Assembly (NCBI GenBank): GCA_023055425.1
Contig: JALGPY010000002.1
Location: 120,602,088-120,666,087, forward strand
Direction: 5' to 3'
Length of the DNA stretch: 64,000 bases
Source of the DNA: Linanthus parryae
Lineage: Eukaryota; Streptophyta; Magnoliopsida; Ericales; Polemoniaceae
Under the pieces are notes generated by a model. That model was not told where the DNA came from, did no database searches, and saw nothing but the letters and a program-made list of their open reading frames with translations. Below are positions 1 through 64,000 of this stretch, one piece after another; the stretch's first letter is position 1; every line of letters begins with the position of its first letter. The position numbers and the translations under genes are program-made.

Positions 1-561
1 ACACATCGAGGGATAGAGGAATTGAGAAAGCAGGAACTTAGGTGTTTCAGACAGTTTTTCGGGATCTCGGTGAGGGGTGTGAGTTTGGTAAATTGTGAGA
101 ATGTCATAACAAGTAGGACTGTGGCGTACCTTGTTACAGATATATATATATCTTACCTGTTAGACTTAGATCCTTTCGGAAAAAGCTCGGATGGTAAGTT
201 AGCTAGGGATTTGCTCAGATTGATAACGAAAGTAATGATACTTTGGTCCAGTGCTTAAATCCACCATATAAATATGTTCAGACTTACCGATGGCTTGCAG
301 GGAAGTACTTTCTAAAAAAGGGTGAGGTCACGAGGACACACTGGTTATGTTTTTGAGATTGCCCAATCTCGCCAAAAATAATTTGTCATAAGTATGTTTT
401 GAGTCGTTTGAGTCTGTGTATATTCTATCTGATTCAGTTCTCTATCGAGTCGTCCGGTTGAAAGGTTCGGGTCGAAAGAGTATGCAAAAGTAGTGTATGC
501 ACGGCAGAGCCGGTCTCACGAGGGCAGAAATGTATGATTGCAGGCTAGTGTGCGTGCGGTT

Positions 562-596
562 TGCTCGGGACGAGCAATGCCTAGTGTGGGGGTATT
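562..596 (+). promoter_or_regulatory. Conserved hairpin and polypurine tract of the left Athila-like element
   Basis: TGCTCGGGACGAGCA (562-576) is an inverted repeat with a 3-nt loop. It is followed by the polypurine tract GTGTGGGGGTATTT (about 583-596) directly abutting the LTR. The tract primes plus-strand DNA synthesis. The same hairpin and tract occur in the other Athila-like element at 15348-15383. Confidence 0.8.
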
Positions 597-1005
597 TGAT
601 AACGCCCAATTAGGGGTTATCTTTTAGCCTGATTTCACGAGCGTTTGTGTCAGAAAACAGTGTCTTTTGTCGGGATTTGCCTTAGAATGCCTCGGGAAGT
701 TAGAACGAGACATTTATTTGTACTTTCTGGATTGCTGCTTATTTATTGCTTTTATTGGATATGATCGCGGGTTCTGTTCATGTTGCCTTTTCAGGAACAG
801 GTTCGGGAGGTGCATCGGGAAGCGTGTCGGGACCAAATCGGGGTCGTCTTGGGAAACGTGCACAAGATCGAGCCAAGAGGGGAACACAGAAAATCATGAG
901 AACACCAAGGGAGGCAAACCGGAGATTTCAGGCAGAAGAGTGGGACCCAGGAGACACAACCGGGCCCAGCAGAGGACCAAGCCGCGCCAGGGCACAGCCC
1001 CTGCC

Positions 1006-1127
1006 TGCGTATATACGCAGGGGCTGCGTATATACGCAGCTGTTGTGTATATACGCAGGCAGGGGGTATGGGAGCATGATTTGTGGGCCCTGGTTGCGTA
1101 TATACGCAACCCTTGCGTATATACGCA
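1006..1127 (+). promoter_or_regulatory. Cluster of five TGCGTATATACGCA palindromes in U3
   Basis: Units start at 1006, 1025, 1044 (TGTGT variant), 1095 and 1114, so neighbours within a group are exactly 19 bp apart. TGCGTATATACGCA is a perfect palindrome. The cluster ends 83 bp before the TATA box. It is the counterpart of the TGCGTTTGAACGCA arrays in the nested element, with a different core. Function is inferred from position and geometry only. Confidence 0.85.
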
Positions 1128-1210
1128 GCCAGGTTGACTTTTTTCCCAAGTCGGTGGACCGATGGCAATTTTCGTAAATTCTGGCACAAGTGTTTCGATA
1201 AAAACAGCAC

Positions 1211-1219
1211 TATTTAAAG
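1211..1219 (+). promoter_or_regulatory. Probable LTR TATA box (TATTTAAAG)
   Basis: A TATA-like box in the U3 of the left LTR, 83 bp downstream of the last palindrome, with typical LTR promoter placement. Confidence 0.6.
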
Positions 1220-2159
1220 AATCGTCCAGAATCGTTTTGAGACACACGATACCCAGCACAACCGAAGGACAAGTCAGAGCATCCCGAAGAGCACGGAAGA
1301 GCGATTCGAGATTCGAAGACTTAGTTAGATTTCATTCTCTCTCTTTACATTAATAAAATTTGTTTAGTATTATGTCTATTAGTAGCTAAACTTCTTACCT
1401 AGGTTCTCGGTGAACCTAGGGTTTCGTACCAAGATTTTATGACTAGTTTGATAATGAATTCATGATTGCTATCTTAATTCAGCAAGTTGTATCTGTTATT
1501 CTGTCTTTGATTATTCTTGTATATGCATGATAGGATTGATCACCCAGGATTGCTATAGACCCGAGCCTGTAGGAAGAAAAGTCAGGATTTAGTACCTTAC
1601 CCTGATAGACCGACCAGAGAAAGGGAGATAGGGCTAGCACCGAAAAACGTGAGACCGACTGTTAGAGAATCTGACCCGGGCCATTCGGACAGGTTAGAAA
1701 CCCTAATAGGATTAGAACGAGCCTGCAGACTTAGGCAGCTTAACAGGAATCCGAAAGTCTGCAGGATCGGGATTACGTGTGGAAGCTGAAAGGTCACTGC
1801 ACAACCGGTACGTTGCACGGATAACAAAACTGCTGAGTGTTTCATATCAAACGTAAAACTGAAATCTGTAGAAACCCTAGGGGATCCTGGAGCCTAGTTC
1901 CCATCCATTATAGTAACAACCAATTCAGCTAATTCCAGAAAAACGTCACAAAATATTTACGTTTTCGTTTTCAATTTCTGTTTTTAGGTTAGTAAACTGC
2001 AATCACAACATACTCCTCCTCGTTACTACACTCGGTTAATAGAAACTGATTACGTGAGAAAACCCGAAATAGTCCCTGTGGGATCGACAACCCGAGTTGA
2101 AATACACCTGGTATTACTTGATTTCGTATACTTGCGAATAGCCTGTATTCTGCGCATCA

Positions 2160-2313
2160 AAAACTGCGTCGGCTTTTGCCATTTTAAAACCGCATGTCAT
2201 CAATCAAGGTGTCGAGTGTAGTTTAAATACTTTTGCAGATCACAAACACGTTTTGTTTTCAAATTATACGTATTATCGAAATTTTGTTATGTACATTAAA
2301 CGAAATGTAATCT
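2160..2313. repeat. Remnant of a Tekay-type LTR, target of the left Athila-like insertion
   Basis: About 34 bp (2161-2194) match the reverse complement of 58382-58415 in the Tekay-like LTR with one mismatch. The sequence then diverges, with only patchy similarity. From about 2195 to 2313 I recognise nothing else. I read this as an old LTR copy into which the Athila-like element inserted. Confidence 0.45.
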
Positions 2314-2919
2314 TTCCAATCCGGGTGAGAGTCACTGGATAGCAGTCAAGAACATCCATAAGTACTTGAGAAGGACTAAGAATGGGTTCTTGATTTATGG
2401 AGGGGAGGAAGAGCTACGTGTAAGGGGTTACACAGACGCAAGCTTCTAAACTGACAGAGATGATTTCATATCGCAGCAGGGATTCATGTTTTGCCTGAAT
2501 GGAGGAGTTGTGAGCAAGAAAAGTTCCAAGCAAGAGACGGTTGTTGATCCTACAACTGAGGCTGAGTATATTGGTGCGAATGGCGCAGAAAAGGAAGATG
2601 TTTGGATTAGGAAGCTCATTACTGAACTTGGTGTGGTTCCTAGTATTTTGGATCCAGTTGAGTTGTATTGTGAAAACACTGGGGCGATCGCACAATCCAA
2701 GGAACCCAGGTCACACCAGAAAACCAAACACGTACTCAGGAAGTTCCATCTTATTAGTGAAATAATCGATAGAGGAGATGTGAAGATATGCAATATTCCT
2801 ACAGATGAGAATATGTCAGATCCACTTACAAAGCCGCTTGTTCAGCGCAAGCATGAAGAGCACACTAGGTTTATTGGCATACGAGATGCACCAAATTGGC
2901 TCTAGTGCAAGTGGGAGAC
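2314..2919 (+). pseudogene. Copia RNase H C-terminal fragment (truncated, one in-frame stop)
   Basis: Homology to the copia pol at 11136-11732 starts abruptly near 2314, in the linker before RNase H, and runs to the stop codon at 2903-2905. Recognisable motifs are the TTEAEYI active-site block, the GAIAQ segment, the HVLRKFH helix and the DPLTKPL C-terminal signature. TAA at 2447-2449 interrupts the frame at a codon that is normally Gln, and the copy at 11592-11594 carries the same stop. Upstream gag, protease, integrase and reverse transcriptase are absent. The polypurine tract AAGTGGGAGAC (about 2909-2919) leads into the LTR. RNase H normally removes the RNA strand from the cDNA hybrid; this fragment cannot act alone. 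Confidence 0.9.
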
Positions 2920-4303
2920 TGTTGGAATAGATTTCCTAATCTTATTTACTATGAACATTATTTTGGCTAGAATAATCATTTTATTATTTATGGCGATATT
3001 TAATATAATGAAGTCCTTCGATTGAAATTGTTGTTTATCTTAAATATCCCTAGTCGTTTATATTTGATTAACAGGACGATCAACTATAGACTATTATGTG
3101 GGTAGATTGATATGAAGATATCAAGTCTAGCACATGGGTATGCATTAGGGGTAATGACATACTGGAATGACCCACCATGAGAAGTCTACATTAATTATGT
3201 TAAATTCACAAGTGCTTCTCGTTGTGACAATGGTATTGTGGTCCTTAGACTTGAAGTCACTAGATTCTCTAATTGTGAAATATTATACTTTGATATCGTC
3301 AAACACTACACCGTGACTGGGTAGCAATAAAGGCGTTTATCGGGTATAATAGGAAACAAGCTTAGAGGTGGTAGTGATGTAGAGATGATTTGTCCCTCCC
3401 ACATAAGGGAGCAAATATACATAGCCACTCGAGGGGTAGTGCTTATAGAATGTCGGGCCAGACTCAGATAAATCAATATGGGATATTGTTAATATCTGCA
3501 CGCATCGAAAAACTATGAATTGAATATACGAGTGTGACGTTTATGTCTCGTGTCCAATCCGGATATGGAGACAAAGGTATAATACAATACTGTAACATTG
3601 GTCAGCAGGTTTGTCAGATTACTGACTATTTCTATTAGTTGGGTGGCATAGATGTGTTGCTAGACACCGCTCTATGTTAGTAATTGTTACTACCAACTAA
3701 GTAGAAACCTATGTAGTCACACACCTTATGGATTAAACTGGACTTTAGGATTAATTAATAGGACTAATTAAATAGAAGTATCAATAGGCATTCGCATGCA
3801 AACTTAGTAGGACTAATTTGCAAAGTGGACTAATCTGTTTATGGACATGATTAGTATTGGGGCAAATATGTAGTTAATAAGGAGTTATAATCTATATAAG
3901 GACACTCCTAGGTTGTTTTCTAATAAGTTGCATTCATTATTGTGTGAGAAAACAAAGCGAGAAGAGAGCAAGGAGACTAGGCCGAAGCCTAGCCGTCCAC
4001 CCCCCTCACCCGTCGGCCACCAAGAGACGCGGCCCTCTTGGTCCTCGTTGTGCGTGATCTTCTTCTTCCTCCTTCTTGGCGTGAACTAGCACATACACGT
4101 AAAGAGGATCCAGAGCAATCATAGGTGTGGATATTCATAGAGACGTGGACGCTATTCTACGTAAAGTGATCAATTCAGACAAACAAGGTACACAAACTGT
4201 TTATCCCTTACCATCGTTATGATACTGGATCTGCGATTCATAAAGGGTCTTGAGCGGAATCTATTTATTGTTGTTCTGCTGTGCAATCCGTATCGAAACC
4301 CTA
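2920..4303 (+). repeat. Copia LTR (diverged), same family as the LTRs of the 9693-31211 element
   Basis: The LTR begins TGTTGGAATAG right after the polypurine tract. It shares long blocks, in reverse complement, with the LTRs at 9693-11121 and 29776-31211. The right end is blurred; best estimate is near 4303, where similarity to the LTR terminus fades. No 5' LTR partner lies in the window, so this is a truncated element rather than a solo LTR. Confidence 0.75.
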
Positions 4304-5326
4304 AAGTATGTGAAACAGTAAAACCAAAACATAAAAGTAAACATATGCCACATCCATGCACCAAACACATCCATTCAACCCACAATAGTATGTGTAACAG
4401 TAAAATAAGAATACTGGAATTTTCAGGAAATTTTAAGAATTAAAAACTAATTACTGGAATTAATAAGCAATAATTTAATTATCCTAAATAATCTAATATT
4501 GCTCCAAACGTCCTAGGGTCTCACCACCTATGGTGGACAGTAGGGAAAAATTACCTTAACGTCCTAAAATATTTGGGCTGAAAACAGTGTGTTTAAGGTC
4601 CTTTAATTGCCTCGGCAAGAGTGCTAAACACTAATTAATGTATCTGGAAATTAATAAAATTTTCTGTATTTTCAAAAATTGTGAAAAATATCCCTGAAAA
4701 TAGGAATTTTAATTTGGAGTACCCAGGCAAAAAACCAGACCAAAAATGACAGGGTGGAGGCCGCACGAGCCCTAAAGAGCCGCCGCGTGTGGGCGATTCC
4801 GCCTCGGTCACGCGATGTCCGCCGGCCATAGCCACGTCAGCACTGCCACGCGGCATGCCACACTCTTGATACGTCATCGCATGCTGACATGTCACTGCCA
4901 CGTCAGCCCTAAGGGCCACGCCATCATCCCTTTGGCGGGCGTGGAGGCGACGTCAGTGGCGCGTGAGGCCCACGCGCCGCCTTCCCGTGCTCCGTTTCCG
5001 CTGATTCTTATATCATTGTAATTGTCTTTCGTCCTGATCCCGATTATGTATTCAAAGTCCAATTTTAACATGTTTGCAAAAACACGATTTAATAATCAGA
5101 TCAAATCAGTCCAGATTAATACAGTTCCGATCTTTAAAGTTGAATAATTTTCTCTACGTTTATCCAAAAATTACAAAAATTATATTTCTGGAATCCTCGT
5201 GAAAAATCCTATCCAACCATATTAAATTCGCCCACTGATTATAAAAATTCAGAAACTCAATTTTCTACAGCAGGTACGAGTTCAGACTACGAGGCACGGA
5301 AAACAAGCTTACGCTCTGATACCAAT
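4304..5326 (-). mobile_element. Non-coding leader of a minus-strand LTR element, with initiator-Met primer site
   Basis: Read on the minus strand, the LTR at 5327-5813 is followed by TGGTATCAGAGC (about 5314-5325), the plant initiator-tRNA-Met primer binding site. The rest, including a GC-rich stretch at 4750-5000, has no convincing coding sequence and looks like an untranslated leader cut off where it meets the copia LTR near 4303. A copia origin is likely but not proven. Confidence 0.5.
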
Positions 5327-5813
5327 GACGCATAAGGCTAATCTAATCACATATAGATCTACAACATGAATTAAAGCAGAAGATTCATGTGTTACCTCTT
5401 CGCCTAAGCTCCTAGCGCTGCGGATGATGATATTTGATGTTGCTTGCTTTCACGTGCCTTCATATTCTTCTTGCTCCCACCGGTCTAGTGCGATTCTCGA
5501 GGATGAACACTTTGATACACACCACGTTCTACCTTATTGATGCAAGTTAGAGAGAGAGGCTAGGGTTCGTAGAACTGTCTTTGATTAGCATATTATCTCT
5601 ACACAGTTTTCCTGTATTAGCACTACTTCTACTACTGACTTATTCAGTAGGAGGCTGCCTCCTTATATAGGTAGAAGTTCTAGCAAGTTTGCTACTAACC
5701 CCTTAGGGTTTGTGCCATAATTGTAGTTAACCTCATAAAATTATGGCTAATTACATGGACGCACTACGTAATTTTCTAAAAATCTTCTTGTCGGATCGAG
5801 CTGTGATGTTACA
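5327..5813 (-). repeat. LTR (5' LTR of a truncated minus-strand element)
   Basis: On the minus strand it starts TGTAACATCACAGC and ends at TGCGTCA, giving TG...CA ends of about 487 bp. The primer site lies 1-2 bp beyond. A TATA box (CTATATAAGG) lies at 5661-5670 on the minus strand. The matching 3' LTR is missing. Confidence 0.65.
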
Positions 5814-6169
5814 AGCCCAAATCATATTTCATAATATGAAACCAATTTAACTGAGCAATTTTCATTTTCATTTTTTTTGTCAAAACAAGCCACTGTAGGG
5901 ATTTTCGGGAGGGGGCGTGAAAGTGAAATAGTTGTAGGATACACACAAAAATTCAAAGAAAAAAAGCAAGGAAATAGTTGTAAGGACGATGGGACCACTA
6001 TTTCAGGGATATACTTGACCTTCAAGTCACCCTAACCGCCCCACTCATCGTCAAACCCTAGCCCAAAGTCCTTAAACCCTCCGGCAAACTCAATTCTTGA
6101 AAACAAACATCGGTAGTCTCATCCTTCTGTCTCTCTGTACGCGTACTCACCATCAACAAATTACGCACA
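5814..6169 (+). other. Upstream region and probable 5' UTR of the DUF295 gene
   Basis: No gene is seen. The last 60 bp before the ATG are CT-rich and free of upstream ATGs, consistent with a plant 5' UTR. No clear TATA box was identified. A short minus-strand open frame at 5822-6025 has no family features. Confidence 0.4.
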
Positions 6170-7192
6170 ATGGAAGAGTTGAGATCTGCCATAAGGGTAA
6201 ATCACGCCGCCGGTAAATCCCGAATTCCATGGCTGATATTCCCGATCAGCCCAATCGAGCAGCAAAGCGACACATTCTACGTCCTCGAGAAAAACACCCG
6301 CTACGGAATGCTCAACATCACCGAACCCAACACGGCCCGTATCCTCGACCTGCCAGACGACATCGTTCCCGGCTGCTGCTGTGTCGGCGTCTACGGAACC
6401 TGGATGCTCATGTGCTACGACAGCGCCACAATATTCCTCCTCAACCCTTTCACCGGGAAGCGGATCGACCTCCCCTCGAGGAAGATCTGCATACCGCTGG
6501 TCTCGCACTTCGTTGTCTCGGAACACATGGTCGTGATGGTGATTTACGGCGGGGATAAGAAGAAGAAACTGGCCTATTGCAGGCCGGACTACGAGAGCTG
6601 GAAGTCAATCAACTACGACGGGGACCGGTTAGTCGATTTGGTCTACTTCGACGAGCGGTTTCTGGCGCTGGACAAGAGGAAAGGGGTTTTGCTGATGAAT
6701 TACGACGGCGGATCCGATGTTAAGACAATGATATTGAAGTATCCGACCGGAAAAGCCCCAGAAGACTATAGGGGGCGGGGGCAGGATTTTACTATGTTGA
6801 AAAGCCTAGTTTGCTGCCTGGAGAAGCTGTTGATGGTGGAGTGGATTCGGAGCAACAAGGACAAGACGGTGATATGCAGTGTTTGGGAGTTGGATACGAG
6901 TCTTGCTGAGTGGAAGAGGGTCAAGGATTTGGGGGATTATGCGCTGTTTGTCGGGAAGAATTATTCTTGCGCTCTGCCGTGTTCGTCTTCTTCTTTGGAA
7001 GAGCATTGGAAGAAGAATTGTGTATATTACACTGATCACTGGGAGAAAGAAGAGGTAGTGTTTCATGAAATAAACAGGATGGATTTGTGTGATCACAGCG
7101 TACAGCATCTGTGTTATGGGAGGGGTTTGATTGACATTGGGACACAGTTTTTTGCTGGTAGTGGTGCTTGGATTGTCCCTTCATTGTCTTAG
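6170..7192 (+). CDS. DUF295 (KIB1-4 beta-propeller) protein, F-box-like family, without F-box
   Basis: An intact single-exon gene of 340 residues. Features of the plant DUF295/KIB family are an N-terminal PWLIFP strand (residues 20-25), LNPFTGKRIDLPS (about 90-102), the CRPDYESW repeat strand (about 137-144) and LVDLVYFDERFLAL (about 154-167), ending with the usual C-terminal tryptophan strand. Many family members start with an F-box that recruits Skp1 in SCF ubiquitin ligases. Here the protein starts just before the propeller and the upstream sequence looks like 5' UTR, so it is a propeller-only member or an N-terminally shortened copy. Its target is unknown. It is the only uninterrupted non-transposon gene in the window and sits between retroelement remnants. 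The ATG at 6170 is the first in frame and precedes the conserved domain. Confidence 0.85.
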   Translation: MEELRSAIRVNHAAGKSRIPWLIFPISPIEQQSDTFYVLEKNTRYGMLNITEPNTARILDLPDDIVPGCCCVGVYGTWMLMCYDSATIFLLNPFTGKRIDLPSRKICIPLVSHFVVSEHMVVMVIYGGDKKKKLAYCRPDYESWKSINYDGDRLVDLVYFDERFLALDKRKGVLLMNYDGGSDVKTMILKYPTGKAPEDYRGRGQDFTMLKSLVCCLEKLLMVEWIRSNKDKTVICSVWELDTSLAEWKRVKDLGDYALFVGKNYSCALPCSSSSLEEHWKKNCVYYTDHWEKEEVVFHEINRMDLCDHSVQHLCYGRGLIDIGTQFFAGSGAWIVPSLS

Positions 7193-8884
7193 TATGGTCA
7201 ATTGTCAATTGATTAAACATATTTGAGGTTCAGCTTCCTCTACTTCTCTCTTGTGCCTTGCTTCCAATTTATTACAATTATATATGATTTTCTTAATCAC
7301 CCTTCAAATTTGGAGTCATGTTTTTGGTGCTTCCATTCCTCTTGTGGCATTTGTATCAGATCCATCTTAAGCAGGGAAAACAAATTGCTAGTATATGTTA
7401 TGACCTAAGTTGCATGGGATGCGGATTGTTGGACCCGGAACGCGGAACACCGTATCTTCTTGGGATACCTTATAGAAGTTCTACCATTTTTGACAAATCA
7501 TATTAATATATACACGATGTTCAAAACTTGATATTTTAAAAATATATGTAATTCGCCGAATTAAACGATTTGGATCGCCGGTGTTCCACGTTTCGGAACA
7601 CGTGATCGAGTTCGTAATTCGCAAGGGTACAAGTGAATTGTTGAAACATTGGTTTTGGCTTTTGAAGATGATATATGCTTCAATTTATATGACATTTTAT
7701 CAAAACAAATTTTGCCCCGCATCGCGAAGGTAATGAGGGCTGCCAGTGATCTGTTTTAGTGAGTGTAGAAAACGCGGAGCAATGACCTGTTTTGCAATCC
7801 GGACCCAGTGTTAAGAACCTGAATTCCAATGGAATATGATATTACGGGGTCCCACCTCCCAGGGTGCTTCTATCAACACTGCTTCAAAGCTTCTGTTCTG
7901 CCTTTCCTCTGCAGAAGACTCTCTAGTATTGGGGTTCAACTTTTTGGCATTTCTTTGGGGGGGGTGGGGGGGGGGTGCTACGGCAAATACCAAGAAACAC
8001 CTAGCAAAAAATGCTCTTCCTTTATTCTCTCCCCCAGGTCGTGTTTCTTTCTTTTCCTACTGCTGCTTCTCCCTCTGGTCTCAACATAATCCAAAACCAA
8101 CCCCCTCAAAGTTGCCATTGACAGAAACTGAAGAAGGTTATCTCTTGCTCTCTCACTGCAAAGAATGAACTCATAGCAACACGTACTCAGACAGCCACAA
8201 CCACCTCCACTGACGATGATAAATGTCAACCTTATCGTCCTCAGCCCGATTTATCAAACCACACCTCTATTTCCCTCACCCTCAACCCCAAATCAAACCA
8301 AACAACCACCGTTTAGTGAGAACTCTGATTTGGGAAATCAATCTAAGATCTGTTTTCATTTAAATTCTTGTTACACCTCGAACGAATACTATTTTTTGGC
8401 CTAACATAAGAACTTCCATAACAAAATATCAAGAGTTTGTACACAAGAGAGATTGCAAGTTTGGGAGAACCAAGAAACTTTAAAACAAAAACTACTAACT
8501 GGCCAGAAGGTCATAAAATCCTACCCTTCCTTCTACTAAAGTAAGAGATGCACATCATAAATCTTCAAGCTTTGACTACTTCTGACATGGTGGTGATGAT
8601 ACTGCTGGAGCTGGGTTCTCTGGGTCAGTCCTTGCATTTCAGCTCCTTGCTGCTGAGATCACTGGTGCATTCACGAGAAGAGTTTGGAGAGAAATATTAA
8701 TATAACTAATCCAGCATTCTTCCTCATTAGTGTGGTTAAGCCTCCTATGAAAGGTTTGGGGGTACATCATCTGCTAGCAACTACCTCCCCTTGGATTCTG
8801 TTGTCTTTGTTAACAAGCAGGACCATGACAGCTCTATTTTGATTAGCGATGTGTGAACATCCTTGCAACCACAAGACATTTCTG
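7193..8884. other. Intergenic region; no gene recognised
   Basis: It holds the presumed 3' UTR of the DUF295 gene and then non-coding sequence. The only structure noted is a guanine run at 7957-7975 (G8-T-G10). Open frames at 7223-7506, 7811-8229 and 8216-8404 are short, overlap on both strands and show no domain. Confidence 0.5.
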
Positions 8885-9030
8885 AACGATGGTGAAAATT
8901 GTGTTTGCTGGACTTCTCTATTGATTAGTCATATATACAATAAATAATACAAAGATAATTACAATCTAGTTCTTATACTAAGGACACTACCGATAACTAA
9001 GTACACACTAAGTATGCTATCGCTATTACA
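8885..9030 (-). repeat. Remnant 3' LTR of a second copia element
   Basis: On the minus strand a G-rich tract (GCGGGGG, about 9031-9037) follows the end of the RNase H frame. The next sequence starts TGTAATAGCG and looks like a short copia LTR. Its far end near 8885 is uncertain. Confidence 0.5.
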
Positions 9031-9690
9031 CCCCCGCAGTCGGAGTGGGACAATGATGAACGTTCGGACTGGAGCGGAACCTTTTAAATAACCGACGAGG
9101 CAGACCTTTGGTGAAGATATCCGCATACTGAAAATCAGCGGGAATATGAAGAACCCGAAGTTGGCCGAACCGGATTATCCGATAATTATACTGCACTAAC
9201 ATTGTCACGATAGCAGAGTGAGATCTTTGGAGGAGCTCGAGAAGAAGATTGCGAAGCCAACAGAGCTCAGCAACAGCGTTGGCAACGCCACGGTACTCGG
9301 CCTCGGCACTAGAGCGAGAGACGGTAGCTTGTTGTTTGGATGACCAGCTGAGAATGTTATCTCCGAAGAAAGTGCAGAAGCCAGAGGTTGAGCGACGCGT
9401 GTCCGGGAAGCCAGCCCAGTCGGCATTTGTATATGCCGTGAGACCTGCAGAGGTAGTACTAGAGACGTGAAATCCGAGATCAAGAGTACCACTCACATAA
9501 CGAAGCACGCGTTTCAACGCGCGAAAATGATGCCCTCGATGTTGGTGACGAGATACACGGGGTGGAGAGGTTTCTTGACGGATTAAGCCATTTGACAGAA
9601 GCAGAAGATCAACAGAAGCAGAGGCATAAGATCGGGAAGGCACTGATCGGACCGGTAGAGGGCGACGATCGGACAGTGGGTGACGACGGT
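9026..9690 (-). pseudogene. Copia (Ale/Retrofit-like) RNase H remnant with internal deletion
   Basis: Minus-strand similarity begins with the end of the reverse-transcriptase connection (ALKRVLRYVSGT) and continues through the RNase H blocks TNADWAGFPDTRRSTSGF and SRSSAEAEYRGVANA to the C-terminal DIFTKGLP. Between LLLELLQ and LHIPADFQYADI about 35 codons are missing or scrambled, including the conserved CDN and KHIEID region that holds an active-site Asp. The enzyme would be dead. The fragment differs from the TGTTGG-type copia family elsewhere here. Its upstream side ends where the LTR at 9693 begins. Confidence 0.8.
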
Positions 9691-9692
9691 GA

Positions 9693-11121
9693 TGTTGGGT
9701 TTTGACGTAGGTAACGCAGCGGAATAACAAAAATTAATCCTACTCAAAGCCCACCACGGATCGTCAGGAGGAGACATCATAACATGATAAAGGACATAGT
9801 ATTGTGTACCTTTTTTGTTTGAGAGATCACACGAAGAATATTGTCCTCGTCTCTACGGTTGATCCACGTCTAGAGGTGAGATCTAGATTCTTCCTTCAAC
9901 AAGTGCTAGATTGAACCGGAGGAAGAGGGAAGAAGGAATCAAAGCAACAAGGACAAGGAGGGGTCCGACCCTCCTTTTGGCGCCGACGGGAAGGGGCGGA
10001 CGACCTAGGGCGGTCGCCCCTAGGCTTGTCTTGCTCTCTCTTTTGCTCTCTCTCACTCGCTTGTGTTATGTCTCAATATCATTCACTTCGTGGGAAGGAA
10101 GCTAGAGCCTCCTTTATATACTCCAACAACTCCTTGTTGTTTCCATAAAGGTCCTTCCTAGTTCTCCATGAACTTGGATTAGTCCCTTCCTTGCAAATTA
10201 GTCCTACTAAGTTTGCAAGGTGTTGCCCAATGATCCTCCTTATTAATCAATCATATTAATTAATCCCAAATCTAGCTCTACTCTATTTGACGTGTGACCC
10301 CATAGGTTTCTACTTAGTTGGTAGTAACTTTTACTAACATGGAGCGGTGTCTAGCAACACATCCATGCCACCCAACTAATAGAAATAGTCAGTGATCCCG
10401 ACAAACCACTTGTGCCCAATATCTTATATTGCACTTTCCCTTTTCTCTATATCCGGATTGGACACGATACATAAATAGTCACACTCGTATATCTAATCCA
10501 TAGTTCCTCGATCCTGGGAATATGCTTATGCGAGCAGATAACATCAATATCTCCATATTGATTTATCTAGAGTCTGGCCAGACATTCAATAAGCCGCATC
10601 CCTCGAGTGGCCGTGGATATTTACTCCAATTATGTGGGGGGGACAAATCATATCTACATCACTACGATCTCTAAGCTTGCTTCCTATCATGCCCGATAGC
10701 TATCTTTATGATTACCCAGTTACGGTGTAACGTTTGATAACATCGAAGCACAATATTCCACAACTAGAGTATCTAGTGACTTCAAGTCTAAGGATTGCAA
10801 TTATATTAGCACTACGAGAAGCGATTGTGACTTGACATAATCTAATGCATCCTTCTCGTTGTGGGTCAATCCAGTATGCCATTACCCCTAATGCATACCC
10901 ATGTGTTATACTCGATATCTCCATATCAATCTACCCACATACTAGTCTATATTTGATCGTCCTATTAATCAATATAGTGGACTAGGGATATTTAAGATAA
11001 ACAACACATTGTATCTAAGGACTTCATTATATTAAATATCACAATATATAATAAATGAATATTCTAGCAAAACCAATGTTCATACTAAATATACATTGCC
11101 TCTAGGGAATCTATTCCAAAA
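9693..11121 (-). repeat. 3' LTR of the split copia element
   Basis: 1429 bp, aligning along its length with 29776-31211; by eye the two differ by a few percent, most in the first 450 bp. The terminal TGTTGG has become TTTTGG (reads CCAAAA at 11116-11121). A TATA box (TATATAAAGG) lies at 10111-10120 on the minus strand. The polypurine tract GTGGAAGAC is at 11122-11130. Confidence 0.92.
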
Positions 11122-11135
11122 GTCTTCCACTTGCA

Positions 11136-12892
11136 CTAGAGCCAATCTGGCGCATCTCGTATGCCTATAGATCTGGCGTGCCCTTCATGCTTTCGCTGCG
11201 CAAGAGGTTTTGTGAGCGGATCTGAAACATTGTCATCCGTTGGAATCTTGCACATCTTCACATCTACTTGATCGATCATATCACGAATAAGATGGAATCT
11301 CCTAAGTACATGCTTTGATTTCTGGTGTGATCTTAGTTCATTGTCTTGTGCGATCGCCCCAGAGTTGTCACAGTACAACTCTATGGGATCCACGATGCTA
11401 GGGACCACACCGAGCTCAGTGATAAACTTCTTTATCCAAGCTGCCTCTTTTGCTGCTTCTGCAGCAGCAATGTACTCAGCTTCTGTTGTAGAATCAGCAA
11501 CTATCCCTTGCTTGGAACTCTTCCAGCTCACAGCTCCTCCATTCAGGAAAAACACGTATCCAACCTGCGATCTGTAGTCATCTTTGTCGGTTTAGAAGCT
11601 TGCATCAGTGTAACCCTTTACACTTAGCTCTTCCTTACCTCCAAATATCAAGAACATATCCTTAGTCCTTCTCAAGTACTTTAGGATGTTCTTGACAGCA
11701 ATCCTGTGACTCTCACCCGGATTGGACTGATATCAGCTCACCATACTCAACGCGTATGATATGTCTGGTCTAGTACATAACATGACGTACATGATGGATC
11801 TTATGTCCGAAGCATAGGGTATCCTACTCATGCGGTCCTTCTCAATCTCATTGGAGGGACAATCATTCTTAGAAAGAGTGACTCCATGCGACATTGGCAA
11901 GAATCCCTTCTTGGAATCTTGCATGTTGAACCTCTTCAATACCTTTTCTATATATGTACTTTGATTTAGGCCGAGCAGCCCTCTAGATCTATCCCTATAG
12001 ATCTTTATACCAAGTATATAGGCTGCGTCTCCTAAGTCCTTCATTGCAAAGCACTTTCCTAGCCAATCTTTAACAGATTGCAAAGTAGGAATGTCGGGCC
12101 AATGATTAGTATGTCATCCACATACAATACCAGAAATACTACAGAGCTCCCACTAACCTTCTTGTAAACACAAGGCTCATCTTCGTTCTTGATGAAGCCA
12201 AACTCTTTGACTGCGTCATCAAAACGTTGATTCCAACTCTTAGAAGCTTGCTTTAATACATAAATGGATCTTTGCAGCTTACAGAATTTATTAGCATTCT
12301 CTGGATCCTCAAAACCCTCTGGTTGTGTCATGTACACATCCTCGAGGAGGTTCCCATAAAGAAACGTTGTTTTGACATCCATTTTCCAAATCTCATAGTC
12401 GTAGTATGCTGCGATAGCAAGTAGGATTCGAATGGATTTAATCATGGCGACTGGCGAAAAGGTCTCATCATAATCAATACCATGAATCTGTCTATACCCT
12501 TTGGCTACCAATCGCCCCTTATAGGCAACTACCTTTCCATCCATGTCGGTCTTCTTCTTGAAGACCCACTTGCACCCTATGGGCCGATCCCCTTCGGGTG
12601 GATCCACCAAAGTCCATACTTTGTTGGTGTACATGGAATCCATTTCGGATCTCATGACTTCTAGCAACTTCTTAGAGTCTGGGCCTTTGATGGCTTCCCC
12701 GTAGTTTGCAGGCTCATCATCCAAAAGTGGTACGTCATCAGACTCAGTTACGAGAAGTCCATACCTCTCTGGCTCATGACGCACTCTTCCTGATCTACGG
12801 AGTTCCTGTGTTACCTGAACAGGTTCTTTCACAACTACTTGCGGTTCCTGTTCTTGTTCCATCATCGGTTCAGTGATTTGTGGTTCTTGAAT
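11136..12892 (-). pseudogene. Copia reverse transcriptase and RNase H (multiple breaks)
   Basis: The RT part (12865-12059) has the conserved WVFKKK and RLVAKGYRQ strands, the catalytic block MDVKTTFLYG and LVLYVDDILI with the YVDD active site. A one-base frameshift near 12096 moves the frame into 12083-11733, which carries the QSTYIEKVL and IMYVMLCTRPDISYAL segments. Stops follow at 11733-11735 (TGA, expected Arg) and 11592-11594 (TAA, expected Gln). RNase H then runs to a normal end at 11136 with TTEAEYI, LYCDNSGAIA and DPLTKPL. These domains copy element RNA into DNA in cytoplasmic particles. The breaks make this copy non-functional. Confidence 0.93.
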
Positions 12893-13685
12893 TTATTCAA
12901 GTTCTACAGCCCTCCCACTTGCTTCTTTAGAGATAAACTCTCTTTCTAGAAACACGCTGGTCCGAGAAACAAACACTTTGTTCTCGGTGGGATTGTAGAA
13001 ATAATATCCTTTAGTTTCCTTAGGATATCCCACAAATTTACACTTATCCGCTTTGGGCCCGACCTTGTCTGTTTGTAAACGTTTTACATAGACAACGCAG
13101 CCCCAAATCCTCATAAACAACACTATGGGACACTTCCCAGTCCATATCTCATATGGTGTCTTCATGACTGATTTAGATGGAACGCGGTTAATGGTAAAAG
13201 CTTGCGTCATTAGAGCATGTCCCCAAAATGATATCGGAAGATCTGTATGAGACATCATAGATTGCACCGTATCTAATAGCGTGTGATTCCTCCTCTCGAC
13301 ACGCCATTCCACTATGGCGTTCCGGGTGGAGTGAGATGGGATACTATCTCACACTCTCTAAGATATTCATCAAACTCTTGGCTTAAGTATTCTCCTCCAC
13401 GATCCGATCGTAGAGCCTTAATACTTTTACGAAGTTGCTTCTCTACTTCATTCTTGAATTCCTTGAACAATTCAAAGGATTCGGATTTGGCCTTCATAAG
13501 GTATACAAATCCATATCTACTGAAATGATCAGTAAATGTGATGAAGTAGGTATAACCACCTCTGGCGGGCGTGGGGAATGGTCCACATACATCAGTATGT
13601 ATGAGTGCCAATAACTCACTAGTCCTCTCACCTTTCTTATTGAAAGGGGACTCTGTCATTTTTCCTAATAAACAAGATTCACATG
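12893..13685 (-). pseudogene. Copia integrase (amber stop and frameshift at the catalytic Glu block)
   Basis: The first part (13659-13315) has the core aspartates in HTDVCGPF and LRSDRGGEYLS. A TAG at 13312-13314 replaces a Gln codon, and a one-base deletion a few codons later shifts the frame in the block holding the catalytic Glu. The rest (13312-12896) carries NHTLLDTVQSMM, the YEIWTGKCP segment and the KCKFVGYPKETKGYYFYNP C-terminal fold. TAA at 12893-12895 again replaces a likely Gln. The upstream end at 13685 is where the Athila-like element entered; the reading frame resumes on its far side at 26755. Confidence 0.92.
13681..13685. repeat. Target-site duplication ACATG of the nested Athila-like element, left copy
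   Basis: ACATG at 13681-13685 and at 26750-26754 directly flank the LTR ends TGACAGCG and GCAATCA. This proves insertion into the copia integrase region. Confidence 0.95.
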
Positions 13686-14605
13686 TGACAGCGTAAACCT
13701 ATCTGCTTTTTCGCAAGTGTACGATCAAGTAATATAGAGTATGTAATTGTGACTCTGGTTGTCGAACCCTCGAGAACAGTTTAAGTTTTGCTTATTAGAA
13801 TTAGAATTAGACACAAAGTCTGTAAAAAGGAGGAAGGTTGGGATGTGATTCTACTCACTAAATCGCAGTAAATAAAACAATATTTAGAAAAGCTTATTTT
13901 ATTTTTCTTTTAAGTAAGTTGCAGGAATTGTGGTAGTCGTAAAAATTGATAATTCTAAGAATCTAGGTCCCAGGATCCCCTAGGGTTACTCTCCAGCTTG
14001 CCTGATATATTTGATTTCAGAAACACACAGTGGTTTTGTTTATGCCAACATACCAATAGTACAATCTCCTCTCGGTCTCATGTACCTGTCACTCTCCTGC
14101 AGATTTTCGGGTCCATCATGTATTAAGACTTCAACTTAATGCTTCTGGGCTAGTCCCCTGATTCTTTTCACCTCTCGGTCCATCAAGGCAGAGTACTAAA
14201 TCCTGTCTTTTCTTCCTAACTCTCACTGGTCACTCTCGTGCACCAGATCCTGTCTATAACACTCCTGGGTGATCAAGCCATTCATGTATGCAAATAAAAT
14301 CAAAGACAAGATAATAAACAATCCATCATGTATTAAGACTTCAACTAGCCATGCATCTAAACATCAAACAAACCAGTCTGCTGAATTCATAAACCCTAGG
14401 TTCACCAAGAACCTAGGAAAAAGGTCTAGCTAGCTTGCATTATTGAAAGACAATGTTTCATAAAAGAGAGAAAAGATCAAACAAGTTATTGGCTGAATAC
14501 TGAAAAAACTGCTCCAATCCTGACGGCTCTGAAACTGGCTGCTGTGATGATGATTGTAGATGTGTGAGTGTGTATGTGTGACCCTAATTTTGTGCTGGGA
14601 AACCT

Positions 14606-14614
14606 CCTTTTATA
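14606..14614 (-). promoter_or_regulatory. TATA box of the 3' LTR (TATAAAAGG)
   Basis: A consensus TATA box on the minus strand. Exactly 84 bp (14615-14698) separate it from the nearest palindrome. The 5' LTR has the same box at 25997-26005 with the same 84-bp gap; that copy would drive the genomic transcript. Confidence 0.8.
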
Positions 14615-14698
14615 CTGCCACAGTCTTCAAAACTGATGCACGAAATTCCTGTTTTACCCTCGCAAAAACCCGTCCTGGAAGCTTCTGGAAACCCTCCG

Positions 14699-15062
14699 TG
14701 CGTTCAAACGCAACTCACCTGCGTTCAAACGCAGTGCGTCTGAACGCACTCATCCTGCGTTTGAACGCAGGCCTTAACCACTTTTTCCTTCTGGCTTCTG
14801 GCTTCTCGGACATGTGCGTTTGAACGCAGCTCACCTGCGTTTGAACGCACAACTTGGTCTTTCTGCTTCTGATGTCGAGTCCTGCGTTTGAACGCAGGTT
14901 GTGCGTCTAAACGCACACCTTAGTTTTTCTGCACTTCTGGATCTGAGTCCTGCGTTTGAACGCAGGCCGTGCGTCTAAACGCACGCCTTAGCCTCTTTTC
15001 CGCCATTTTCCCGCTGCTGCCATGTGGTGCGTTTGAACGCAGCTGCCCTGCGTTTGAACGCA
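14699..15062 (-). promoter_or_regulatory. Array of 12 near-palindromes (TGCGTTTGAACGCA type) in the 3' LTR U3
   Basis: Units start at 14699/14720, 14735/14756, 14815/14836, 14883/14902, 14951/14970 and 15028/15049. These are six pairs with start-to-start pitches of 21, 21, 21, 19, 19 and 21 bp. The outer arms TGCGT and ACGCA are invariant; the central four bases vary (TTGA, TCAA, CTGA, CTAA). Pair-to-pair distances are irregular (36-80 bp). Sequence between pairs is CT-rich and not repeated exactly. Position upstream of the TATA box suggests transcription-factor sites. Confidence 0.9.
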
Positions 15063-15347
15063 CAACTTAGGCTTTTTCTGCTCAGCTTTCCTGATACGCT
15101 GACTCCCCATCCAAGTCAATCTCATGCATTTCTCGGCACCTGTTACCTGCACACCATAACATGTACCCGCGATCATATCCAACAAACAAAAGTACGCATA
15201 AAATTACTCAAATCTTGCAGTCATGTTCTATAAATCTCTGCCTCGTATCAGGTGGAAAATAAGCTGAAAATGGGCAAACTCAACTCTCACAGGGTTAAAA
15301 CCAATGGTAAAAAGATGTCCCAGACTAATCCCATTTTCAAGCTATCA

Positions 15348-15383
15348 AAATACCCCCACACTAAACTCTGCTCGTCCCGAGCA
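15348..15383 (-). promoter_or_regulatory. Polypurine tract and conserved hairpin of the nested Athila-like element
   Basis: On the minus strand the hairpin TGCTCGGGACGAGCA (15369-15383) precedes the tract TTAGTGTGGGGGTATTT (15348-15364), which abuts the LTR. Both match the left element's 562-596 region. Confidence 0.85.
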
Positions 15384-16804
15384 GACCCTTGCATACTGCC
15401 TTGCAGACCCTTCTTTTGCATACTTTATTTGCATACTTCCCCCCTTTATCACAGATTCACGCTACAGACCAAAAGACTCAACAGATGACTGACTCAGATA
15501 CAGAATATACACAGACTGACTCAAGACACAACAAAAAAAAAATTTCTCTGAGATTGGGCAACCTCTCTATCATAAACTGAAATCATCAAATCCTCACAAG
15601 CTCATTTTGAAATTCCACAACACGCAGCAAGAAATGGTATAAACTGATCCTGTGCACAAACTCACTAAGGTGTCCCCAAACATCCACCAAACCAACCAAG
15701 ATAAATCACGTTTTTTGACTTAGAGGGTCCAGGCATCTTAAGTCACCAGATAATCTTTCTTCGCCAAGTCATTTGAGGTTTTCAGACCCTCTTAGCCATT
15801 ATTGCATTTGATTTTGCAAATTGTCCCATTGCTGGGAGACACAACTCCTGTGTAATACGACTTGACTTTAATTTCCCTCTTAAGCTCTAAATTGGATTGA
15901 ATCCAAATTTTCCGTGTGAACGGAAGCACATTATGTTGTTTCTCCTTTAAGCACAAATAATTATTTATATTTTTTTTTTCAGATTGTTTTTTTTTTTGTT
16001 TTTTTTTTAAACCTCCTCTGGTTTTACAACTGTGCAGTAGAGCTTTAAGAGTGCGGGCTTTTTAGGATTTTCTCTTGGAACCACCTTAAGGGATGGTGGT
16101 GTACATTCCTCAACTTCGCTTAGGCCGAAGACTTGTACCACATAAAACCGACTCTACACGAAGGTCCACCCCAGATTCCAAGAGTCCACGAGTTTCCCCG
16201 GGGAACGGAATAATCAACTATCTAAAGACCAAATCCTCCTAGCACACTAGAGAAGCCAAAAGTATGTCTGTTATCTACTTTCCACATTCCTGAATACCCG
16301 GGACATCCTGTCGTGAGACTTGTGCACAAAATACTAAAATCTGAAGTATCCCCACTACGGTGCTTCCTACTCTCATGAGCTCTTTCATTGAATTCTCTTC
16401 AGTTTCCAGGTCCTAAGTTGCCCTTTCTCAAAAGTTTTTAAATTATTTACATTTTTCCGTTTTTTTTTTTCATGCAAGGTGAGAAAAGTTGGTGGGTAGA
16501 CTCAACATAATAAACGTGCTGACTCAAAAATGAAAATAAAATGAAAAATAAAATTGACAAAAATATGCTGACATGGCTATGCAGGAGAACACGATTCCCC
16601 ACCCCCACACTAGAGGTGGCGCGTCCTCGCGACTCTACTGATCTGGCCTATAACTAGAATATGTGTTCTCCGGAGTAGACTGGTCAGTCGGCTCTGGAGA
16701 TGGTGAAGGGGTTCGCCCTCTGGCGCGTTTCCTCACAGCATGGCGTGCTGCGGCAGCGGTGCCAGCGTGGCTGGCACCGGGATGGGCACTGCTGGCCCCT
16801 GGGT
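15384..16804 (-). other. 3' untranslated tail between ORF3 and the 3' LTR of the nested element
   Basis: No coding sequence is recognised. There are T-rich runs at 15970-16010 and 16456-16470 (A-rich in element sense). The region resembles the non-coding tail at 1-560 only in its last part. Confidence 0.6.
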
Positions 16805-18310
16805 CTACATGCTGCCTCCTAGGGGGTACTGGATACCGGGTCTGCCGGGGTCGCCAACACTGTCTGCGTGTTCCGGACTCGGTGTGGGGTCATGGCCAGA
16901 GAAGCTGTCGTAGGGCCGACTATCCTCCATTGTCCAACTGGGACAATTATCACTCGAATAGCGGTCCGGGAAGTTAAATCTCTTACCAGGCATGTTGCTC
17001 TGAATTTCAGCGAGTGCCGCCTCATGAGCTCTCAATGCGGCTGTGTTAGCGTGGTAAATATGCTTCTGGGTCTTGAACAACTTCCCAAGACCCCTGGCCA
17101 TTTTCTTGACCGTCCGTACCAGGTAGTTTTGCACTTTTTCTTGGGCCTTAATTTTCTTTCTGACCCATTCCTCATGCTCAGTCCTCTCCAGGCGCCCAAA
17201 AGAACTGCGCCTGGCCCCTCTGCTGGACTGCCCTAAGTCGGGCTCGGTCTGCCTATTTTCACTGGAACTAGCAGATCGTGGCAGTCGGAGGGGACCTAGT
17301 AAGGCTGGAAAACCCCCATCACCGGGAGGAGGTGGTGGTGGCATGCCAACACCCCCACCCTGAGGCGGAGCATCATCATCATCATCGTCCACTTGGACAA
17401 ATTCTGGAGGCCCGTGCAGAGCCTCGTGCAAAGCACATCTCATGTTTCGGTACTTGCGTACCTGCACAGGTCGGATATCTCTCAGCTCGCCAGGAATTAC
17501 CACCCGATAATCCTGCGCCATTTTTGTTAACATCCCCAGGAGACCCAAACCCTTCTTGCTGTGGGACTCTCTTCGTTCCCGAAAAAACTCACAAATAATC
17601 TCCGGGAGGCTCACAGGCTCTCTGGCCATCAGACAGTACACCAAAAGGGCAATATTATAATCTATGCGGGTAAAATGTTTAATACCCACAACCCTGTTAT
17701 TTACCCACTCAGTCCACCATCTCGCCTCTCGAATCAAATAGGTCGCAGGGAGTTTCCGGTAGGAAGGACTCCGTTCAGGACAGTACCAAGCAGCGCCTGG
17801 TACACCAGCACACAAGGTGGTTAGGATCTGTTCGCTAAGCTGTTCAGAGTGATGACGCCTCAGTTCCTGAAACTGACAGTCATCCAACACTAGTTCCAGA
17901 CCCAGACTCTCTCGAATACTCTCTGGGGTGATCCGAATCCATCTCTTTCTGCAGTAAATCCAGTCAATTGACTGGGCTTCACTGTTCATGCACTGCTGGA
18001 GATTGCTGAAAATCTCCTTAGCCAGCACAGAACTGACTTGCAGATTGGTAAAACAAGTAAACAAATACCCAAAATAATCCTGCCCAGTATAGTTGAACAG
18101 TTCATCCCCCATTGCCACTCTATCACGGGGAAAAGTTCTCTCAGCAGGTATATCATACCTAATCTTTTTGTCTTGCAGAAAGAAACGGTGAGCCTCCATG
18201 TTAACAAACCTATGGTCGCAGAAATGGTCAGCCCTAAGCAATATGCAATCTATGATGTTCAAGGGTGCAATCGCCCTATCAGGCCTCATGTATGGGCTAT
18301 CCTCATCCAT
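16805..18310 (-). CDS. Athila ORF3, env-like / plant transposon protein of unknown function
   Basis: 501 codons from ATG at 18308-18310 to a stop at 16805. The first residues are MDEDSPYMRPDRAIAPLNII; an extension to a TTG at 18322 is possible but not needed. The N-terminal half is globular, with YFGYLFTCF, RIDYNIALLVYCLMAREPV and LPEIICEFF. It is followed by an acidic run (six Asp), a six-proline stretch, a Ser/Arg-rich linker and a basic helical region with LVRTVKKMARGLGKLFKTQ. In Athila elements an ORF after integrase is traditionally called env-like, but here I see no signal peptide or clear membrane span. It resembles the plant transposon proteins common in Athila elements. It is unbroken, unlike gag and pol. 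A TATA box and palindrome array lie upstream, implying its own transcript. Confidence 0.7.
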   Translation of the reverse strand: MDEDSPYMRPDRAIAPLNIIDCILLRADHFCDHRFVNMEAHRFFLQDKKIRYDIPAERTFPRDRVAMGDELFNYTGQDYFGYLFTCFTNLQVSSVLAKEIFSNLQQCMNSEAQSIDWIYCRKRWIRITPESIRESLGLELVLDDCQFQELRRHHSEQLSEQILTTLCAGVPGAAWYCPERSPSYRKLPATYLIREARWWTEWVNNRVVGIKHFTRIDYNIALLVYCLMAREPVSLPEIICEFFRERRESHSKKGLGLLGMLTKMAQDYRVVIPGELRDIRPVQVRKYRNMRCALHEALHGPPEFVQVDDDDDDAPPQGGGVGMPPPPPPGDGGFPALLGPLRLPRSASSSENRQTEPDLGQSSRGARRSSFGRLERTEHEEWVRKKIKAQEKVQNYLVRTVKKMARGLGKLFKTQKHIYHANTAALRAHEAALAEIQSNMPGKRFNFPDRYSSDNCPSWTMEDSRPYDSFSGHDPTPSPEHADSVGDPGRPGIQYPLGGSM

Positions 18311-18614
18311 TTCAATATTCAAACAGAAAAAATGGAAATCTTCAAAGAGAAGGAAAGATAGAACCTGGCTACCCGGAGTGAATCTTACGGGTACAGATCT
18401 GGAGATTTCTCTCTGAAGTTGTTGTATAGGTGTTTGGATCTGATGAGTTGGACCACCCCCACACTGTTCCTGACTTCCTGGTGTTCCTGCGGTGGTCGTC
18501 GGAGATTGCTGGCGGCTGACTGCTTCTGGCGGCTGCTAGGGCAGAGAGAATTTCTAGAGAGAGAGTTGAAAACTGGATGACTTGGATGAAAATGAGTCAC
18601 TGTCATCCGTACAG
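18311..18614 (-). other. Probable 5' UTR of the ORF3 transcript
   Basis: Between the internal TATA box and the ORF3 ATG the minus strand is CT-rich, with CTCTCTCTCTAG and CAGCAGC-like stretches, as in plant 5' UTRs. A short open frame (18385-18663) has no domain. A small intron cannot be excluded. Confidence 0.45.
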
Positions 18615-18624
18615 TATATATAGG
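18615..18624 (-). promoter_or_regulatory. Internal TATA box upstream of ORF3 (CCTATATATA)
   Basis: On the minus strand the box lies 84 bp (18623-18706) from the nearest palindrome of the internal array, the same gap as in both LTRs. This supports an internal promoter for ORF3. No transcript evidence is available. Confidence 0.65.
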
Positions 18625-18706
18625 CAAACTTTCAGAAATTGCAGAATGGCCCCTGAAATTCAAATTTTTTCAAATTTTTTCAAAATTTTCTGATCCCGCT
18701 TGAATG

Positions 18707-19276
18707 TGCGTTTGAACGCAGCCTCTGCGTTTGAACGCACTGCTTCAACTTTTCTGGAAATTTGAATTTTTTCTTGATCTGCGTTTGAACGCACCCCATG
18801 CGTTTGAACGCAGTGCTTGAAGTTCCATGAAGTTGCTGGGTTTGTTGAATTGCGTTTGAACGCACATGAGTTGCGTTTAAACGCACTGCTTGTCTTCTGC
18901 AATGCTTCTGATGAGCTGCGTTTGAACGCAGGTAATCTGTGTTTAAGCGCATGCCTTATCTCTAGAAATTCTCTGCTGACTGGTTCTTGCGTTCGAACGC
19001 ACCCTCTGCGTTTAAACGCACGTCCTTAGGCTTTTCCAACCCATCTTTCTCTTCTTGCGTTTGAACGCACCTTGTGCGTTTGAACGCACCACTTGTTGGC
19101 TGGGAATCTTCATTGTGTGATCTGCGTTTGAACGCAGGTGGTCTGCGTTTGAACGCAGAAGTGTTAGCCATTTTCAGTGTTTCTTCGGTCTGTTGGTGGG
19201 TCTGCGTTTGAACGCAGGGTGTCTGCGTTTCAACGCACATGTGCGTTTGAACGCATGTCTCCTGCGTTTGAACGCA
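18707..19276 (-). promoter_or_regulatory. Internal array of 18 near-palindromes between integrase and ORF3
   Basis: Units start at 18707/18726, 18780/18799, 18851/18872, 18917/18938, 18988/19007, 19056/19075, 19123/19144, 19203/19224 and 19242/19263. Nine pairs have pitches of 19, 19, 21, 21, 19, 19, 21, 21 and 21 bp. Most read TGCGTTTGAACGCA on the plus strand. 18988 is the perfect palindrome TGCGTTCGAACGCA, and 18872 and 19007 are the perfect TGCGTTTAAACGCA. The linkers differ from those in the LTR, so this is not a simple LTR duplication. Confidence 0.9.
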
Positions 19277-19449
19277 CGCCTCTGATTCCTGAAACACTGA
19301 ATTCAATATTAAACCCCTCTTTCTCACTTCTCTCTCAAATTATGAACATTATAAAAATTATATAAAAACAACTAATCTATGTTGGGTTGCCTCCCAACCA
19401 GCGCTTGTGATTTACAGTCGACAGCCCGACTTTGTTACCTCTGTTGTAA

Positions 19450-21444
19450 TCACGGAAGGTCGAGGTAGATTGCCTCTATCTCCATGATCTCCTGAGGATC
19501 TCTGTATGGCTTGACTCTGTTCCCATTAACCTTGAAAACTGTAGTGTCCCTCGGGTTCTCCAGTTCCACCACTCCCCATGATGTAATGTCCTTCACAATA
19601 AATGGTCCAGACCATCTTGAGCGCAGCTTCCCTGGATAGAATTTCATCCTTGAGTTGTAAAGGAGAACCTTCTGCCCGATTTCTATCTTCTTTGGTAGAA
19701 TGCGATTGTCATGCCACTTCTTTGTTTTTTCTTTATAAATTTTGGCACTCTCATAAGCAGTTTTACGGAATTCCTCTAGTTCGAGGAGTGCCATCTTCCG
19801 TTTGTTTCCCGATAAACTGTGATCCATATTCAGCTGTTTGATCGCCCAGTATGCTTTGTGCTCTAATTCTACTGGTAAGTGACATGCTTTTCCAAACACC
19901 AGCTGGTATGGGGACATTCCCAGCGGGGTTTTGTAAGCAGTTCTGTATGCCCAGAGCGCATCATCCAGCTTTAATGACCAGTCCTTGCGTCCAGGATTCA
20001 CAGTTTTCTCCAGTATGCTCTTTATCTCCCTGTTGGACACCTCTGCTTGCCCGTTTGCCTGAGGGTGATAAGGCAGTGATACCTTATGGATAGGCACCCT
20101 GTACTGCTTTAAAACCTTGGCAAAAACCTTATTGATAAAATGAGAACCTTCATCACTGACCATGGCCCTCGGTGTTCCGAATCTGGTAAAGATATTACGT
20201 TTGAGGAATCTTTCCACGACTGACGCATCGTTCTTCTGACAAGCTATTGCTTCCACCCATTTTGACACGTAATCTACTGCCAGTAAGATGTAGAGATTTC
20301 CCATAGACGAAGGGAATGGACCCATAAAATCAATTCCCCATACGTCGAAAGGCTCGACTTCCTTCCAAAGGGTCATGGGCATTTCATTTGGCTGGGAAAT
20401 ATTTCCTGTCCGTTGGCAGCGATCGCAACTCTGCGCATAATCATGGCAGTCCTTGAAGACTGTTGGCCAGAAAAATCCTGACTGCAGCACTTTGTGGGCT
20501 GTTCTCGGTCTGCTGAAGTGTCCCCCACATTGTGCTGAGTGGCAGTGCTGAATTACCTCCAAAATCTCGTGACATGGGATGCAACGACGGAGAATATTAT
20601 CCGCCCCTTGCTTGAATAGATAAGGATCGTCCCAGAAATATTGCTTGCAGTCTGAAATAAACTTCTTTTTCTGCCAAGGGGTGATGTCTTCAGGGAGTGC
20701 TCCATGGACCAAATAATTGGCTATGGCATAATACCAGGGCCGTCTGTTGGTCTTGATCTTCATAATATGTTCATCCGGAAAATTTTCTTGAATTGGAACC
20801 GCTTCTTCTGTAGGGTTTTCCAGGCGAGATAGATGATCAGCTACCACATTTTCAACTCCCTTTTTATCCCTGATTTCGACATCAAATTCATGCATCAGCA
20901 GAATCCAACGCAGCAACCTTGGCTTTGCATCCTTCTTCTCCAGTAAGTATTTCAGTGCACTGTGATCTGTGAATATGATGACTTTTGAACCTACCAGGTA
21001 GGATCTGAACTTATCCAGGGCAAAAACGACTGCCAACAGCTCCTTCTCTGTAGTCCCATAATTAATCTGTGCCTCATTCAGGACCCTGCTGGCATAGTAG
21101 ATGACACTGCACACTTTGTCTTTTCGCTGTCCCAGTAACGCGCCCACTGCGTAATCACTGGCGTCGCACATCAGCTCGAATGGGAGGGTCCAGTCTGGCG
21201 TTGTGATAATGGGTGCAGTTGTCAGCCTCTCTTTAAGCACGTCAAAGGCTTCTTTGCAGGCTTCATCAAATACGAAGGGCACATCTTTTCCCAACAAATT
21301 ACATAGTGGCTTTGTAATTTTTGAGAAATCTTTAATAAACCTTTTGTAAAATCCTGCATGGCCCAAAAAACTCTTAATTGCCTTCACTGTGGTTGGATAT
21401 GGCAGCTGCTTGATCACCTCTATTTTTGCCCTGTCTACTTCCAG
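19450..21444 (-). pseudogene. Athila RNase H and integrase
   Basis: A minus-strand frame open from the stop at 21445-21447 to 19450. RNase H is marked by [19 protein letters not shown], the [20 protein letters not shown] block and [16 protein letters not shown]. The integrase zinc finger follows (HSAQCGGHF ... SCDRCQ). The catalytic core has [25 protein letters not shown] and [17 protein letters not shown], giving the D, D and E residues. The C-terminal part ends with the [11 protein letters not shown] barrel and NGNRVKPY. No chromodomain is present, as expected for Athila. The domains look complete, but the TGA upstream separates them from RT. Confidence 0.93.
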
Positions 21445-22260
21445 TCATTTGCTGGAAATCCTGTGTCCCAGCACTATTCCTTCAGTAACCATGAAGTGGC
21501 ATTTTTCCCAGTTGAGTACCAGGTTAGTTTTTCTGCAGCGAATCAGAACTCTGGCCAGATGGTACAAGCAGTCTTCAAAGCTGTCTCCAAATAACGAAAA
21601 ATCATCCATAAAAACTTCCAAATTTTTCTCTATCATGTCAGAAAAAATGGCCATCATACATCTTTGGAATGTTGCTGGAGCATTGCATAATCCAGATGGC
21701 ATTCGTCTAAAGGCAAACGTTCCGTATGGGCAAGTGAACGTCGTCTTTTCTTGATCTTCTGGATTTATATAGATCTGGTTGTAGCCAGAGTACCCGTCAA
21801 GAAAGAAATAATAAGCATGGTGAGCCAGTCTGTCCAACATCTGGTCCATGAATGGCAGCGGAAAGTGGTCTTTCAGTGTTGCATCGTTCAGCTTCCGGTA
21901 GTCCATACAGATTCGCCAGCCAGTGACAGTGCGCTGGGCGATCTGCTCCTGATCAGCATTTTGTACTACTGTAATACCCCCTTTCTTTGGTACACACTGG
22001 ACAGGACTGACCCAGGTGCTGTCTGATATGGGGTATATAATTCCTGCTTCTAGCCACTTCATGACCTCCTTACGTACCACATCTTTCATAATTGGGTTTA
22101 GTCTCCGTTGAGACTGGATGACTGGCTTCTTTCCTTCTTCAATTCTTATTTTGTGCATGCAGTAATCTGGACTGATTCCCTTGAGGTCCGCAATTGTCCA
22201 TCCGATGGCTTCTTTATGCTCTCGAAGTACCTCCAGCAGCTTTTGTTCCTGTTCCTGAGA
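21445..22260 (-). pseudogene. Athila reverse transcriptase
   Basis: The frame runs from just after a TGA at 22261-22263 to another TGA at 21445-21447; the first ATG is at 22158. Motifs include EAGIIYPISDSTWVSPVQCV, GWRICMDYRKLNDAT, the catalytic FFLDGYSGYNQI, PSGLCNAPATFQRCM and VFMDDFSLFG (MDDF active site). The second TGA sits where Gly is usual, just before RNase H (a likely G-to-T change). RT and RNase H would be made as one polyprotein in an intact copy. Confidence 0.93.
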
Positions 22261-22263
22261 TCA

Positions 22264-23385
22264 AAGAGAAGAAACAATTACCGGCAGAGTATTATTTTCA
22301 CCAATAAAAGCGTACCTGAGGTGGTCTGGCAACTGTTTCAATTCCAGGACTGGTGGTTCCTGAAGTGATGGGACCAGTGTCATTTTCTGCTCGCCTCCTT
22401 CATCCCTATATAGAGTGACCCAACTCTCTGTTCCCATGATCTGCTCATCCTGTTGCTCCTCTGTTTCCTCTGGATACATGTCCTCAAATTCTTCCCATAA
22501 ATTTTCCATCTCCTCATTCTCCAGGTCATCAATTACCTCTACTGCAAAACAGTTTTCATGCCCATAATGGTCAGGAAGCTGGAGAGATTTGAAGACGTTG
22601 AATTTCACCTTTTCTTCATTTATTTGCATGGACAACTCTCCACTTTTGCAGTTAATAATGGCTTCACCAGTTGCTAGGAAGGGTCTGCCCAGGATTAGCG
22701 GGACCTCTCCGGCCTCCATATCCAGGATCACAAAATCTGCTGGAAAAATAAGCTCTCCAACTTTTACCAGGATATCTTCAATTACTCCATAGGCAGGTTT
22801 CACAGATCTGTCAGCCATTTGAAGCATAATTCTTGTTGGACGTGGTTCTCCGACTCCCAGACTTTTGAAGATGGTCAGTGGCATCAGGTTGATGCTGGCG
22901 CCCAAGTCGCATAAGGCTTTTCCTGTGTATGCACTGCCCAGGGTCACTGGAATAACAAAGCTGCCAGGGTCTTTCTTTTTCAGTGGTAGACCATTTTTCA
23001 CACAACTGCTCGCTTCTGCCGTCAGATTTACTGTTTCGAAGTCACTCATTCGCCTTCTCCCATACAATATGTCTTTGAGAAATTTCGCATAAGTAGGCAT
23101 TTTGGCGAGTGCTTCGGCAAAATGTATGTTTATCTGTAATTGCTTGAATACCTCCAGAAATCTGGCGTAGTCTTTGCTGTCATCTCTCTTGCGTGTCTTC
23201 AGAGGGTAAGGAACCTCCTTAGAAATTGGTACTGTTTCTGGGCTACTCTCATTAGTCTGCGCTGCTTCCTGCTCGACCGAACCCCTTTTCTGAGGGTTTG
23301 CGGTTGAACTGTCTTCCCTGTCAATCACTTCCTGTTCAATAATTTTTGACTTTTCTGCACGTGCATGGCTGGGATACGGCGGATC
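22264..23385 (-). pseudogene. Athila protease and linker
   Basis: The frame is continuous with gag apart from TAG at 23386-23388. The aspartic protease has KALCDLGASINLMPL as active site (DLGAS) and VILGRPFLATGEAIINC as the flap/C-terminal motif, both typical of Athila. The upstream linker contains KDYARFLEVFKQLQINI and FAEALAKMPTYAKFLKDIL. TGA at 22261-22263 separates it from RT. The enzyme would cleave the gag-pol polyprotein. Confidence 0.9.
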
Positions 23386-24860
23386 CTACAGTGCAATTCC
23401 ACTCCGAGTTGTGATAGCATTGATTTGAGCGCGTGGATTGTTCACTGTATTTGACGGTAAGTTCCCTGGGGCTCGTTCTGCCTGGTTCTGTGCAAGCTGA
23501 CCATTCTGTACCTCCAAGTTGCGGATAGCAATCTTCATTTGGCTTACATCGGCAGTTAACGACTCCATCTGCGCAAATCTAGTTTCCCACTGCTTATTAA
23601 ATTTCTCCATATAGGACTCAAAATGTTGCTGTGACAAATTTAGCTGTGGTGGTGCTGCTGGTGCGTGCTGTGCTGGGGCTGTCTGTTGTGCCTGTGGCCT
23701 GTGCTGGAATCCTGGTGCATAGACTGCTGCATTGGGATTTCCGTAGCGAAACCCTGGATGATCACGTGTGCCAAATCTGTAGCGACTAGGATCCCACTGC
23801 TGCTGAACATAGTTGGCATCTTCGGTCTGAAGCTCCAGAATTGCCGCGTCAAAGTCAGGTTCGTCTACTGATGCCACAGGCTTCTTCTCTGTATACACCT
23901 TTTTAACTAAGTCCTGTACCACTTTCGTGAGATTGTCAATCCTGTCATCAGCCACTGGTTCTGCTATCGCTGTGAGCCTGCGGTCATCAAACAGGCGAGT
24001 ATCCTGCTTGGCTAATTGTTTCATCAGTTCATATGCTCCATCCGTATCCACATGGTATAGAAAGATACCCCCAGCTTCCCTATCAATTCTGTCAGCATTC
24101 TCCCTGTCGAGAGCATGGTAGAATACCTGCAGAATTTTTGCGTCCCCGAAGCCGTGATTGGGGCATTTTTTAACGAGTCTCATCAACCTGTCCCATGCGT
24201 CTACCACCGTTTCCCCATCTGCTGTTTGAAAGATAAAATCTCACTCTGCAGCTTGATAACACGAGATGCGGGGTAGAATTTTGCCAAAAAATCAGTAACA
24301 CACCCCTCCCAGGTAGTGATAGACCTCGGTGGTCTTGCTTCCAGCCAGTCTTTTGCTGTTCCGAACAAGCAGTATGGGAATAAAATCAGCTTTAGCGTAT
24401 CCGCTTCGACTCCTCTATACTTAATCTTGTTGCAGTAGTCTTCGAACTTTCCAAGGAAGTCGTTTGGATCTTCATCTGCTTTCCCATTGAAAGGACAATG
24501 AGTCTGGGCGGTCTGAATGGTGGATGATTTCAGATCGAAGTGCTCTGCTGTAATGGGTGGCACTACGATAGCTGGTTGATGTCCTCCGGTCGGGACTTCA
24601 AAGTTTTCGACTAACGCCCTTCCAGACCTGTTGTAAGTCCTCTTATTGTTCCTGGCAGCAAAACCTGCTGCTATCAGCTCCTCAATGTAAAGAGCCATCT
24701 GTGCTGGAGTACGTTGCTGCTGTCCTGTGGGTGTTCCTGTTTCGGTTGTGGTGTCTTCTCCGTGCTCAGACATCGCGGCTGGGTGTCTGCGACTTTTCTC
24801 TCTGAAAAGTTTTTCGGGATCTTCAAGTGGTGATACCAGTTTGCTAGGCAATCTGGACAT
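23386..24860 (-). pseudogene. Athila gag (one-base frameshift)
   Basis: It starts at ATG 24858-24860. The retrotransposon gag domain shows HCPFNGKADEDPNDFLGKFE, LILFPYCLFGTAKDWL and WEGCVTDFLAKFYPASR. Near 24205-24215 the frame shifts by one base within the conserved segment preceding VDAWDRL, and the second part (24207-23389) continues with the capsid-like region, a QQ/Pro-rich stretch and the INAITTRSG motif that usually marks the gag-protease junction. No CCHC zinc knuckle is seen. TAG at 23386-23388 (probably from a Gln codon) ends it. Gag forms the particle around element RNA. Confidence 0.92.
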
Positions 24861-24984
24861 AAACTAGAATAGCCTGAAAATCAGAATTCAAGAGCAATGA
24901 GTCAAAAGAAAATAAACGTAAAAAGAAAAGAAAAAACTTTGAGACTTATTCTAATGTCTTTTTAACAAAAACTGTAACCGTTCC

Positions 24985-25001
24985 CCGGCAACGGCGCCAA
25001 A
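24985..25001 (-). promoter_or_regulatory. Primer binding site, tRNA-Asp type
   Basis: On the minus strand TGGCGCCGTTGCCGGGG complements the 3' end of plant tRNA-Asp. It starts six bases from the LTR end. This primer is typical of Athila elements. Confidence 0.9.
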
Positions 25002-25996
25002 AACTTGACAGCGTAAACCTATCTGCTTTTTCGCAAGTGTACGATCAAGTAATAAAGAGTATGTAATTGTGACTCTGGTTGTCGAACCCTCGAGAACAGT
25101 TTAAGTTTTGCTTATTAGAATTAGAATTAGACACAAAGTCTGTAAAAAGGAGGAAGGTTGGGATGTGATTCTACTCACTAAATTGCAGTAAATAAAACAA
25201 TATTTAGAACAGCTTATTTTATTTTTCTTTTAAGTAAGTTGCAGGAATTGTGGTAGTCATAAAAATTGATAATTCTAAGAATCTAGGTCCTAGGATCCCC
25301 TAGGGTTACTCTCCAGCTTGCCTGATATATTTGATTTCAGAAACACGCAGTGGTTTTGTTTATGCCAACATACCAATAGTACAATCTCCTCTCGGTCTCA
25401 TGTACATGTCACTCTCCTGCAGATTATCGGGTCCTATCGGTCCACCTAAATCTGCAGGTTCGTTCTAAGTCTGCTAGGGTTACAGGTTCTCCTCTCGGTC
25501 TCCCCCTAAACGTCTAGCAGTTGGTCTAATGCTTCTGGGCTAGTCCCGTGATTCTTTTCACCTCTCGGTCCATCAAGGCAGAGTACTAAATCCTGTCTTT
25601 TCTTCCTAACTCTCACTGGTCACTCTCGTGCACCAGATCCTGTCTATAACACTCCTGGGTGATCAAGCCATTCATGTATGCAAATAAAATCAAAGACAAG
25701 ATAATAAATAATCCATCCTGTATTAAGAATTCAACTAGCCATGCATCTGAACATCAAACAAACCAGTCTGCTGAATTCATAAACACTAGGTTCACCAAGA
25801 ACCTAGGAAAAAGGTCTAGCTAGCTTGCATTATTGAAAGACAATGTTTCATAAAAGAGAGAAAAGATCAAACAAGTTATTGGCCGAAAACTGAAAAAAAC
25901 TGCTCCAATCCTGACGGCTCTGAAACTGGCTGCTGTGATGATGATTGTAGATGTGTGAGTGTGTATGTGTGACCCTAATTTTGTGCTGGGACACCT

Positions 25997-26005
25997 CCTT
26001 TTATA
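25997..26005 (-). promoter_or_regulatory. TATA box of the 5' LTR (TATAAAAGG)
   Basis: Minus strand, 84 bp (26006-26089) from the nearest palindrome at 26090. This is the expected promoter of the genomic RNA. Confidence 0.8.
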
Positions 26006-26089
26006 CTGCCACAGTCTTCAAAACTGATGCACGAAATTCCTGTTTTACCCTCGCAAAAACCCGTCCTGGAAGCTTCTGGAAACCCTCCG

Positions 26090-26453
26090 TGCGTTCAAAC
26101 GCAACTCACCTGCGTTCAAACGCAGTGCGTCTGAACGCACTCATCCTGCGTTTGAACGCATGCCTTAACCACTTTTTCCTTCTGGCTTCTGGCTTCTGGG
26201 ACATGTGCGTTTGGACGCAGCTCACCTGCGTTTGAACGCACAACTTGGTCTTTCTGCTTCTGATGTCGAGTCCTGCGTTTGAACGCAGGTTGTGCGTCTA
26301 AACGCACACCTTAGTTTTTCTGCACCTCTGGATCTGAGTCCTGCGTTTGAACGCAGGCCGTGCGTCTGAACGCACGCCTTAGCCTCTTTTCCGCCATTTT
26401 CCCGCTGCTGCCATGTGGTGCGTTTGAACGCAGTTGCCCTGCGTTTGAACGCA
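26090..26453 (-). promoter_or_regulatory. Array of 12 near-palindromes in the 5' LTR U3
   Basis: Starts at 26090/26111, 26126/26147, 26206/26227, 26274/26293, 26342/26361 and 26419/26440; pitches 21, 21, 21, 19, 19 and 21, identical to the 3' LTR. A few units differ from their 3' LTR partners by one base (26206 has TTGG for TTGA; 26361 has CTGA for CTAA). Confidence 0.9.
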
Positions 26454-26754
26454 CAACTTAGGCTTTTTCTGCTCTTTTTCTGCTCAGCTTTCCTGATACG
26501 CTGACTCCCCATCCAAGTCAATCTCATGCATTTCTCGGCACCTGTCACCTGCACACCATAACATGTACCCGCGATCATATCCAACAAACAAAAGTACGCA
26601 TAAAATTACTCAAATCTTGCAGTCATGTTCTATAAATCTCTGCCTCGTATCAGGTGGAAAATAAGCTGAAAATGGGCAAACTCAACTCTCACAGGGTTAA
26701 AACCAATGGTAAAAAGATGTCCCAGACTAATCCCATTTTCAAGCAATCAACATG

Positions 26755-27534
26755 TCTCATATGATTCCAAATCAAATGAGTCTAGAATCCGTCCTTATGG
26801 AGTCTAGATATGCGTTTCTCATTTATATGGCCTAAACGACAGTGCCATAGATATGTAGGATTTAAATCATTAGTTTTAATCATTTTAGTATTTATGTTAT
26901 AGATTGGACTATTTAGATCAAGGATATACAATCCATTAGACAAATGCGCACTACAATAGTGTATACTATCAAAATAAATGGAGCAACACTTGTCCTTTCT
27001 TGAAATAGAAAAACCCTTCCCGTCCAAACAAGAAATGGAAATAATGTTTCTGCTCATAGCAGGCACATAAAAGCAATTGTCTAATTCTAAAATAAGTCCA
27101 GAAGGAAAAAATAGCTCATAAACGCCTACAGCTAATGCTGCAACTCTTGCTCTATTCCCGACGCGCAAATCTATCTCCCCTTTACTCAATCTTCTACTTC
27201 TTTTCAAATCCTGCACATTACGACAAATGTGAGAACCACATCCGGTATCTAGTACCCAAGATGAAGAAATAGAAAGATTGACGTTTATAACATAAATACC
27301 TGGTGGTGGTGGAATCACTATTCCAAGCTTCTTATCCTCCAGATATTTAGGGCAATTCCTCCTCCAGTGACCCGGCTGGCTACAGTAGTGACACTCACCT
27401 TTAGCCACGCCTCCACTAGGCTTTAGGTCTTCCTTGGATTTCACAACTTTCTTGCGCTTTCCTTTGGAAGTAGAGGAAACTGATTTGCCCTTCTTCTTAT
27501 GCACCATCATTATGGCCTTGCCTTTGTTAATGCT
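26755..27534 (-). pseudogene. Copia zinc knuckle, protease and pre-integrase domain
   Basis: After TAG at 27535-27537 the same frame continues with a Lys-rich tract, one CCHC knuckle (CHYCSQPGHWRRNC), the protease active site VLDTGCGSHIC and the gag-pre-integrase motif YLWHCRLGHINEKRI. A one-base deletion near 26782 breaks the frame just before the nested insertion. Beyond the insertion the integrase continues at 13685, and the triplet phase is kept when the insertion and one duplication are discounted. Confidence 0.92.
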
Positions 27535-28131
27535 CTATTCCGCTGTCTTTAGCATGTTCAATAATTCAGGCAGAGTTTTACTGATCTCGTTCATAATATA
27601 TTTCATGATGAACTGATTATAACTTTCAGGCAACAATTGCAAGACAAGATCAGTAGCCAAATCTTGGCCTAGTGGGAATCCCAGTCTCTCAAGGTTCTCA
27701 ATGTACCCGATCACTCGGAGTACGTGAGGTCCTACTGGATTCCCCTCTGCAAGACTACTCTTGAATAATGCTTTAGACACCTCATAGCGCTCATGCCTTA
27801 CTTGTTCCAGAAACAATTGTTTCAAGTGTATGATCATATCATAGGCTTCCATATTCTCATGCTTCTTCTGAAGCTCAGGAGTCACGATACAAAGCATGAT
27901 GCAAGTCACGTCATTAGAATCATCAATATGTTTCTGACGTGCCCTTAATTCCGCTAGAACAGTCTCATCATGTGGTGAAACTGGAATTGGAGTGTCCAAG
28001 ACGTACAACTTCTTTTCTTTCTTAAGGACAATCCTTAAGTTTCTGTACCAGTCAAGGAAATTCGTTCCAGAAAGTTTATCCTTCTCAAGAACAGATCGTA
28101 GGGATGAAGTCGATGCGTTGTTGTTTGCCAT
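27535..28131 (-). pseudogene. Copia gag, ended by an amber codon
   Basis: It starts at ATG 28129-28131 (MANNNASTSS...), preferred over upstream in-frame codons because conserved gag sequence follows. It has FLDWYRNLRIVLKKEKKLYV and the later VLQLLPESYNQFIMKY segment of plant copia gag (UBN2-like). After 198 codons TAG at 27535-27537 replaces a likely Gln; the frame continues downstream into the zinc knuckle. Confidence 0.9.
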
Positions 28132-29760
28132 TTGGAATTCTACAAAACGAGAAATGTGCAATTTTAGTATTTTGAACAATTTAACTGTATTCAACAATGG
28201 CTAGATCATCAAATATAGCTCCCACTATTTTTCTCGGATTAATAGCCCTCACAATTAATGCAGAAAATATCAGTATATTTTCTGGTAGGTACAAGATCCC
28301 TTTTCACTTCTTCTTGAGCTTGCTTTGGCAAGTCACCCAAGAATAGGTTATTTAGGTAGGAACCATTCCAATTGCATCCCATGCAACTCTTGGTCCAATT
28401 AGGTGAATAAGTCTTTATTCTTTATCCCATGGATAACGCCTAATTGTCATGCCTCTAGGCTCATCAATCCTATTGAATCTTGCCCAGTTGCGTCCAACCT
28501 CTTGCTTCAACATACACACATTACTAGCTTGTGTCGTTCGCAACACACCATGGTAAATTAAAATCGCCTTGCTTTGGCAAGCCCGAATTTTAATGAACCC
28601 TGATCATGAAGGGTGTTTTGGCAAGAGAAGGCAAAACGCAATATTTAATTGAGGGATTTAACTTTCTTAATTTGTTTGGTTGATTTAATCAACATGGTCT
28701 ACTTATTTGGATTGGGCAATCCACAATGAAAGACCAACTTTGTTTATTATTATCTTGTTAACGTTTTGCTAGTATCGCCATACACACAAAAATAAATAAC
28801 AAGACATAAATAATAAACATCCACAAAAATAATAAAACGTGTCATGGATATGGCCCCTAGACTAATGATATTATGAAGACAATGATAATATCCAATTTCC
28901 CTAAAGTGACAAGCTCATCTCCATGTGCTCCACCATAGCCGCACGCCTAGGGGACATCTTCTTTGTCTTTTGGCTCCTTTGGTTCTCCGGTCTTCTTCTC
29001 CATCTCTTGGCTATCATCTAAACATTTCTAATTCTAGCCTAACATCTAGAATAAGTAAATAATAAAAGCCTCACATGTCGAGGAGAAAAGACGACTCGCA
29101 GGCCGTAAAACCTAATTAATTATTACATTAATTTGATCAGCTCGTAGGCCGTAAACCAAACCACAAAACAATAAACATCCACAATCCTAGGCCATATCCA
29201 TCCACCATAAAACAAAGCACATAACACAGTTAAAACCAATTTTTAACGCGCTTGTTCAATTTTAATTGAATTGGGTAATTAGGGTTACAACGGTCCAAGG
29301 AGTCCAAGCCAACAGGGCCCGAACCCCTAGGAGGACCGCCGCGCGCCACTAGGCCTGGCCCAAGGCCGGCCGGCCCATGTGGCCCGCGACCTTTGCTTGG
29401 CGCGCAAGGAGGGGGCGGACGGCTAGGGTTTCGGCCCTAGCCTCATTCCCTCTTCCTTGTTGCCCAAGCAAGGTTGTTTCCTTATGGATATATTTCCATA
29501 AATTTGTTTCCATAATTGAAAACCCCTTTTCAACTATGTGCCCACGAATCCTAATTTTTCAAGAACCCAATAATTCACATCCTATGTGATTAAACTCACC
29601 AATTCTAACATCCAATGTTAGATTAGATCTTGTTTATATTGAATCAAATTCAATTTGCATCTACTATGCCCAATTATTTTCAGTTTTTGCGTAATAAACA
29701 ATAATACGATGTATAAACTGAAATCGTAACACATAAAATCATGTTATGCTCTACGACCTG
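28132..29760 (-). other. Long non-coding leader of the copia element
   Basis: About 1.6 kb between the primer site and gag. No coding sequence is recognised. A GC-rich patch lies at 29300-29450. Long leaders occur in some plant copia lineages. Confidence 0.7.
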
Positions 29761-29774
29761 TGGCTCTGATACCA
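29761..29774 (-). promoter_or_regulatory. Primer binding site, initiator tRNA-Met type
   Basis: TGGTATCAGAGCCA on the minus strand next to the 5' LTR end is the common copia primer site complementary to initiator tRNA-Met. Confidence 0.93.
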
Positions 29775-29775
29775 C

Positions 29776-31211
29776 TGTTGGGTTTTGACATAGGTAACGC
29801 ATCGGAATAACAAAAATTAATCCTACTCAAAGCCCACCATGGATCGTCAGGAGGAGACATCATAACATGATAAAGGACATAGTATTGTGTACCTTTTTGG
29901 TTTGAGAGATCACACGAAAATTATTGTCCTCGTCTCTACGGTTGATCCACGTCTAGAGGTGAGATCTAGATTCTTCCTTCAACAAAAGCTAGCTTGAATT
30001 GGAGGAAGAGGGAAGAAGGAATCAAAGCAACAAGGACAAGGAGGGGTTCGGCCCTCCTTTTGGCGCCGACGGGAAGGGGCGGACGGCCTAGGGCGGTCGG
30101 CCTTAGGCTTGTCTTGCGCTCTCTTTTTTTCTCTCTCCCACTCTCTTGTGTTATGTCTCAATAACATTCACTTCGTGGGAAGGAAGCTAGAGCCTCCTTT
30201 ATATACTCCAACAACTCCTTGTTGTTTCCATAAAGGTCCTTCCTAGTTCTCCATAAACTTGGATTAGTCCTATCCTTGCAAATTAGTCCTACTAAGTTTG
30301 CAAGGTGTTGCACAATGATCCTCCTTATTAATTAATCATATTAATTAATCCCAAATCTAGCTCTACTCTATTTGACGTGTGACCCCATAGGTTTCTACTT
30401 AGTTGGTAGTAACTTTTACTAACATGGAGCGGTGTCTAGCAACACATCCATGCCACCCAACTAATAGAAATAGTCAGTGATCCCGACAAACCACTTGTGC
30501 CCAATATCTTATATTGCACTTTCCCTTTTCTCTATATCCGGATTGGACACGAGACATAAATAGTCACACTCGTATATCTAATCCATAGTTCCTCGATCCT
30601 GGAAATATGCTTATGCGAGCAGATAACATCAATATCTCCTTATTGATTTATCTGAGTCTGGCCAGACATTCAATAAGCCGCATCCCTCGAGTGGCCGTGG
30701 ATATTTACTCCCATTATGTGGGGGGGGGGGACAAATCATATCTACATCACTACGATCTCTAAGCTTGCTTCCTATCATGCCCGATAGCTATCTTTATGAT
30801 TACCCAGTTACGGTGTAATGTTTGATAACATCGAAGCACAATATTCCACAACTAGAGTATCTAGTGACTTCAAGTCTAAGGATTGCAATTATATTAGCAC
30901 TACGAGAAGCGATTGTGACTTGACATAATCTAATGCATCCTTCTCGTTGTGGGTCAATCCAGTATGCCATTACCCCTAATGCATACCACATGTGTTAGAC
31001 TCGATATCTCCATATCAATCTACCCACATACTAGTCTATATTTGATCGTCCTATTAATCAATATAGTGGACTAGGGATATTTAAGATAAACAACACATTG
31101 TATCTAAGGACTTCATTATATTAAATATCACAATATATAATAAATGAATATTCTAGCCAAAACAATATTCATACTAAATATACGATTGCCTCTAGGGCAT
31201 CTATTCCAACA
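29776..31211 (-). repeat. 5' LTR of the split copia element
   Basis: 1436 bp, minus-strand start TGTTGGAATAG, end AACCCAACA. TATA box TATATAAAGG at 30196-30205. It inserted into a Stowaway-like MITE whose remainder begins at 31212. Confidence 0.93.
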
Positions 31212-31456
31212 AGCTCTTGCCCACCATTCTGAATATATGACTCGTATATGGGTCACTTTGACCGGGTGATTTCGGTAGCAAAATGATGCGATTTTTTGAT
31301 AATTTTTCACTGTGTTGTAGAGCAACTTATACTCTACAACACCATGAAAAAATTATCAAAAAATTACATTACATTGCTATGCAAATCACCGAGTCAAAAT
31401 GACCCAGTGAATAGAGGCAAAAGTCAAATTGGTGGGGAAGAGCTGGGACTGAGTGG
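31212..31456. mobile_element. Stowaway-like foldback MITE, left end removed by the copia LTR
   Basis: The two halves are inverted copies meeting near 31322 (TTGTAGAG ... CTCTACAA). The right terminus GGGACTGAGTGG is followed by TA. The left terminus is absent at the LTR boundary. Confidence 0.8.
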
Positions 31457-31528
31457 TACTACTGATAGAATTTCTAATATTTTATACTCATTGGAGATTT
31501 AGAGAAATAGTACACCAATAGTATGGTA

Positions 31529-31783
31529 CCACTCCGTCCCACCTTTTCCTACCCATCCTGAATTTTTGACTCGTATCTGGGTCACTTTGACTGGATGATT
31601 TTGATAGCAAAATGATGCGATTGTTTGATAATTTTTTTATTGTGTTATAGAGCAAGTTTTACTCTACAACACCATTAAAAAATTATCCAAAAATTGCATC
31701 ATTTTGCTATCAAACTCACCGAGTCAAAGTGACCCAGTGAATAGTAAAAGTCAAACTGGGGAGGAAGAGGTGGGACAGAGTGG
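31529..31783. mobile_element. Stowaway-like foldback MITE, full length
   Basis: Termini CCACTCCGTCCCACC and its inverted counterpart GGTGGGACAGAGTGG, flanked by TA. The arms pair along nearly the entire 255 bp, so the whole element is a long inverted repeat. TIR and TA duplication fit Tc1/mariner-type Stowaway elements. Confidence 0.85.
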
Positions 31784-31785
31784 TA

Positions 31786-32313
31786 CTAGTACCTGTACTA
31801 GCCTAATAGCAACACGATTTTGATTGAGTACTTCTACTCACGCATCCCTCTAGGCTAGACCACTGCTTGAGAACGCCATCATGACAAGATAAACAAAGTT
31901 AATCATTTCCGGTGCAGTACACAGATCAAAGATTTATTCATCTTCTCACGCAACCCTCCGGGCTAGACCACTGCTCGAGAACGCCATCATGACAAGATCA
32001 AAAAATTTAAACATTTTAGAATTTTTGAAACCAAAATAAACTAAAGTTACAGCACAATACCAGTACCTGTTTGCCTCACTTATTTAGAGTAACTCCAAAC
32101 ATCCTCCATTTGTCCATATTTGGTGACTTTTTTTGAAGATTTTAGTCTCCAACCTCAAATCTCCATTTCTCTATTTCTCCAAAAAAGTGGAGATTTTTTT
32201 TAGGCCTCCAACCATGTTTGAACAAAAAAATCTCCATTTCTCCATTCTCTATTTTTTCTAAAATGTATGGAATGTGGGTCCAACACAATTTGGGTTGAGG
32301 TTTTGTTTGACTT

Positions 32314-32348
<35 letters not shown>

Positions 32349-32839
32349 GGAAGTTGACTTGAGGGTTGAGGTTAACCAAACATTTCCATCCCAACCAGGC
32401 AATTATTTTTCATAGTTTTGGTTGTTAAACATACTACTAGTCAACTTGAGGGGGGCTATTAAGAATCAGGGACTAAATTGTAAGAGGCTTCAAACTAATG
32501 ACATGAACTGAAATGATTCAGCAACCGTTGGATTGCTTTGTTCATTCGTTCAGTAGCCGTCCGATGGCTTCTAGCCGTTTTATTTGAACTCTCAAGAAGA
32601 ACGGCGTCGTCTCTTCTCACAGGAGGTCGTTACATCCAGTCAGCTGTTTGGTGGCTTCTTATTGGTCATTCTTTGTCATTCGCTCCTACGTGTACACCTA
32701 GTCAGCTAGGTTGTTACAAGTTTCTGTTTATTACATTTCTACCCAAACTATTTAAGCTTTTGCAAATTGTTCTGTAATTGTTTTTTTAATACATTTTCTA
32801 TCTTTCCTCTCTGCAACTTTCTCTCTCTCTTTCTCTCTC

Positions 32840-32878
<39 letters not shown>

Positions 32879-33047
32879 GCCTGGTTCTCTTATTACTCTG
32901 ATAAACATACTACTGGTGTTATAAACGACAACTTTATGCCGTTGTCATATGTACAAAATGACCAACTAAAATTTGTGTTGCTTTGCCAAACGTGTTTTTA
33001 TGGTTTTAAAAAGTGCTTTAAAGTTTAAACACATTCATAAACAATCC
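31786..33047. other. Intergenic; microsatellites and poly-T, no gene
   Basis: An imperfect repeat pair sits near 31835-31880 and 31940-31995 (CCTC..GGCTAGACCACTGCT..GAGAACGCC). There is a poly-T tract at 32318-32346 and a CT microsatellite at 32818-32880. Short open frames (32142-32402, 32538-32777) are low complexity or lack domains. Confidence 0.5.
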
Positions 33048-33179
33048 TAGTTTGGCAAAGATAGATTATTGGATAGATTATTCAAATGTGTGGTTGATAT
33101 GAGGAGAGAGAGAGACAAATACACATCATCTCAACCACTCATTCAACAATGTATCCAATAATCTATATTTGCCAAACTA
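33048..33179. mobile_element. Short foldback MITE (TAGTTTGGCAAA termini)
   Basis: Inverted ends TAGTTTGGCAAA... and ...TTTGCCAAACTA, with pairing continuing over TAGATTATTGGATA. Total 132 bp with a GA-rich loop. Superfamily not determined. Confidence 0.7.
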
Positions 33180-33421
33180 TGCACCTACCAAACAGTAATG
33201 TGATTTTTTGATACCATGTAGTTTTATTTATCTTTTGAAATATAAACCATGATATTTTATAGAATAGAAAGAAGACTACTACCAGTATTTTTTTTCGTGT
33301 GATTTTTATAGTGCAAAAAAAAATTAATTATAAATATTTAGCCATCAAATCAGTAACAATTTGGAGATTAAAAAAGTCCAAAGCCATTGCATTTGTCAAC
33401 CCAGAAACCTTTCCCCTCTTA

Positions 33422-33821
33422 GAGCATGTTTGGTACCAGATGAAAATCTCAATAATCAGCTGAAAATAATCTGAAAAGAAAATCCAACTTACCTAATAAT
33501 CACAATATGTCTAGTATGAGCTGAAATTATGGATCACTAACTTGATCAATTTGACAAAATTTAAAGAGTTATAGAGTCAAGCAATTGAATACACATATTT
33601 ATAACCGAACTGTGATTATGCTAATGTAAAAAAATATCAAAATTATTTTTTTTTAGATTTTAATCCGCATAATCCCCAATTTTGGAGATTCTACAATTGC
33701 ACATAGATTATTTTAATCTGCAGATTATCATATTAAAATTTGCAGGCATAACAAACAAGATTGTTGAAAAGAGGCCAATTTTTATGCAACTGGATTAAAA
33801 TCAGCGATACCAAACATGCAC
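33422..33821. mobile_element. PIF/Harbinger-like MITE, copy 1
   Basis: Ends GAGCATGTTTGGTACC and GATACCAAACATGCAC, flanked by TTA on both sides (33419-33421, 33822-33824), the duplication typical of PIF/Harbinger. 400 bp, no coding capacity. Related to 40307-40681. Confidence 0.7.
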
Positions 33822-35640
33822 TTAGTACAAAAAAACCTTTCCCCTCCCCTATGAAGAAAACCTTTTTCCTTTCCACCAACCTGTCTTGTCAAGACAGACA
33901 ATAAAATCTTTCTATCTAACTTCTCAGAGACGCTCTACACATTTTTCGCAACAATCTTGCCGGTACAACTCTGTGCTTATCTCTTCTTGCCGGTGTAATC
34001 AAACTCTCTTGCCGGTGTAATCAAACTCTTCCTCCCAAATCGGCAACCCAGTTCATCCAAGGCAACCATCTGCTTTCTGCTCTGATCGTGTAAGTTTCCT
34101 CCCTCTTCTATATCTGATGAAACCGGACCCAATAGCTTTATCAATGTTACTTGGTATATGTACCTATAAACCTATTGTTGCTATTTGTTATGCAACCTTG
34201 AATTGTAGAAAATTAGAAACATGTAATTAAAATGTACCAGTAGCACAGTTTTCATCCTTGATGTTTGGATAGACAGGTTCAGTTATTGAAAATGTTTGGA
34301 TAGAGGGGTTCAATTATTGAAAAATCCGGTGACCGGAAGTTTTGTAGCCGGTCACCGGTTGAGTATTTATTTCAACATTTTCACCGTTCGGTGCCCGGCT
34401 ACTGCAAGCCGGTGCCCGGCTACTGCAAGCCGGAGCCCAGATCAATTTTTGTATAATGCTTTTTTTGTTCATTTTGTGTCCTGTTCCCACCCCATCTATG
34501 ACACTATCTCTCTCTCTCTCACCACATGCACCCTACCCCCACAGCCTTCTCTCTCTTTCTCTTCATGTAATACCCTTCCCCCGCACACCTTAACCGGACT
34601 CCAGTTTTCTCCAATTTTTGACCAAAACTCAAAAAAAGCCAGTCTCCGTATTCACCACCATACACTGATTTTTCTCTAACTCCAAATAACTTGAGTTCGG
34701 TTGGACTTTGGACTGACACAAGATTTATACGATGAGGGGCCAAAATATAATGTACAATATCCAAGTTCTCATGTCTTGATTTGCGTTATATAAACCCGAA
34801 CTCTTTGACACAATGGGGTTCATAAGGGATGATTGAAAGCCTAGATGTATTTACAAAGAGAAAGTTATTTCAGTTAGAGGAACTACAAATTTAAGCAAGA
34901 TAAAATTGATGGAATATCAAATAACAAGCTTATAAGAATGTGGAAACTAATGTAACTAAATAGAGGAGTTGTGAAAACACATACCAGTGGAATTTAGTCC
35001 ATGGTGGTATGAGCAAAAAGATTGCTGGAGGCGTGGGTGTAATATTATTCGTTAAGAAAATTATGTTGTAGTTTTTTCTTTAATTTTTTTTTTTTTTACT
35101 TTTGAGTTGTGTTGCTTTAGGAACCCTAATTCTAGATTACTTTCATCGCAGTAGTATTCCTTATTTTTAGTACTTCCATCATATTCTTACATAGTACTAA
35201 TTATAGGAAACATTTTATTTCTTATTTTTTAATAATATTATAATTGCATAGGATAGGTCTAATATGTTCGGAGATCTTACCTATCTTATCTACATATCAA
35301 ATTAATGTTTATGTCTGACTTGAACTCCTAGAGATAGGGTTGCAAATCGGTTAACTTCTTTGTGAAACTATGAACTTGAGGGGGGCAATCTTTAATAAAC
35401 CCAAAAATATTTGAAAATCTATAAGCACGGAAAAACACCCTTTATACACTTGAGAGGAACAAATTACACTTCTGCATACTAAAAGTGCATGTTTGGAACT
35501 CCTGGCAGTGTGTTTTTTTAACTCATTTGGTATTTCTATTTTTTTGTCTGTTCAAAAACAAAAACATGCTGAAAAACAGCTGTTTATAATAACAACAAAT
35601 GTGGTGTTTTTTGTGTTTTTTTCATAGTATTTGTGTTTAA
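33822..35640. other. Possible 5' part of an unrecognised gene, otherwise intergenic
   Basis: 33870-34092 resembles a transcribed 5' UTR: CTTGCCGGTGTAATCAAACT is repeated (33998, 34010 area) and a GTAAGT-type donor follows at about 34090. Near 34392-34435 there are two copies of a 23-bp GC-rich repeat. No protein domain is found. Linking this to the exon at 35641 is speculative. Confidence 0.25.
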
Positions 35641-36189
35641 AGACTTTTCAAGTATGATTCTTCAGCTCCTCACCCTGATGAAAAACCTCTAACACAAGAT
35701 GTGACCGCAGCTGCCTTGCGGACTGAAAACAATCCTCAATCACCTCTTGCAACTCAAACCGACATGACAGGTTCAACAACTAATCCAGCACCACTAATTG
35801 TTGCAGCTATAGGCGAAGGAGAGACAACTTTCTATCAATTACTTACCAGTGGCAAATCTATATCAGAAAAGAGAGTGATTGCTGAACGAGAAGTTATTTG
35901 TTTTGAGAGGGCTGAAAGAGAAGCTGAGTGTGCCAAGAAAAGAGTTCAAATATTGGAACGGATGATTGCTTTGAATCAAGAGGAACTTGATATTGAAATG
36001 AAGTTCATAATCAATATGAAAGAATGGATACAAAAATATTCGACAGATGATTGCACAACCTCGGCGGACTCCGAGGCGAAAAGAGAAAGAGATTATGACT
36101 CTCCGCCGCCTGTCAAAGATCGCGAAAAAGTAGGATACTATAATGCATCAACTTCCTACTCTAGCCAATTTCCAAGCATCGTGTATTAG
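35641..36189 (+). CDS. Putative 3' exon of a protein of unknown function
   Basis: An open frame preceded by an in-frame TAA (about 35638-35640) and by a pyrimidine-rich tract with possible AG acceptors, ending at TAG 36187-36189. It has no ATG in its conserved-looking part, so it would be a terminal exon. The peptide has a Thr/Pro-rich start, a charged helical segment (AEREVICFERAEREAECAKKR, within 35880-35946) likely to form a coiled coil, and a Ser/Tyr-rich tail. I do not recognise a family. It could also be a relic. Confidence 0.35.
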   Translation, partial: RLFKYDSSAPHPDEKPLTQDVTAAALRTENNPQSPLATQTDMTGSTTNPAPLIVAAIGEGETTFYQLLTSGKSISEKRVIAEREVICFERAEREAECAKKRVQILERMIALNQEELDIEMKFIINMKEWIQKYSTDDCTTSADSEAKRERDYDSPPPVKDREKVGYYNASTSYSSQFPSIVY

Positions 36190-36342
36190 CGTTTTGATGT
36201 AATATAAATTGCGAACATATGCGAACGCTCCAGCTTTGGTTTAGATAATCTATGCTTAATCTACCAACTCATGCATTTTGAGTTACTTCTGATCACTACG
36301 TTTGATTGAAGTTTTGGATGCGTCGCGTATCTATCATTCTTA

Positions 36343-37005
36343 GAGCATCTACAACCCATGTTATTTTTCCCCTTCCCCCACCGGCCCACCATTTCCCCCC
36401 TCCCCCTCCCCCTCTCCCAAACTACTACACTTATTTCCAACCTATCCTTTCCTCCCTACACAGCAAATTAAATTCTAATATACTATATTATATTATATAT
36501 ATCTAATGATTTGAAAACAAAATTATTAATACTAAAAAAAGTAAATACAAATTTCTGCACAATAAATGTCAGTATATTCTTTGTTTCTGAATACTATACT
36601 TTGTATCGTTATGATTCAATGAAATTGACACTTCTTAACCTCATTTTTCTATTATTTAATAATTTTGATTGTTTAGTTTTAGAGCATAGGATTTATAAGT
36701 TTTCGATGCGGGCTTTCCGTAAATATTATTTTCAATAATCATGACTACATTATTTATTTTTGTAAATAAAAAAATTAAATTTATTAATCATAATACAAAA
36801 TTATAATATAATCATAAAATAGTACTATGTGAAATTAATAATGTCAAATGATTTAATTAACCACTCTATGTAGAGGGGGGTGTCCATGGGGAAATCTCCC
36901 CTAACCATCCCACACCGAAGACCCCTCCCACCAAAGGTTTGACATGACCCGTACTTTTACAATGTTTTCCCTCTCTCCCTCCCTCCACGGGGTTGGAGAT
37001 GCCCT
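36343..37005. mobile_element. MITE-like element (GAGCATCTACAACCC termini)
   Basis: Ends GAGCATCTACAACCC and GGGTTGGAGATGCCCT (one mismatch short of clean inversion), a terminal type common in plant MITEs. The AT-rich interior has no coding sequence. C-rich blocks just inside each end are partly complementary. Confidence 0.55.
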
Positions 37006-37895
37006 TCTATATCTTTTACAGTCTAAATTTTGTTGAACTATTTAAATAAACCGTTGTAATCAAACCAGCCCCGTAACTATTTACCACAAATTGGTCTCGT
37101 TGTAGTTGCGTTGGTATATTAGTTCTTGACAATACCCATGAACTAGCTTCAACCATTAGTTATAAACGTCAAATGGGGTACCTGAGACATAAGGAGCACG
37201 TTATGTTTCCGCATGCAGTATTCAAGAATGTCAATATGTTTTGTATATAAAACACTACATCCACCCAATTATGAGGTAATTGATCGTTTATATGCATAAA
37301 ACCATAGGCCAATTGTCTTATATCAATTTTAAGTTATCCTATCTGTTTTAATCTACTACCGTATTTCCTTCTTCGATCGGATCTAGAGCAACCCCTAATA
37401 AATATGGCAAGTCACTAATGTAACACAAAGATGATGGAAATTGAGAAGTAGTAGTAATATTGATAGTGATTAGGGCAAGTCCAATGATACAAAAAGTATC
37501 ATCCCTCCAACCACCAATTGGTTTAAATGTTTAATATTTTGTTCTGTATGCCAATAAAACCATCAATACAGATTCTTTTTTAGTATCCTTGTTTGGATTA
37601 AGTGATTCTGCAAACTTCAAAGCAAACTTACCTACTCATCCCAAAGTTTGTAAGATCCACATTTCACTCATTTTCCTACTAACATACGTAGTAGTACTGT
37701 TGTACCTAGACCTGAAACCTCAAAACCCTCACAATTCAACATTCAAAACCATTTCACTTTTTGTAAACTGTTTGAATGGAGCACAACGCTAAGGGTACAT
37801 TCGTAAATTTAAAAATGATTGGCGCCAAGTCCTTCTAACAACACTTACTTTACGATGGAAGAGGCCTCCAAAAAACAACATTCTGTTGTTCATTA
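37006..37895. other. Intergenic, AT-rich, MITE debris
   Basis: No gene is seen. 37480-37800 contains phrases shared with the MITE at 39554-39752 (CCCACATTTCAATCATTTT-like), suggesting an old related copy. Confidence 0.4.
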
Positions 37896-38219
37896 ATGGA
37901 AGAAGACTGCGGGAGGGGGATGGGCTTCCTTCGTGTTAGAATTTCATCAACGCTGAAGAGAGTCAGAGAGATACAGAAACGGGAAAGAAATCACCTCACA
38001 AGAAAGAGGAATTATGAAGACTTAAGAAATACAATACAGGCAAGGAGGACAATGTACGAGGAGAGATTGTGGAAACGGTGGTTGAAGTCCAGACAAAATG
38101 CATATGCTAGGGATATGGAAGCTAATTTGTTCACTCAGTATGTGCAAACCAAGCTATTGTGCTATACCACTTACGACAGGTTTGCCGGAGTGGTCAATAA
38201 ATACATTTTTTTCGCGTAG
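37896..38219 (+). CDS. Small ORF, unknown; basic helical protein or relic
   Basis: 107 codons from ATG. It is rich in Arg and Glu, with a predicted helical, highly basic stretch (KRVREIQKRERNHLTRKRN). No family recognised. With no supporting splice or promoter signal, it may be a gene fragment. Confidence 0.25.
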   Translation: MEEDCGRGMGFLRVRISSTLKRVREIQKRERNHLTRKRNYEDLRNTIQARRTMYEERLWKRWLKSRQNAYARDMEANLFTQYVQTKLLCYTTYDRFAGVVNKYIFFA

Positions 38220-38874
38220 TAAGGTAGGTTGAGCAACATCTTTAATACATTTTTGTTTCGCGTAGTGAGGTAGGTTTAGCAACATCTTTCTCGTCAAATG
38301 CCTAAGTGCGATTGGGCACTCAACATTAACAGTAGTGCTTTGACGCTTGTGTGGCTGAGTGCATTACAACCCTTTTCTTGGAGTTCTTTTTTTTTTAAGA
38401 AATGACCCATTTTTTTGGGGTGAATAAATGACCCTTTTGTTGAAGCTGTAAACGTCCCCTTGTACTTTTTTTTTGTTAAATTCGAGAAAAAGTTCGGCAT
38501 AAAAATTCGCAATACAATAATTTGTCAAGACGTTAAGTTTGGATATACTTATGACTCCGAAAAATTTGGCATTAATAATACGGAACATTATACATAGTAT
38601 TCATCCGCACATACACAATATTGTCTTCCATTTTTGGAGACAATCTATTTCTCTTTTTTGTTTGGGTAGATTTCTTTCGCAAGAAGAAGAGCTACATGGT
38701 TGACTCAATTATTCTGTATCTCTTTGGTGGATTCCATAGAGTGGTGGATTTAATCCGGTTTCTGTATCTCAAGGTGGATTCCTTAAGTGGTGAGCCGTTC
38801 ATCTCAGGTTTTGTATCTTAGAGTGGATTCTCGAAGTGGTGAGCCTTGGTTCTGTATCTTGGAGTGGATTCTCT
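38220..38874. repeat. Degenerate minisatellite leading into a foldback element
   Basis: From about 38708 to 38885, four to five units of roughly 45-50 bp share TCTGTATCT...GTGGATTC...AAGTGGTGAGCC. The last unit merges with the terminus of the foldback element at 38875. 38220-38700 has no recognised content. Confidence 0.6.
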
Positions 38875-39173
38875 AAGTGGTGAACCATTTCATAATATGA
38901 TTGATAGTTTGTGCTTTGCCATCCAACACATGGATTTGGATCCTCTCATGTCCAAAAACTCATTGGACGGTCCAGATTTGGACTTGACGAGGAGATTTGG
39001 ACATGAGAGGATCTAACACATTCTGTCATCATATACCGTTTTCTAAAACCAAACGGTATCAGCTGTTATGTCAAAGCGCAAACTATCAATTAAAGGAATC
39101 AATATGTGTTGACAAAATGTGTTAGATGGCAAAACACAAACTATCAATCAAAGGATAAAATGGTTCACCACTT
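38875..39173. mobile_element. Foldback MITE containing a second, smaller foldback
   Basis: The outer arms 38875-38938 and 39108-39173 are inverted copies (GTGGTGAACCATTT ... AAATGGTTCACCAC, with the GATAGTTTGTG/CACAAACTATC block inside). Inside, 38937-39013 is another inverted repeat (GGATCCTCTCATGTCCAAA ... TTTGGACATGAGAGGATC). I read this as one small MITE within or fused to another. Confidence 0.65.
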
Positions 39174-39471
39174 GTTAGATCGTTTTTGCCATTTTGGGTT
39201 ATTTTTAGTTTCTTAAGTTTCCAGTTTTTAGGCTATTTAAACCATTGTAGGCCACTGGATTAAATCAACCCCGGCCATTAGATCTCACCTTAACTACCCA
39301 CTTGAGCTATCCACTACTTGAAAGTTTACCCTCGCTTCCTCTCGGATTATTTTATGTAACTTACAAAATTGTGTAAGAACGTGACTTGATGGATATCATA
39401 TAAAATTACCGGGGACGCCATTTTCATCTCCTCCTCCAGCAAAACCGATTATGAAATGTGTTATTTGGGTA

Positions 39472-39498
39472 GTGCCCTCGGGCACGGGAAACCCCTAG
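39472..39498 (+). mobile_element. Helitron-like 3' terminus
   Basis: The hairpin GTGCCCTCGGGCAC (39472-39485) is followed at short distance by CTAG (39495-39498) and then T, the standard Helitron 3' end. The 5' TC end was not located. The same hairpin and spacer occur in reverse at 48659-48685. Confidence 0.5.
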
Positions 39499-39553
39499 TA
39501 AATAAAATTTCAGTATTTTCATGTCAAACAACCATTTTTACTTTACGAATATT

Positions 39554-39752
39554 GGTCATGTTTGGATATCAAGGTTTGGTTAACCTCAATAAAAAGTTAA
39601 CCAAACCCTCAACTCAAAATTTGTAGGACCCACATTTCAATCATTTTTCTACTCACATAAAAATCAAAACTTCAAAACTAATACCCTCAAATCAAAACAC
39701 CCACCTAGTTTGGTTAACCAAACAAGCCCAACCTTGTTATCCAAACAGGGCC
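39554..39752. mobile_element. MITE with GGTCATGTTTGGATA-type termini
   Basis: Ends GGTCATGTTTGGATATCAAGG and AACCTTGTTATCCAAACAGG are inverted with few mismatches. An inner TTTGGTTAACC / GGTTAACCAAA pair strengthens the fold. 199 bp, probably hAT-like, not certain. Confidence 0.6.
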
Positions 39753-39874
39753 ATTGTCGTTTCACGAATTTGATTGCTTCTAGACTGCGTCATTTCAAGA
39801 TGTGTAGAATTGGTGGGAAAAAGGTTTACATTTTCTCATTTTTTTTATTTTATTTTCTTCTATTTTGTGTCGTA

Positions 39875-40132
39875 CCACTCCGTCTCTACTCTTTGTTCCC
39901 ATTTGACTTTTTTGACTCGTATTTGGGTCATTTTGACCGGGTGATTTGGATAGCAAAATAATACGATTTTTTGATATTTTTCTTACCATATTATAGAGAA
40001 ACTTTTACTCTACAACACCATGAAAAAATTATCAAAAAATTACATCGATTTGCTATTCAAATCACCGCGTCAAAGTGACACAATGAATAGTGACAAAAGT
40101 CAAATTGGGTACAAAGAGGAGAGACAGAGTGG
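39875..40132. mobile_element. Stowaway-like foldback MITE
   Basis: Same family as 31529-31783, with CCACTCCGTCTC and GAGACAGAGTGG ends, TA flanks and 258 bp. The central CTCTACAACACCATG arm is intact. Confidence 0.8.
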
Positions 40133-40306
40133 TAACGTATTAAAATGTCGGGTGTTACTGTGAAACTAAAAGGAATCATCCTACTTCAAAGAAAGAGAAA
40201 CATCCTTGTGTAAACATTTAAGTTTTGTGGAACTATAAGTCACGAGCAGCAGCGTACAAACAAGGAAATTGGTTAATCGAGACACATTTAATTTTAGAGA
40301 TTGTTT

Positions 40307-40681
40307 GGTACCAGCTGAAAATCTCAATAATCGGCTGAAAAGATTTTGATAAGAAAATCCAACTTAATCAATCACAATCTGTTTGGTATGATCTGAAATT
40401 ATAGATCACTAACTTGATCTATTGAACAAATTTTAAAGATCTCTAAAGTCGAGTAATTGAATACACTTATTTATTAGTACTGAACTGTGATCATGCTAAT
40501 GTAAAAATAGATATCAAAATTAATTTTTTTAGAGATTTTCAGCTGTGCATAATCCCTAACTTTGGAGATTCTACAATTGCAGACACATTATTTTAATTTG
40601 CAGATCATCAGATGAAAATTTACAGGCATAGAAATCATGATTGTTGAAAAGTGGCCGATTTCGGCGATACCAAACATGCAC
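40307..40681. mobile_element. PIF/Harbinger-like MITE, copy 2
   Basis: Related along its length to 33422-33821 (for example the GATCACTAACTTGATC block). Left flank TTA, right flank TAA. The left end reads GAGATTGTTTGGTACC, the right GATACCAAACATGCAC. Confidence 0.65.
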
Positions 40682-40777
40682 TAAGTAACGTGTGCAAGAA
40701 GCAGTGAGATATCCATCGGTGTGGGTACAGGGAAAAAACCCAATTATCAGGAAAGTTTTTCATATTTAGACGGTAGA

Positions 40778-41465
40778 TCATGAACAATCAACCAACTCTG
40801 AACACCAACAATCAGGATGTTGGCTTGGGTCCCTGCCGTCGGGTCCTACAGGGTTGACATTCCAATCAAGGTCGAAATCGTCAAGTATCCAGTTGGAGTA
40901 ATACAGCACTACCTTCTGAGCTTCACATTGGGATTCAGTAACAATCTCACTCTCGATTTCTGCAATGTTTTGATATTCTAATGCAGCAAAGTCATCACAT
41001 TTTATCTGTGCAATTTTATCGCATTTGATTCCAGCAACTTTCTCTTGGTCATCAAATTTGGAAACATTAATGGTCCGCGAAGATGCAGATTCACGGGAGT
41101 CCAGTTCCATCTCTGATGAGGGGACTGAGCGCTCCGCGGAGGCAGCAGAAAGAGATGCTTGAAATTCAAGACGTTTCGCTTGACAAGCTTTAGAGGCAGC
41201 TTCGGCAGTGTCAAAGGTTCCCAACCAAATTTTAGTTTTTTTAAAGGGTCTCTGTATTCGGCAGCCCATTTCCCCCCTTTCCTCTTCTTAACACCTTTGG
41301 GTATCGAACCAGCCGGCGAACTAGAGGCGGTCGTTCTCGGAGTTGTGGCTACCGAAGCTGCTATCCGGTAGGATGTCGATATATGAGTATTGTGTGAAGC
41401 CCTATTCCTCTTTTGCGGAGCCATCGAGGATTTCTCCCTGTTGGTGCTGTCTTTGCACAAAGACA
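40778..41465 (-). pseudogene. AP2/ERF transcription factor with a frameshift inside the AP2 domain
   Basis: Starts at ATG 41463-41465 or at 41422-41424 (MAPQKRNRAS). The first frame carries GVKKRKGGKWAAEYRDP, the first strands of the AP2 DNA-binding domain. After a one-base loss near 41240 the domain continues in a second frame with KKTKIWLGTFDTAEAASKA and KRLEFQ, then an acidic C-terminal region (NWILDDFDLDWN) to the stop at 40778. ERF proteins bind GCC-box or DRE promoters in the nucleus. The KRKxGKWAAE form suggests an ERF118-like subgroup, a tentative call. The frameshift would destroy the domain unless it is a sequence error. The C-terminal frame shows no further break. Confidence 0.8.
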
Positions 41466-41691
41466 TAGGTATGAAAAGGTCTTTAGGGTGGTGGCGGTGG
41501 TTGTGGGTTGGTGGAAGCAATGGAATTGGGAAGCTAATTTCACGGATAAAGAGTTTTGGGGGGTTTGGCTACGAAATTCATTTCATCTGCATCGTTGGAG
41601 GAGGATTCTGTAGCGTACAGATCGCTGCATAAAACACGAATCTTCTTAAATTTGACATTTCCAGTACCCGAATAAACCCTGCTTGGTGCTA
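41466..41691. other. Upstream region of the ERF pseudogene
   Basis: No other gene is seen. Plus-strand open frames here are antisense shadows. Confidence 0.4.
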
Positions 41692-42079
41692 CCACCTCCG
41701 TTCCCTATCTTCCTCCCCATTTTCACTTTCACCACTATTCACTGAGTCACTTTGACCCGATGATTTGATTAACAAAATGGTGCAAGAATTTGATATTATT
41801 ATTTTTTTTGAGGAATAAAAATTTCATAAATTAACCAGAATCACCAATTACATCAGAAAATAGTAGATTTTGTAACCAATCAGACTCTCTACCTATCCAA
41901 TTTTCTGAATTTGATAATCTTTTCGAGGTATTGTAGAGTAAAGTTTATTTTACAACACTACGAAAAAATTACTAAAAAATAGTATAGTAGTATCATTTTG
42001 CGATCCAAATAATCGGGTCAAATCGACCTGATTACGGGTAAAAGAGTCCAAGTGGGGAGGAAGAGAGGGAACTGACTAG
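41692..42079. mobile_element. Stowaway-like foldback MITE interrupted by a small insertion
   Basis: Left end CCACCTCCGTTCCCT after TA, right end GGGAACTGACTAG before TA. The arms are interrupted at 41796-41906 by a 111-bp insertion flanked by GAATTTGATA repeats. Confidence 0.7.
41796..41906 (-). mobile_element. Short retroposed fragment (LINE/SINE-type) with 10-bp target duplication
   Basis: GAATTTGATA occurs at 41786-41795 and 41907-41916. The insert begins with a T-rich run (an A-rich tail on the minus strand) after a stretch resembling plant LINE 3' ends. This fits a 5'-truncated target-primed insertion. Confidence 0.6.
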
Positions 42080-42083
42080 TACT

Positions 42084-42316
42084 ACCTCCATTCTGTATCA
42101 CTATTCACTGGACCGCATTGATCCGATGATTAGGATAATAAACCGGAGCAACTTTTTGACATTTTTCGCATGGTGTTGTAGATAAACTTTTTCTCTACAA
42201 CACCATGCAAAAATTATCAAAAAGTACCTAATCTTGTTACTCAGATCACCGGGTCAAAGTGACTCAATTACGAGTCAAAAGGTCAAATTAGGAAGAAAGA
42301 GAGAGAACAGAGGTAG
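42084..42316. mobile_element. Stowaway-like foldback MITE, adjacent copy
   Basis: Directly follows the previous copy. The arms meet around TTTTTCTCTACAACACCATG (42187-42206). The termini CTACCTCC / GAGGTAG are degenerate. Confidence 0.7.
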
Positions 42317-42440
42317 TACTCGGTTTATTGCAGAGAGTGCCCCGGCTCAACAAAGGTTGTGGTTTGGTCTATTCATTTTATTTTTAATTTTTAAGATATG
42401 AGGTATCAGTCACTTTCACAGAAAGGGGTTCAGAAGAAGC

Positions 42441-42536
42441 TAGGGTGGAAGCTCAAGTGGCAGAGCGTTGGAAGCCCCTACATGAGGTCCTGGATTCAAA
42501 CCGGTGGACGACAAATACAATTTCTCAAAAAAAATG
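42441..42536 (+). mobile_element. SINE-like element with tRNA-type A and B boxes
   Basis: AGCTCAAGTGGCAGAGCG (42450-42467) matches a pol III A box and GGATTCAAACC (42492-42502) a B box, at the usual spacing. A short A-rich stretch follows (42526-42534). No acceptor-stem pairing is seen, so it is a tRNA-derived SINE head, not a tRNA gene. Confidence 0.5.
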
Positions 42537-42749
42537 GTTCTGAAATCCATCAATACACGAGCAAAATTAGTTTGTTCGACAAAATATTTTCTCTCTCAAA
42601 AGTGTTTCACTTAAATTGTTCTTGGACTATGGGCCTTTTTTCAATTTTGATTTGGGTCCCTCCATTTAGGAAAGGACAAAAAGTGAGTTCTACCACTTCC
42701 CAACACTTCTGGAAATGTTCTCGTCCGTTGAATCTATTTTAGATCTAAT

Positions 42750-42945
42750 GATTTTCATTGAACCACCTAAACCAAAGTGAACAGTAAAACATGGTGCTTC
42801 CTTAGTAAATAGATAACTTTTCATGGTGTTACATTTTACTCTACACACCATGCAAAGATCAAAAATTCTTTAATATTTTCACTAACCAAACCAAATGACA
42901 TGGTCAAAGTGACCCGGTGAGTAGTGGCGAAAATCAGTACCGGAC
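42750..42945. mobile_element. Decayed Stowaway-like MITE
   Basis: It keeps CATGGTGTTACATTTTACTC and GGTCAAAGTGACCCGGTGAG from the family but has lost clear ends. Confidence 0.5.
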
Positions 42946-43690
42946 TTTATATTCAGATCTTGTTTATCTGTTTAAAAAAAAAAGAAAACAGTGGGAAATG
43001 ACACGTGTTGAAAAAGTCGTTTAAATACAGAATAAAAAAAAAAACTGTTTGGTATCCGATTAAAAACAGTGTTTAAAATCAGAAACACATTTGGAAACGT
43101 TACTAAATTTTGATGGTTCCCCTCAAAAAAAAAAAAGAAAAAATTGATGTTAAATTTGTTTGAATATCATTTTTACGTACATATATTATTTGATATTTTT
43201 TTTGCATCTAGTCATAATAGAAATGTCTTTAAACGCTAATAGTGAGAAAAAAACTCCAACAAACTCCGCATTTGTTATTTTTTTTAAACAGCTATTTTTC
43301 AGCATGTTTATGTTTTTAAACAGGAAAAAAATAGGTATACAAAATGAGTTTTAGAAAATAGCCTGTTTATAATCAACTTTTGAAACGAGTTGGAATCCGT
43401 TTAAAAACAAGAAAAAGAGAGGAAACGTCAGTTTTAGGTAAGTAGGAAGAAAGAAAAGAAACATATGAAGTAGTTCGGGAATTCCACCAAGAGCAATCAA
43501 TACAGCCCGAACCGTAGGCGAAGTCATAGCACAGTAGGGGTCATTATGTAATTACATGAAATTGTCAAATCACTCCCAAAGTCGACGACATGAAAATTTC
43601 TTTTAAACCCAACCTATTTCATGATAAAACAAATGTGTTTCGAAGAAGGTAAAGTTGCCTTTAAATCTCTCTCCCCTTTCATAATTTTCT
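42946..43690. repeat. AT-rich region with a MITE shared with 35480-35650
   Basis: The block around 43280-43320 (GCTATTTTTCAGCATGTTT) is the reverse complement of 35560-35590. The full ends of this element are unclear. No gene is seen. Confidence 0.4.
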
Positions 43691-43794
43691 TCGTCGACCA
43701 TACGGAGTTTTCCATCGGTTGATACGACCTTGAATGATCTTCCTCCGGTTGACTATAATTCCAGATATAACCAGGTGTCTGTGAACGATTTTAC

Positions 43795-44748
43795 GAGTCT
43801 TTGGAACTCGACTTATGCTGGTGTTGGTACGCAACCCGTTTCCTCTAGTAACGTTTTTGGCCATGGAACCGCCTTGCATAATACGGCACGACAACAGTAT
43901 TTTCACCGCTTTTTCACACTACAATCCCAGTTGGATACAATTATCGGCATACAGAGTATACGTTAATGTCCACGGAAGCAAGTTCGCCTCCATCAGAGAA
44001 AACGTATAATTGCGCAATGTACGAACATCAAAAAAAGGTTTCTGGGGGTAGCTGATCTGTTGAGGAGGGAGGAGGGCACGAAGAAGATTTCCAAGTTATA
44101 CCCACTGCGTCAGTGGATTACGATGGTGTTGGTACGCAACCTGTTTCCTCTGGTAACCTTCTTGAAAATTGAACCGCCGTGCATTATACGGCACAACAAC
44201 CGTATTTTTCACCTCATTTTTACACGGCAATCCCACTTGCATACAATTATCGGCATACAGACTCCATGTCAGTGTCCACGGAAGCAAGTACGCCACCATC
44301 GGAGAAGATTTATAATGGTGTTTGCGCAATGGACCAACATCAAGAAGTGGTTTCTAGTGGTAGCGGATATGTTGAGGAGGGAGGAGGCCACGAAGAAGCT
44401 TCCCGGGATATAACCACTGCGTCAGTGGATTATGATGGTGTTGGTACGCAACCTAATTCCTATGGTAACCTTCTTGAACAAGGAACCGCCGTGCATAATG
44501 CGGCACAGCAACCATATTTATCACCGCATTTTTACACGGCAATCCCACTTGCATACAATTATCGGCATACAGACTCCATGTCAGTGTCCACGGAAGCAAG
44601 TACGCCACCATCGTAGAAGTTGTATAATGGTGTTTGTGCAATGGACCAACATCAAGAAGTGGTTTCTAGTGGTAGCGGGTCTGTTGAGGAGGGAGGAGGC
44701 CACGATGAAGCTTCCCGGGATATAACCACTGCGTCAACGGACATGGAA
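43795..44748 (+). repeat. Three 305/312-bp tandem units inside the first exon of the Ulp1-like gene
   Basis: GGTGTTGGTACGCAACC recurs at 43820, 44125 and 44437. The last unit is 312 bp long (104 codons), the first 305 bp, which shifts the frame. Unit 2 has TGA where unit 3 has GGA, and unit 3 has TAG where unit 2 has GAG. Peptides such as YNYRHTDSMSVSTEAS and DQHQEVVSSGSG repeat. Confidence 0.85.
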
Positions 44749-44904
44749 TTTGCCCAAACGCTTTCCCAGTACAAGAATAATCATGACCTTCCTAAGAAAC
44801 GGATAAGTCATGATTGCCCTGTTAACTCCGGCGAAATTTTATCCGGAGCTCCCACACATATTGACTGGAACTCATTGGTTACGGCTCCATTTGTTCGTTT
44901 CAAG

Positions 44905-45602
44905 TAAGTTAATACTCCTACAACTACACTGTTTCCCAGCGCGACAAAGTTTCATGGTTACTGGTTTTCAATGCTGAGCTATAAGTATTTGTTATGGGTG
45001 GTACGATTTTGTTTAACAATCCAAACTGCACTTTTTTTGTGGATTGACCAAATGTCGGTGCCTCTTTCTTGAAACATGATAATGTAGTGCCACATCATGC
45101 TAATCATTTATTTTGCATAAATGTGTGTTGGTGATGGTTTTTAAACTAGATTAAAACTGGAGAAACGTGTTTGATACTGGATGTAGGAGATTAAATGACA
45201 AATATACCCTCTGCTTGTATCCTTCTAAAGATTTGTGAGAACAAATTCAAATGAATGTTTAACGATTTTGTAACGTCAACGATGTCTTGATTTTTTTAAA
45301 TTGGATAACAAAAATTAACGGTATTGTGACAGTTCCTGGAAATATCCCCACAAGACAAAACTTGGTTTTTTCCACATGTGAAAAACAGGAGAAAACTGGT
45401 TCAAAACTATTTCGTTGAACAAACGTAAATCAAATACTTTTATACCAAACTGACAGAGGGTAGCAATTTTTCACTATTAGTATCTCCGTTTGATGAACTT
45501 CACTGTTGATATCTCGTGTTTATGCATACTCTCCCAACACGAACGTTGTTTGGGGGTGTTTAATGTTTATTAAGGGATTGAAATTTTCAATTCCTTTACC
45601 AT
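44905..45602 (+). other. Intron 1 of the Ulp1-like gene, with MITE debris
   Basis: Starts GTAAGT and ends TTTAG before GAATGATCGG. Sequence at 45130-45440 is related to the element at 52447-53373 (TTTAAACTAGATTAAAACTGG). Confidence 0.55.
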
Positions 45603-47988
45603 TTAGGAATGATCGGTTGCCCAAATATAGGGCGGAGTACGGGAAATACAAAACATGCAGGATGACTGTGGAACGAAAAATTGCGGATGAATGGGCTCGT
45701 CTTCCTGAAAATATTCGAAATTTGTACTTTAAGGATGCAAGATCTCCAAGAGAGGAGAAGCGCCAATTGGAAGAAAATGGGGTTGTACAACCTAAAAGAA
45801 CAAAACGCAAGAAGGTAGCGGTGGATAAAGAGACAGCAGCAATTAAGAAGATCTTCAAGACGAGCATGTCCTTGCCACAAGTTATAATTTTTTTTCATGA
45901 CATGACGGAGGAGCAGAGGCTGTGGATGGATCATGTCGGGCTAGCGAGTCTGGGTCAGCTTAACACTACTAGAAATATTAGCAAATACTACATTTTATTT
46001 GCAGCATTTGAACAAATGCGGTAATTGGTACCCTAAAGCAGCATTAATATTAATGTTGCAAAGCAAATGCTGTAATATTGTAGCATTAATTCTATAATGC
46101 TACAATTTTTGGCTAAAGAGCTTTTAAATTGCAGCATTAATGGATTAATGTTGCAACGGATGGTAATATTGTATCATTAATAACCTTAATGCTGCTTTTT
46201 TGGGTTCTTTTTTGCAGCATTAACAAACTAATGCTGCAATCACAAAATATTTGGGGCAAAATTTAAACTTTCACTAAACATTTGGGGGGGAATTGAAATT
46301 TCACTTCAAAGTATACCCTAACCCTAATATAGCCTAAAGCAGCCGCCTCACTTTCATATCCTCACCCGTATGAACAAAGAAACACATAGGGAGAGAGAGA
46401 GAGGGAGAGAGAAAGAGAGAGAGAGATGGAGATCTCAGATGAGGAACAGATCGGAGAGGGAGAGGGTGAAGAGGAGGAGATGAGGAAGCTTCGTGCTCTC
46501 TGACCTCTTCATCTTCCTCTCTCTCTGTTTCGGTCTCTTCCACATCCAACGAACGCCACCGCCAACGAACGCCACCGCAGATCGGAGAATCCGCCGTCGC
46601 CTTCGCCTCCGTGTCCGGACAACGCCTCCTCGTCGGCGTCTCTCTCCATCTGCGTTCCAGATCTGGTGAGTCTCTCACTCTCGATGGCGGAGAAGACGGC
46701 GACCTGGTGGTGAGGCGGCTACTGTCGATGGCGGAGAAGAAGAAGACAATGTGACCGAAGGTTGCAGAGACCGAAGGTTGCAGACGATGCGACCCAATTT
46801 CTGGTGATTTCATTTCTCTCTCTCTCCCTCCCTCTCTCTCTCTCTTTCCCTCTCTCTCTCTCTCTCAGTTCGTTTCTCATCTTCCTCTTCTTGTTGTTCA
46901 TCTACAGATCTATTTCTTTACCAGAGATAGAACATGCAGAGGAAGGTTGCAGAGGCCGATTTCGACTGTTTGGAGAAAATTTCCCGTTGGCAGAGAAATT
47001 TCTCGTTCATCTACAGATCTATTTCGACTCGTCCTTCGGCTTCACTGTCACCCACCGGAAATCTTCTTCTTATTCTTCTTCCTCTTCTTTTATATCGATA
47101 ATATGTATTTTTTGATTTTTTTTTTTTGCTCTGTTTTTGTGATCTAGAATCTATGATTCGTGGTGGTTCTGTAAATGATATGTAATGGAATGGAAAATTA
47201 ACAGAAATATGTACATTTGCACTGTTTTTTTTATCTAGGATCTATACATTTGCTCTGTTTTTTGATGTGGAATTGGTAAATTCTTTTGCTTTGTGTTTGC
47301 TAAATTTTGATGTGTGTTGATTATGTTAAAACAGATAGAGTAAGAGAGCTGAAAATGTTGAATTTATGAGATGGGTTAGGGGCGAAATAGTCTTTTCCCT
47401 CTGTTTTTAATAAAGAAAGTTTTCAAAAGGGTGAAGAAACAAACTGAGGGAGTATAATATTGCAGCATTAAGATTCAAAATGCTGCAAAATAATAGGTAA
47501 AATTGCAGCGTTAATCACTCAAAATGCTGCAAAATAGTATGTAAAATTGCAGCATTAAACTCTAATAATGCTGCAACATGACTCAAAATGCAGCATTAAG
47601 TGTAAATGCTGCAAGGTGTGATTATAGATGTGCAGCATTAGTTAATGCTGCAAGGTAATGCTGCTATTCTTTGCAGCATTAGCTTAATGCTGCAATGCAA
47701 AAAACAGCACTGGCTAATGCAGCATTAGCATTAATGCTGCAATTAATGCTGTTTTTGCTAAATACAGCATTAATTTTAGCAAATACCGCATTAATCTAAT
47801 GACGCTTTTGCTAATATTTCTAGTAGTGTAAGTTACCGAACATGCCGATTGACTTCGCTCAGTATTGTCTGGCATTTTTCAACCCTTTCACCCGCGTTAT
47901 GGAGGCTCATGGTCGTAAGTTACTGATTGATTACAAAGTTGTTGAATGGCTTCTGGGGTTCCGTGGCTCTGGGATAGAAATGCATTTT

Positions 47989-48024
<36 letters not shown>

Positions 48025-48612
48025 TTGCATGCTCCATATCAGAGCAAGAATTATGCCACCAACTCGGAATAAAAAAATCTTTGGATAAGGTTAAGTTACT
48101 TGCGAATTTTCTCAGAGGAGATCACAACCTCAGCGATGATTGGAAACGAAGGGCCATCTTCTTAATCCTTGGCTATTTTGGCCTACCTAGTACTAAGCTG
48201 GCCATACACCAATGGCAAGTAAAGTTTGTAAACGACTTAGAATGTTTGAGCAAGGTTAACTGGTGCAAGTTGTTTCTTGATCACTTGTCCAACAAGCATA
48301 AGTCAGCCATGGTAAAGAAACGGCCGGCCGCAGGCGGATGGATAATGATACCCATGGTAAAGTTCCAACACTTGTGCACAGTATGTGTCATAATTTCAAG
48401 TTGATTTTCGTATGCAAGTGTGTAACCGAATCTTTAAGTTTGTGTGTGTGTGTGTGTTGGTTTTTTAGTTGGCGTACCTTGAGGTATTCCAACCGCTGCA
48501 GCAAGACAAATCCGAAGCCGCCACATTTTCAGATATTGGTCCACGCATAGGCCTATGGAATAAATCTGACATCAAGAGGAAGTGGGATTTTCTGCAGATG
48601 AACAAATCCGAG
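45603..48612 (+). pseudogene. Ulp1-like gene, N-terminal domain exons (interrupted by CACTA)
   Basis: The exon opens with RNDRLPKYRAEYGKYK, runs through SLPQVIIFFHDMTEEQRLWM and is cut at 45963. It resumes at 47832 with PIDFAQYCLAFFNPF and GRKLLIDYKVVEWLLGF; the frame is kept if the CACTA element and one TAA duplication are discounted. A 28-base A run at about 47993-48020 then interrupts or encodes a Lys tract. CSISEQELCHQLGI to GGWIMIPM follows, then a 112-bp intron and LAYLEVFQPLQQ ... WNKSDIKRKWDFL. The pattern resembles the domain preceding the protease in plant transposon-associated Ulp1 proteins. Function unknown. Confidence 0.7.
45964..47828. mobile_element. CACTA (En/Spm) transposon, non-autonomous, 1865 bp
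   Basis: Ends CACTACTAGAAATATTAGCA and its inversion TGCTAATATTTCTAGTAGTG; 3-bp duplication TAA at 45961-45963 and 47829-47831. Subterminal regions (to about 46240, and from 47450) contain many copies of GCAGCATTAATGCTGC-type motifs, the likely transposase sites. No transposase. The centre (46320-47400) is unlike the ends and may be captured plant DNA, with GA and CT microsatellites (46388-46430, 46814-46866). Confidence 0.93.
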
Positions 48613-50477
48613 GTGCGTGTTGTATGGTCCTAAGTTTTCATCTTGTTATATAGATGCCTCGAGGATTCCCTGTGCCCGAGGGCACTACCTCTAAAAATCA
48701 CTATGGACGTTTCACCAATTGTAATGTCATCAAACAAAATAAGTACTTCATCCACAAGCCCGAAACTTTAAACACATTATTTTTAAGGTACACGTTTACA
48801 TCGGGTTAATTTTATAATTACAATTAGTGGAAACTTTTTCTTAAATATTCTCTCTCAAGTACTTAATGCATACGCCCAGTATGTCAAAACTTTCACGTTG
48901 AAACCCCCAGTCCTAATACTAGCTTATTGCACCCTCCATTTGCAAAGAAAACGTCAATGTGAAACTGGTAAAATGTTTCCGTTAAATACTTAACAGGATG
49001 GTCTGTTAGTTGATACTTAAACCTATTTATTAAGGGTAAAATTGGCAACCCCACAAAGATATGAATCCCACCGGAACCACCACCGTCCCGCCTCAGCCAT
49101 CATGGCCATTTGCAGCTGCATACCACTCCGCCGTCACAACCACCTTGCCTAACCCATATTTCAACAGTTTATCCCAAAGATATGCGAATTTTGGGTCTTG
49201 TTTCACATTAACCTATATTTGAAAATGTGTGTGGGGGTGGGGGTGGGGGTTGGTGTTTGGGGTGCAATTAGCTAGTTTTAGAACTGGGGTGCAATTAGCT
49301 AGTTTTAGAACTGGGGGTTGCAATGTGAGAGTTTAGAGTTTTGACATACTGGTGGTATGTATTAATTAATTAAGCCTTTTATTTTAAAAGAAACTACATT
49401 CTTAAAAGATTTACCCACCAAAAGATTTGGGATAATCTACCTAAATTCTCATTACTTTTTGATAATATTTACCCACCAAAAGATGTTAGGAACTCACGAA
49501 ATTGTAATGATAAAGCGCTGGTATGTCAGTCAAACTAATCCATCTTAGAAATCTGAGAATTATTATTGGTTTCTACATACAGAAATGTTGTTAAGATTAA
49601 CATCAAAGATGACATACACAAGACTACATGAGGAGATCAACTCATGAAATTGACTCTGTCAAATAATTTAGGACAATTAGGTTCCCAGAAGTTGAGGGTG
49701 AGATTTCTTCTAGATCAGATTCAATAAATTAATAATGTTCACATGTTTGAGGAAGAAGGGTAACCAAGCTTCAATGTCGTCTTTTCCTGAAACAAAGAAA
49801 GAGATCGTTGTGAAGTTTATACAAAGAAATCTCGTGTTAGTTGATCAAATAGAATGAAGAAGTCATTCTAAGATGCGGAGATCCAAGGGATTGAATCTTG
49901 TGCCTCTCACGTGCAAAGCGAGCTCTTTTCCAGTTGAGAAACTGAGAAATTGCACACAAAATTGGTGGCACAAAACAGATAATTCATCGCTAGTAAGAAT
50001 AAATAAATTGGAATGTCAATATCAATCTGATCATCTTATATGAAGGAACAAAACTTATATATATAAGTATCTGGTTGTTCAGCAAATGCCTTGCTCTTTC
50101 CTGTCCTCTAAACATTTTAGCACTAAAACAAAATAGAGAAACTACGCATATCATGCTTCTTAAGAAAAAGTTCCCGTTGGAGAAGTGATATTAAACTCAG
50201 CGAAAGCTTGTTATCGGGCAATGTCTGCAGACAACTATGTTATGCTATGTAAGACTATACTAAAGTTTTAGCAGTGTAACATGACATTTTAAATTGTTGT
50301 ACTAACTCAACCGACGTCTTCATAGCAAACAGCTCAAAGTTCAAATCCTACAGTAGTGGAATTTAATTAAGGCCATAACGGCACAAATTGCAAGAAAAAA
50401 ATCTAAATAAATGAAAGTATATCACACGAAACTAAGTGTGACTTGCACTCTCATTGGTGTTGTCATCTGTCGTTGCA
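48613..50477 (+). other. Large intron of the Ulp1-like gene
   Basis: Holds a reversed Helitron-like end (48659-48685) and a tandem pair of a 28-bp unit at 49258-49318 (GGGGTGCAATTAGCTAGTTT...). No coding sequence recognised. The acceptor is TTGCAG at 50477. Confidence 0.5.
48659..48685 (-). mobile_element. Second Helitron-like 3' terminus, reversed
   Basis: On the minus strand GTGCCCTCGGGCAC then AGGGAATCCTCGAG, parallel to 39472-39498, with the terminal CTAG changed. Confidence 0.4.
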
Positions 50478-51500
50478 GAGTATTGAACTCATGCCGGTTG
50501 AGATGACGAAGGGCCTTCCAGATCTTGTTGTAGAAAGAATTAAAGAAAATGACACCCTAATACTGAAGTACAATACAAGGGACTCTCTCTGTGAGGAAAA
50601 TGAGCTTGTGAAATACAGAGTAAGCAATCACGATATAAATGCAGAAGGGTCGGCACAGAAAAAAATGATGAGTGGTTTTAAATATGAGACGAGAGTATTG
50701 GGAGAACACAGGGCCAACAATGAACAGTCTGTGGGAGGTCATGGCATTGGGACAGATTCATTAAAGGATTGTGGAGATGAGTACTTTGGAAATAAGTACA
50801 AAACCAAGCATATACTCATTGACCGCCCAACCATGAATGAATGTAAGTTGCACTACATTATTTCAAAATCAGCAGAGGCCGGCATCGACCGTCAGGCGAA
50901 CGAGGAGATACGAACTAAGCACAAGAAGTACGTTACACATGCTTCTGTAATTTTTCTAACCCTTTGTTTAGGTTTCAGTCACTATCGTGTTATTTAACAC
51001 AGATGGTTCGTCATTGTTTGCAGAGAGCAGATGGTACAGGTTGAAGACAACATAGCGATATTGCATTGTGGGTCTGCTTGACAGCTACAGTTTGACCGGT
51101 GGTTCGGTCCCTTTGTGAGTTTTTACATTCCGCATTAACCTATTTGACATGCGATTAAGTGACTTATGTATACATATATACACACACACTCAAACAGTCT
51201 TCGATTCGCTCCCACTTCTATGTGTTAAAGGTAATAGAATGCATGGCACGTGTGCTACGCCTGGAAGAGCAGCGCGAGACAGACCGTCGGTTCAAGAAAA
51301 TCTGGTACTGGGGCAGTGCCACTTCGGTATGTAGCTTCATTATATTTTTAACTGGACAAACATATTCGTTCAATTGTTCATAACGTTCATTGGAAGTATC
51401 TACAGGTCCTTCATGAATCAAGTTCGAAATATGTGGTTCCCGATAATTACCTTGGAGAGTTCGACTTGTTGGTTATGGTTCTGCTCTATATTTTTGTTCG
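50478..51500 (+). pseudogene. Ulp1-like gene, middle exons
   Basis: 50478 to about 50930 is open (IELMPVEMTKGLPDLVVERI ... NEEIRTKHKK), rich in charged residues, no domain known. Short exons follow after AG at 51023 and 51230 (MARVLRLEEQRETDRRFKK, ended by GTATGT) and near 51405 (SSKYVVPDNYLGEFD). TGA near 51080 interrupts the piece starting at 51024. Boundaries are by eye. Confidence 0.5.
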
Positions 51501-51585
51501 GAAATAATTCACTGAATGTTGATAACTTTCATTGAACGTACCTAATTTTATTTTAGACTGAAGTCTTGAATGCGATTTTTTGCAG

Positions 51586-52194
51586 TTGTGTGTGCCCTTG
51601 AATGTTGAGAATAATCACTGGTTCTTGTTGGTGATCAGCTTCCACGAGAAAAAGGTCCTCATCCTGGACTCAATGGCTAACCCTCTGTACAACACGACTG
51701 AGGTAGATACTAATATTCACTCCATCAATGACTTCTTTCAAAGATGTTATGGTGTGAGAAAGAACTGCGCTGACATCACCAGCTTCCCGGTTATTCAAAC
51801 TGCACGTTGGGGCAAAATTCCTATGCCGGAGAGCAGGTTAGTGGTCACTTTCATCACCGTTTGTAGCTTCATCTTGAATCCATTACACCGTTTTCACTTT
51901 GTTTCATTTTCAATATGCGAATCCGTATTTCTCAGTGGCAGCGACTGTGGACCGTATGTTTGCTTTTACATGGGTCATATCAGAGATCTAATTTCGGAGC
52001 CCAGGGTGTCGATTTTTGTGGAGCAGAAGCACATCCGCGTGTGGGTGACCTATAAAATAGTCAATTCTTCCCATAACCGCCGGAGGAAATATGTGTTGGA
52101 CAAAATCAAACAAAGAAACTTTGACGAGACAAAACTGAGCGTGTCTGGTGACACATATGAGAGTATATATGCTGGTGCGGATATAAAACAATGA
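51586..52194 (+). pseudogene. Ulp1-like C48 peptidase catalytic exons
   Basis: Exon 51586-51836 has NNHWFLLVISF with the catalytic His and VLILDSM with the Asp. After an intron starting GTTAGT, exon 51935-52194 has GSDCGPYVCFYM with the catalytic Cys, then ends at TGA. The His-Asp-Cys order and spacing fit the C48 (Ulp1/SENP) family. The core itself has no stop. It could cleave SUMO-like proteins if expressed, but the upstream part of the gene is disrupted. Confidence 0.85.
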
Positions 52195-52446
52195 TATTTG
52201 CTCTGTTTTGGAAGGGAGATTTTATGAACTTTGGGTTAAGGTATACAAAACCTCACTTCCCAAACAATGGTAAAATTAGCGGAGTGATGTGTTACAGTTC
52301 AATTCGGATGGAACTTTGCTTTCCTTTATTAGTTTCATGTGTTTTTACTGTAGTTGGGCGTTTTCATAGCATGCGCAATCTCTTTTATTTAATTGAAGTG
52401 AACATGTTTTTATAAACTGGAAAAAAACTTGCTGAAAACATATATG

Positions 52447-53373
52447 GTGAGTTTGGTAGAATGGTTTTTGGTGGAAAAACTGGTTTTAAGATTGTGGTGG
52501 AAATCTTTTGATTTTTTTGGAGATTCTAGTTAAACTAGTGTGTTTTTTGATGGTTTTTAATCAAGATTAAAAACTGGATAAATGTGTTTGGTAGTGGTTT
52601 TAAACTAGAATCAGTAGATCAAATGACAAATATATCATCCACTTGAGTTTTCATTACATATTCACCAAGAACAAATTAAAGAGCAAAGATTTCATGAAAG
52701 TTAACAAATTGAAGAACAAATTAACGGTATTGTAGCATCCAAAAAATAAGAATTTTCGTACTTGGATTCAACAAAAAATTAACGATTTCATGAAGTTTCG
52801 ATCACGCCAAAATTCAAGACTTGTTCATTCATGAAGTAGAAGTATGAGCATAAAGGGGGTGAGAAACTATTACTACCTCTGTTTCTTTAGAAACAGCAAA
52901 CTTTATATTTTGTCACTATTCACTGAATCACTTTGCCCCGGTGATTGATTAGCAAAATGATACAAGAAATTGGTGATTTTTGCATGGGGTTGTAGAGTCA
53001 AGTTCACTCTACAATACCATGAAAAAATTACCTGAAATTTATATCGTTTTGCTATATAAATCACCGAGTCAAAGTGATGCACTACGGGTAAAAGAGTCAA
53101 ACCATGACATTCCTGAAGAAACAGAGGTGGTACATAACTCTGGTAAAAGAATGACCTAGGTTAATTTTGGAAATATAAAGAAAGTGTGAGGGCAATATAG
53201 GGTTAGCTGATACTACTAATAGAAAAAAAACTGAAAAAAAAAACCCACCAAAACTTGTTTTTTTTCCCATGCCAATAGTTGAAAAAAACTAGTTTAACTA
53301 AACACACACTATAAATAAACTATTTGGTGGAAAAACCAAAAACCAAAATAAACCAATTTACCAAACGGACCCA
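52447..53373. mobile_element. Non-autonomous DNA element with a Stowaway-like MITE inside
   Basis: Ends GTGAGTTTGGTAGAATGGTT and AACCAATTTACCAAACGGAC are roughly inverted. The interior is non-coding. A Stowaway-like copy occupies 52874-53130. Related fragments occur at 45130-45440. Confidence 0.5.
52874..53130. mobile_element. Stowaway-like foldback MITE, nested
   Basis: Arms meet at GTTCACTCTACAATACCATG (53002-53021). Ends CTACCTCTGTTTCTT and AAGAAACAGAGGTGG, flanked by TA. Confidence 0.7.
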
Positions 53374-53592
53374 TAGTAATACAAAAGAATGAAATTGTTT
53401 CATACCGCGTGTGCTTTAAAACGTTGTTTACTAGAAAAAAATAAAATTCTTGAAAAAATAAATACATTTCACAGTAATGAAATTTATTCACATTTCATGC
53501 TCCCGACCACATTTTAAAGCTCTCAACTTCATTTAAGGTGTCTAACTATCGTGTTTTGCTTAGTTTGGCGTTTTATATAGCATGATCAATCT

Positions 53593-54819
53593 GGAAATCA
53601 AGAGTCTCTCAGCTCCTTGCTAGAGAGTGGAAGTACTCCGCGTGAGTCTATCGTACCACTCTGTCCCACCTCTTCCTCCCCAATTTGACTTTACTACTAT
53701 TCACTGGGTCACTTTGACTCGGTGAGTTTGATAGCAAAATGATGCAATTTTTGGATAATTGTTTAATGGTGTTGTAGAGTAAAAGTTGCTCTATAACACA
53801 GTAAAAAAATTATCAAACAATCGCATCATTTTGCTATGAAAATCACCCGGTCAAAGTGACCCAGATACGAGTTAAAAATTCAGGATGGGTAGGAAGAGGT
53901 GGGACGGAGTGGTATCTCGCTCCGTCGAGATTTCAATTGTCTTTCTTTTCCCTTCTCTCCATCATTTCTCTTGCTTCAACTGACTAAACGTAGACCCCTA
54001 TCTCTCTCTATCAGTATCTCTCTCTAGATTTCTTTATGTAGTCTCCGCCGCGGGTGTTTGTCGGGCTCATCGTCGCCGCTCCCTCTTGCGGCGGCGATCC
54101 CTCTAGTTAGTAGATCTTAGTAGCAAGAAGCGTTTGGGGGTCTCCCCGCCCCTCCTTTGTGGCGATGGCGACTTGTCTCTTGCGGTGATGGTGTTGGGGC
54201 GACCGGTTTTCTGTTCGGCTCTTCGTCAAGAGCGACCGTGACCCGTAACCTTCCTCCTCCGCGTTCTCGCTCTTGCCTTTGTGGACGCCGATTGATGCTC
54301 AGATCTGTTAGTTGATGTAGTCTAGGTTTTTCTTTTAGTTTTTTTTTTATTTTGTTTTATGTTTTGTGGACGCCAATTGATGCTCGGATTTTGGTCTCAC
54401 GTTTCTGTTGGAATCTATTGGGAGCTCTTGCTGCAATTCATTTCTCGTAGATATTGATGGAGATGGGAACGATTGAAGGCTTAGGGCGTATAATTATGTG
54501 GTCACTTGTTGAGCTCCGCCAGAGGTTTTTCATTTCCGGAAATGTCGCCACTCTCACTGGCGGTCTTCCCGTTTTCAGTTTTGGAAAACTCTAAAAGTCT
54601 GCCTGTGTAAGGGTAAAAGTGTGTGTATTTTTTCAATGTGCATTGGGAGCGGGCGGTAGTTGATTTTCGATGTGTTTGTTTTTATTTTATTTTTATGCTC
54701 TCTTGATGAGCATTCTCATTCAGAGTTGGTGGGATGTAGTACTACTCTCTGCCTTTCTGTATTGGACTACGATGGTCATTTCTTTAATGAAATGAAGCTA
54801 CAATTTTCCGAAAAAAAAA
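53593..54819 (+). mobile_element. Poly(A) retroposon with 17-bp target duplication
   Basis: TATAGCATGATCAATCT occurs at 53576-53592 and 54820-54836. The insert ends in AAAAAAAAA (54811-54819) after a LINE-like 3' end (TTTAATGAAATGAAGC). It has a GC-rich block at 54040-54300 and no long open frame. It could be a 5'-truncated or non-autonomous LINE. A Stowaway-like MITE (53656-53912) lies inside. Confidence 0.75.
53656..53912. mobile_element. Stowaway-like foldback MITE, full length, nested in the retroposon
   Basis: CCACTCTGTCCCACC and GGTGGGACGGAGTGG ends with TA flanks, 257 bp, well preserved. Confidence 0.85.
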
Positions 54820-54836
54820 TATAGCATGATCAATCT

Positions 54837-55376
54837 CTATTGAATTTAAGTAGTCCAACTGCTGGGGCTTACTCTCAACCTCCAACACTTGTTCCTTCTT
54901 CAGAACCTCCAAATCCTGTTCCTTTTTCAGAACCTCCAAAAACCTAATCCGTTCTTCAACTGAAGCACGTGAAGAAGAAAATATTTCAACACCCTCCAAC
55001 CAGTCCCGCAGAAACACAAAGTCCGGAGTTTCCGGAAATACCCTCAATTCTCCCCGCTGACACAAGAATACCGCAGCCTCAGTCGCAGAGGTCGTTTTTT
55101 TGGTTTTCCCCTCCAAGGACTTCGTTAAAGTCGAACCTCGTCCAGTACCATGGCTCGCTGCGCGACAGGTAATTCCAAGGCACGAATAAAAATTCTCGGG
55201 CGCCACACTCTCAGATTAAGCTGAACCGGAAGATGGTCGTTCCGGATTGCAACCCCTTTCAAGATCCCCTGCATTCGATCAACCGTCAGGGGCGCTAACC
55301 TTGCGTCATGAGAAGAAGGGATGTCATAACCCTCACAAATAGTTGAGCGCTGGTCGCCAGTCCCAGCACCATCCAT
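54837..55376 (-). pseudogene. Degenerate coding-like fragment, unknown
   Basis: Two overlapping minus-strand frames look protein-like: 55376-55125 (QLNLRVWRPRIFIRALELPV) and 55206-54840 (LRVFPETPDFVFLRDWLEGV, then a duplicated LEVLKKEQ repeat). They may be one gene piece joined by a frameshift near 55135. I do not recognise the family. Confidence 0.3.
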
Positions 55377-55849
55377 GAGGAAGACATCATTGTGTGCACT
55401 CTCCAGATTCCAGAACAGGTTCTACAAGAACAGGGTTGGCCATTTCTAATTTACAAGTACTACACTCGTTGAGGCACCAGGGCAGGAGGCCAGGGGCGAT
55501 AGGGCAAGACACTGTTCACTACTTTTTGAAGCCTGTTTCCACCCGTTGGGGCAGGAGGGGGAGAGGCAAGACACTTTTTACTGCTTTAAAATAATTGTAA
55601 AATAATTTATTTTGTATTTTAATAATACTTTTTTTAAATAATATTTTAATAATACCTTAAGTCATGCATATGAATGTTACTGTTAAATTTGTATCATTAT
55701 ATATCTTTTCACTTATGAATGTTGATGTCAATAAAAATTGATAGTTTTGCTCGAAAAAAATACAAATTGATAGTAAACAAACATAATTAATTATAGGAAA
55801 TATAAAATTTATTATAAAACATTTTTTTCCAAAACTAGTACCTATTGCC
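55377..55849. other. Intergenic, no gene
   Basis: A GGGCAAGACACT-containing stretch (55490-55580) has partial counterparts near 56250-56320. Otherwise AT-rich. Confidence 0.4.
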
Positions 55850-56190
55850 CAAACTATTTTCCAACCCGTTTTTTTAGTTTGAAAACAGTTTTTTAAAACT
55901 CTTTTACAAGACCGTTTATTCGAAACTGTTTTTCTTTTCATAACAGTATTTACAAAAAACATTTTGGAAAAACAGTTTTTTTTTTTTCAAAACTGTTTTT
56001 TCGACAACAGTTTTTTTCAAACAGTTCTTTTTCAGAACAGAGTTTTTTTCAAAAATTTGTTTAACAGTTTTTCTTTTCAGAACATTTTTTTTTTCAAAAC
56101 AAATTTTTCAAAACAGTTTTTGCAAAACTAGCTACAAACAGTTTTTTTCAAATTTTTACGTTTTTTTTTTTGAAATATTTAAAACAGTTT
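55850..56190. repeat. Degenerate tandem array of AAACAGTTTTT motifs
   Basis: About a dozen AACAGTTTTT-like motifs are separated by T-rich spacers of irregular length. Each is a short imperfect palindrome (AAAACAGTTTT / AAAACTGTTTT). No coding. Confidence 0.6.
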
Positions 56191-56499
56191 TGTGAAATAT
56201 GTAATTTATTTTTGTTATATACAAAAATTGAGTGGAATACTTATGTGGCAAAAGGGCTAGAAGGCAAGGCAAGAGGCTAGAATTGCCCAAGCTCTTGCCT
56301 TGGGGCAATGCTAGCCTTGGGGTGGAGAGGTGAATAGTGAGAAATAAGGGGTTGGGAGGGCTAGGGTGTGGTTGTGCCATGGCTAAAGGCCCTTGGTAGA
56401 CATGCCCTAAAGAGGGTCAGATAACTCATAGAGGGTTTCTACAGAAAGATAAAGGTTTGCAGAGATGAAAGAAGACGGCAAAAAAGAAAAGGTAGAGAG

Positions 56500-56905
56500 A
56501 GAAATGTTTAACCCCAAAAGGCACTACAGCGTTTTGCAGAGGGAAGGGCAATGTTTACTCCACTATAAGTGGGGGTTATTTCTGATTTTTCACCTGTTTT
56601 TTATAAAGCAACTTTCTCTTTTTCTTAACTTCATGGTGGGACGGAGGGAGAAGTATGTTCGAAATAACCCGTCACGTTGGAACTACTGCAAAGTAAGTAA
56701 ATCATGAGAGAATGGGGCGAAAGAGAGATGGAGAGAGAGAAACGTTTTACGGTACTGGATGAACTATAATACCAAACGGGTGTACAACCTTTTGTACAGA
56801 AGAAAGGCACTGTTCAATTACCCCACTGGTGGAGTGTAGTACTGGTAGTACCTAACAAACACAGCGTGTTGGGAAATGACCCGTCACGTTGCAACTACTG
56901 CAAAT
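56500..56905. repeat. Imperfect direct duplication, about 210 bp
   Basis: ACCCGTCACGTTGGAACTAC (56669) recurs as ACCCGTCACGTTGCAACTAC (56879). Preceding phrases (TTTTGCAGAGGGAAGGGCA and TTTTGTACAGAAGAAAGGCA) align in the same order. No gene. Confidence 0.6.
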
Positions 56906-58067
56906 TAATTGGACTATACTGCTTTATTAATGAACTCAATTGGACTTCTGACTTACGATTTCGAAATCGACATAGGTACGTACCAGTAATTTTTTTGCGT
57001 TACAAACCAATACTGGTATCACATATCTGACCAAACACAACTTTCACCTCGAATTTATTTAACAAAGCTACTATCAAGTTGCACTCCTGAAATCCCCATA
57101 TCAAGTCTTAATAGAATTTTGGTCATTTGACATTGTCTGATATATTAATTGTGTGACACGTTTGAACATTTCCATTCTTTTCGTGTTGTTACATCCATTA
57201 ATTGTGGAGTATCATCACTTGTTGGTAATATGATATGACAAAGGCAAATGGTGAAATGAACAAATGCTAGCTAGTTTGTATCAAAACTAGCCCTCAGGGC
57301 ATCTACTGAACCAAAATCAATGAATCAGGGACAAAAAGTTATTTATCTTATTTTGTATTTTTACAATAACATTTTACTAAATATTTACGATACTACTTAT
57401 TGTTGAGAAAGTAAAGTCGTATAACATTTCCCAAATAAAAAAATAATACTACTAGTTTGTTAACTTCTCGAAGTTTGTTCTATCTTTGTCTAATCACAAG
57501 TCACTGGAAACATTATGAGCCACTACTAGCCTACTTAGAGAGTTGAGTGAGAAGATATAGTGAATCTTGGATGTCAGATTTTAATCATTAGGGCCTGATG
57601 TTTTCGTGTTGTACCGGTAGCAATGTCATTAATGCGTTATACAGTATACGTTGAAAAGGAGTGTTGAATCATTCTCCACAAATGAAATGGTACTACTACT
57701 AGTACTACGTACCTTATATTTCAGAAAGTCTTCTTAGACTTTGCTTGAGGAATTGCCGCATTGAATGTATGATGAAATAATGAAAAAACAACCACCGAAA
57801 TCATTTTCAAAATGTTTCAAAAATAAAACTGAAAATAAAAAACAACCACTGAAATAGGAGAAATGTTAGATACTCCAAGAGCACCACGTAAGCACGCCAC
57901 TTGGTGCTCCACACAATTTATTAACTGACACATGTCCCACTAGGGTTAACCACTTCCCCTATAGGTTATAGAAAAAAACAGGTTCCTACACTTGGCTATT
58001 TTCTCTCTCCTACTCACCTCACTTTTATTGCATATGTCAAACTGTGAGTGGAATGGAGCACCACGTG
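56906..58067. other. Intergenic, AT-rich, no gene recognised
   Basis: 57870-58067 contains GAGCACCACGT and inverted GGTGCTCC phrases, probably a MITE into which the Tekay-like element inserted. ACGTG at 58063-58067 is the candidate target duplication; its partner is outside the window. Confidence 0.4.
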
Positions 58068-61000
58068 TGCAACACCCCACCGAGCCGCAAGGCCGGCCGG
58101 GCCCCACGTTCGGAAGAGATGTCTCCGCCCGAGGTGATGAGCCTCATTGGGAACGGATAAGGATCGTCGGTTCACAGCTAGTACAACCATCGATAACTCA
58201 AAATACTTCAAATTACAACTTTTACAGTTTCCATAAATACAAACAGTGATAATCTTTTGAAAATCAATGAATACACTTTTAGGTGAGATAATATACTATG
58301 TGAGGTTTCCGACTAGCGAGTCTTCCTGTCCAAAGTGTCGTGAACGTTCCCCCACCTCGATAGCCAACCTGCGGTTTTAAAATAGCAAAAGCCGACGCAG
58401 TTTTTACAGAAAATAGTCAGCAAACGGCTGAGTAAGCTAACACCCATAGCACGTAAACAGATGATGAGACATATGACAGGAATAATCAATTCGCTGATAA
58501 ATAATAAATATCAAACACTCGCGGGAAAAGCGCTCACAACTGATTCGGTGTGTCCAACTCAACGATCTCAAATTTCGTGTTATTAACCCGAAGATGTGGT
58601 CCATCCCGGGATCTCACTGTTAATAGCCATTCACAATAATACTTTAATCTCAAGATATCTCATAACCGTAGGAATCGAGTCCCGAAATCCATTTTAGTAA
58701 CTAGTTGATACGGGGCGTGACCATATCCAATCCACAACCTCTTTCTCATATGTGCAAAAGCACTACCACAACCATAACTCAAACACAGGAGGTTCGCATC
58801 ACAGCGCCTCATAACCATAACTCAATCACAGGAGGTCAGAGCCTCATAATCACATAATCTCATAATCAGTAACCAACACAATATGTCAGAAATGTATCGT
58901 ATCAGGGATATGGCACAAACCCACACACAACAGCTTTCCACTTTACATAATTACCAATTTTCTTTCAAGGTGTAGAATCGTGTAAGGAGCTCCGAACAAA
59001 AAGCCGGTGTGGCAAAAAATTAAAGTAATCGAAGTATGATTGAGAGATATTCAGATTCGACCAAAAAGTGAGCGGTGTGCTACTCTTGGTAACCGAGGCA
59101 ACGATTCGAAATTTCGTAGTTTCAACCCAATGACGTGGTCCGTCTTGGGGTATCACTTTTACAAGTATTTCACAATATCATATAGATGTTTCACTTTCGG
59201 ATTGTTATTTAGATTTGGATACCAATTTCAAACGAGACTTCAAAGAGGAGTATAAATAAACAACTCAAATAAATCAAGTACGGTAGCGATTTCACAAATA
59301 ACTCACGCGATACGCGAAATGAAAGAAAGGCACGCGAGGCCAGGCATATTAACTTACACTAACGCGACCAAGAACGAGACAGTATAAATTTTCCAACTCT
59401 TTATTTGACATTCTCAACCAATTATCATTTATAATTCCGACATTTTTGGACTCAATAATTCTGCCCCGCTTAGGGGGGTATACTCCCATAATACTGCCCA
59501 ATTAAGGGGAAATAATTCCATAAATTCTGCCCCACTTAAGGGGGTATACTCTCATAAAACTGCCCCATTAAGGGGGATATATCAATAATTCTGCCCCACT
59601 TTGGGGGGTATACTCCCATAATACTGCCCCACTTAGGGGGGATATACTCAAGTATAATTTCTTTCATATATGGTGGTCGTGTTTTGATCGGTACTTCATT
59701 TCGAACATAGGATTTAGCTGTTCTTCTAGCGGCGTCGTTCGGACTCTTATTCTAGACTATCGTTATTCATGCGATACTTCAATATAGAATATTCTGAAGC
59801 TAGTAAATAATTCACATAAAGCACGTATTGTGGTATTTCAAAAATAACGCACGCGATAACACGAAAGAAATGAAAGGCTCGGAAGACTAGGCATATTAAC
59901 TTACCAAAAATCCAAGCACGTCCTAATTCGTTCTCGTCTACGGAATCGTCACCTACAAATCGGAGCTTCTAACTTAATATAACCTCAAAAATATACAACC
60001 TATATTTATTTCTAGCTCCTTTTATTTTTCTCAAGACAATATTAATTTTAATTATTAGTTATAAACCCAAAAACATATTTTCTTCAATAATATTTACCCC
60101 CAAAATAATTTATAAATAATAATCTAATCAAATTAAAGAAAAACTAATTTCATAAATAAATCTGAAATTAAAAACTGCATACAATAACTAAAAGTTTCTG
60201 AAATGACAACTGCCTCCCCCAAAGTTTCTGAAACGACATTATAACCCCCCCGAAAACTTTCTGAAAATGACACTTTAACCCCCTAAACATGAACATTCAA
60301 ACTAATCGATTAAAACATGGATTCGAAGCCTTAAAACTTAATTTTGATTACTAAAAACAACTCAGGGGAAGATTTCAAGCATACCCAGTCCAAAAATCGC
60401 GAGAAACGGTGAAGAAATGAGACGGGTCAAGATCGCCGTCGGGGTCGCCGGAGTTGGAGCTCGCCTGGGCGTACTCCGGTCGTTCTCGTCTTCGGTTGAG
60501 GCCTTCTGGAGCTTAGTCGGACTCCTCTGAGTCGAATGGTACGGGTTTGGAGGCACGGGTCGTCATGGTTGGACTCCGGCGAAGAACTCGCCGGAATCCA
60601 TGGAGGTCGCCGGAGTTTCGTCTCTTCCTCTGCTATGCGGCCTCTGCTGCTGCTGTGGTTGTTCAGAGAAGGAGAGAGAGGTCAGGGGGATATGAGGGAG
60701 AAGGCAGAGAGTGATGTGGGTGGCGGTCGTTGCTCCCGTCGGTGTTTTCTCCGGCGAGTTCTCCGGTGGTAGCAGCGGCAGTGGGTTGCCGCTGCTGTTG
60801 CTGCTGCTTCTCGTCGGCAAGACAGAGGGAAGGGGGAGAGGGGCAGAGATCAGAGAGATAGAGGGATGGTGGTGAGGTGGCGATGGGTTCTCGCCGGTGG
60901 CAGCGGTGGTGGCTGGTCGTGACTCCCAGCTGCTGCCGCTGTCTTCTTCTGGTGGTGTTCGACAGAGAGGAGGGAAGGCAGAGAGAGGGGAGAGAGATAG

Positions 61001-61341
61001 GCAGAGGGTGGTGGTGGTGACGTGGTTGCGGTGGGTCTCTCAGCGGTGGCAGCGGCCATTGCTGCCGCTGTTGTTGCTGCTTCGTCGGCTAAACAGGGAG
61101 GCAGAGAGGGAGAGATGGAGGGGAGAGAGTGGTGGTGCAGGTGGTGGTCTCGGATGGCGTCGGGGTGGTGTGAGCCGAAGGGGAAGAAGAGAACAAGAGT
61201 TAAATAGAAGGGGAGAGGAGAGAGAGAGAGTGAGTGACGGGGAGAGAGGGAGGAGAGGGTGAGGAAGAGTTTTGTTGGGGGTTGGGAAGTACTTGGGGAG
61301 TGGGAAATAAGGTCAGGAGAGGGAGAACACAAATTTCATTA

Positions 61342-61380
<39 letters not shown>

Positions 61381-61661
61381 GTAAAGTATTATAATACAAT
61401 ATAAAATATGTAGTATGTAAACGGTATAAAATACGGTATTAAAACGTATAAGTAGAGAGTATAAAATACGTATAGTATAAATATAAAATACGAGTATTAA
61501 ATACTACTAGTTATGTAAAAGACAAATAATACCCCCAACTACAACTATATATTATTATCTAAAATTACATCTACCTCCCCAAACTATAACATTTTGAAAA
61601 TAACTTATTAAAATTTACGGAAAATACGTCAAAATTTTCAGAAAAAATACGGGGTGTTACA
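58068..61661 (-). repeat. 3' LTR (3594 bp) of the Tekay-like element
   Basis: TG...CA ends. From left: a 33-bp hairpin minisatellite (59461-59650); C-rich direct repeats at 60200-60290; a GC- and GA-rich zone at 60380-61320 with overlapping open frames on both strands that I treat as non-coding; an ATT microsatellite (61340-61378); and an AT-rich U3 end. No domain-bearing ORF. Confidence 0.88.
59461..59650. repeat. 33-bp minisatellite with CCCC...GGGG inverted cores
   Basis: Six units of 31-33 bp begin CTGCCCC and contain CCCCRCTTAGGGGGG, then TATACTCCCATAATA. Each unit can fold into a short hairpin. The right LTR has the same array at 63380-63568. Confidence 0.85.
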
Positions 61662-61986
61662 TCCTTCCCCCCTTAAAGAGAGCTTCGTCCTCGAAGCTAG
61701 GGTCGCTAAGTCTCGGAAAGGTTCTAAAGTCCTTCGTATCACTTATCGTGTCAGCACACTAAACTAAATAACACACGAAGCAAATGATCACATAACAGCA
61801 ATTAGAAGCTCAAGCTAACAAGGATCACAAATCAGCACTCCTGGCATTTAAGCTATCCCGAATCCCCGGCTTGTTAAATTTTACTACCGGTTTTAGTTGT
61901 CCTACATCCATTTTAATTTTCGAAAAATCTTTTTAGTTGAAACCGAAGGGTCATACTAACTTAGAACCGTCGGCTCTGATACCAAC
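61662..61986 (-). other. Internal region of the Tekay-like element (325 bp)
   Basis: On the minus strand the primer site TGGTATCAGAGC (61973-61984) is followed by leader sequence, then a segment ending CTTCGAGGACGAAGC as in gypsy pol 3' ends, then the polypurine tract AAGGGGGGAAGGA (61662-61674). Everything between leader and pol end has been lost. Confidence 0.85.
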
Positions 61987-64000
61987 TGCAACACCCCACC
62001 GAGCCGCAAGGCCGGCCGGGCCCCACGTTCGGAAGAGATGTCTCCGCCCGAGGTGATGAGCCTCATTGGGAACGGATAAGGATCGTCGGTTCACAGCTAG
62101 TACAACCATCGATAACTCAAAATACTTCAAATTACAACTTTTACAGTTTCCATAAATACAAACAGTGATAATCTTTTGAAAATCAATGAATACACTTTTA
62201 GGTGAGATAATATACTATGTGAGGTTTCCGACTAGCGAGTCTTCCTGTCCAAAGTGTCGTGAACGTTCCCCCACCTCGATAGCCAACCTGCGGTTTTAAA
62301 ATAGCAAAAGCCGACGCAGTTTTTACAGAAAATAGTCAGCAAACGGCTGAGTAAGCTAACACCCATAGCACGTAAACAGATGATGAGACATATGACAGGA
62401 ATAATCAATTCGCTGATAAATAATAAATATCAAACACTCGCGGGAAAAGCGTTCACAACTGATTCGGTGTGTCCAACTCAACGATCTCAAATTTCGTGTT
62501 ATTAACCCGAAGATGTGGTCCATCCCGGGATCTCACTGTTAATAGCCATTCACAATAATACTTTAATCTCAAGATATCTCATAACCGTAGGAATCGAGTC
62601 CCGAAATCCATTTTAGTAACTAGTTGATACGGGGCGTGACCATATCCAATCCACAACCTCTTTCTCATATGTGCAAAAGCACTACCACAACCATAACTCA
62701 AACACAGGAGGTTCGCATCACAGCGCCTCATAACCATAACTCAATCACAGGAGGTCAGAGCCTCATAATCACATAATCTCATAATCAGTAACCAACACAA
62801 TATGTCAGAAATGTATCGTATCAGGGATATGGCACAAACCCACACACAACAGCTTTCCACTTTACATAATTACCAATTTTCTTTCAAGGTGTAGAATCGT
62901 GTAAGGAGCTCCGAACAAAAAGCCGGTGTGGCAAAAAATTAAAGTAATCGAAGTATGATTGAGAGATATTCAGATTCGACCAAAAAGTGAGCGGTGTGCT
63001 ACTCTTGGTAACCGAGGCAACGATTCGAAATTTCGTAGTTTCAACCCAATGACGTGGTCCGTCTTGGGGTATCACTTTTACAAGTATTTCACAATATCAT
63101 ATAGATGTTTCACTTTCGGATTGTTATTTAGATTTGGATACCAATTTCAAACGAGACTTCAAAGAGGAGTATAAATAAACAACTCAAATAAATCAAGTAC
63201 GGTAGCGATTTCACAAATAACTCACGCGATACGCGAAATGAAAGAAAGGCACGCGAGGCCCGGCATATTAACTTACACTAACGCGACCAAGAACGAGACA
63301 GTATAAATTTTCCAACTCTTTATTTGACATTCTCAACCAATTATCATTTATAATTCCGACATTTTTGGACTCAATAATTCTGCCCCGCTTAGGGGGGTAT
63401 ACTCCCATAATACTGCCCAATTAAGGGGAAATAATTCCATAAATTCTGCCCCACTTAAGGGGGTATACTCTCATAAAACTGCCCCATTAAGGGGGATATA
63501 TCAATAATTCTGCCCAATTTGGGGGGTATACTCCCATAATACTGCCCCACTTAGGGGGGATATACTCAAGTATAATTTCTTTCATATATGGTGGTCGTGT
63601 TTTGATCGGTACTTCATTTCGAACATAGGATTTAGCTGTTCTTCTAGCGGCGTCGTTCGGACTCTTATTCTAGACTATCGTTATTCATGCGATACTTCAA
63701 TATAGAATATTCTGAAGCTAGTAAATAATTCACATAAAGCACGTATTGTGGTATTTCAAAAATAACGCACGCGATAACACGAAAGAAATGAAAGGCTCGC
63801 AAGACTAGGCATATTAACTTACCAAAAATCCAAGCACGTCCTAATTCGTTCTCGTCTACGGAATCGTCACCTACAAATCGGAGCTTCTAACTTAATATAA
63901 CCTCAAAAATATACAACCTATATTTATTTCTAGCTCCTTTTATTTTTCTCAAGACAATATTAATTTTAATTATTAGTTATAAACCCAAAAACATATTTTC
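61987..64000 (-). repeat. 5' LTR of the Tekay-like element, cut by the window end
   Basis: 2014 bp that align base for base with 58068 onward at an offset of 3919 (3918 after a 1-bp indel in the minisatellite). Confidence 0.93.

What the first reader, a model, noticed from the sequence alone, without database searches (positions are those of the whole stretch)
14699..15062. Paired 14-bp near-palindromes with a strict 19- or 21-bp pitch in an LTR promoter
Twelve TGCGTNNNNACGCA units form six pairs. Start-to-start distances within pairs are 21, 21, 21, 19, 19 and 21, while distances between pairs vary from 36 to 80 bp. Two helical turns are about 21 bp, so the pair would present both sites on nearly the same DNA face. 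Arms are invariant while linkers drift. This looks like constraint for a protein binding as a pair of dimers, not a plain tandem repeat. The 5' LTR keeps the same pattern. I know of no described Athila element with this feature, but could not search.
Basis: partly seen in the sequence, partly recalled or inferred. Interest (0 to 1): 0.92.

Follow-up and report, generated by a model that had tools for sequence, protein, structure and literature searches.

The report
Paired palindrome arrays driving Athila retrotransposons
A plant Athila retrotransposon carries one 14-letter near-palindrome over and over, in tightly spaced pairs, in its two end-repeats and again just ahead of an extra gene, with its arms nearly unchanged while the DNA between them drifts; it likely serves as docking sites for a protein that would switch the element on.

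Summary
TGCGTN4ACGCA occurs 45 times in the window (0.01 expected). The listed cluster lies in the 3' LTR of a minus-strand Athila-type element; the 5' LTR has the same 12 sites. A third array (17 exact sites, one degenerate) lies inside the element, upstream of a second TATA-like box and of ORF3 (PF20167). A second family (TGCGTATATACGCA) has a similar plan. Genome-wide there are 24,770 pairs (reversed control 358), 8,027 at pitch 19 (control 1); the first 50 listed span pitches 17-21, mostly 18-19. Between two subfamilies the internal arms differ at 0/169 sites (2/180 in reverse), linkers at 68/276 (60/254). ORF3 is under purifying selection (dN/dS 0.09). A TATA-like box starts 83-85 nt after the last site in 26 of 27 sampled LTR arrays, but not in the eight B-type internal arrays. 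Best reading: paired sites for a dimeric DNA-binding protein that would drive the LTR and ORF3 promoters; host factor or ORF3 product is untested. The 'same helix face' argument fails for pitches 18-19. Sirevirus palindromes in LTRs and upstream of ENV are a published precedent in another superfamily. RNA hairpins remain a rival, strongest in family B.

The parts
13686..15347 (-). 3' LTR of Athila-type element A (TGATAG...CTGTCA)
   Evidence: 97.6 and 97.9% identical to the 5' LTR over two BLAST blocks
25006..26749 (-). 5' LTR of element A (TGATTG...CTGTCA)
13681..13685 (.). target-site duplicate CATGT, low side
26750..26754 (.). target-site duplicate CATGT, high side
14699..15062 (-). array of 12 TGCGTN4ACGCA sites in six pairs, 3' LTR (the given finding)
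14606..14614 (-). TATAAAAGG box starting 84 nt after the last site
26090..26453 (-). the same 12-site array in the 5' LTR
25997..26005 (-). TATAAAAGG box of the 5' LTR, 84 nt after the last site
18707..19276 (-). internal array, 17 exact plus 1 degenerate site, between the end of pol and ORF3
18615..18622 (-). TATATATA box of the predicted internal promoter, starting 84 nt after the last internal site
16805..18310 (-). ORF3 (501 aa from its first Met), PF20167 Transposase_32; purifying selection against the L007 copy
19450..21444 (-). RNase H and integrase open frame
21445..22260 (-). reverse transcriptase open frame
22261..23385 (-). aspartic protease region
23386..24863 (-). gag, in two overlapping open frames (the gag-pol reading of this copy is interrupted)
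24982..24999 (-). primer-binding site TGGCGCCGTTGCCGGGGA
15348..15365 (-). polypurine tract region next to the 3' LTR
1006..1127 (+). family B array in an LTR: 4 exact plus 1 degenerate TGCGTATATACGCA site
1211..1218 (+). TATTTAAA box of the family B LTR, 83 nt after the last site

Best explanation
The arrays are likely cis-regulatory modules: each TGCGTN4ACGCA palindrome would bind one dimer of a sequence-specific DNA-binding protein, two neighbouring sites at fixed spacing would bind a cooperating pair of dimers, and the stacked pairs would activate the LTR promoter and a second, predicted promoter that would transcribe ORF3. Shown: array positions, pitch, arm constraint against drifting linkers, the near-constant distance to a TATA-like box in sampled LTR arrays, and selection on ORF3. 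Inferred: protein binding, cooperation, promoter activity, and that the arrays raise transcription or keep these CpG-bearing promoters open. The binder is unknown; a host transcription factor is the default and the ORF3 product the bolder alternative.
For: 45 sites versus 0.01 expected. Genome-wide 24,770 pairs versus 358 for the reversed pattern; 8,027 at pitch 19 versus 1. Internal array, window scored in L007: arms 0/169, core 3/68, linkers 68/276; L007 scored in window: arms 2/180, core 4/72, linkers 60/254 (Fisher p 2e-16 and 4e-13 for arms versus linkers), at a synonymous divergence of 0.31 and 0.45 in two flanking genes. LTR array, L007 scored in the window's 3' LTR: arms 4/125, linkers 43/148. 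Of two-mismatch arm sites within 90 nt of an exact site, 0 of 2 are compensatory (small number). A TATA-like box (TATAWA, TATTTAA or TATATAT) begins 83-85 nt after the last site in 26 of 27 LTR arrays and 83-84 nt after it in both A-type internal arrays. A and A2 differ by exactly 2 bp of pitch (19 versus 21) at four homologous pairs.
Against: No binder, footprint, transcript or methylation data. The eight B-type internal arrays have no TATA-like box at 83-85 nt (one at 66 nt in L010, none matched in seven). The LTR stretch between array and TATA can be aligned across A, B and C, so the constant LTR distance may be shared ancestry. In the same A/A2 alignments one pair differs by 1 bp (21 versus 22) and one neighbouring spacing by 3 bp (18 versus 15), so pitch is not absolutely fixed. 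Families were found by searching for the arms, so equal arms between families is partly how they were chosen. The four LTR arm differences and 13/138 outside the array give only p 0.046. In family B the pairs sit in longer inverted repeats, which a plain binding-site model does not need. Pairs are related by descent, so counts are not independent.
Confidence: 0.6

Rival explanations
1. The units act as RNA hairpins in the element's transcript (the U3 of the 3' LTR and the internal array would both be transcribed), for packaging, dimerisation or processing, not as DNA sites.
For: 46 distinct family B units fold to a mean of -48.5 kcal/mol against -41.3 with swapped flanks, 39 of 46 more stable; 295 of 460 flank positions are complementary, and GT exceeds AC on the sense strand 44 to 20. 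One B unit has a perfect 12-bp outer arm pair (L013:2576). The promoter-proximal four-site unit of A folds at -54 to -56 kcal/mol.
Against: A units gain almost nothing from their own flanks (mean -0.69 kcal/mol, 24 of 39; 123 of 390 positions complementary), and their antisense strand folds better than the sense strand (-32.5 versus -29.0). No compensatory arm change was seen (0 of 2). The steady distance to TATA in LTR arrays is a DNA-level feature. The B copies are related, so the GT excess is weak.
Confidence: 0.2
2. The ORF3 product itself binds the arrays in the LTRs and upstream of its own gene, as a self-recognising activator or anti-silencing factor.
For: ORF3 lies directly downstream of the internal array in A, and B elements carry a PF20167-like ORF3 there too, though the one scanned is below the Pfam cutoff. 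ORF3 is under purifying selection (dN/dS 0.086 over 496 codons). Integrase is 82% identical between A and B but ORF3 only about 30-34% over the longer matches, alongside a change of motif core, as expected if protein and site change together. Two B elements without an ORF3 match (L013, L022) keep 9 and 8 exact internal sites. VANC proteins of VANDAL elements work this way (PMC5735166 passages), and a 2026 paper leaves open whether Athila ORFs modulate methylation (PMC12844716 passages).
Against: No DNA-binding domain was recognised by Pfam; the structure model is unusable (pLDDT 38). Sense extra 3' ORFs of plant retroelements are discussed as envelope-like (PMC7264820 passages). Arms are unchanged between A and B although ORF3 is very different.
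Confidence: 0.2
3. The arrays are by-products of inverted and tandem duplication with local gene conversion, without function.
For: 68-bp and 21-bp tandem periods; the four-site unit of A is an inverted duplicate of a pair.
Against: Arms are conserved many-fold better than the linkers between them; copies made by duplication would keep linkers too.
Confidence: 0.06

Closest known systems
Sirevirus repeated motifs (RM) in LTRs and upstream of ENV (PMC2829016, section 9 read, other passages)
   Same: Palindromic motif with a short variable centre, at least 8 and up to 32 copies per element, clustered in the LTR upstream of the TATA box and, in elements with ENV, again upstream of it; CpG-bearing.
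   Different: Sireviruses are Ty1/copia and 12 of their 13 motifs have a CGG-CCG core; here the element has the Ty3/gypsy gene order and TGCGT-ACGCA arms. The section read mentions no fixed pair spacing.
VANDAL elements and VANC anti-silencing proteins (PMC5735166 and PMC10398659, passages)
   Same: Dense short motifs in non-coding parts of the element, beside an element-encoded gene that diverges between families.
   Different: VANDALs are DNA transposons; their 9-base motif is arrayed in one orientation; protein binding is shown there and not here.
Athila elements with a 3' additional ORF (PMC11728184 and PMC7264820, passages)
   Same: PF20167 ORF between pol and the 3' LTR; a nuclear signal was predicted for the sunflower protein.
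   Different: The passages read describe no palindrome array. An own promoter for an extra gene is reported there for maize Grande (antisense), not for Athila.
TnpA of Spm and MURA of MuDR (named in PMC10398659 passages; TnpA site layout recalled)
   Same: Element-encoded protein linked to lower DNA methylation of its own or non-autonomous copies.
   Different: Proteins of DNA transposons; no relation to ORF3 was tested.

Membership tests
Athila lineage (Ty3/gypsy) | gag-PR-RT-RH-INT order on one strand between LTRs, short target duplication | tested here: met
   Pfam order on the minus strand; 5-bp duplicate CATGT
Athila lineage (Ty3/gypsy) | 3' additional ORF with PF20167, as reported for a sunflower Athila in PMC11728184 | tested here: met
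   ORF3 of the window matches PF20167 at 56.3 bits, cutoff 45; the paper was seen as passages
Athila lineage (Ty3/gypsy) | reverse transcriptase clade | not tested
   no reference RT set was used; the lineage name rests on ORF3, gene order and recalled PBS/PPT form
Sirevirus RM | Ty1/copia element | tested here: not met
   integrase follows RNase H, the gypsy order
Sirevirus RM | CGG-CCG palindromic core (12 of 13 in their Table 3) | tested here: not met
   arms are TGCGT/ACGCA
Sirevirus RM | copies upstream of TATA in the LTR and upstream of the extra 3' gene | tested here: met
VANC/VANDAL anti-silencing | element-encoded protein shown to bind the motif | not testable with these tools
   needs binding assays
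VANC/VANDAL anti-silencing | DNA transposon | tested here: not met
   LTR element with reverse transcriptase

The most novel reading that the evidence does not exclude
Athila retrotransposons run a self-recognition circuit: the ORF3 protein binds paired palindromes in the LTRs and in its own promoter, activates and de-silences its own family, and relatives that have lost ORF3 keep the sites to borrow it. That would be a retrotransposon counterpart of VANC anti-silencing.
Probability: 0.2. Interest if true: 0.87.

Novelty: new variant of a known kind. Interest (0 to 1): 0.64.

Why it matters
How plant retrotransposons escape silencing, and what their extra 3' genes do, are open questions; a 2026 paper says that whether Athila-encoded ORFs modulate methylation remains to be investigated (PMC12844716 passages). 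This element offers a short exact motif, a spacing rule, the same array at the LTRs and upstream of a selected ORF, so binding, promoter activity and methylation can be tested directly. A like layout in Ty1/copia Sireviruses suggests convergent control.

Tried and rejected
Same-face helical phasing: rejected as the general rule, because pitches 18 and 19 are the commonest in the listed genome sample and 20 is nearly absent. A universal 84-bp rule: rejected for the B-type internal arrays. Structure of ORF3 from one sequence: pLDDT 38, not used further, no fold search made. Protein database search with ORF3: 7,991 candidates scored, none at E 0.001 or better. The pair pattern (4-7 nt between sites) in viral contigs: 0. 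Full-text search for the motif letters: 4 papers, none about a plant retrotransposon by title and abstract start. Search for TGCGT with ACGCA, transcription factor and Arabidopsis: 0.

Not obtained: whole-genome counts at pitches 18, 20 and 21 and of single sites; a genome-wide ORF3 search was planned and never sent.

Full report
What is there. The window lies in a 1.51-Gb genome held as G000; a KIB1-4 gene match, a plant snoRNA match and the retroelements point to a plant. Exact TGCGTN4ACGCA occurs 45 times in 64 kb against 0.01 expected, in four clusters: 14699-15062, 26090-26453, 18707-19276 and 1006-1127. The first three belong to one element on the minus strand: LTRs 26749-25006 and 15347-13686, duplicate CATGT on both sides, primer site at 24982-24999 and polypurine tract next to 15348. 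Pfam gives gag, protease, reverse transcriptase, RNase H, integrase and then ORF3 with PF20167. The gag-pol reading of this copy is interrupted; ORF3 is open. I call it Athila from gene order, the PF20167 3' ORF (PMC11728184, passages) and recalled PBS/PPT form; no RT tree was made.

The given cluster. It is in the 3' LTR, upstream of a TATAAAAGG box.

The other array. Between the end of pol and ORF3 there are 17 exact sites and one degenerate site, again mostly in pairs at 19 or 21, followed 84 nt later by TATATATA and then ORF3. The arrays thus mark the LTR promoter and a second, predicted promoter of one element.

Other families. The cluster at 1006-1127 has TGCGTATATACGCA and lies in an LTR with the same polypurine tract. 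I fetched 26 ten-kilobase stretches from one contig, chosen from the hits listed (pitch 19) and their neighbours, so the sample is enriched for pitch 19 and for these arms. They and the window hold 37 clusters with at least two exact sites (the four short overlapping loci L001-L004 were left out): families A and A2 (TTGA-type cores), B1 and B2 (ATAT cores), and C (TCAA/TCAG cores; its LTR is 83 and 86% identical to A's over the two longest matches). I class 27 clusters as LTR and 10 as internal, from PBS/PPT neighbours or sequence class. In 26 of 27 LTR clusters a TATA-like box begins 83-85 nt after the last site (in C the last site has one mismatch); the exception is L024, none matched. Of the ten internal clusters, the two A-type ones have it at 83-84; of the eight B-type ones, one has a box at 66 nt and seven have none matched within 130 nt (sequences).

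Pitch. Genome-wide, pairs with 0-29 nt between sites number 24,770 per strand, the reversed pattern 358; with exactly 5 nt, 8,027 against 1. The first 50 distinct pairs listed, open to pitches 14-43 but covering only the first 7.2 Mb of one contig, have pitches 17:1, 18:26, 19:18, 20:1, 21:4. In the loci (sites with up to two mismatches) pitches up to 22 count 13:1, 15:6, 18:21, 19:69, 20:1, 21:37, 22:2. Distinct pairs (one mismatch allowed, pitch 16-22): A/C 45 (21:27, 19:16, 18:1, 22:1), B 57 (19:42, 18:14, 20:1). Aligning A with A2 shows 19 and 21 exchanged by 2 bp at four pairs, but also one 1-bp change (21 to 22) and one 3-bp change (18 to 15). Many pairs descend from shared ancestors, so these are not independent events. 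Why 20 is rare is unexplained; helical phase does not explain it.

Constraint. Window scored in L007, internal array: arms 0/169, cores 3/68, spacers 16/49, linkers 68/276, outside 12/150. L007 scored in window: arms 2/180, cores 4/72, spacers 21/56, linkers 60/254. LTR array, L007 scored in the window 3' LTR: arms 4/125, cores 7/51, spacers 15/37, linkers 43/148, outside 13/138 (Fisher for arms versus linkers 2e-16, 4e-13 and 4e-9, for LTR arms versus outside 0.046; sites treated as independent). Sites were defined as exact in one copy and scored in the other. Synonymous divergence of the same pair is 0.31 for RNase H-integrase and 0.45 for ORF3. In the family B LTR comparisons arm differences were 0-3 per pair of copies, the worst 3/46. 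Loci and window hold 237 exact sites and 29 one-mismatch sites near them.

ORF3. dN/dS is 0.086 (496 codons) between A and A2, and 0.20-0.32 in three B comparisons. A and B integrase share 82% of residues, ORF3 about 30-34% over the longer matches. The B ORF3 scanned is PF20167-like but below the cutoff (35.4 bits against 45). Two B2 elements (L013, L022) show no ORF3 match and no RNase H-integrase match beyond a 74-residue remnant in L022; their long frame looks like gag-protease by eye (not Pfam-scanned, RT not searched apart). They keep 9 and 8 exact internal sites. The ORF3 structure model was unusable.

Inverted repeats in B. Distinct B pairs have complementary outer flanks (8 nt: 265/456 versus 219 with sd 9.5, 0 of 500 shuffles), and 46 units are on average 7.2 kcal/mol more stable with their own flanks than with swapped ones. 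A units hardly are (136/360 versus 120 with sd 8.1, 12 of 500; 0.7 kcal/mol over 39 units). This is the main evidence for an RNA-level or cruciform role in B.

Interpretation. Nearly invariant palindromic arms, drifting centres and linkers, strict spacing and placement before TATA-like boxes are best explained by paired dimer-binding sites that would activate transcription. Sequence constancy without compensatory change argues against pure hairpin selection for the arms, on small numbers. Nothing here identifies the binder. Sirevirus RMs (PMC2829016, section 9 read) show the same layout in Ty1/copia, so I rate this a new variant of a known kind. My nine answered paper searches, judged by their listings and the passages named, showed no description of this motif in Athila; the library holds open-licence papers only.

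Noticed in passing
window 24149-24254 (+): Rfam snoR71 match (47.3 bits, gathering 40) antisense inside the gag region of the Athila element.
   Followed up: no
window 9693-11126 and 29776-31218: 96.7% identical direct repeats about 20 kb apart flank retroelement open frames that look copia-like by eye; the Athila element appears nested inside that element.
   Followed up: partly
window 58068-60082 and 61987-64000: 99.75% identical 2-kb direct repeats carrying a different near-palindrome (CTGCCCCACTTAGGGG type), neighbours mostly 31-33 bp apart: possibly another LTR with its own palindrome array.
   Followed up: partly
window about 19360 and L007 about 7860: A TATA-like box also lies 82-84 nt from the other end of the A-type internal array, on the antisense strand, in both copies: possible bidirectional promoter.
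   Followed up: no
L005:5665, L010:4535, L012:6649, L016:3230, L018:6087, L020:4814: A second polypurine-tract-like sequence (GTGTGGGGGTACTTCACATG type) about 860-930 bp upstream of the 3' LTR tract in family B elements.
   Followed up: no
L013, L022: Shorter Athila relatives with no ORF3 match that keep LTR and internal palindrome arrays; probably non-autonomous.
   Followed up: partly
G000:C1:4016926-4016959: A pair with other cores (TGCGTATAAACGCA and TGCGTAAATACGCA) at the rare pitch 20; perhaps a further family. The stretch could not be fetched.
   Followed up: no
window 51562-52194 (+): Open frame that looks like the end of a Ulp1-type protease, as seen in some Mutator-like elements (by eye, recalled; not scanned).
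   Followed up: no
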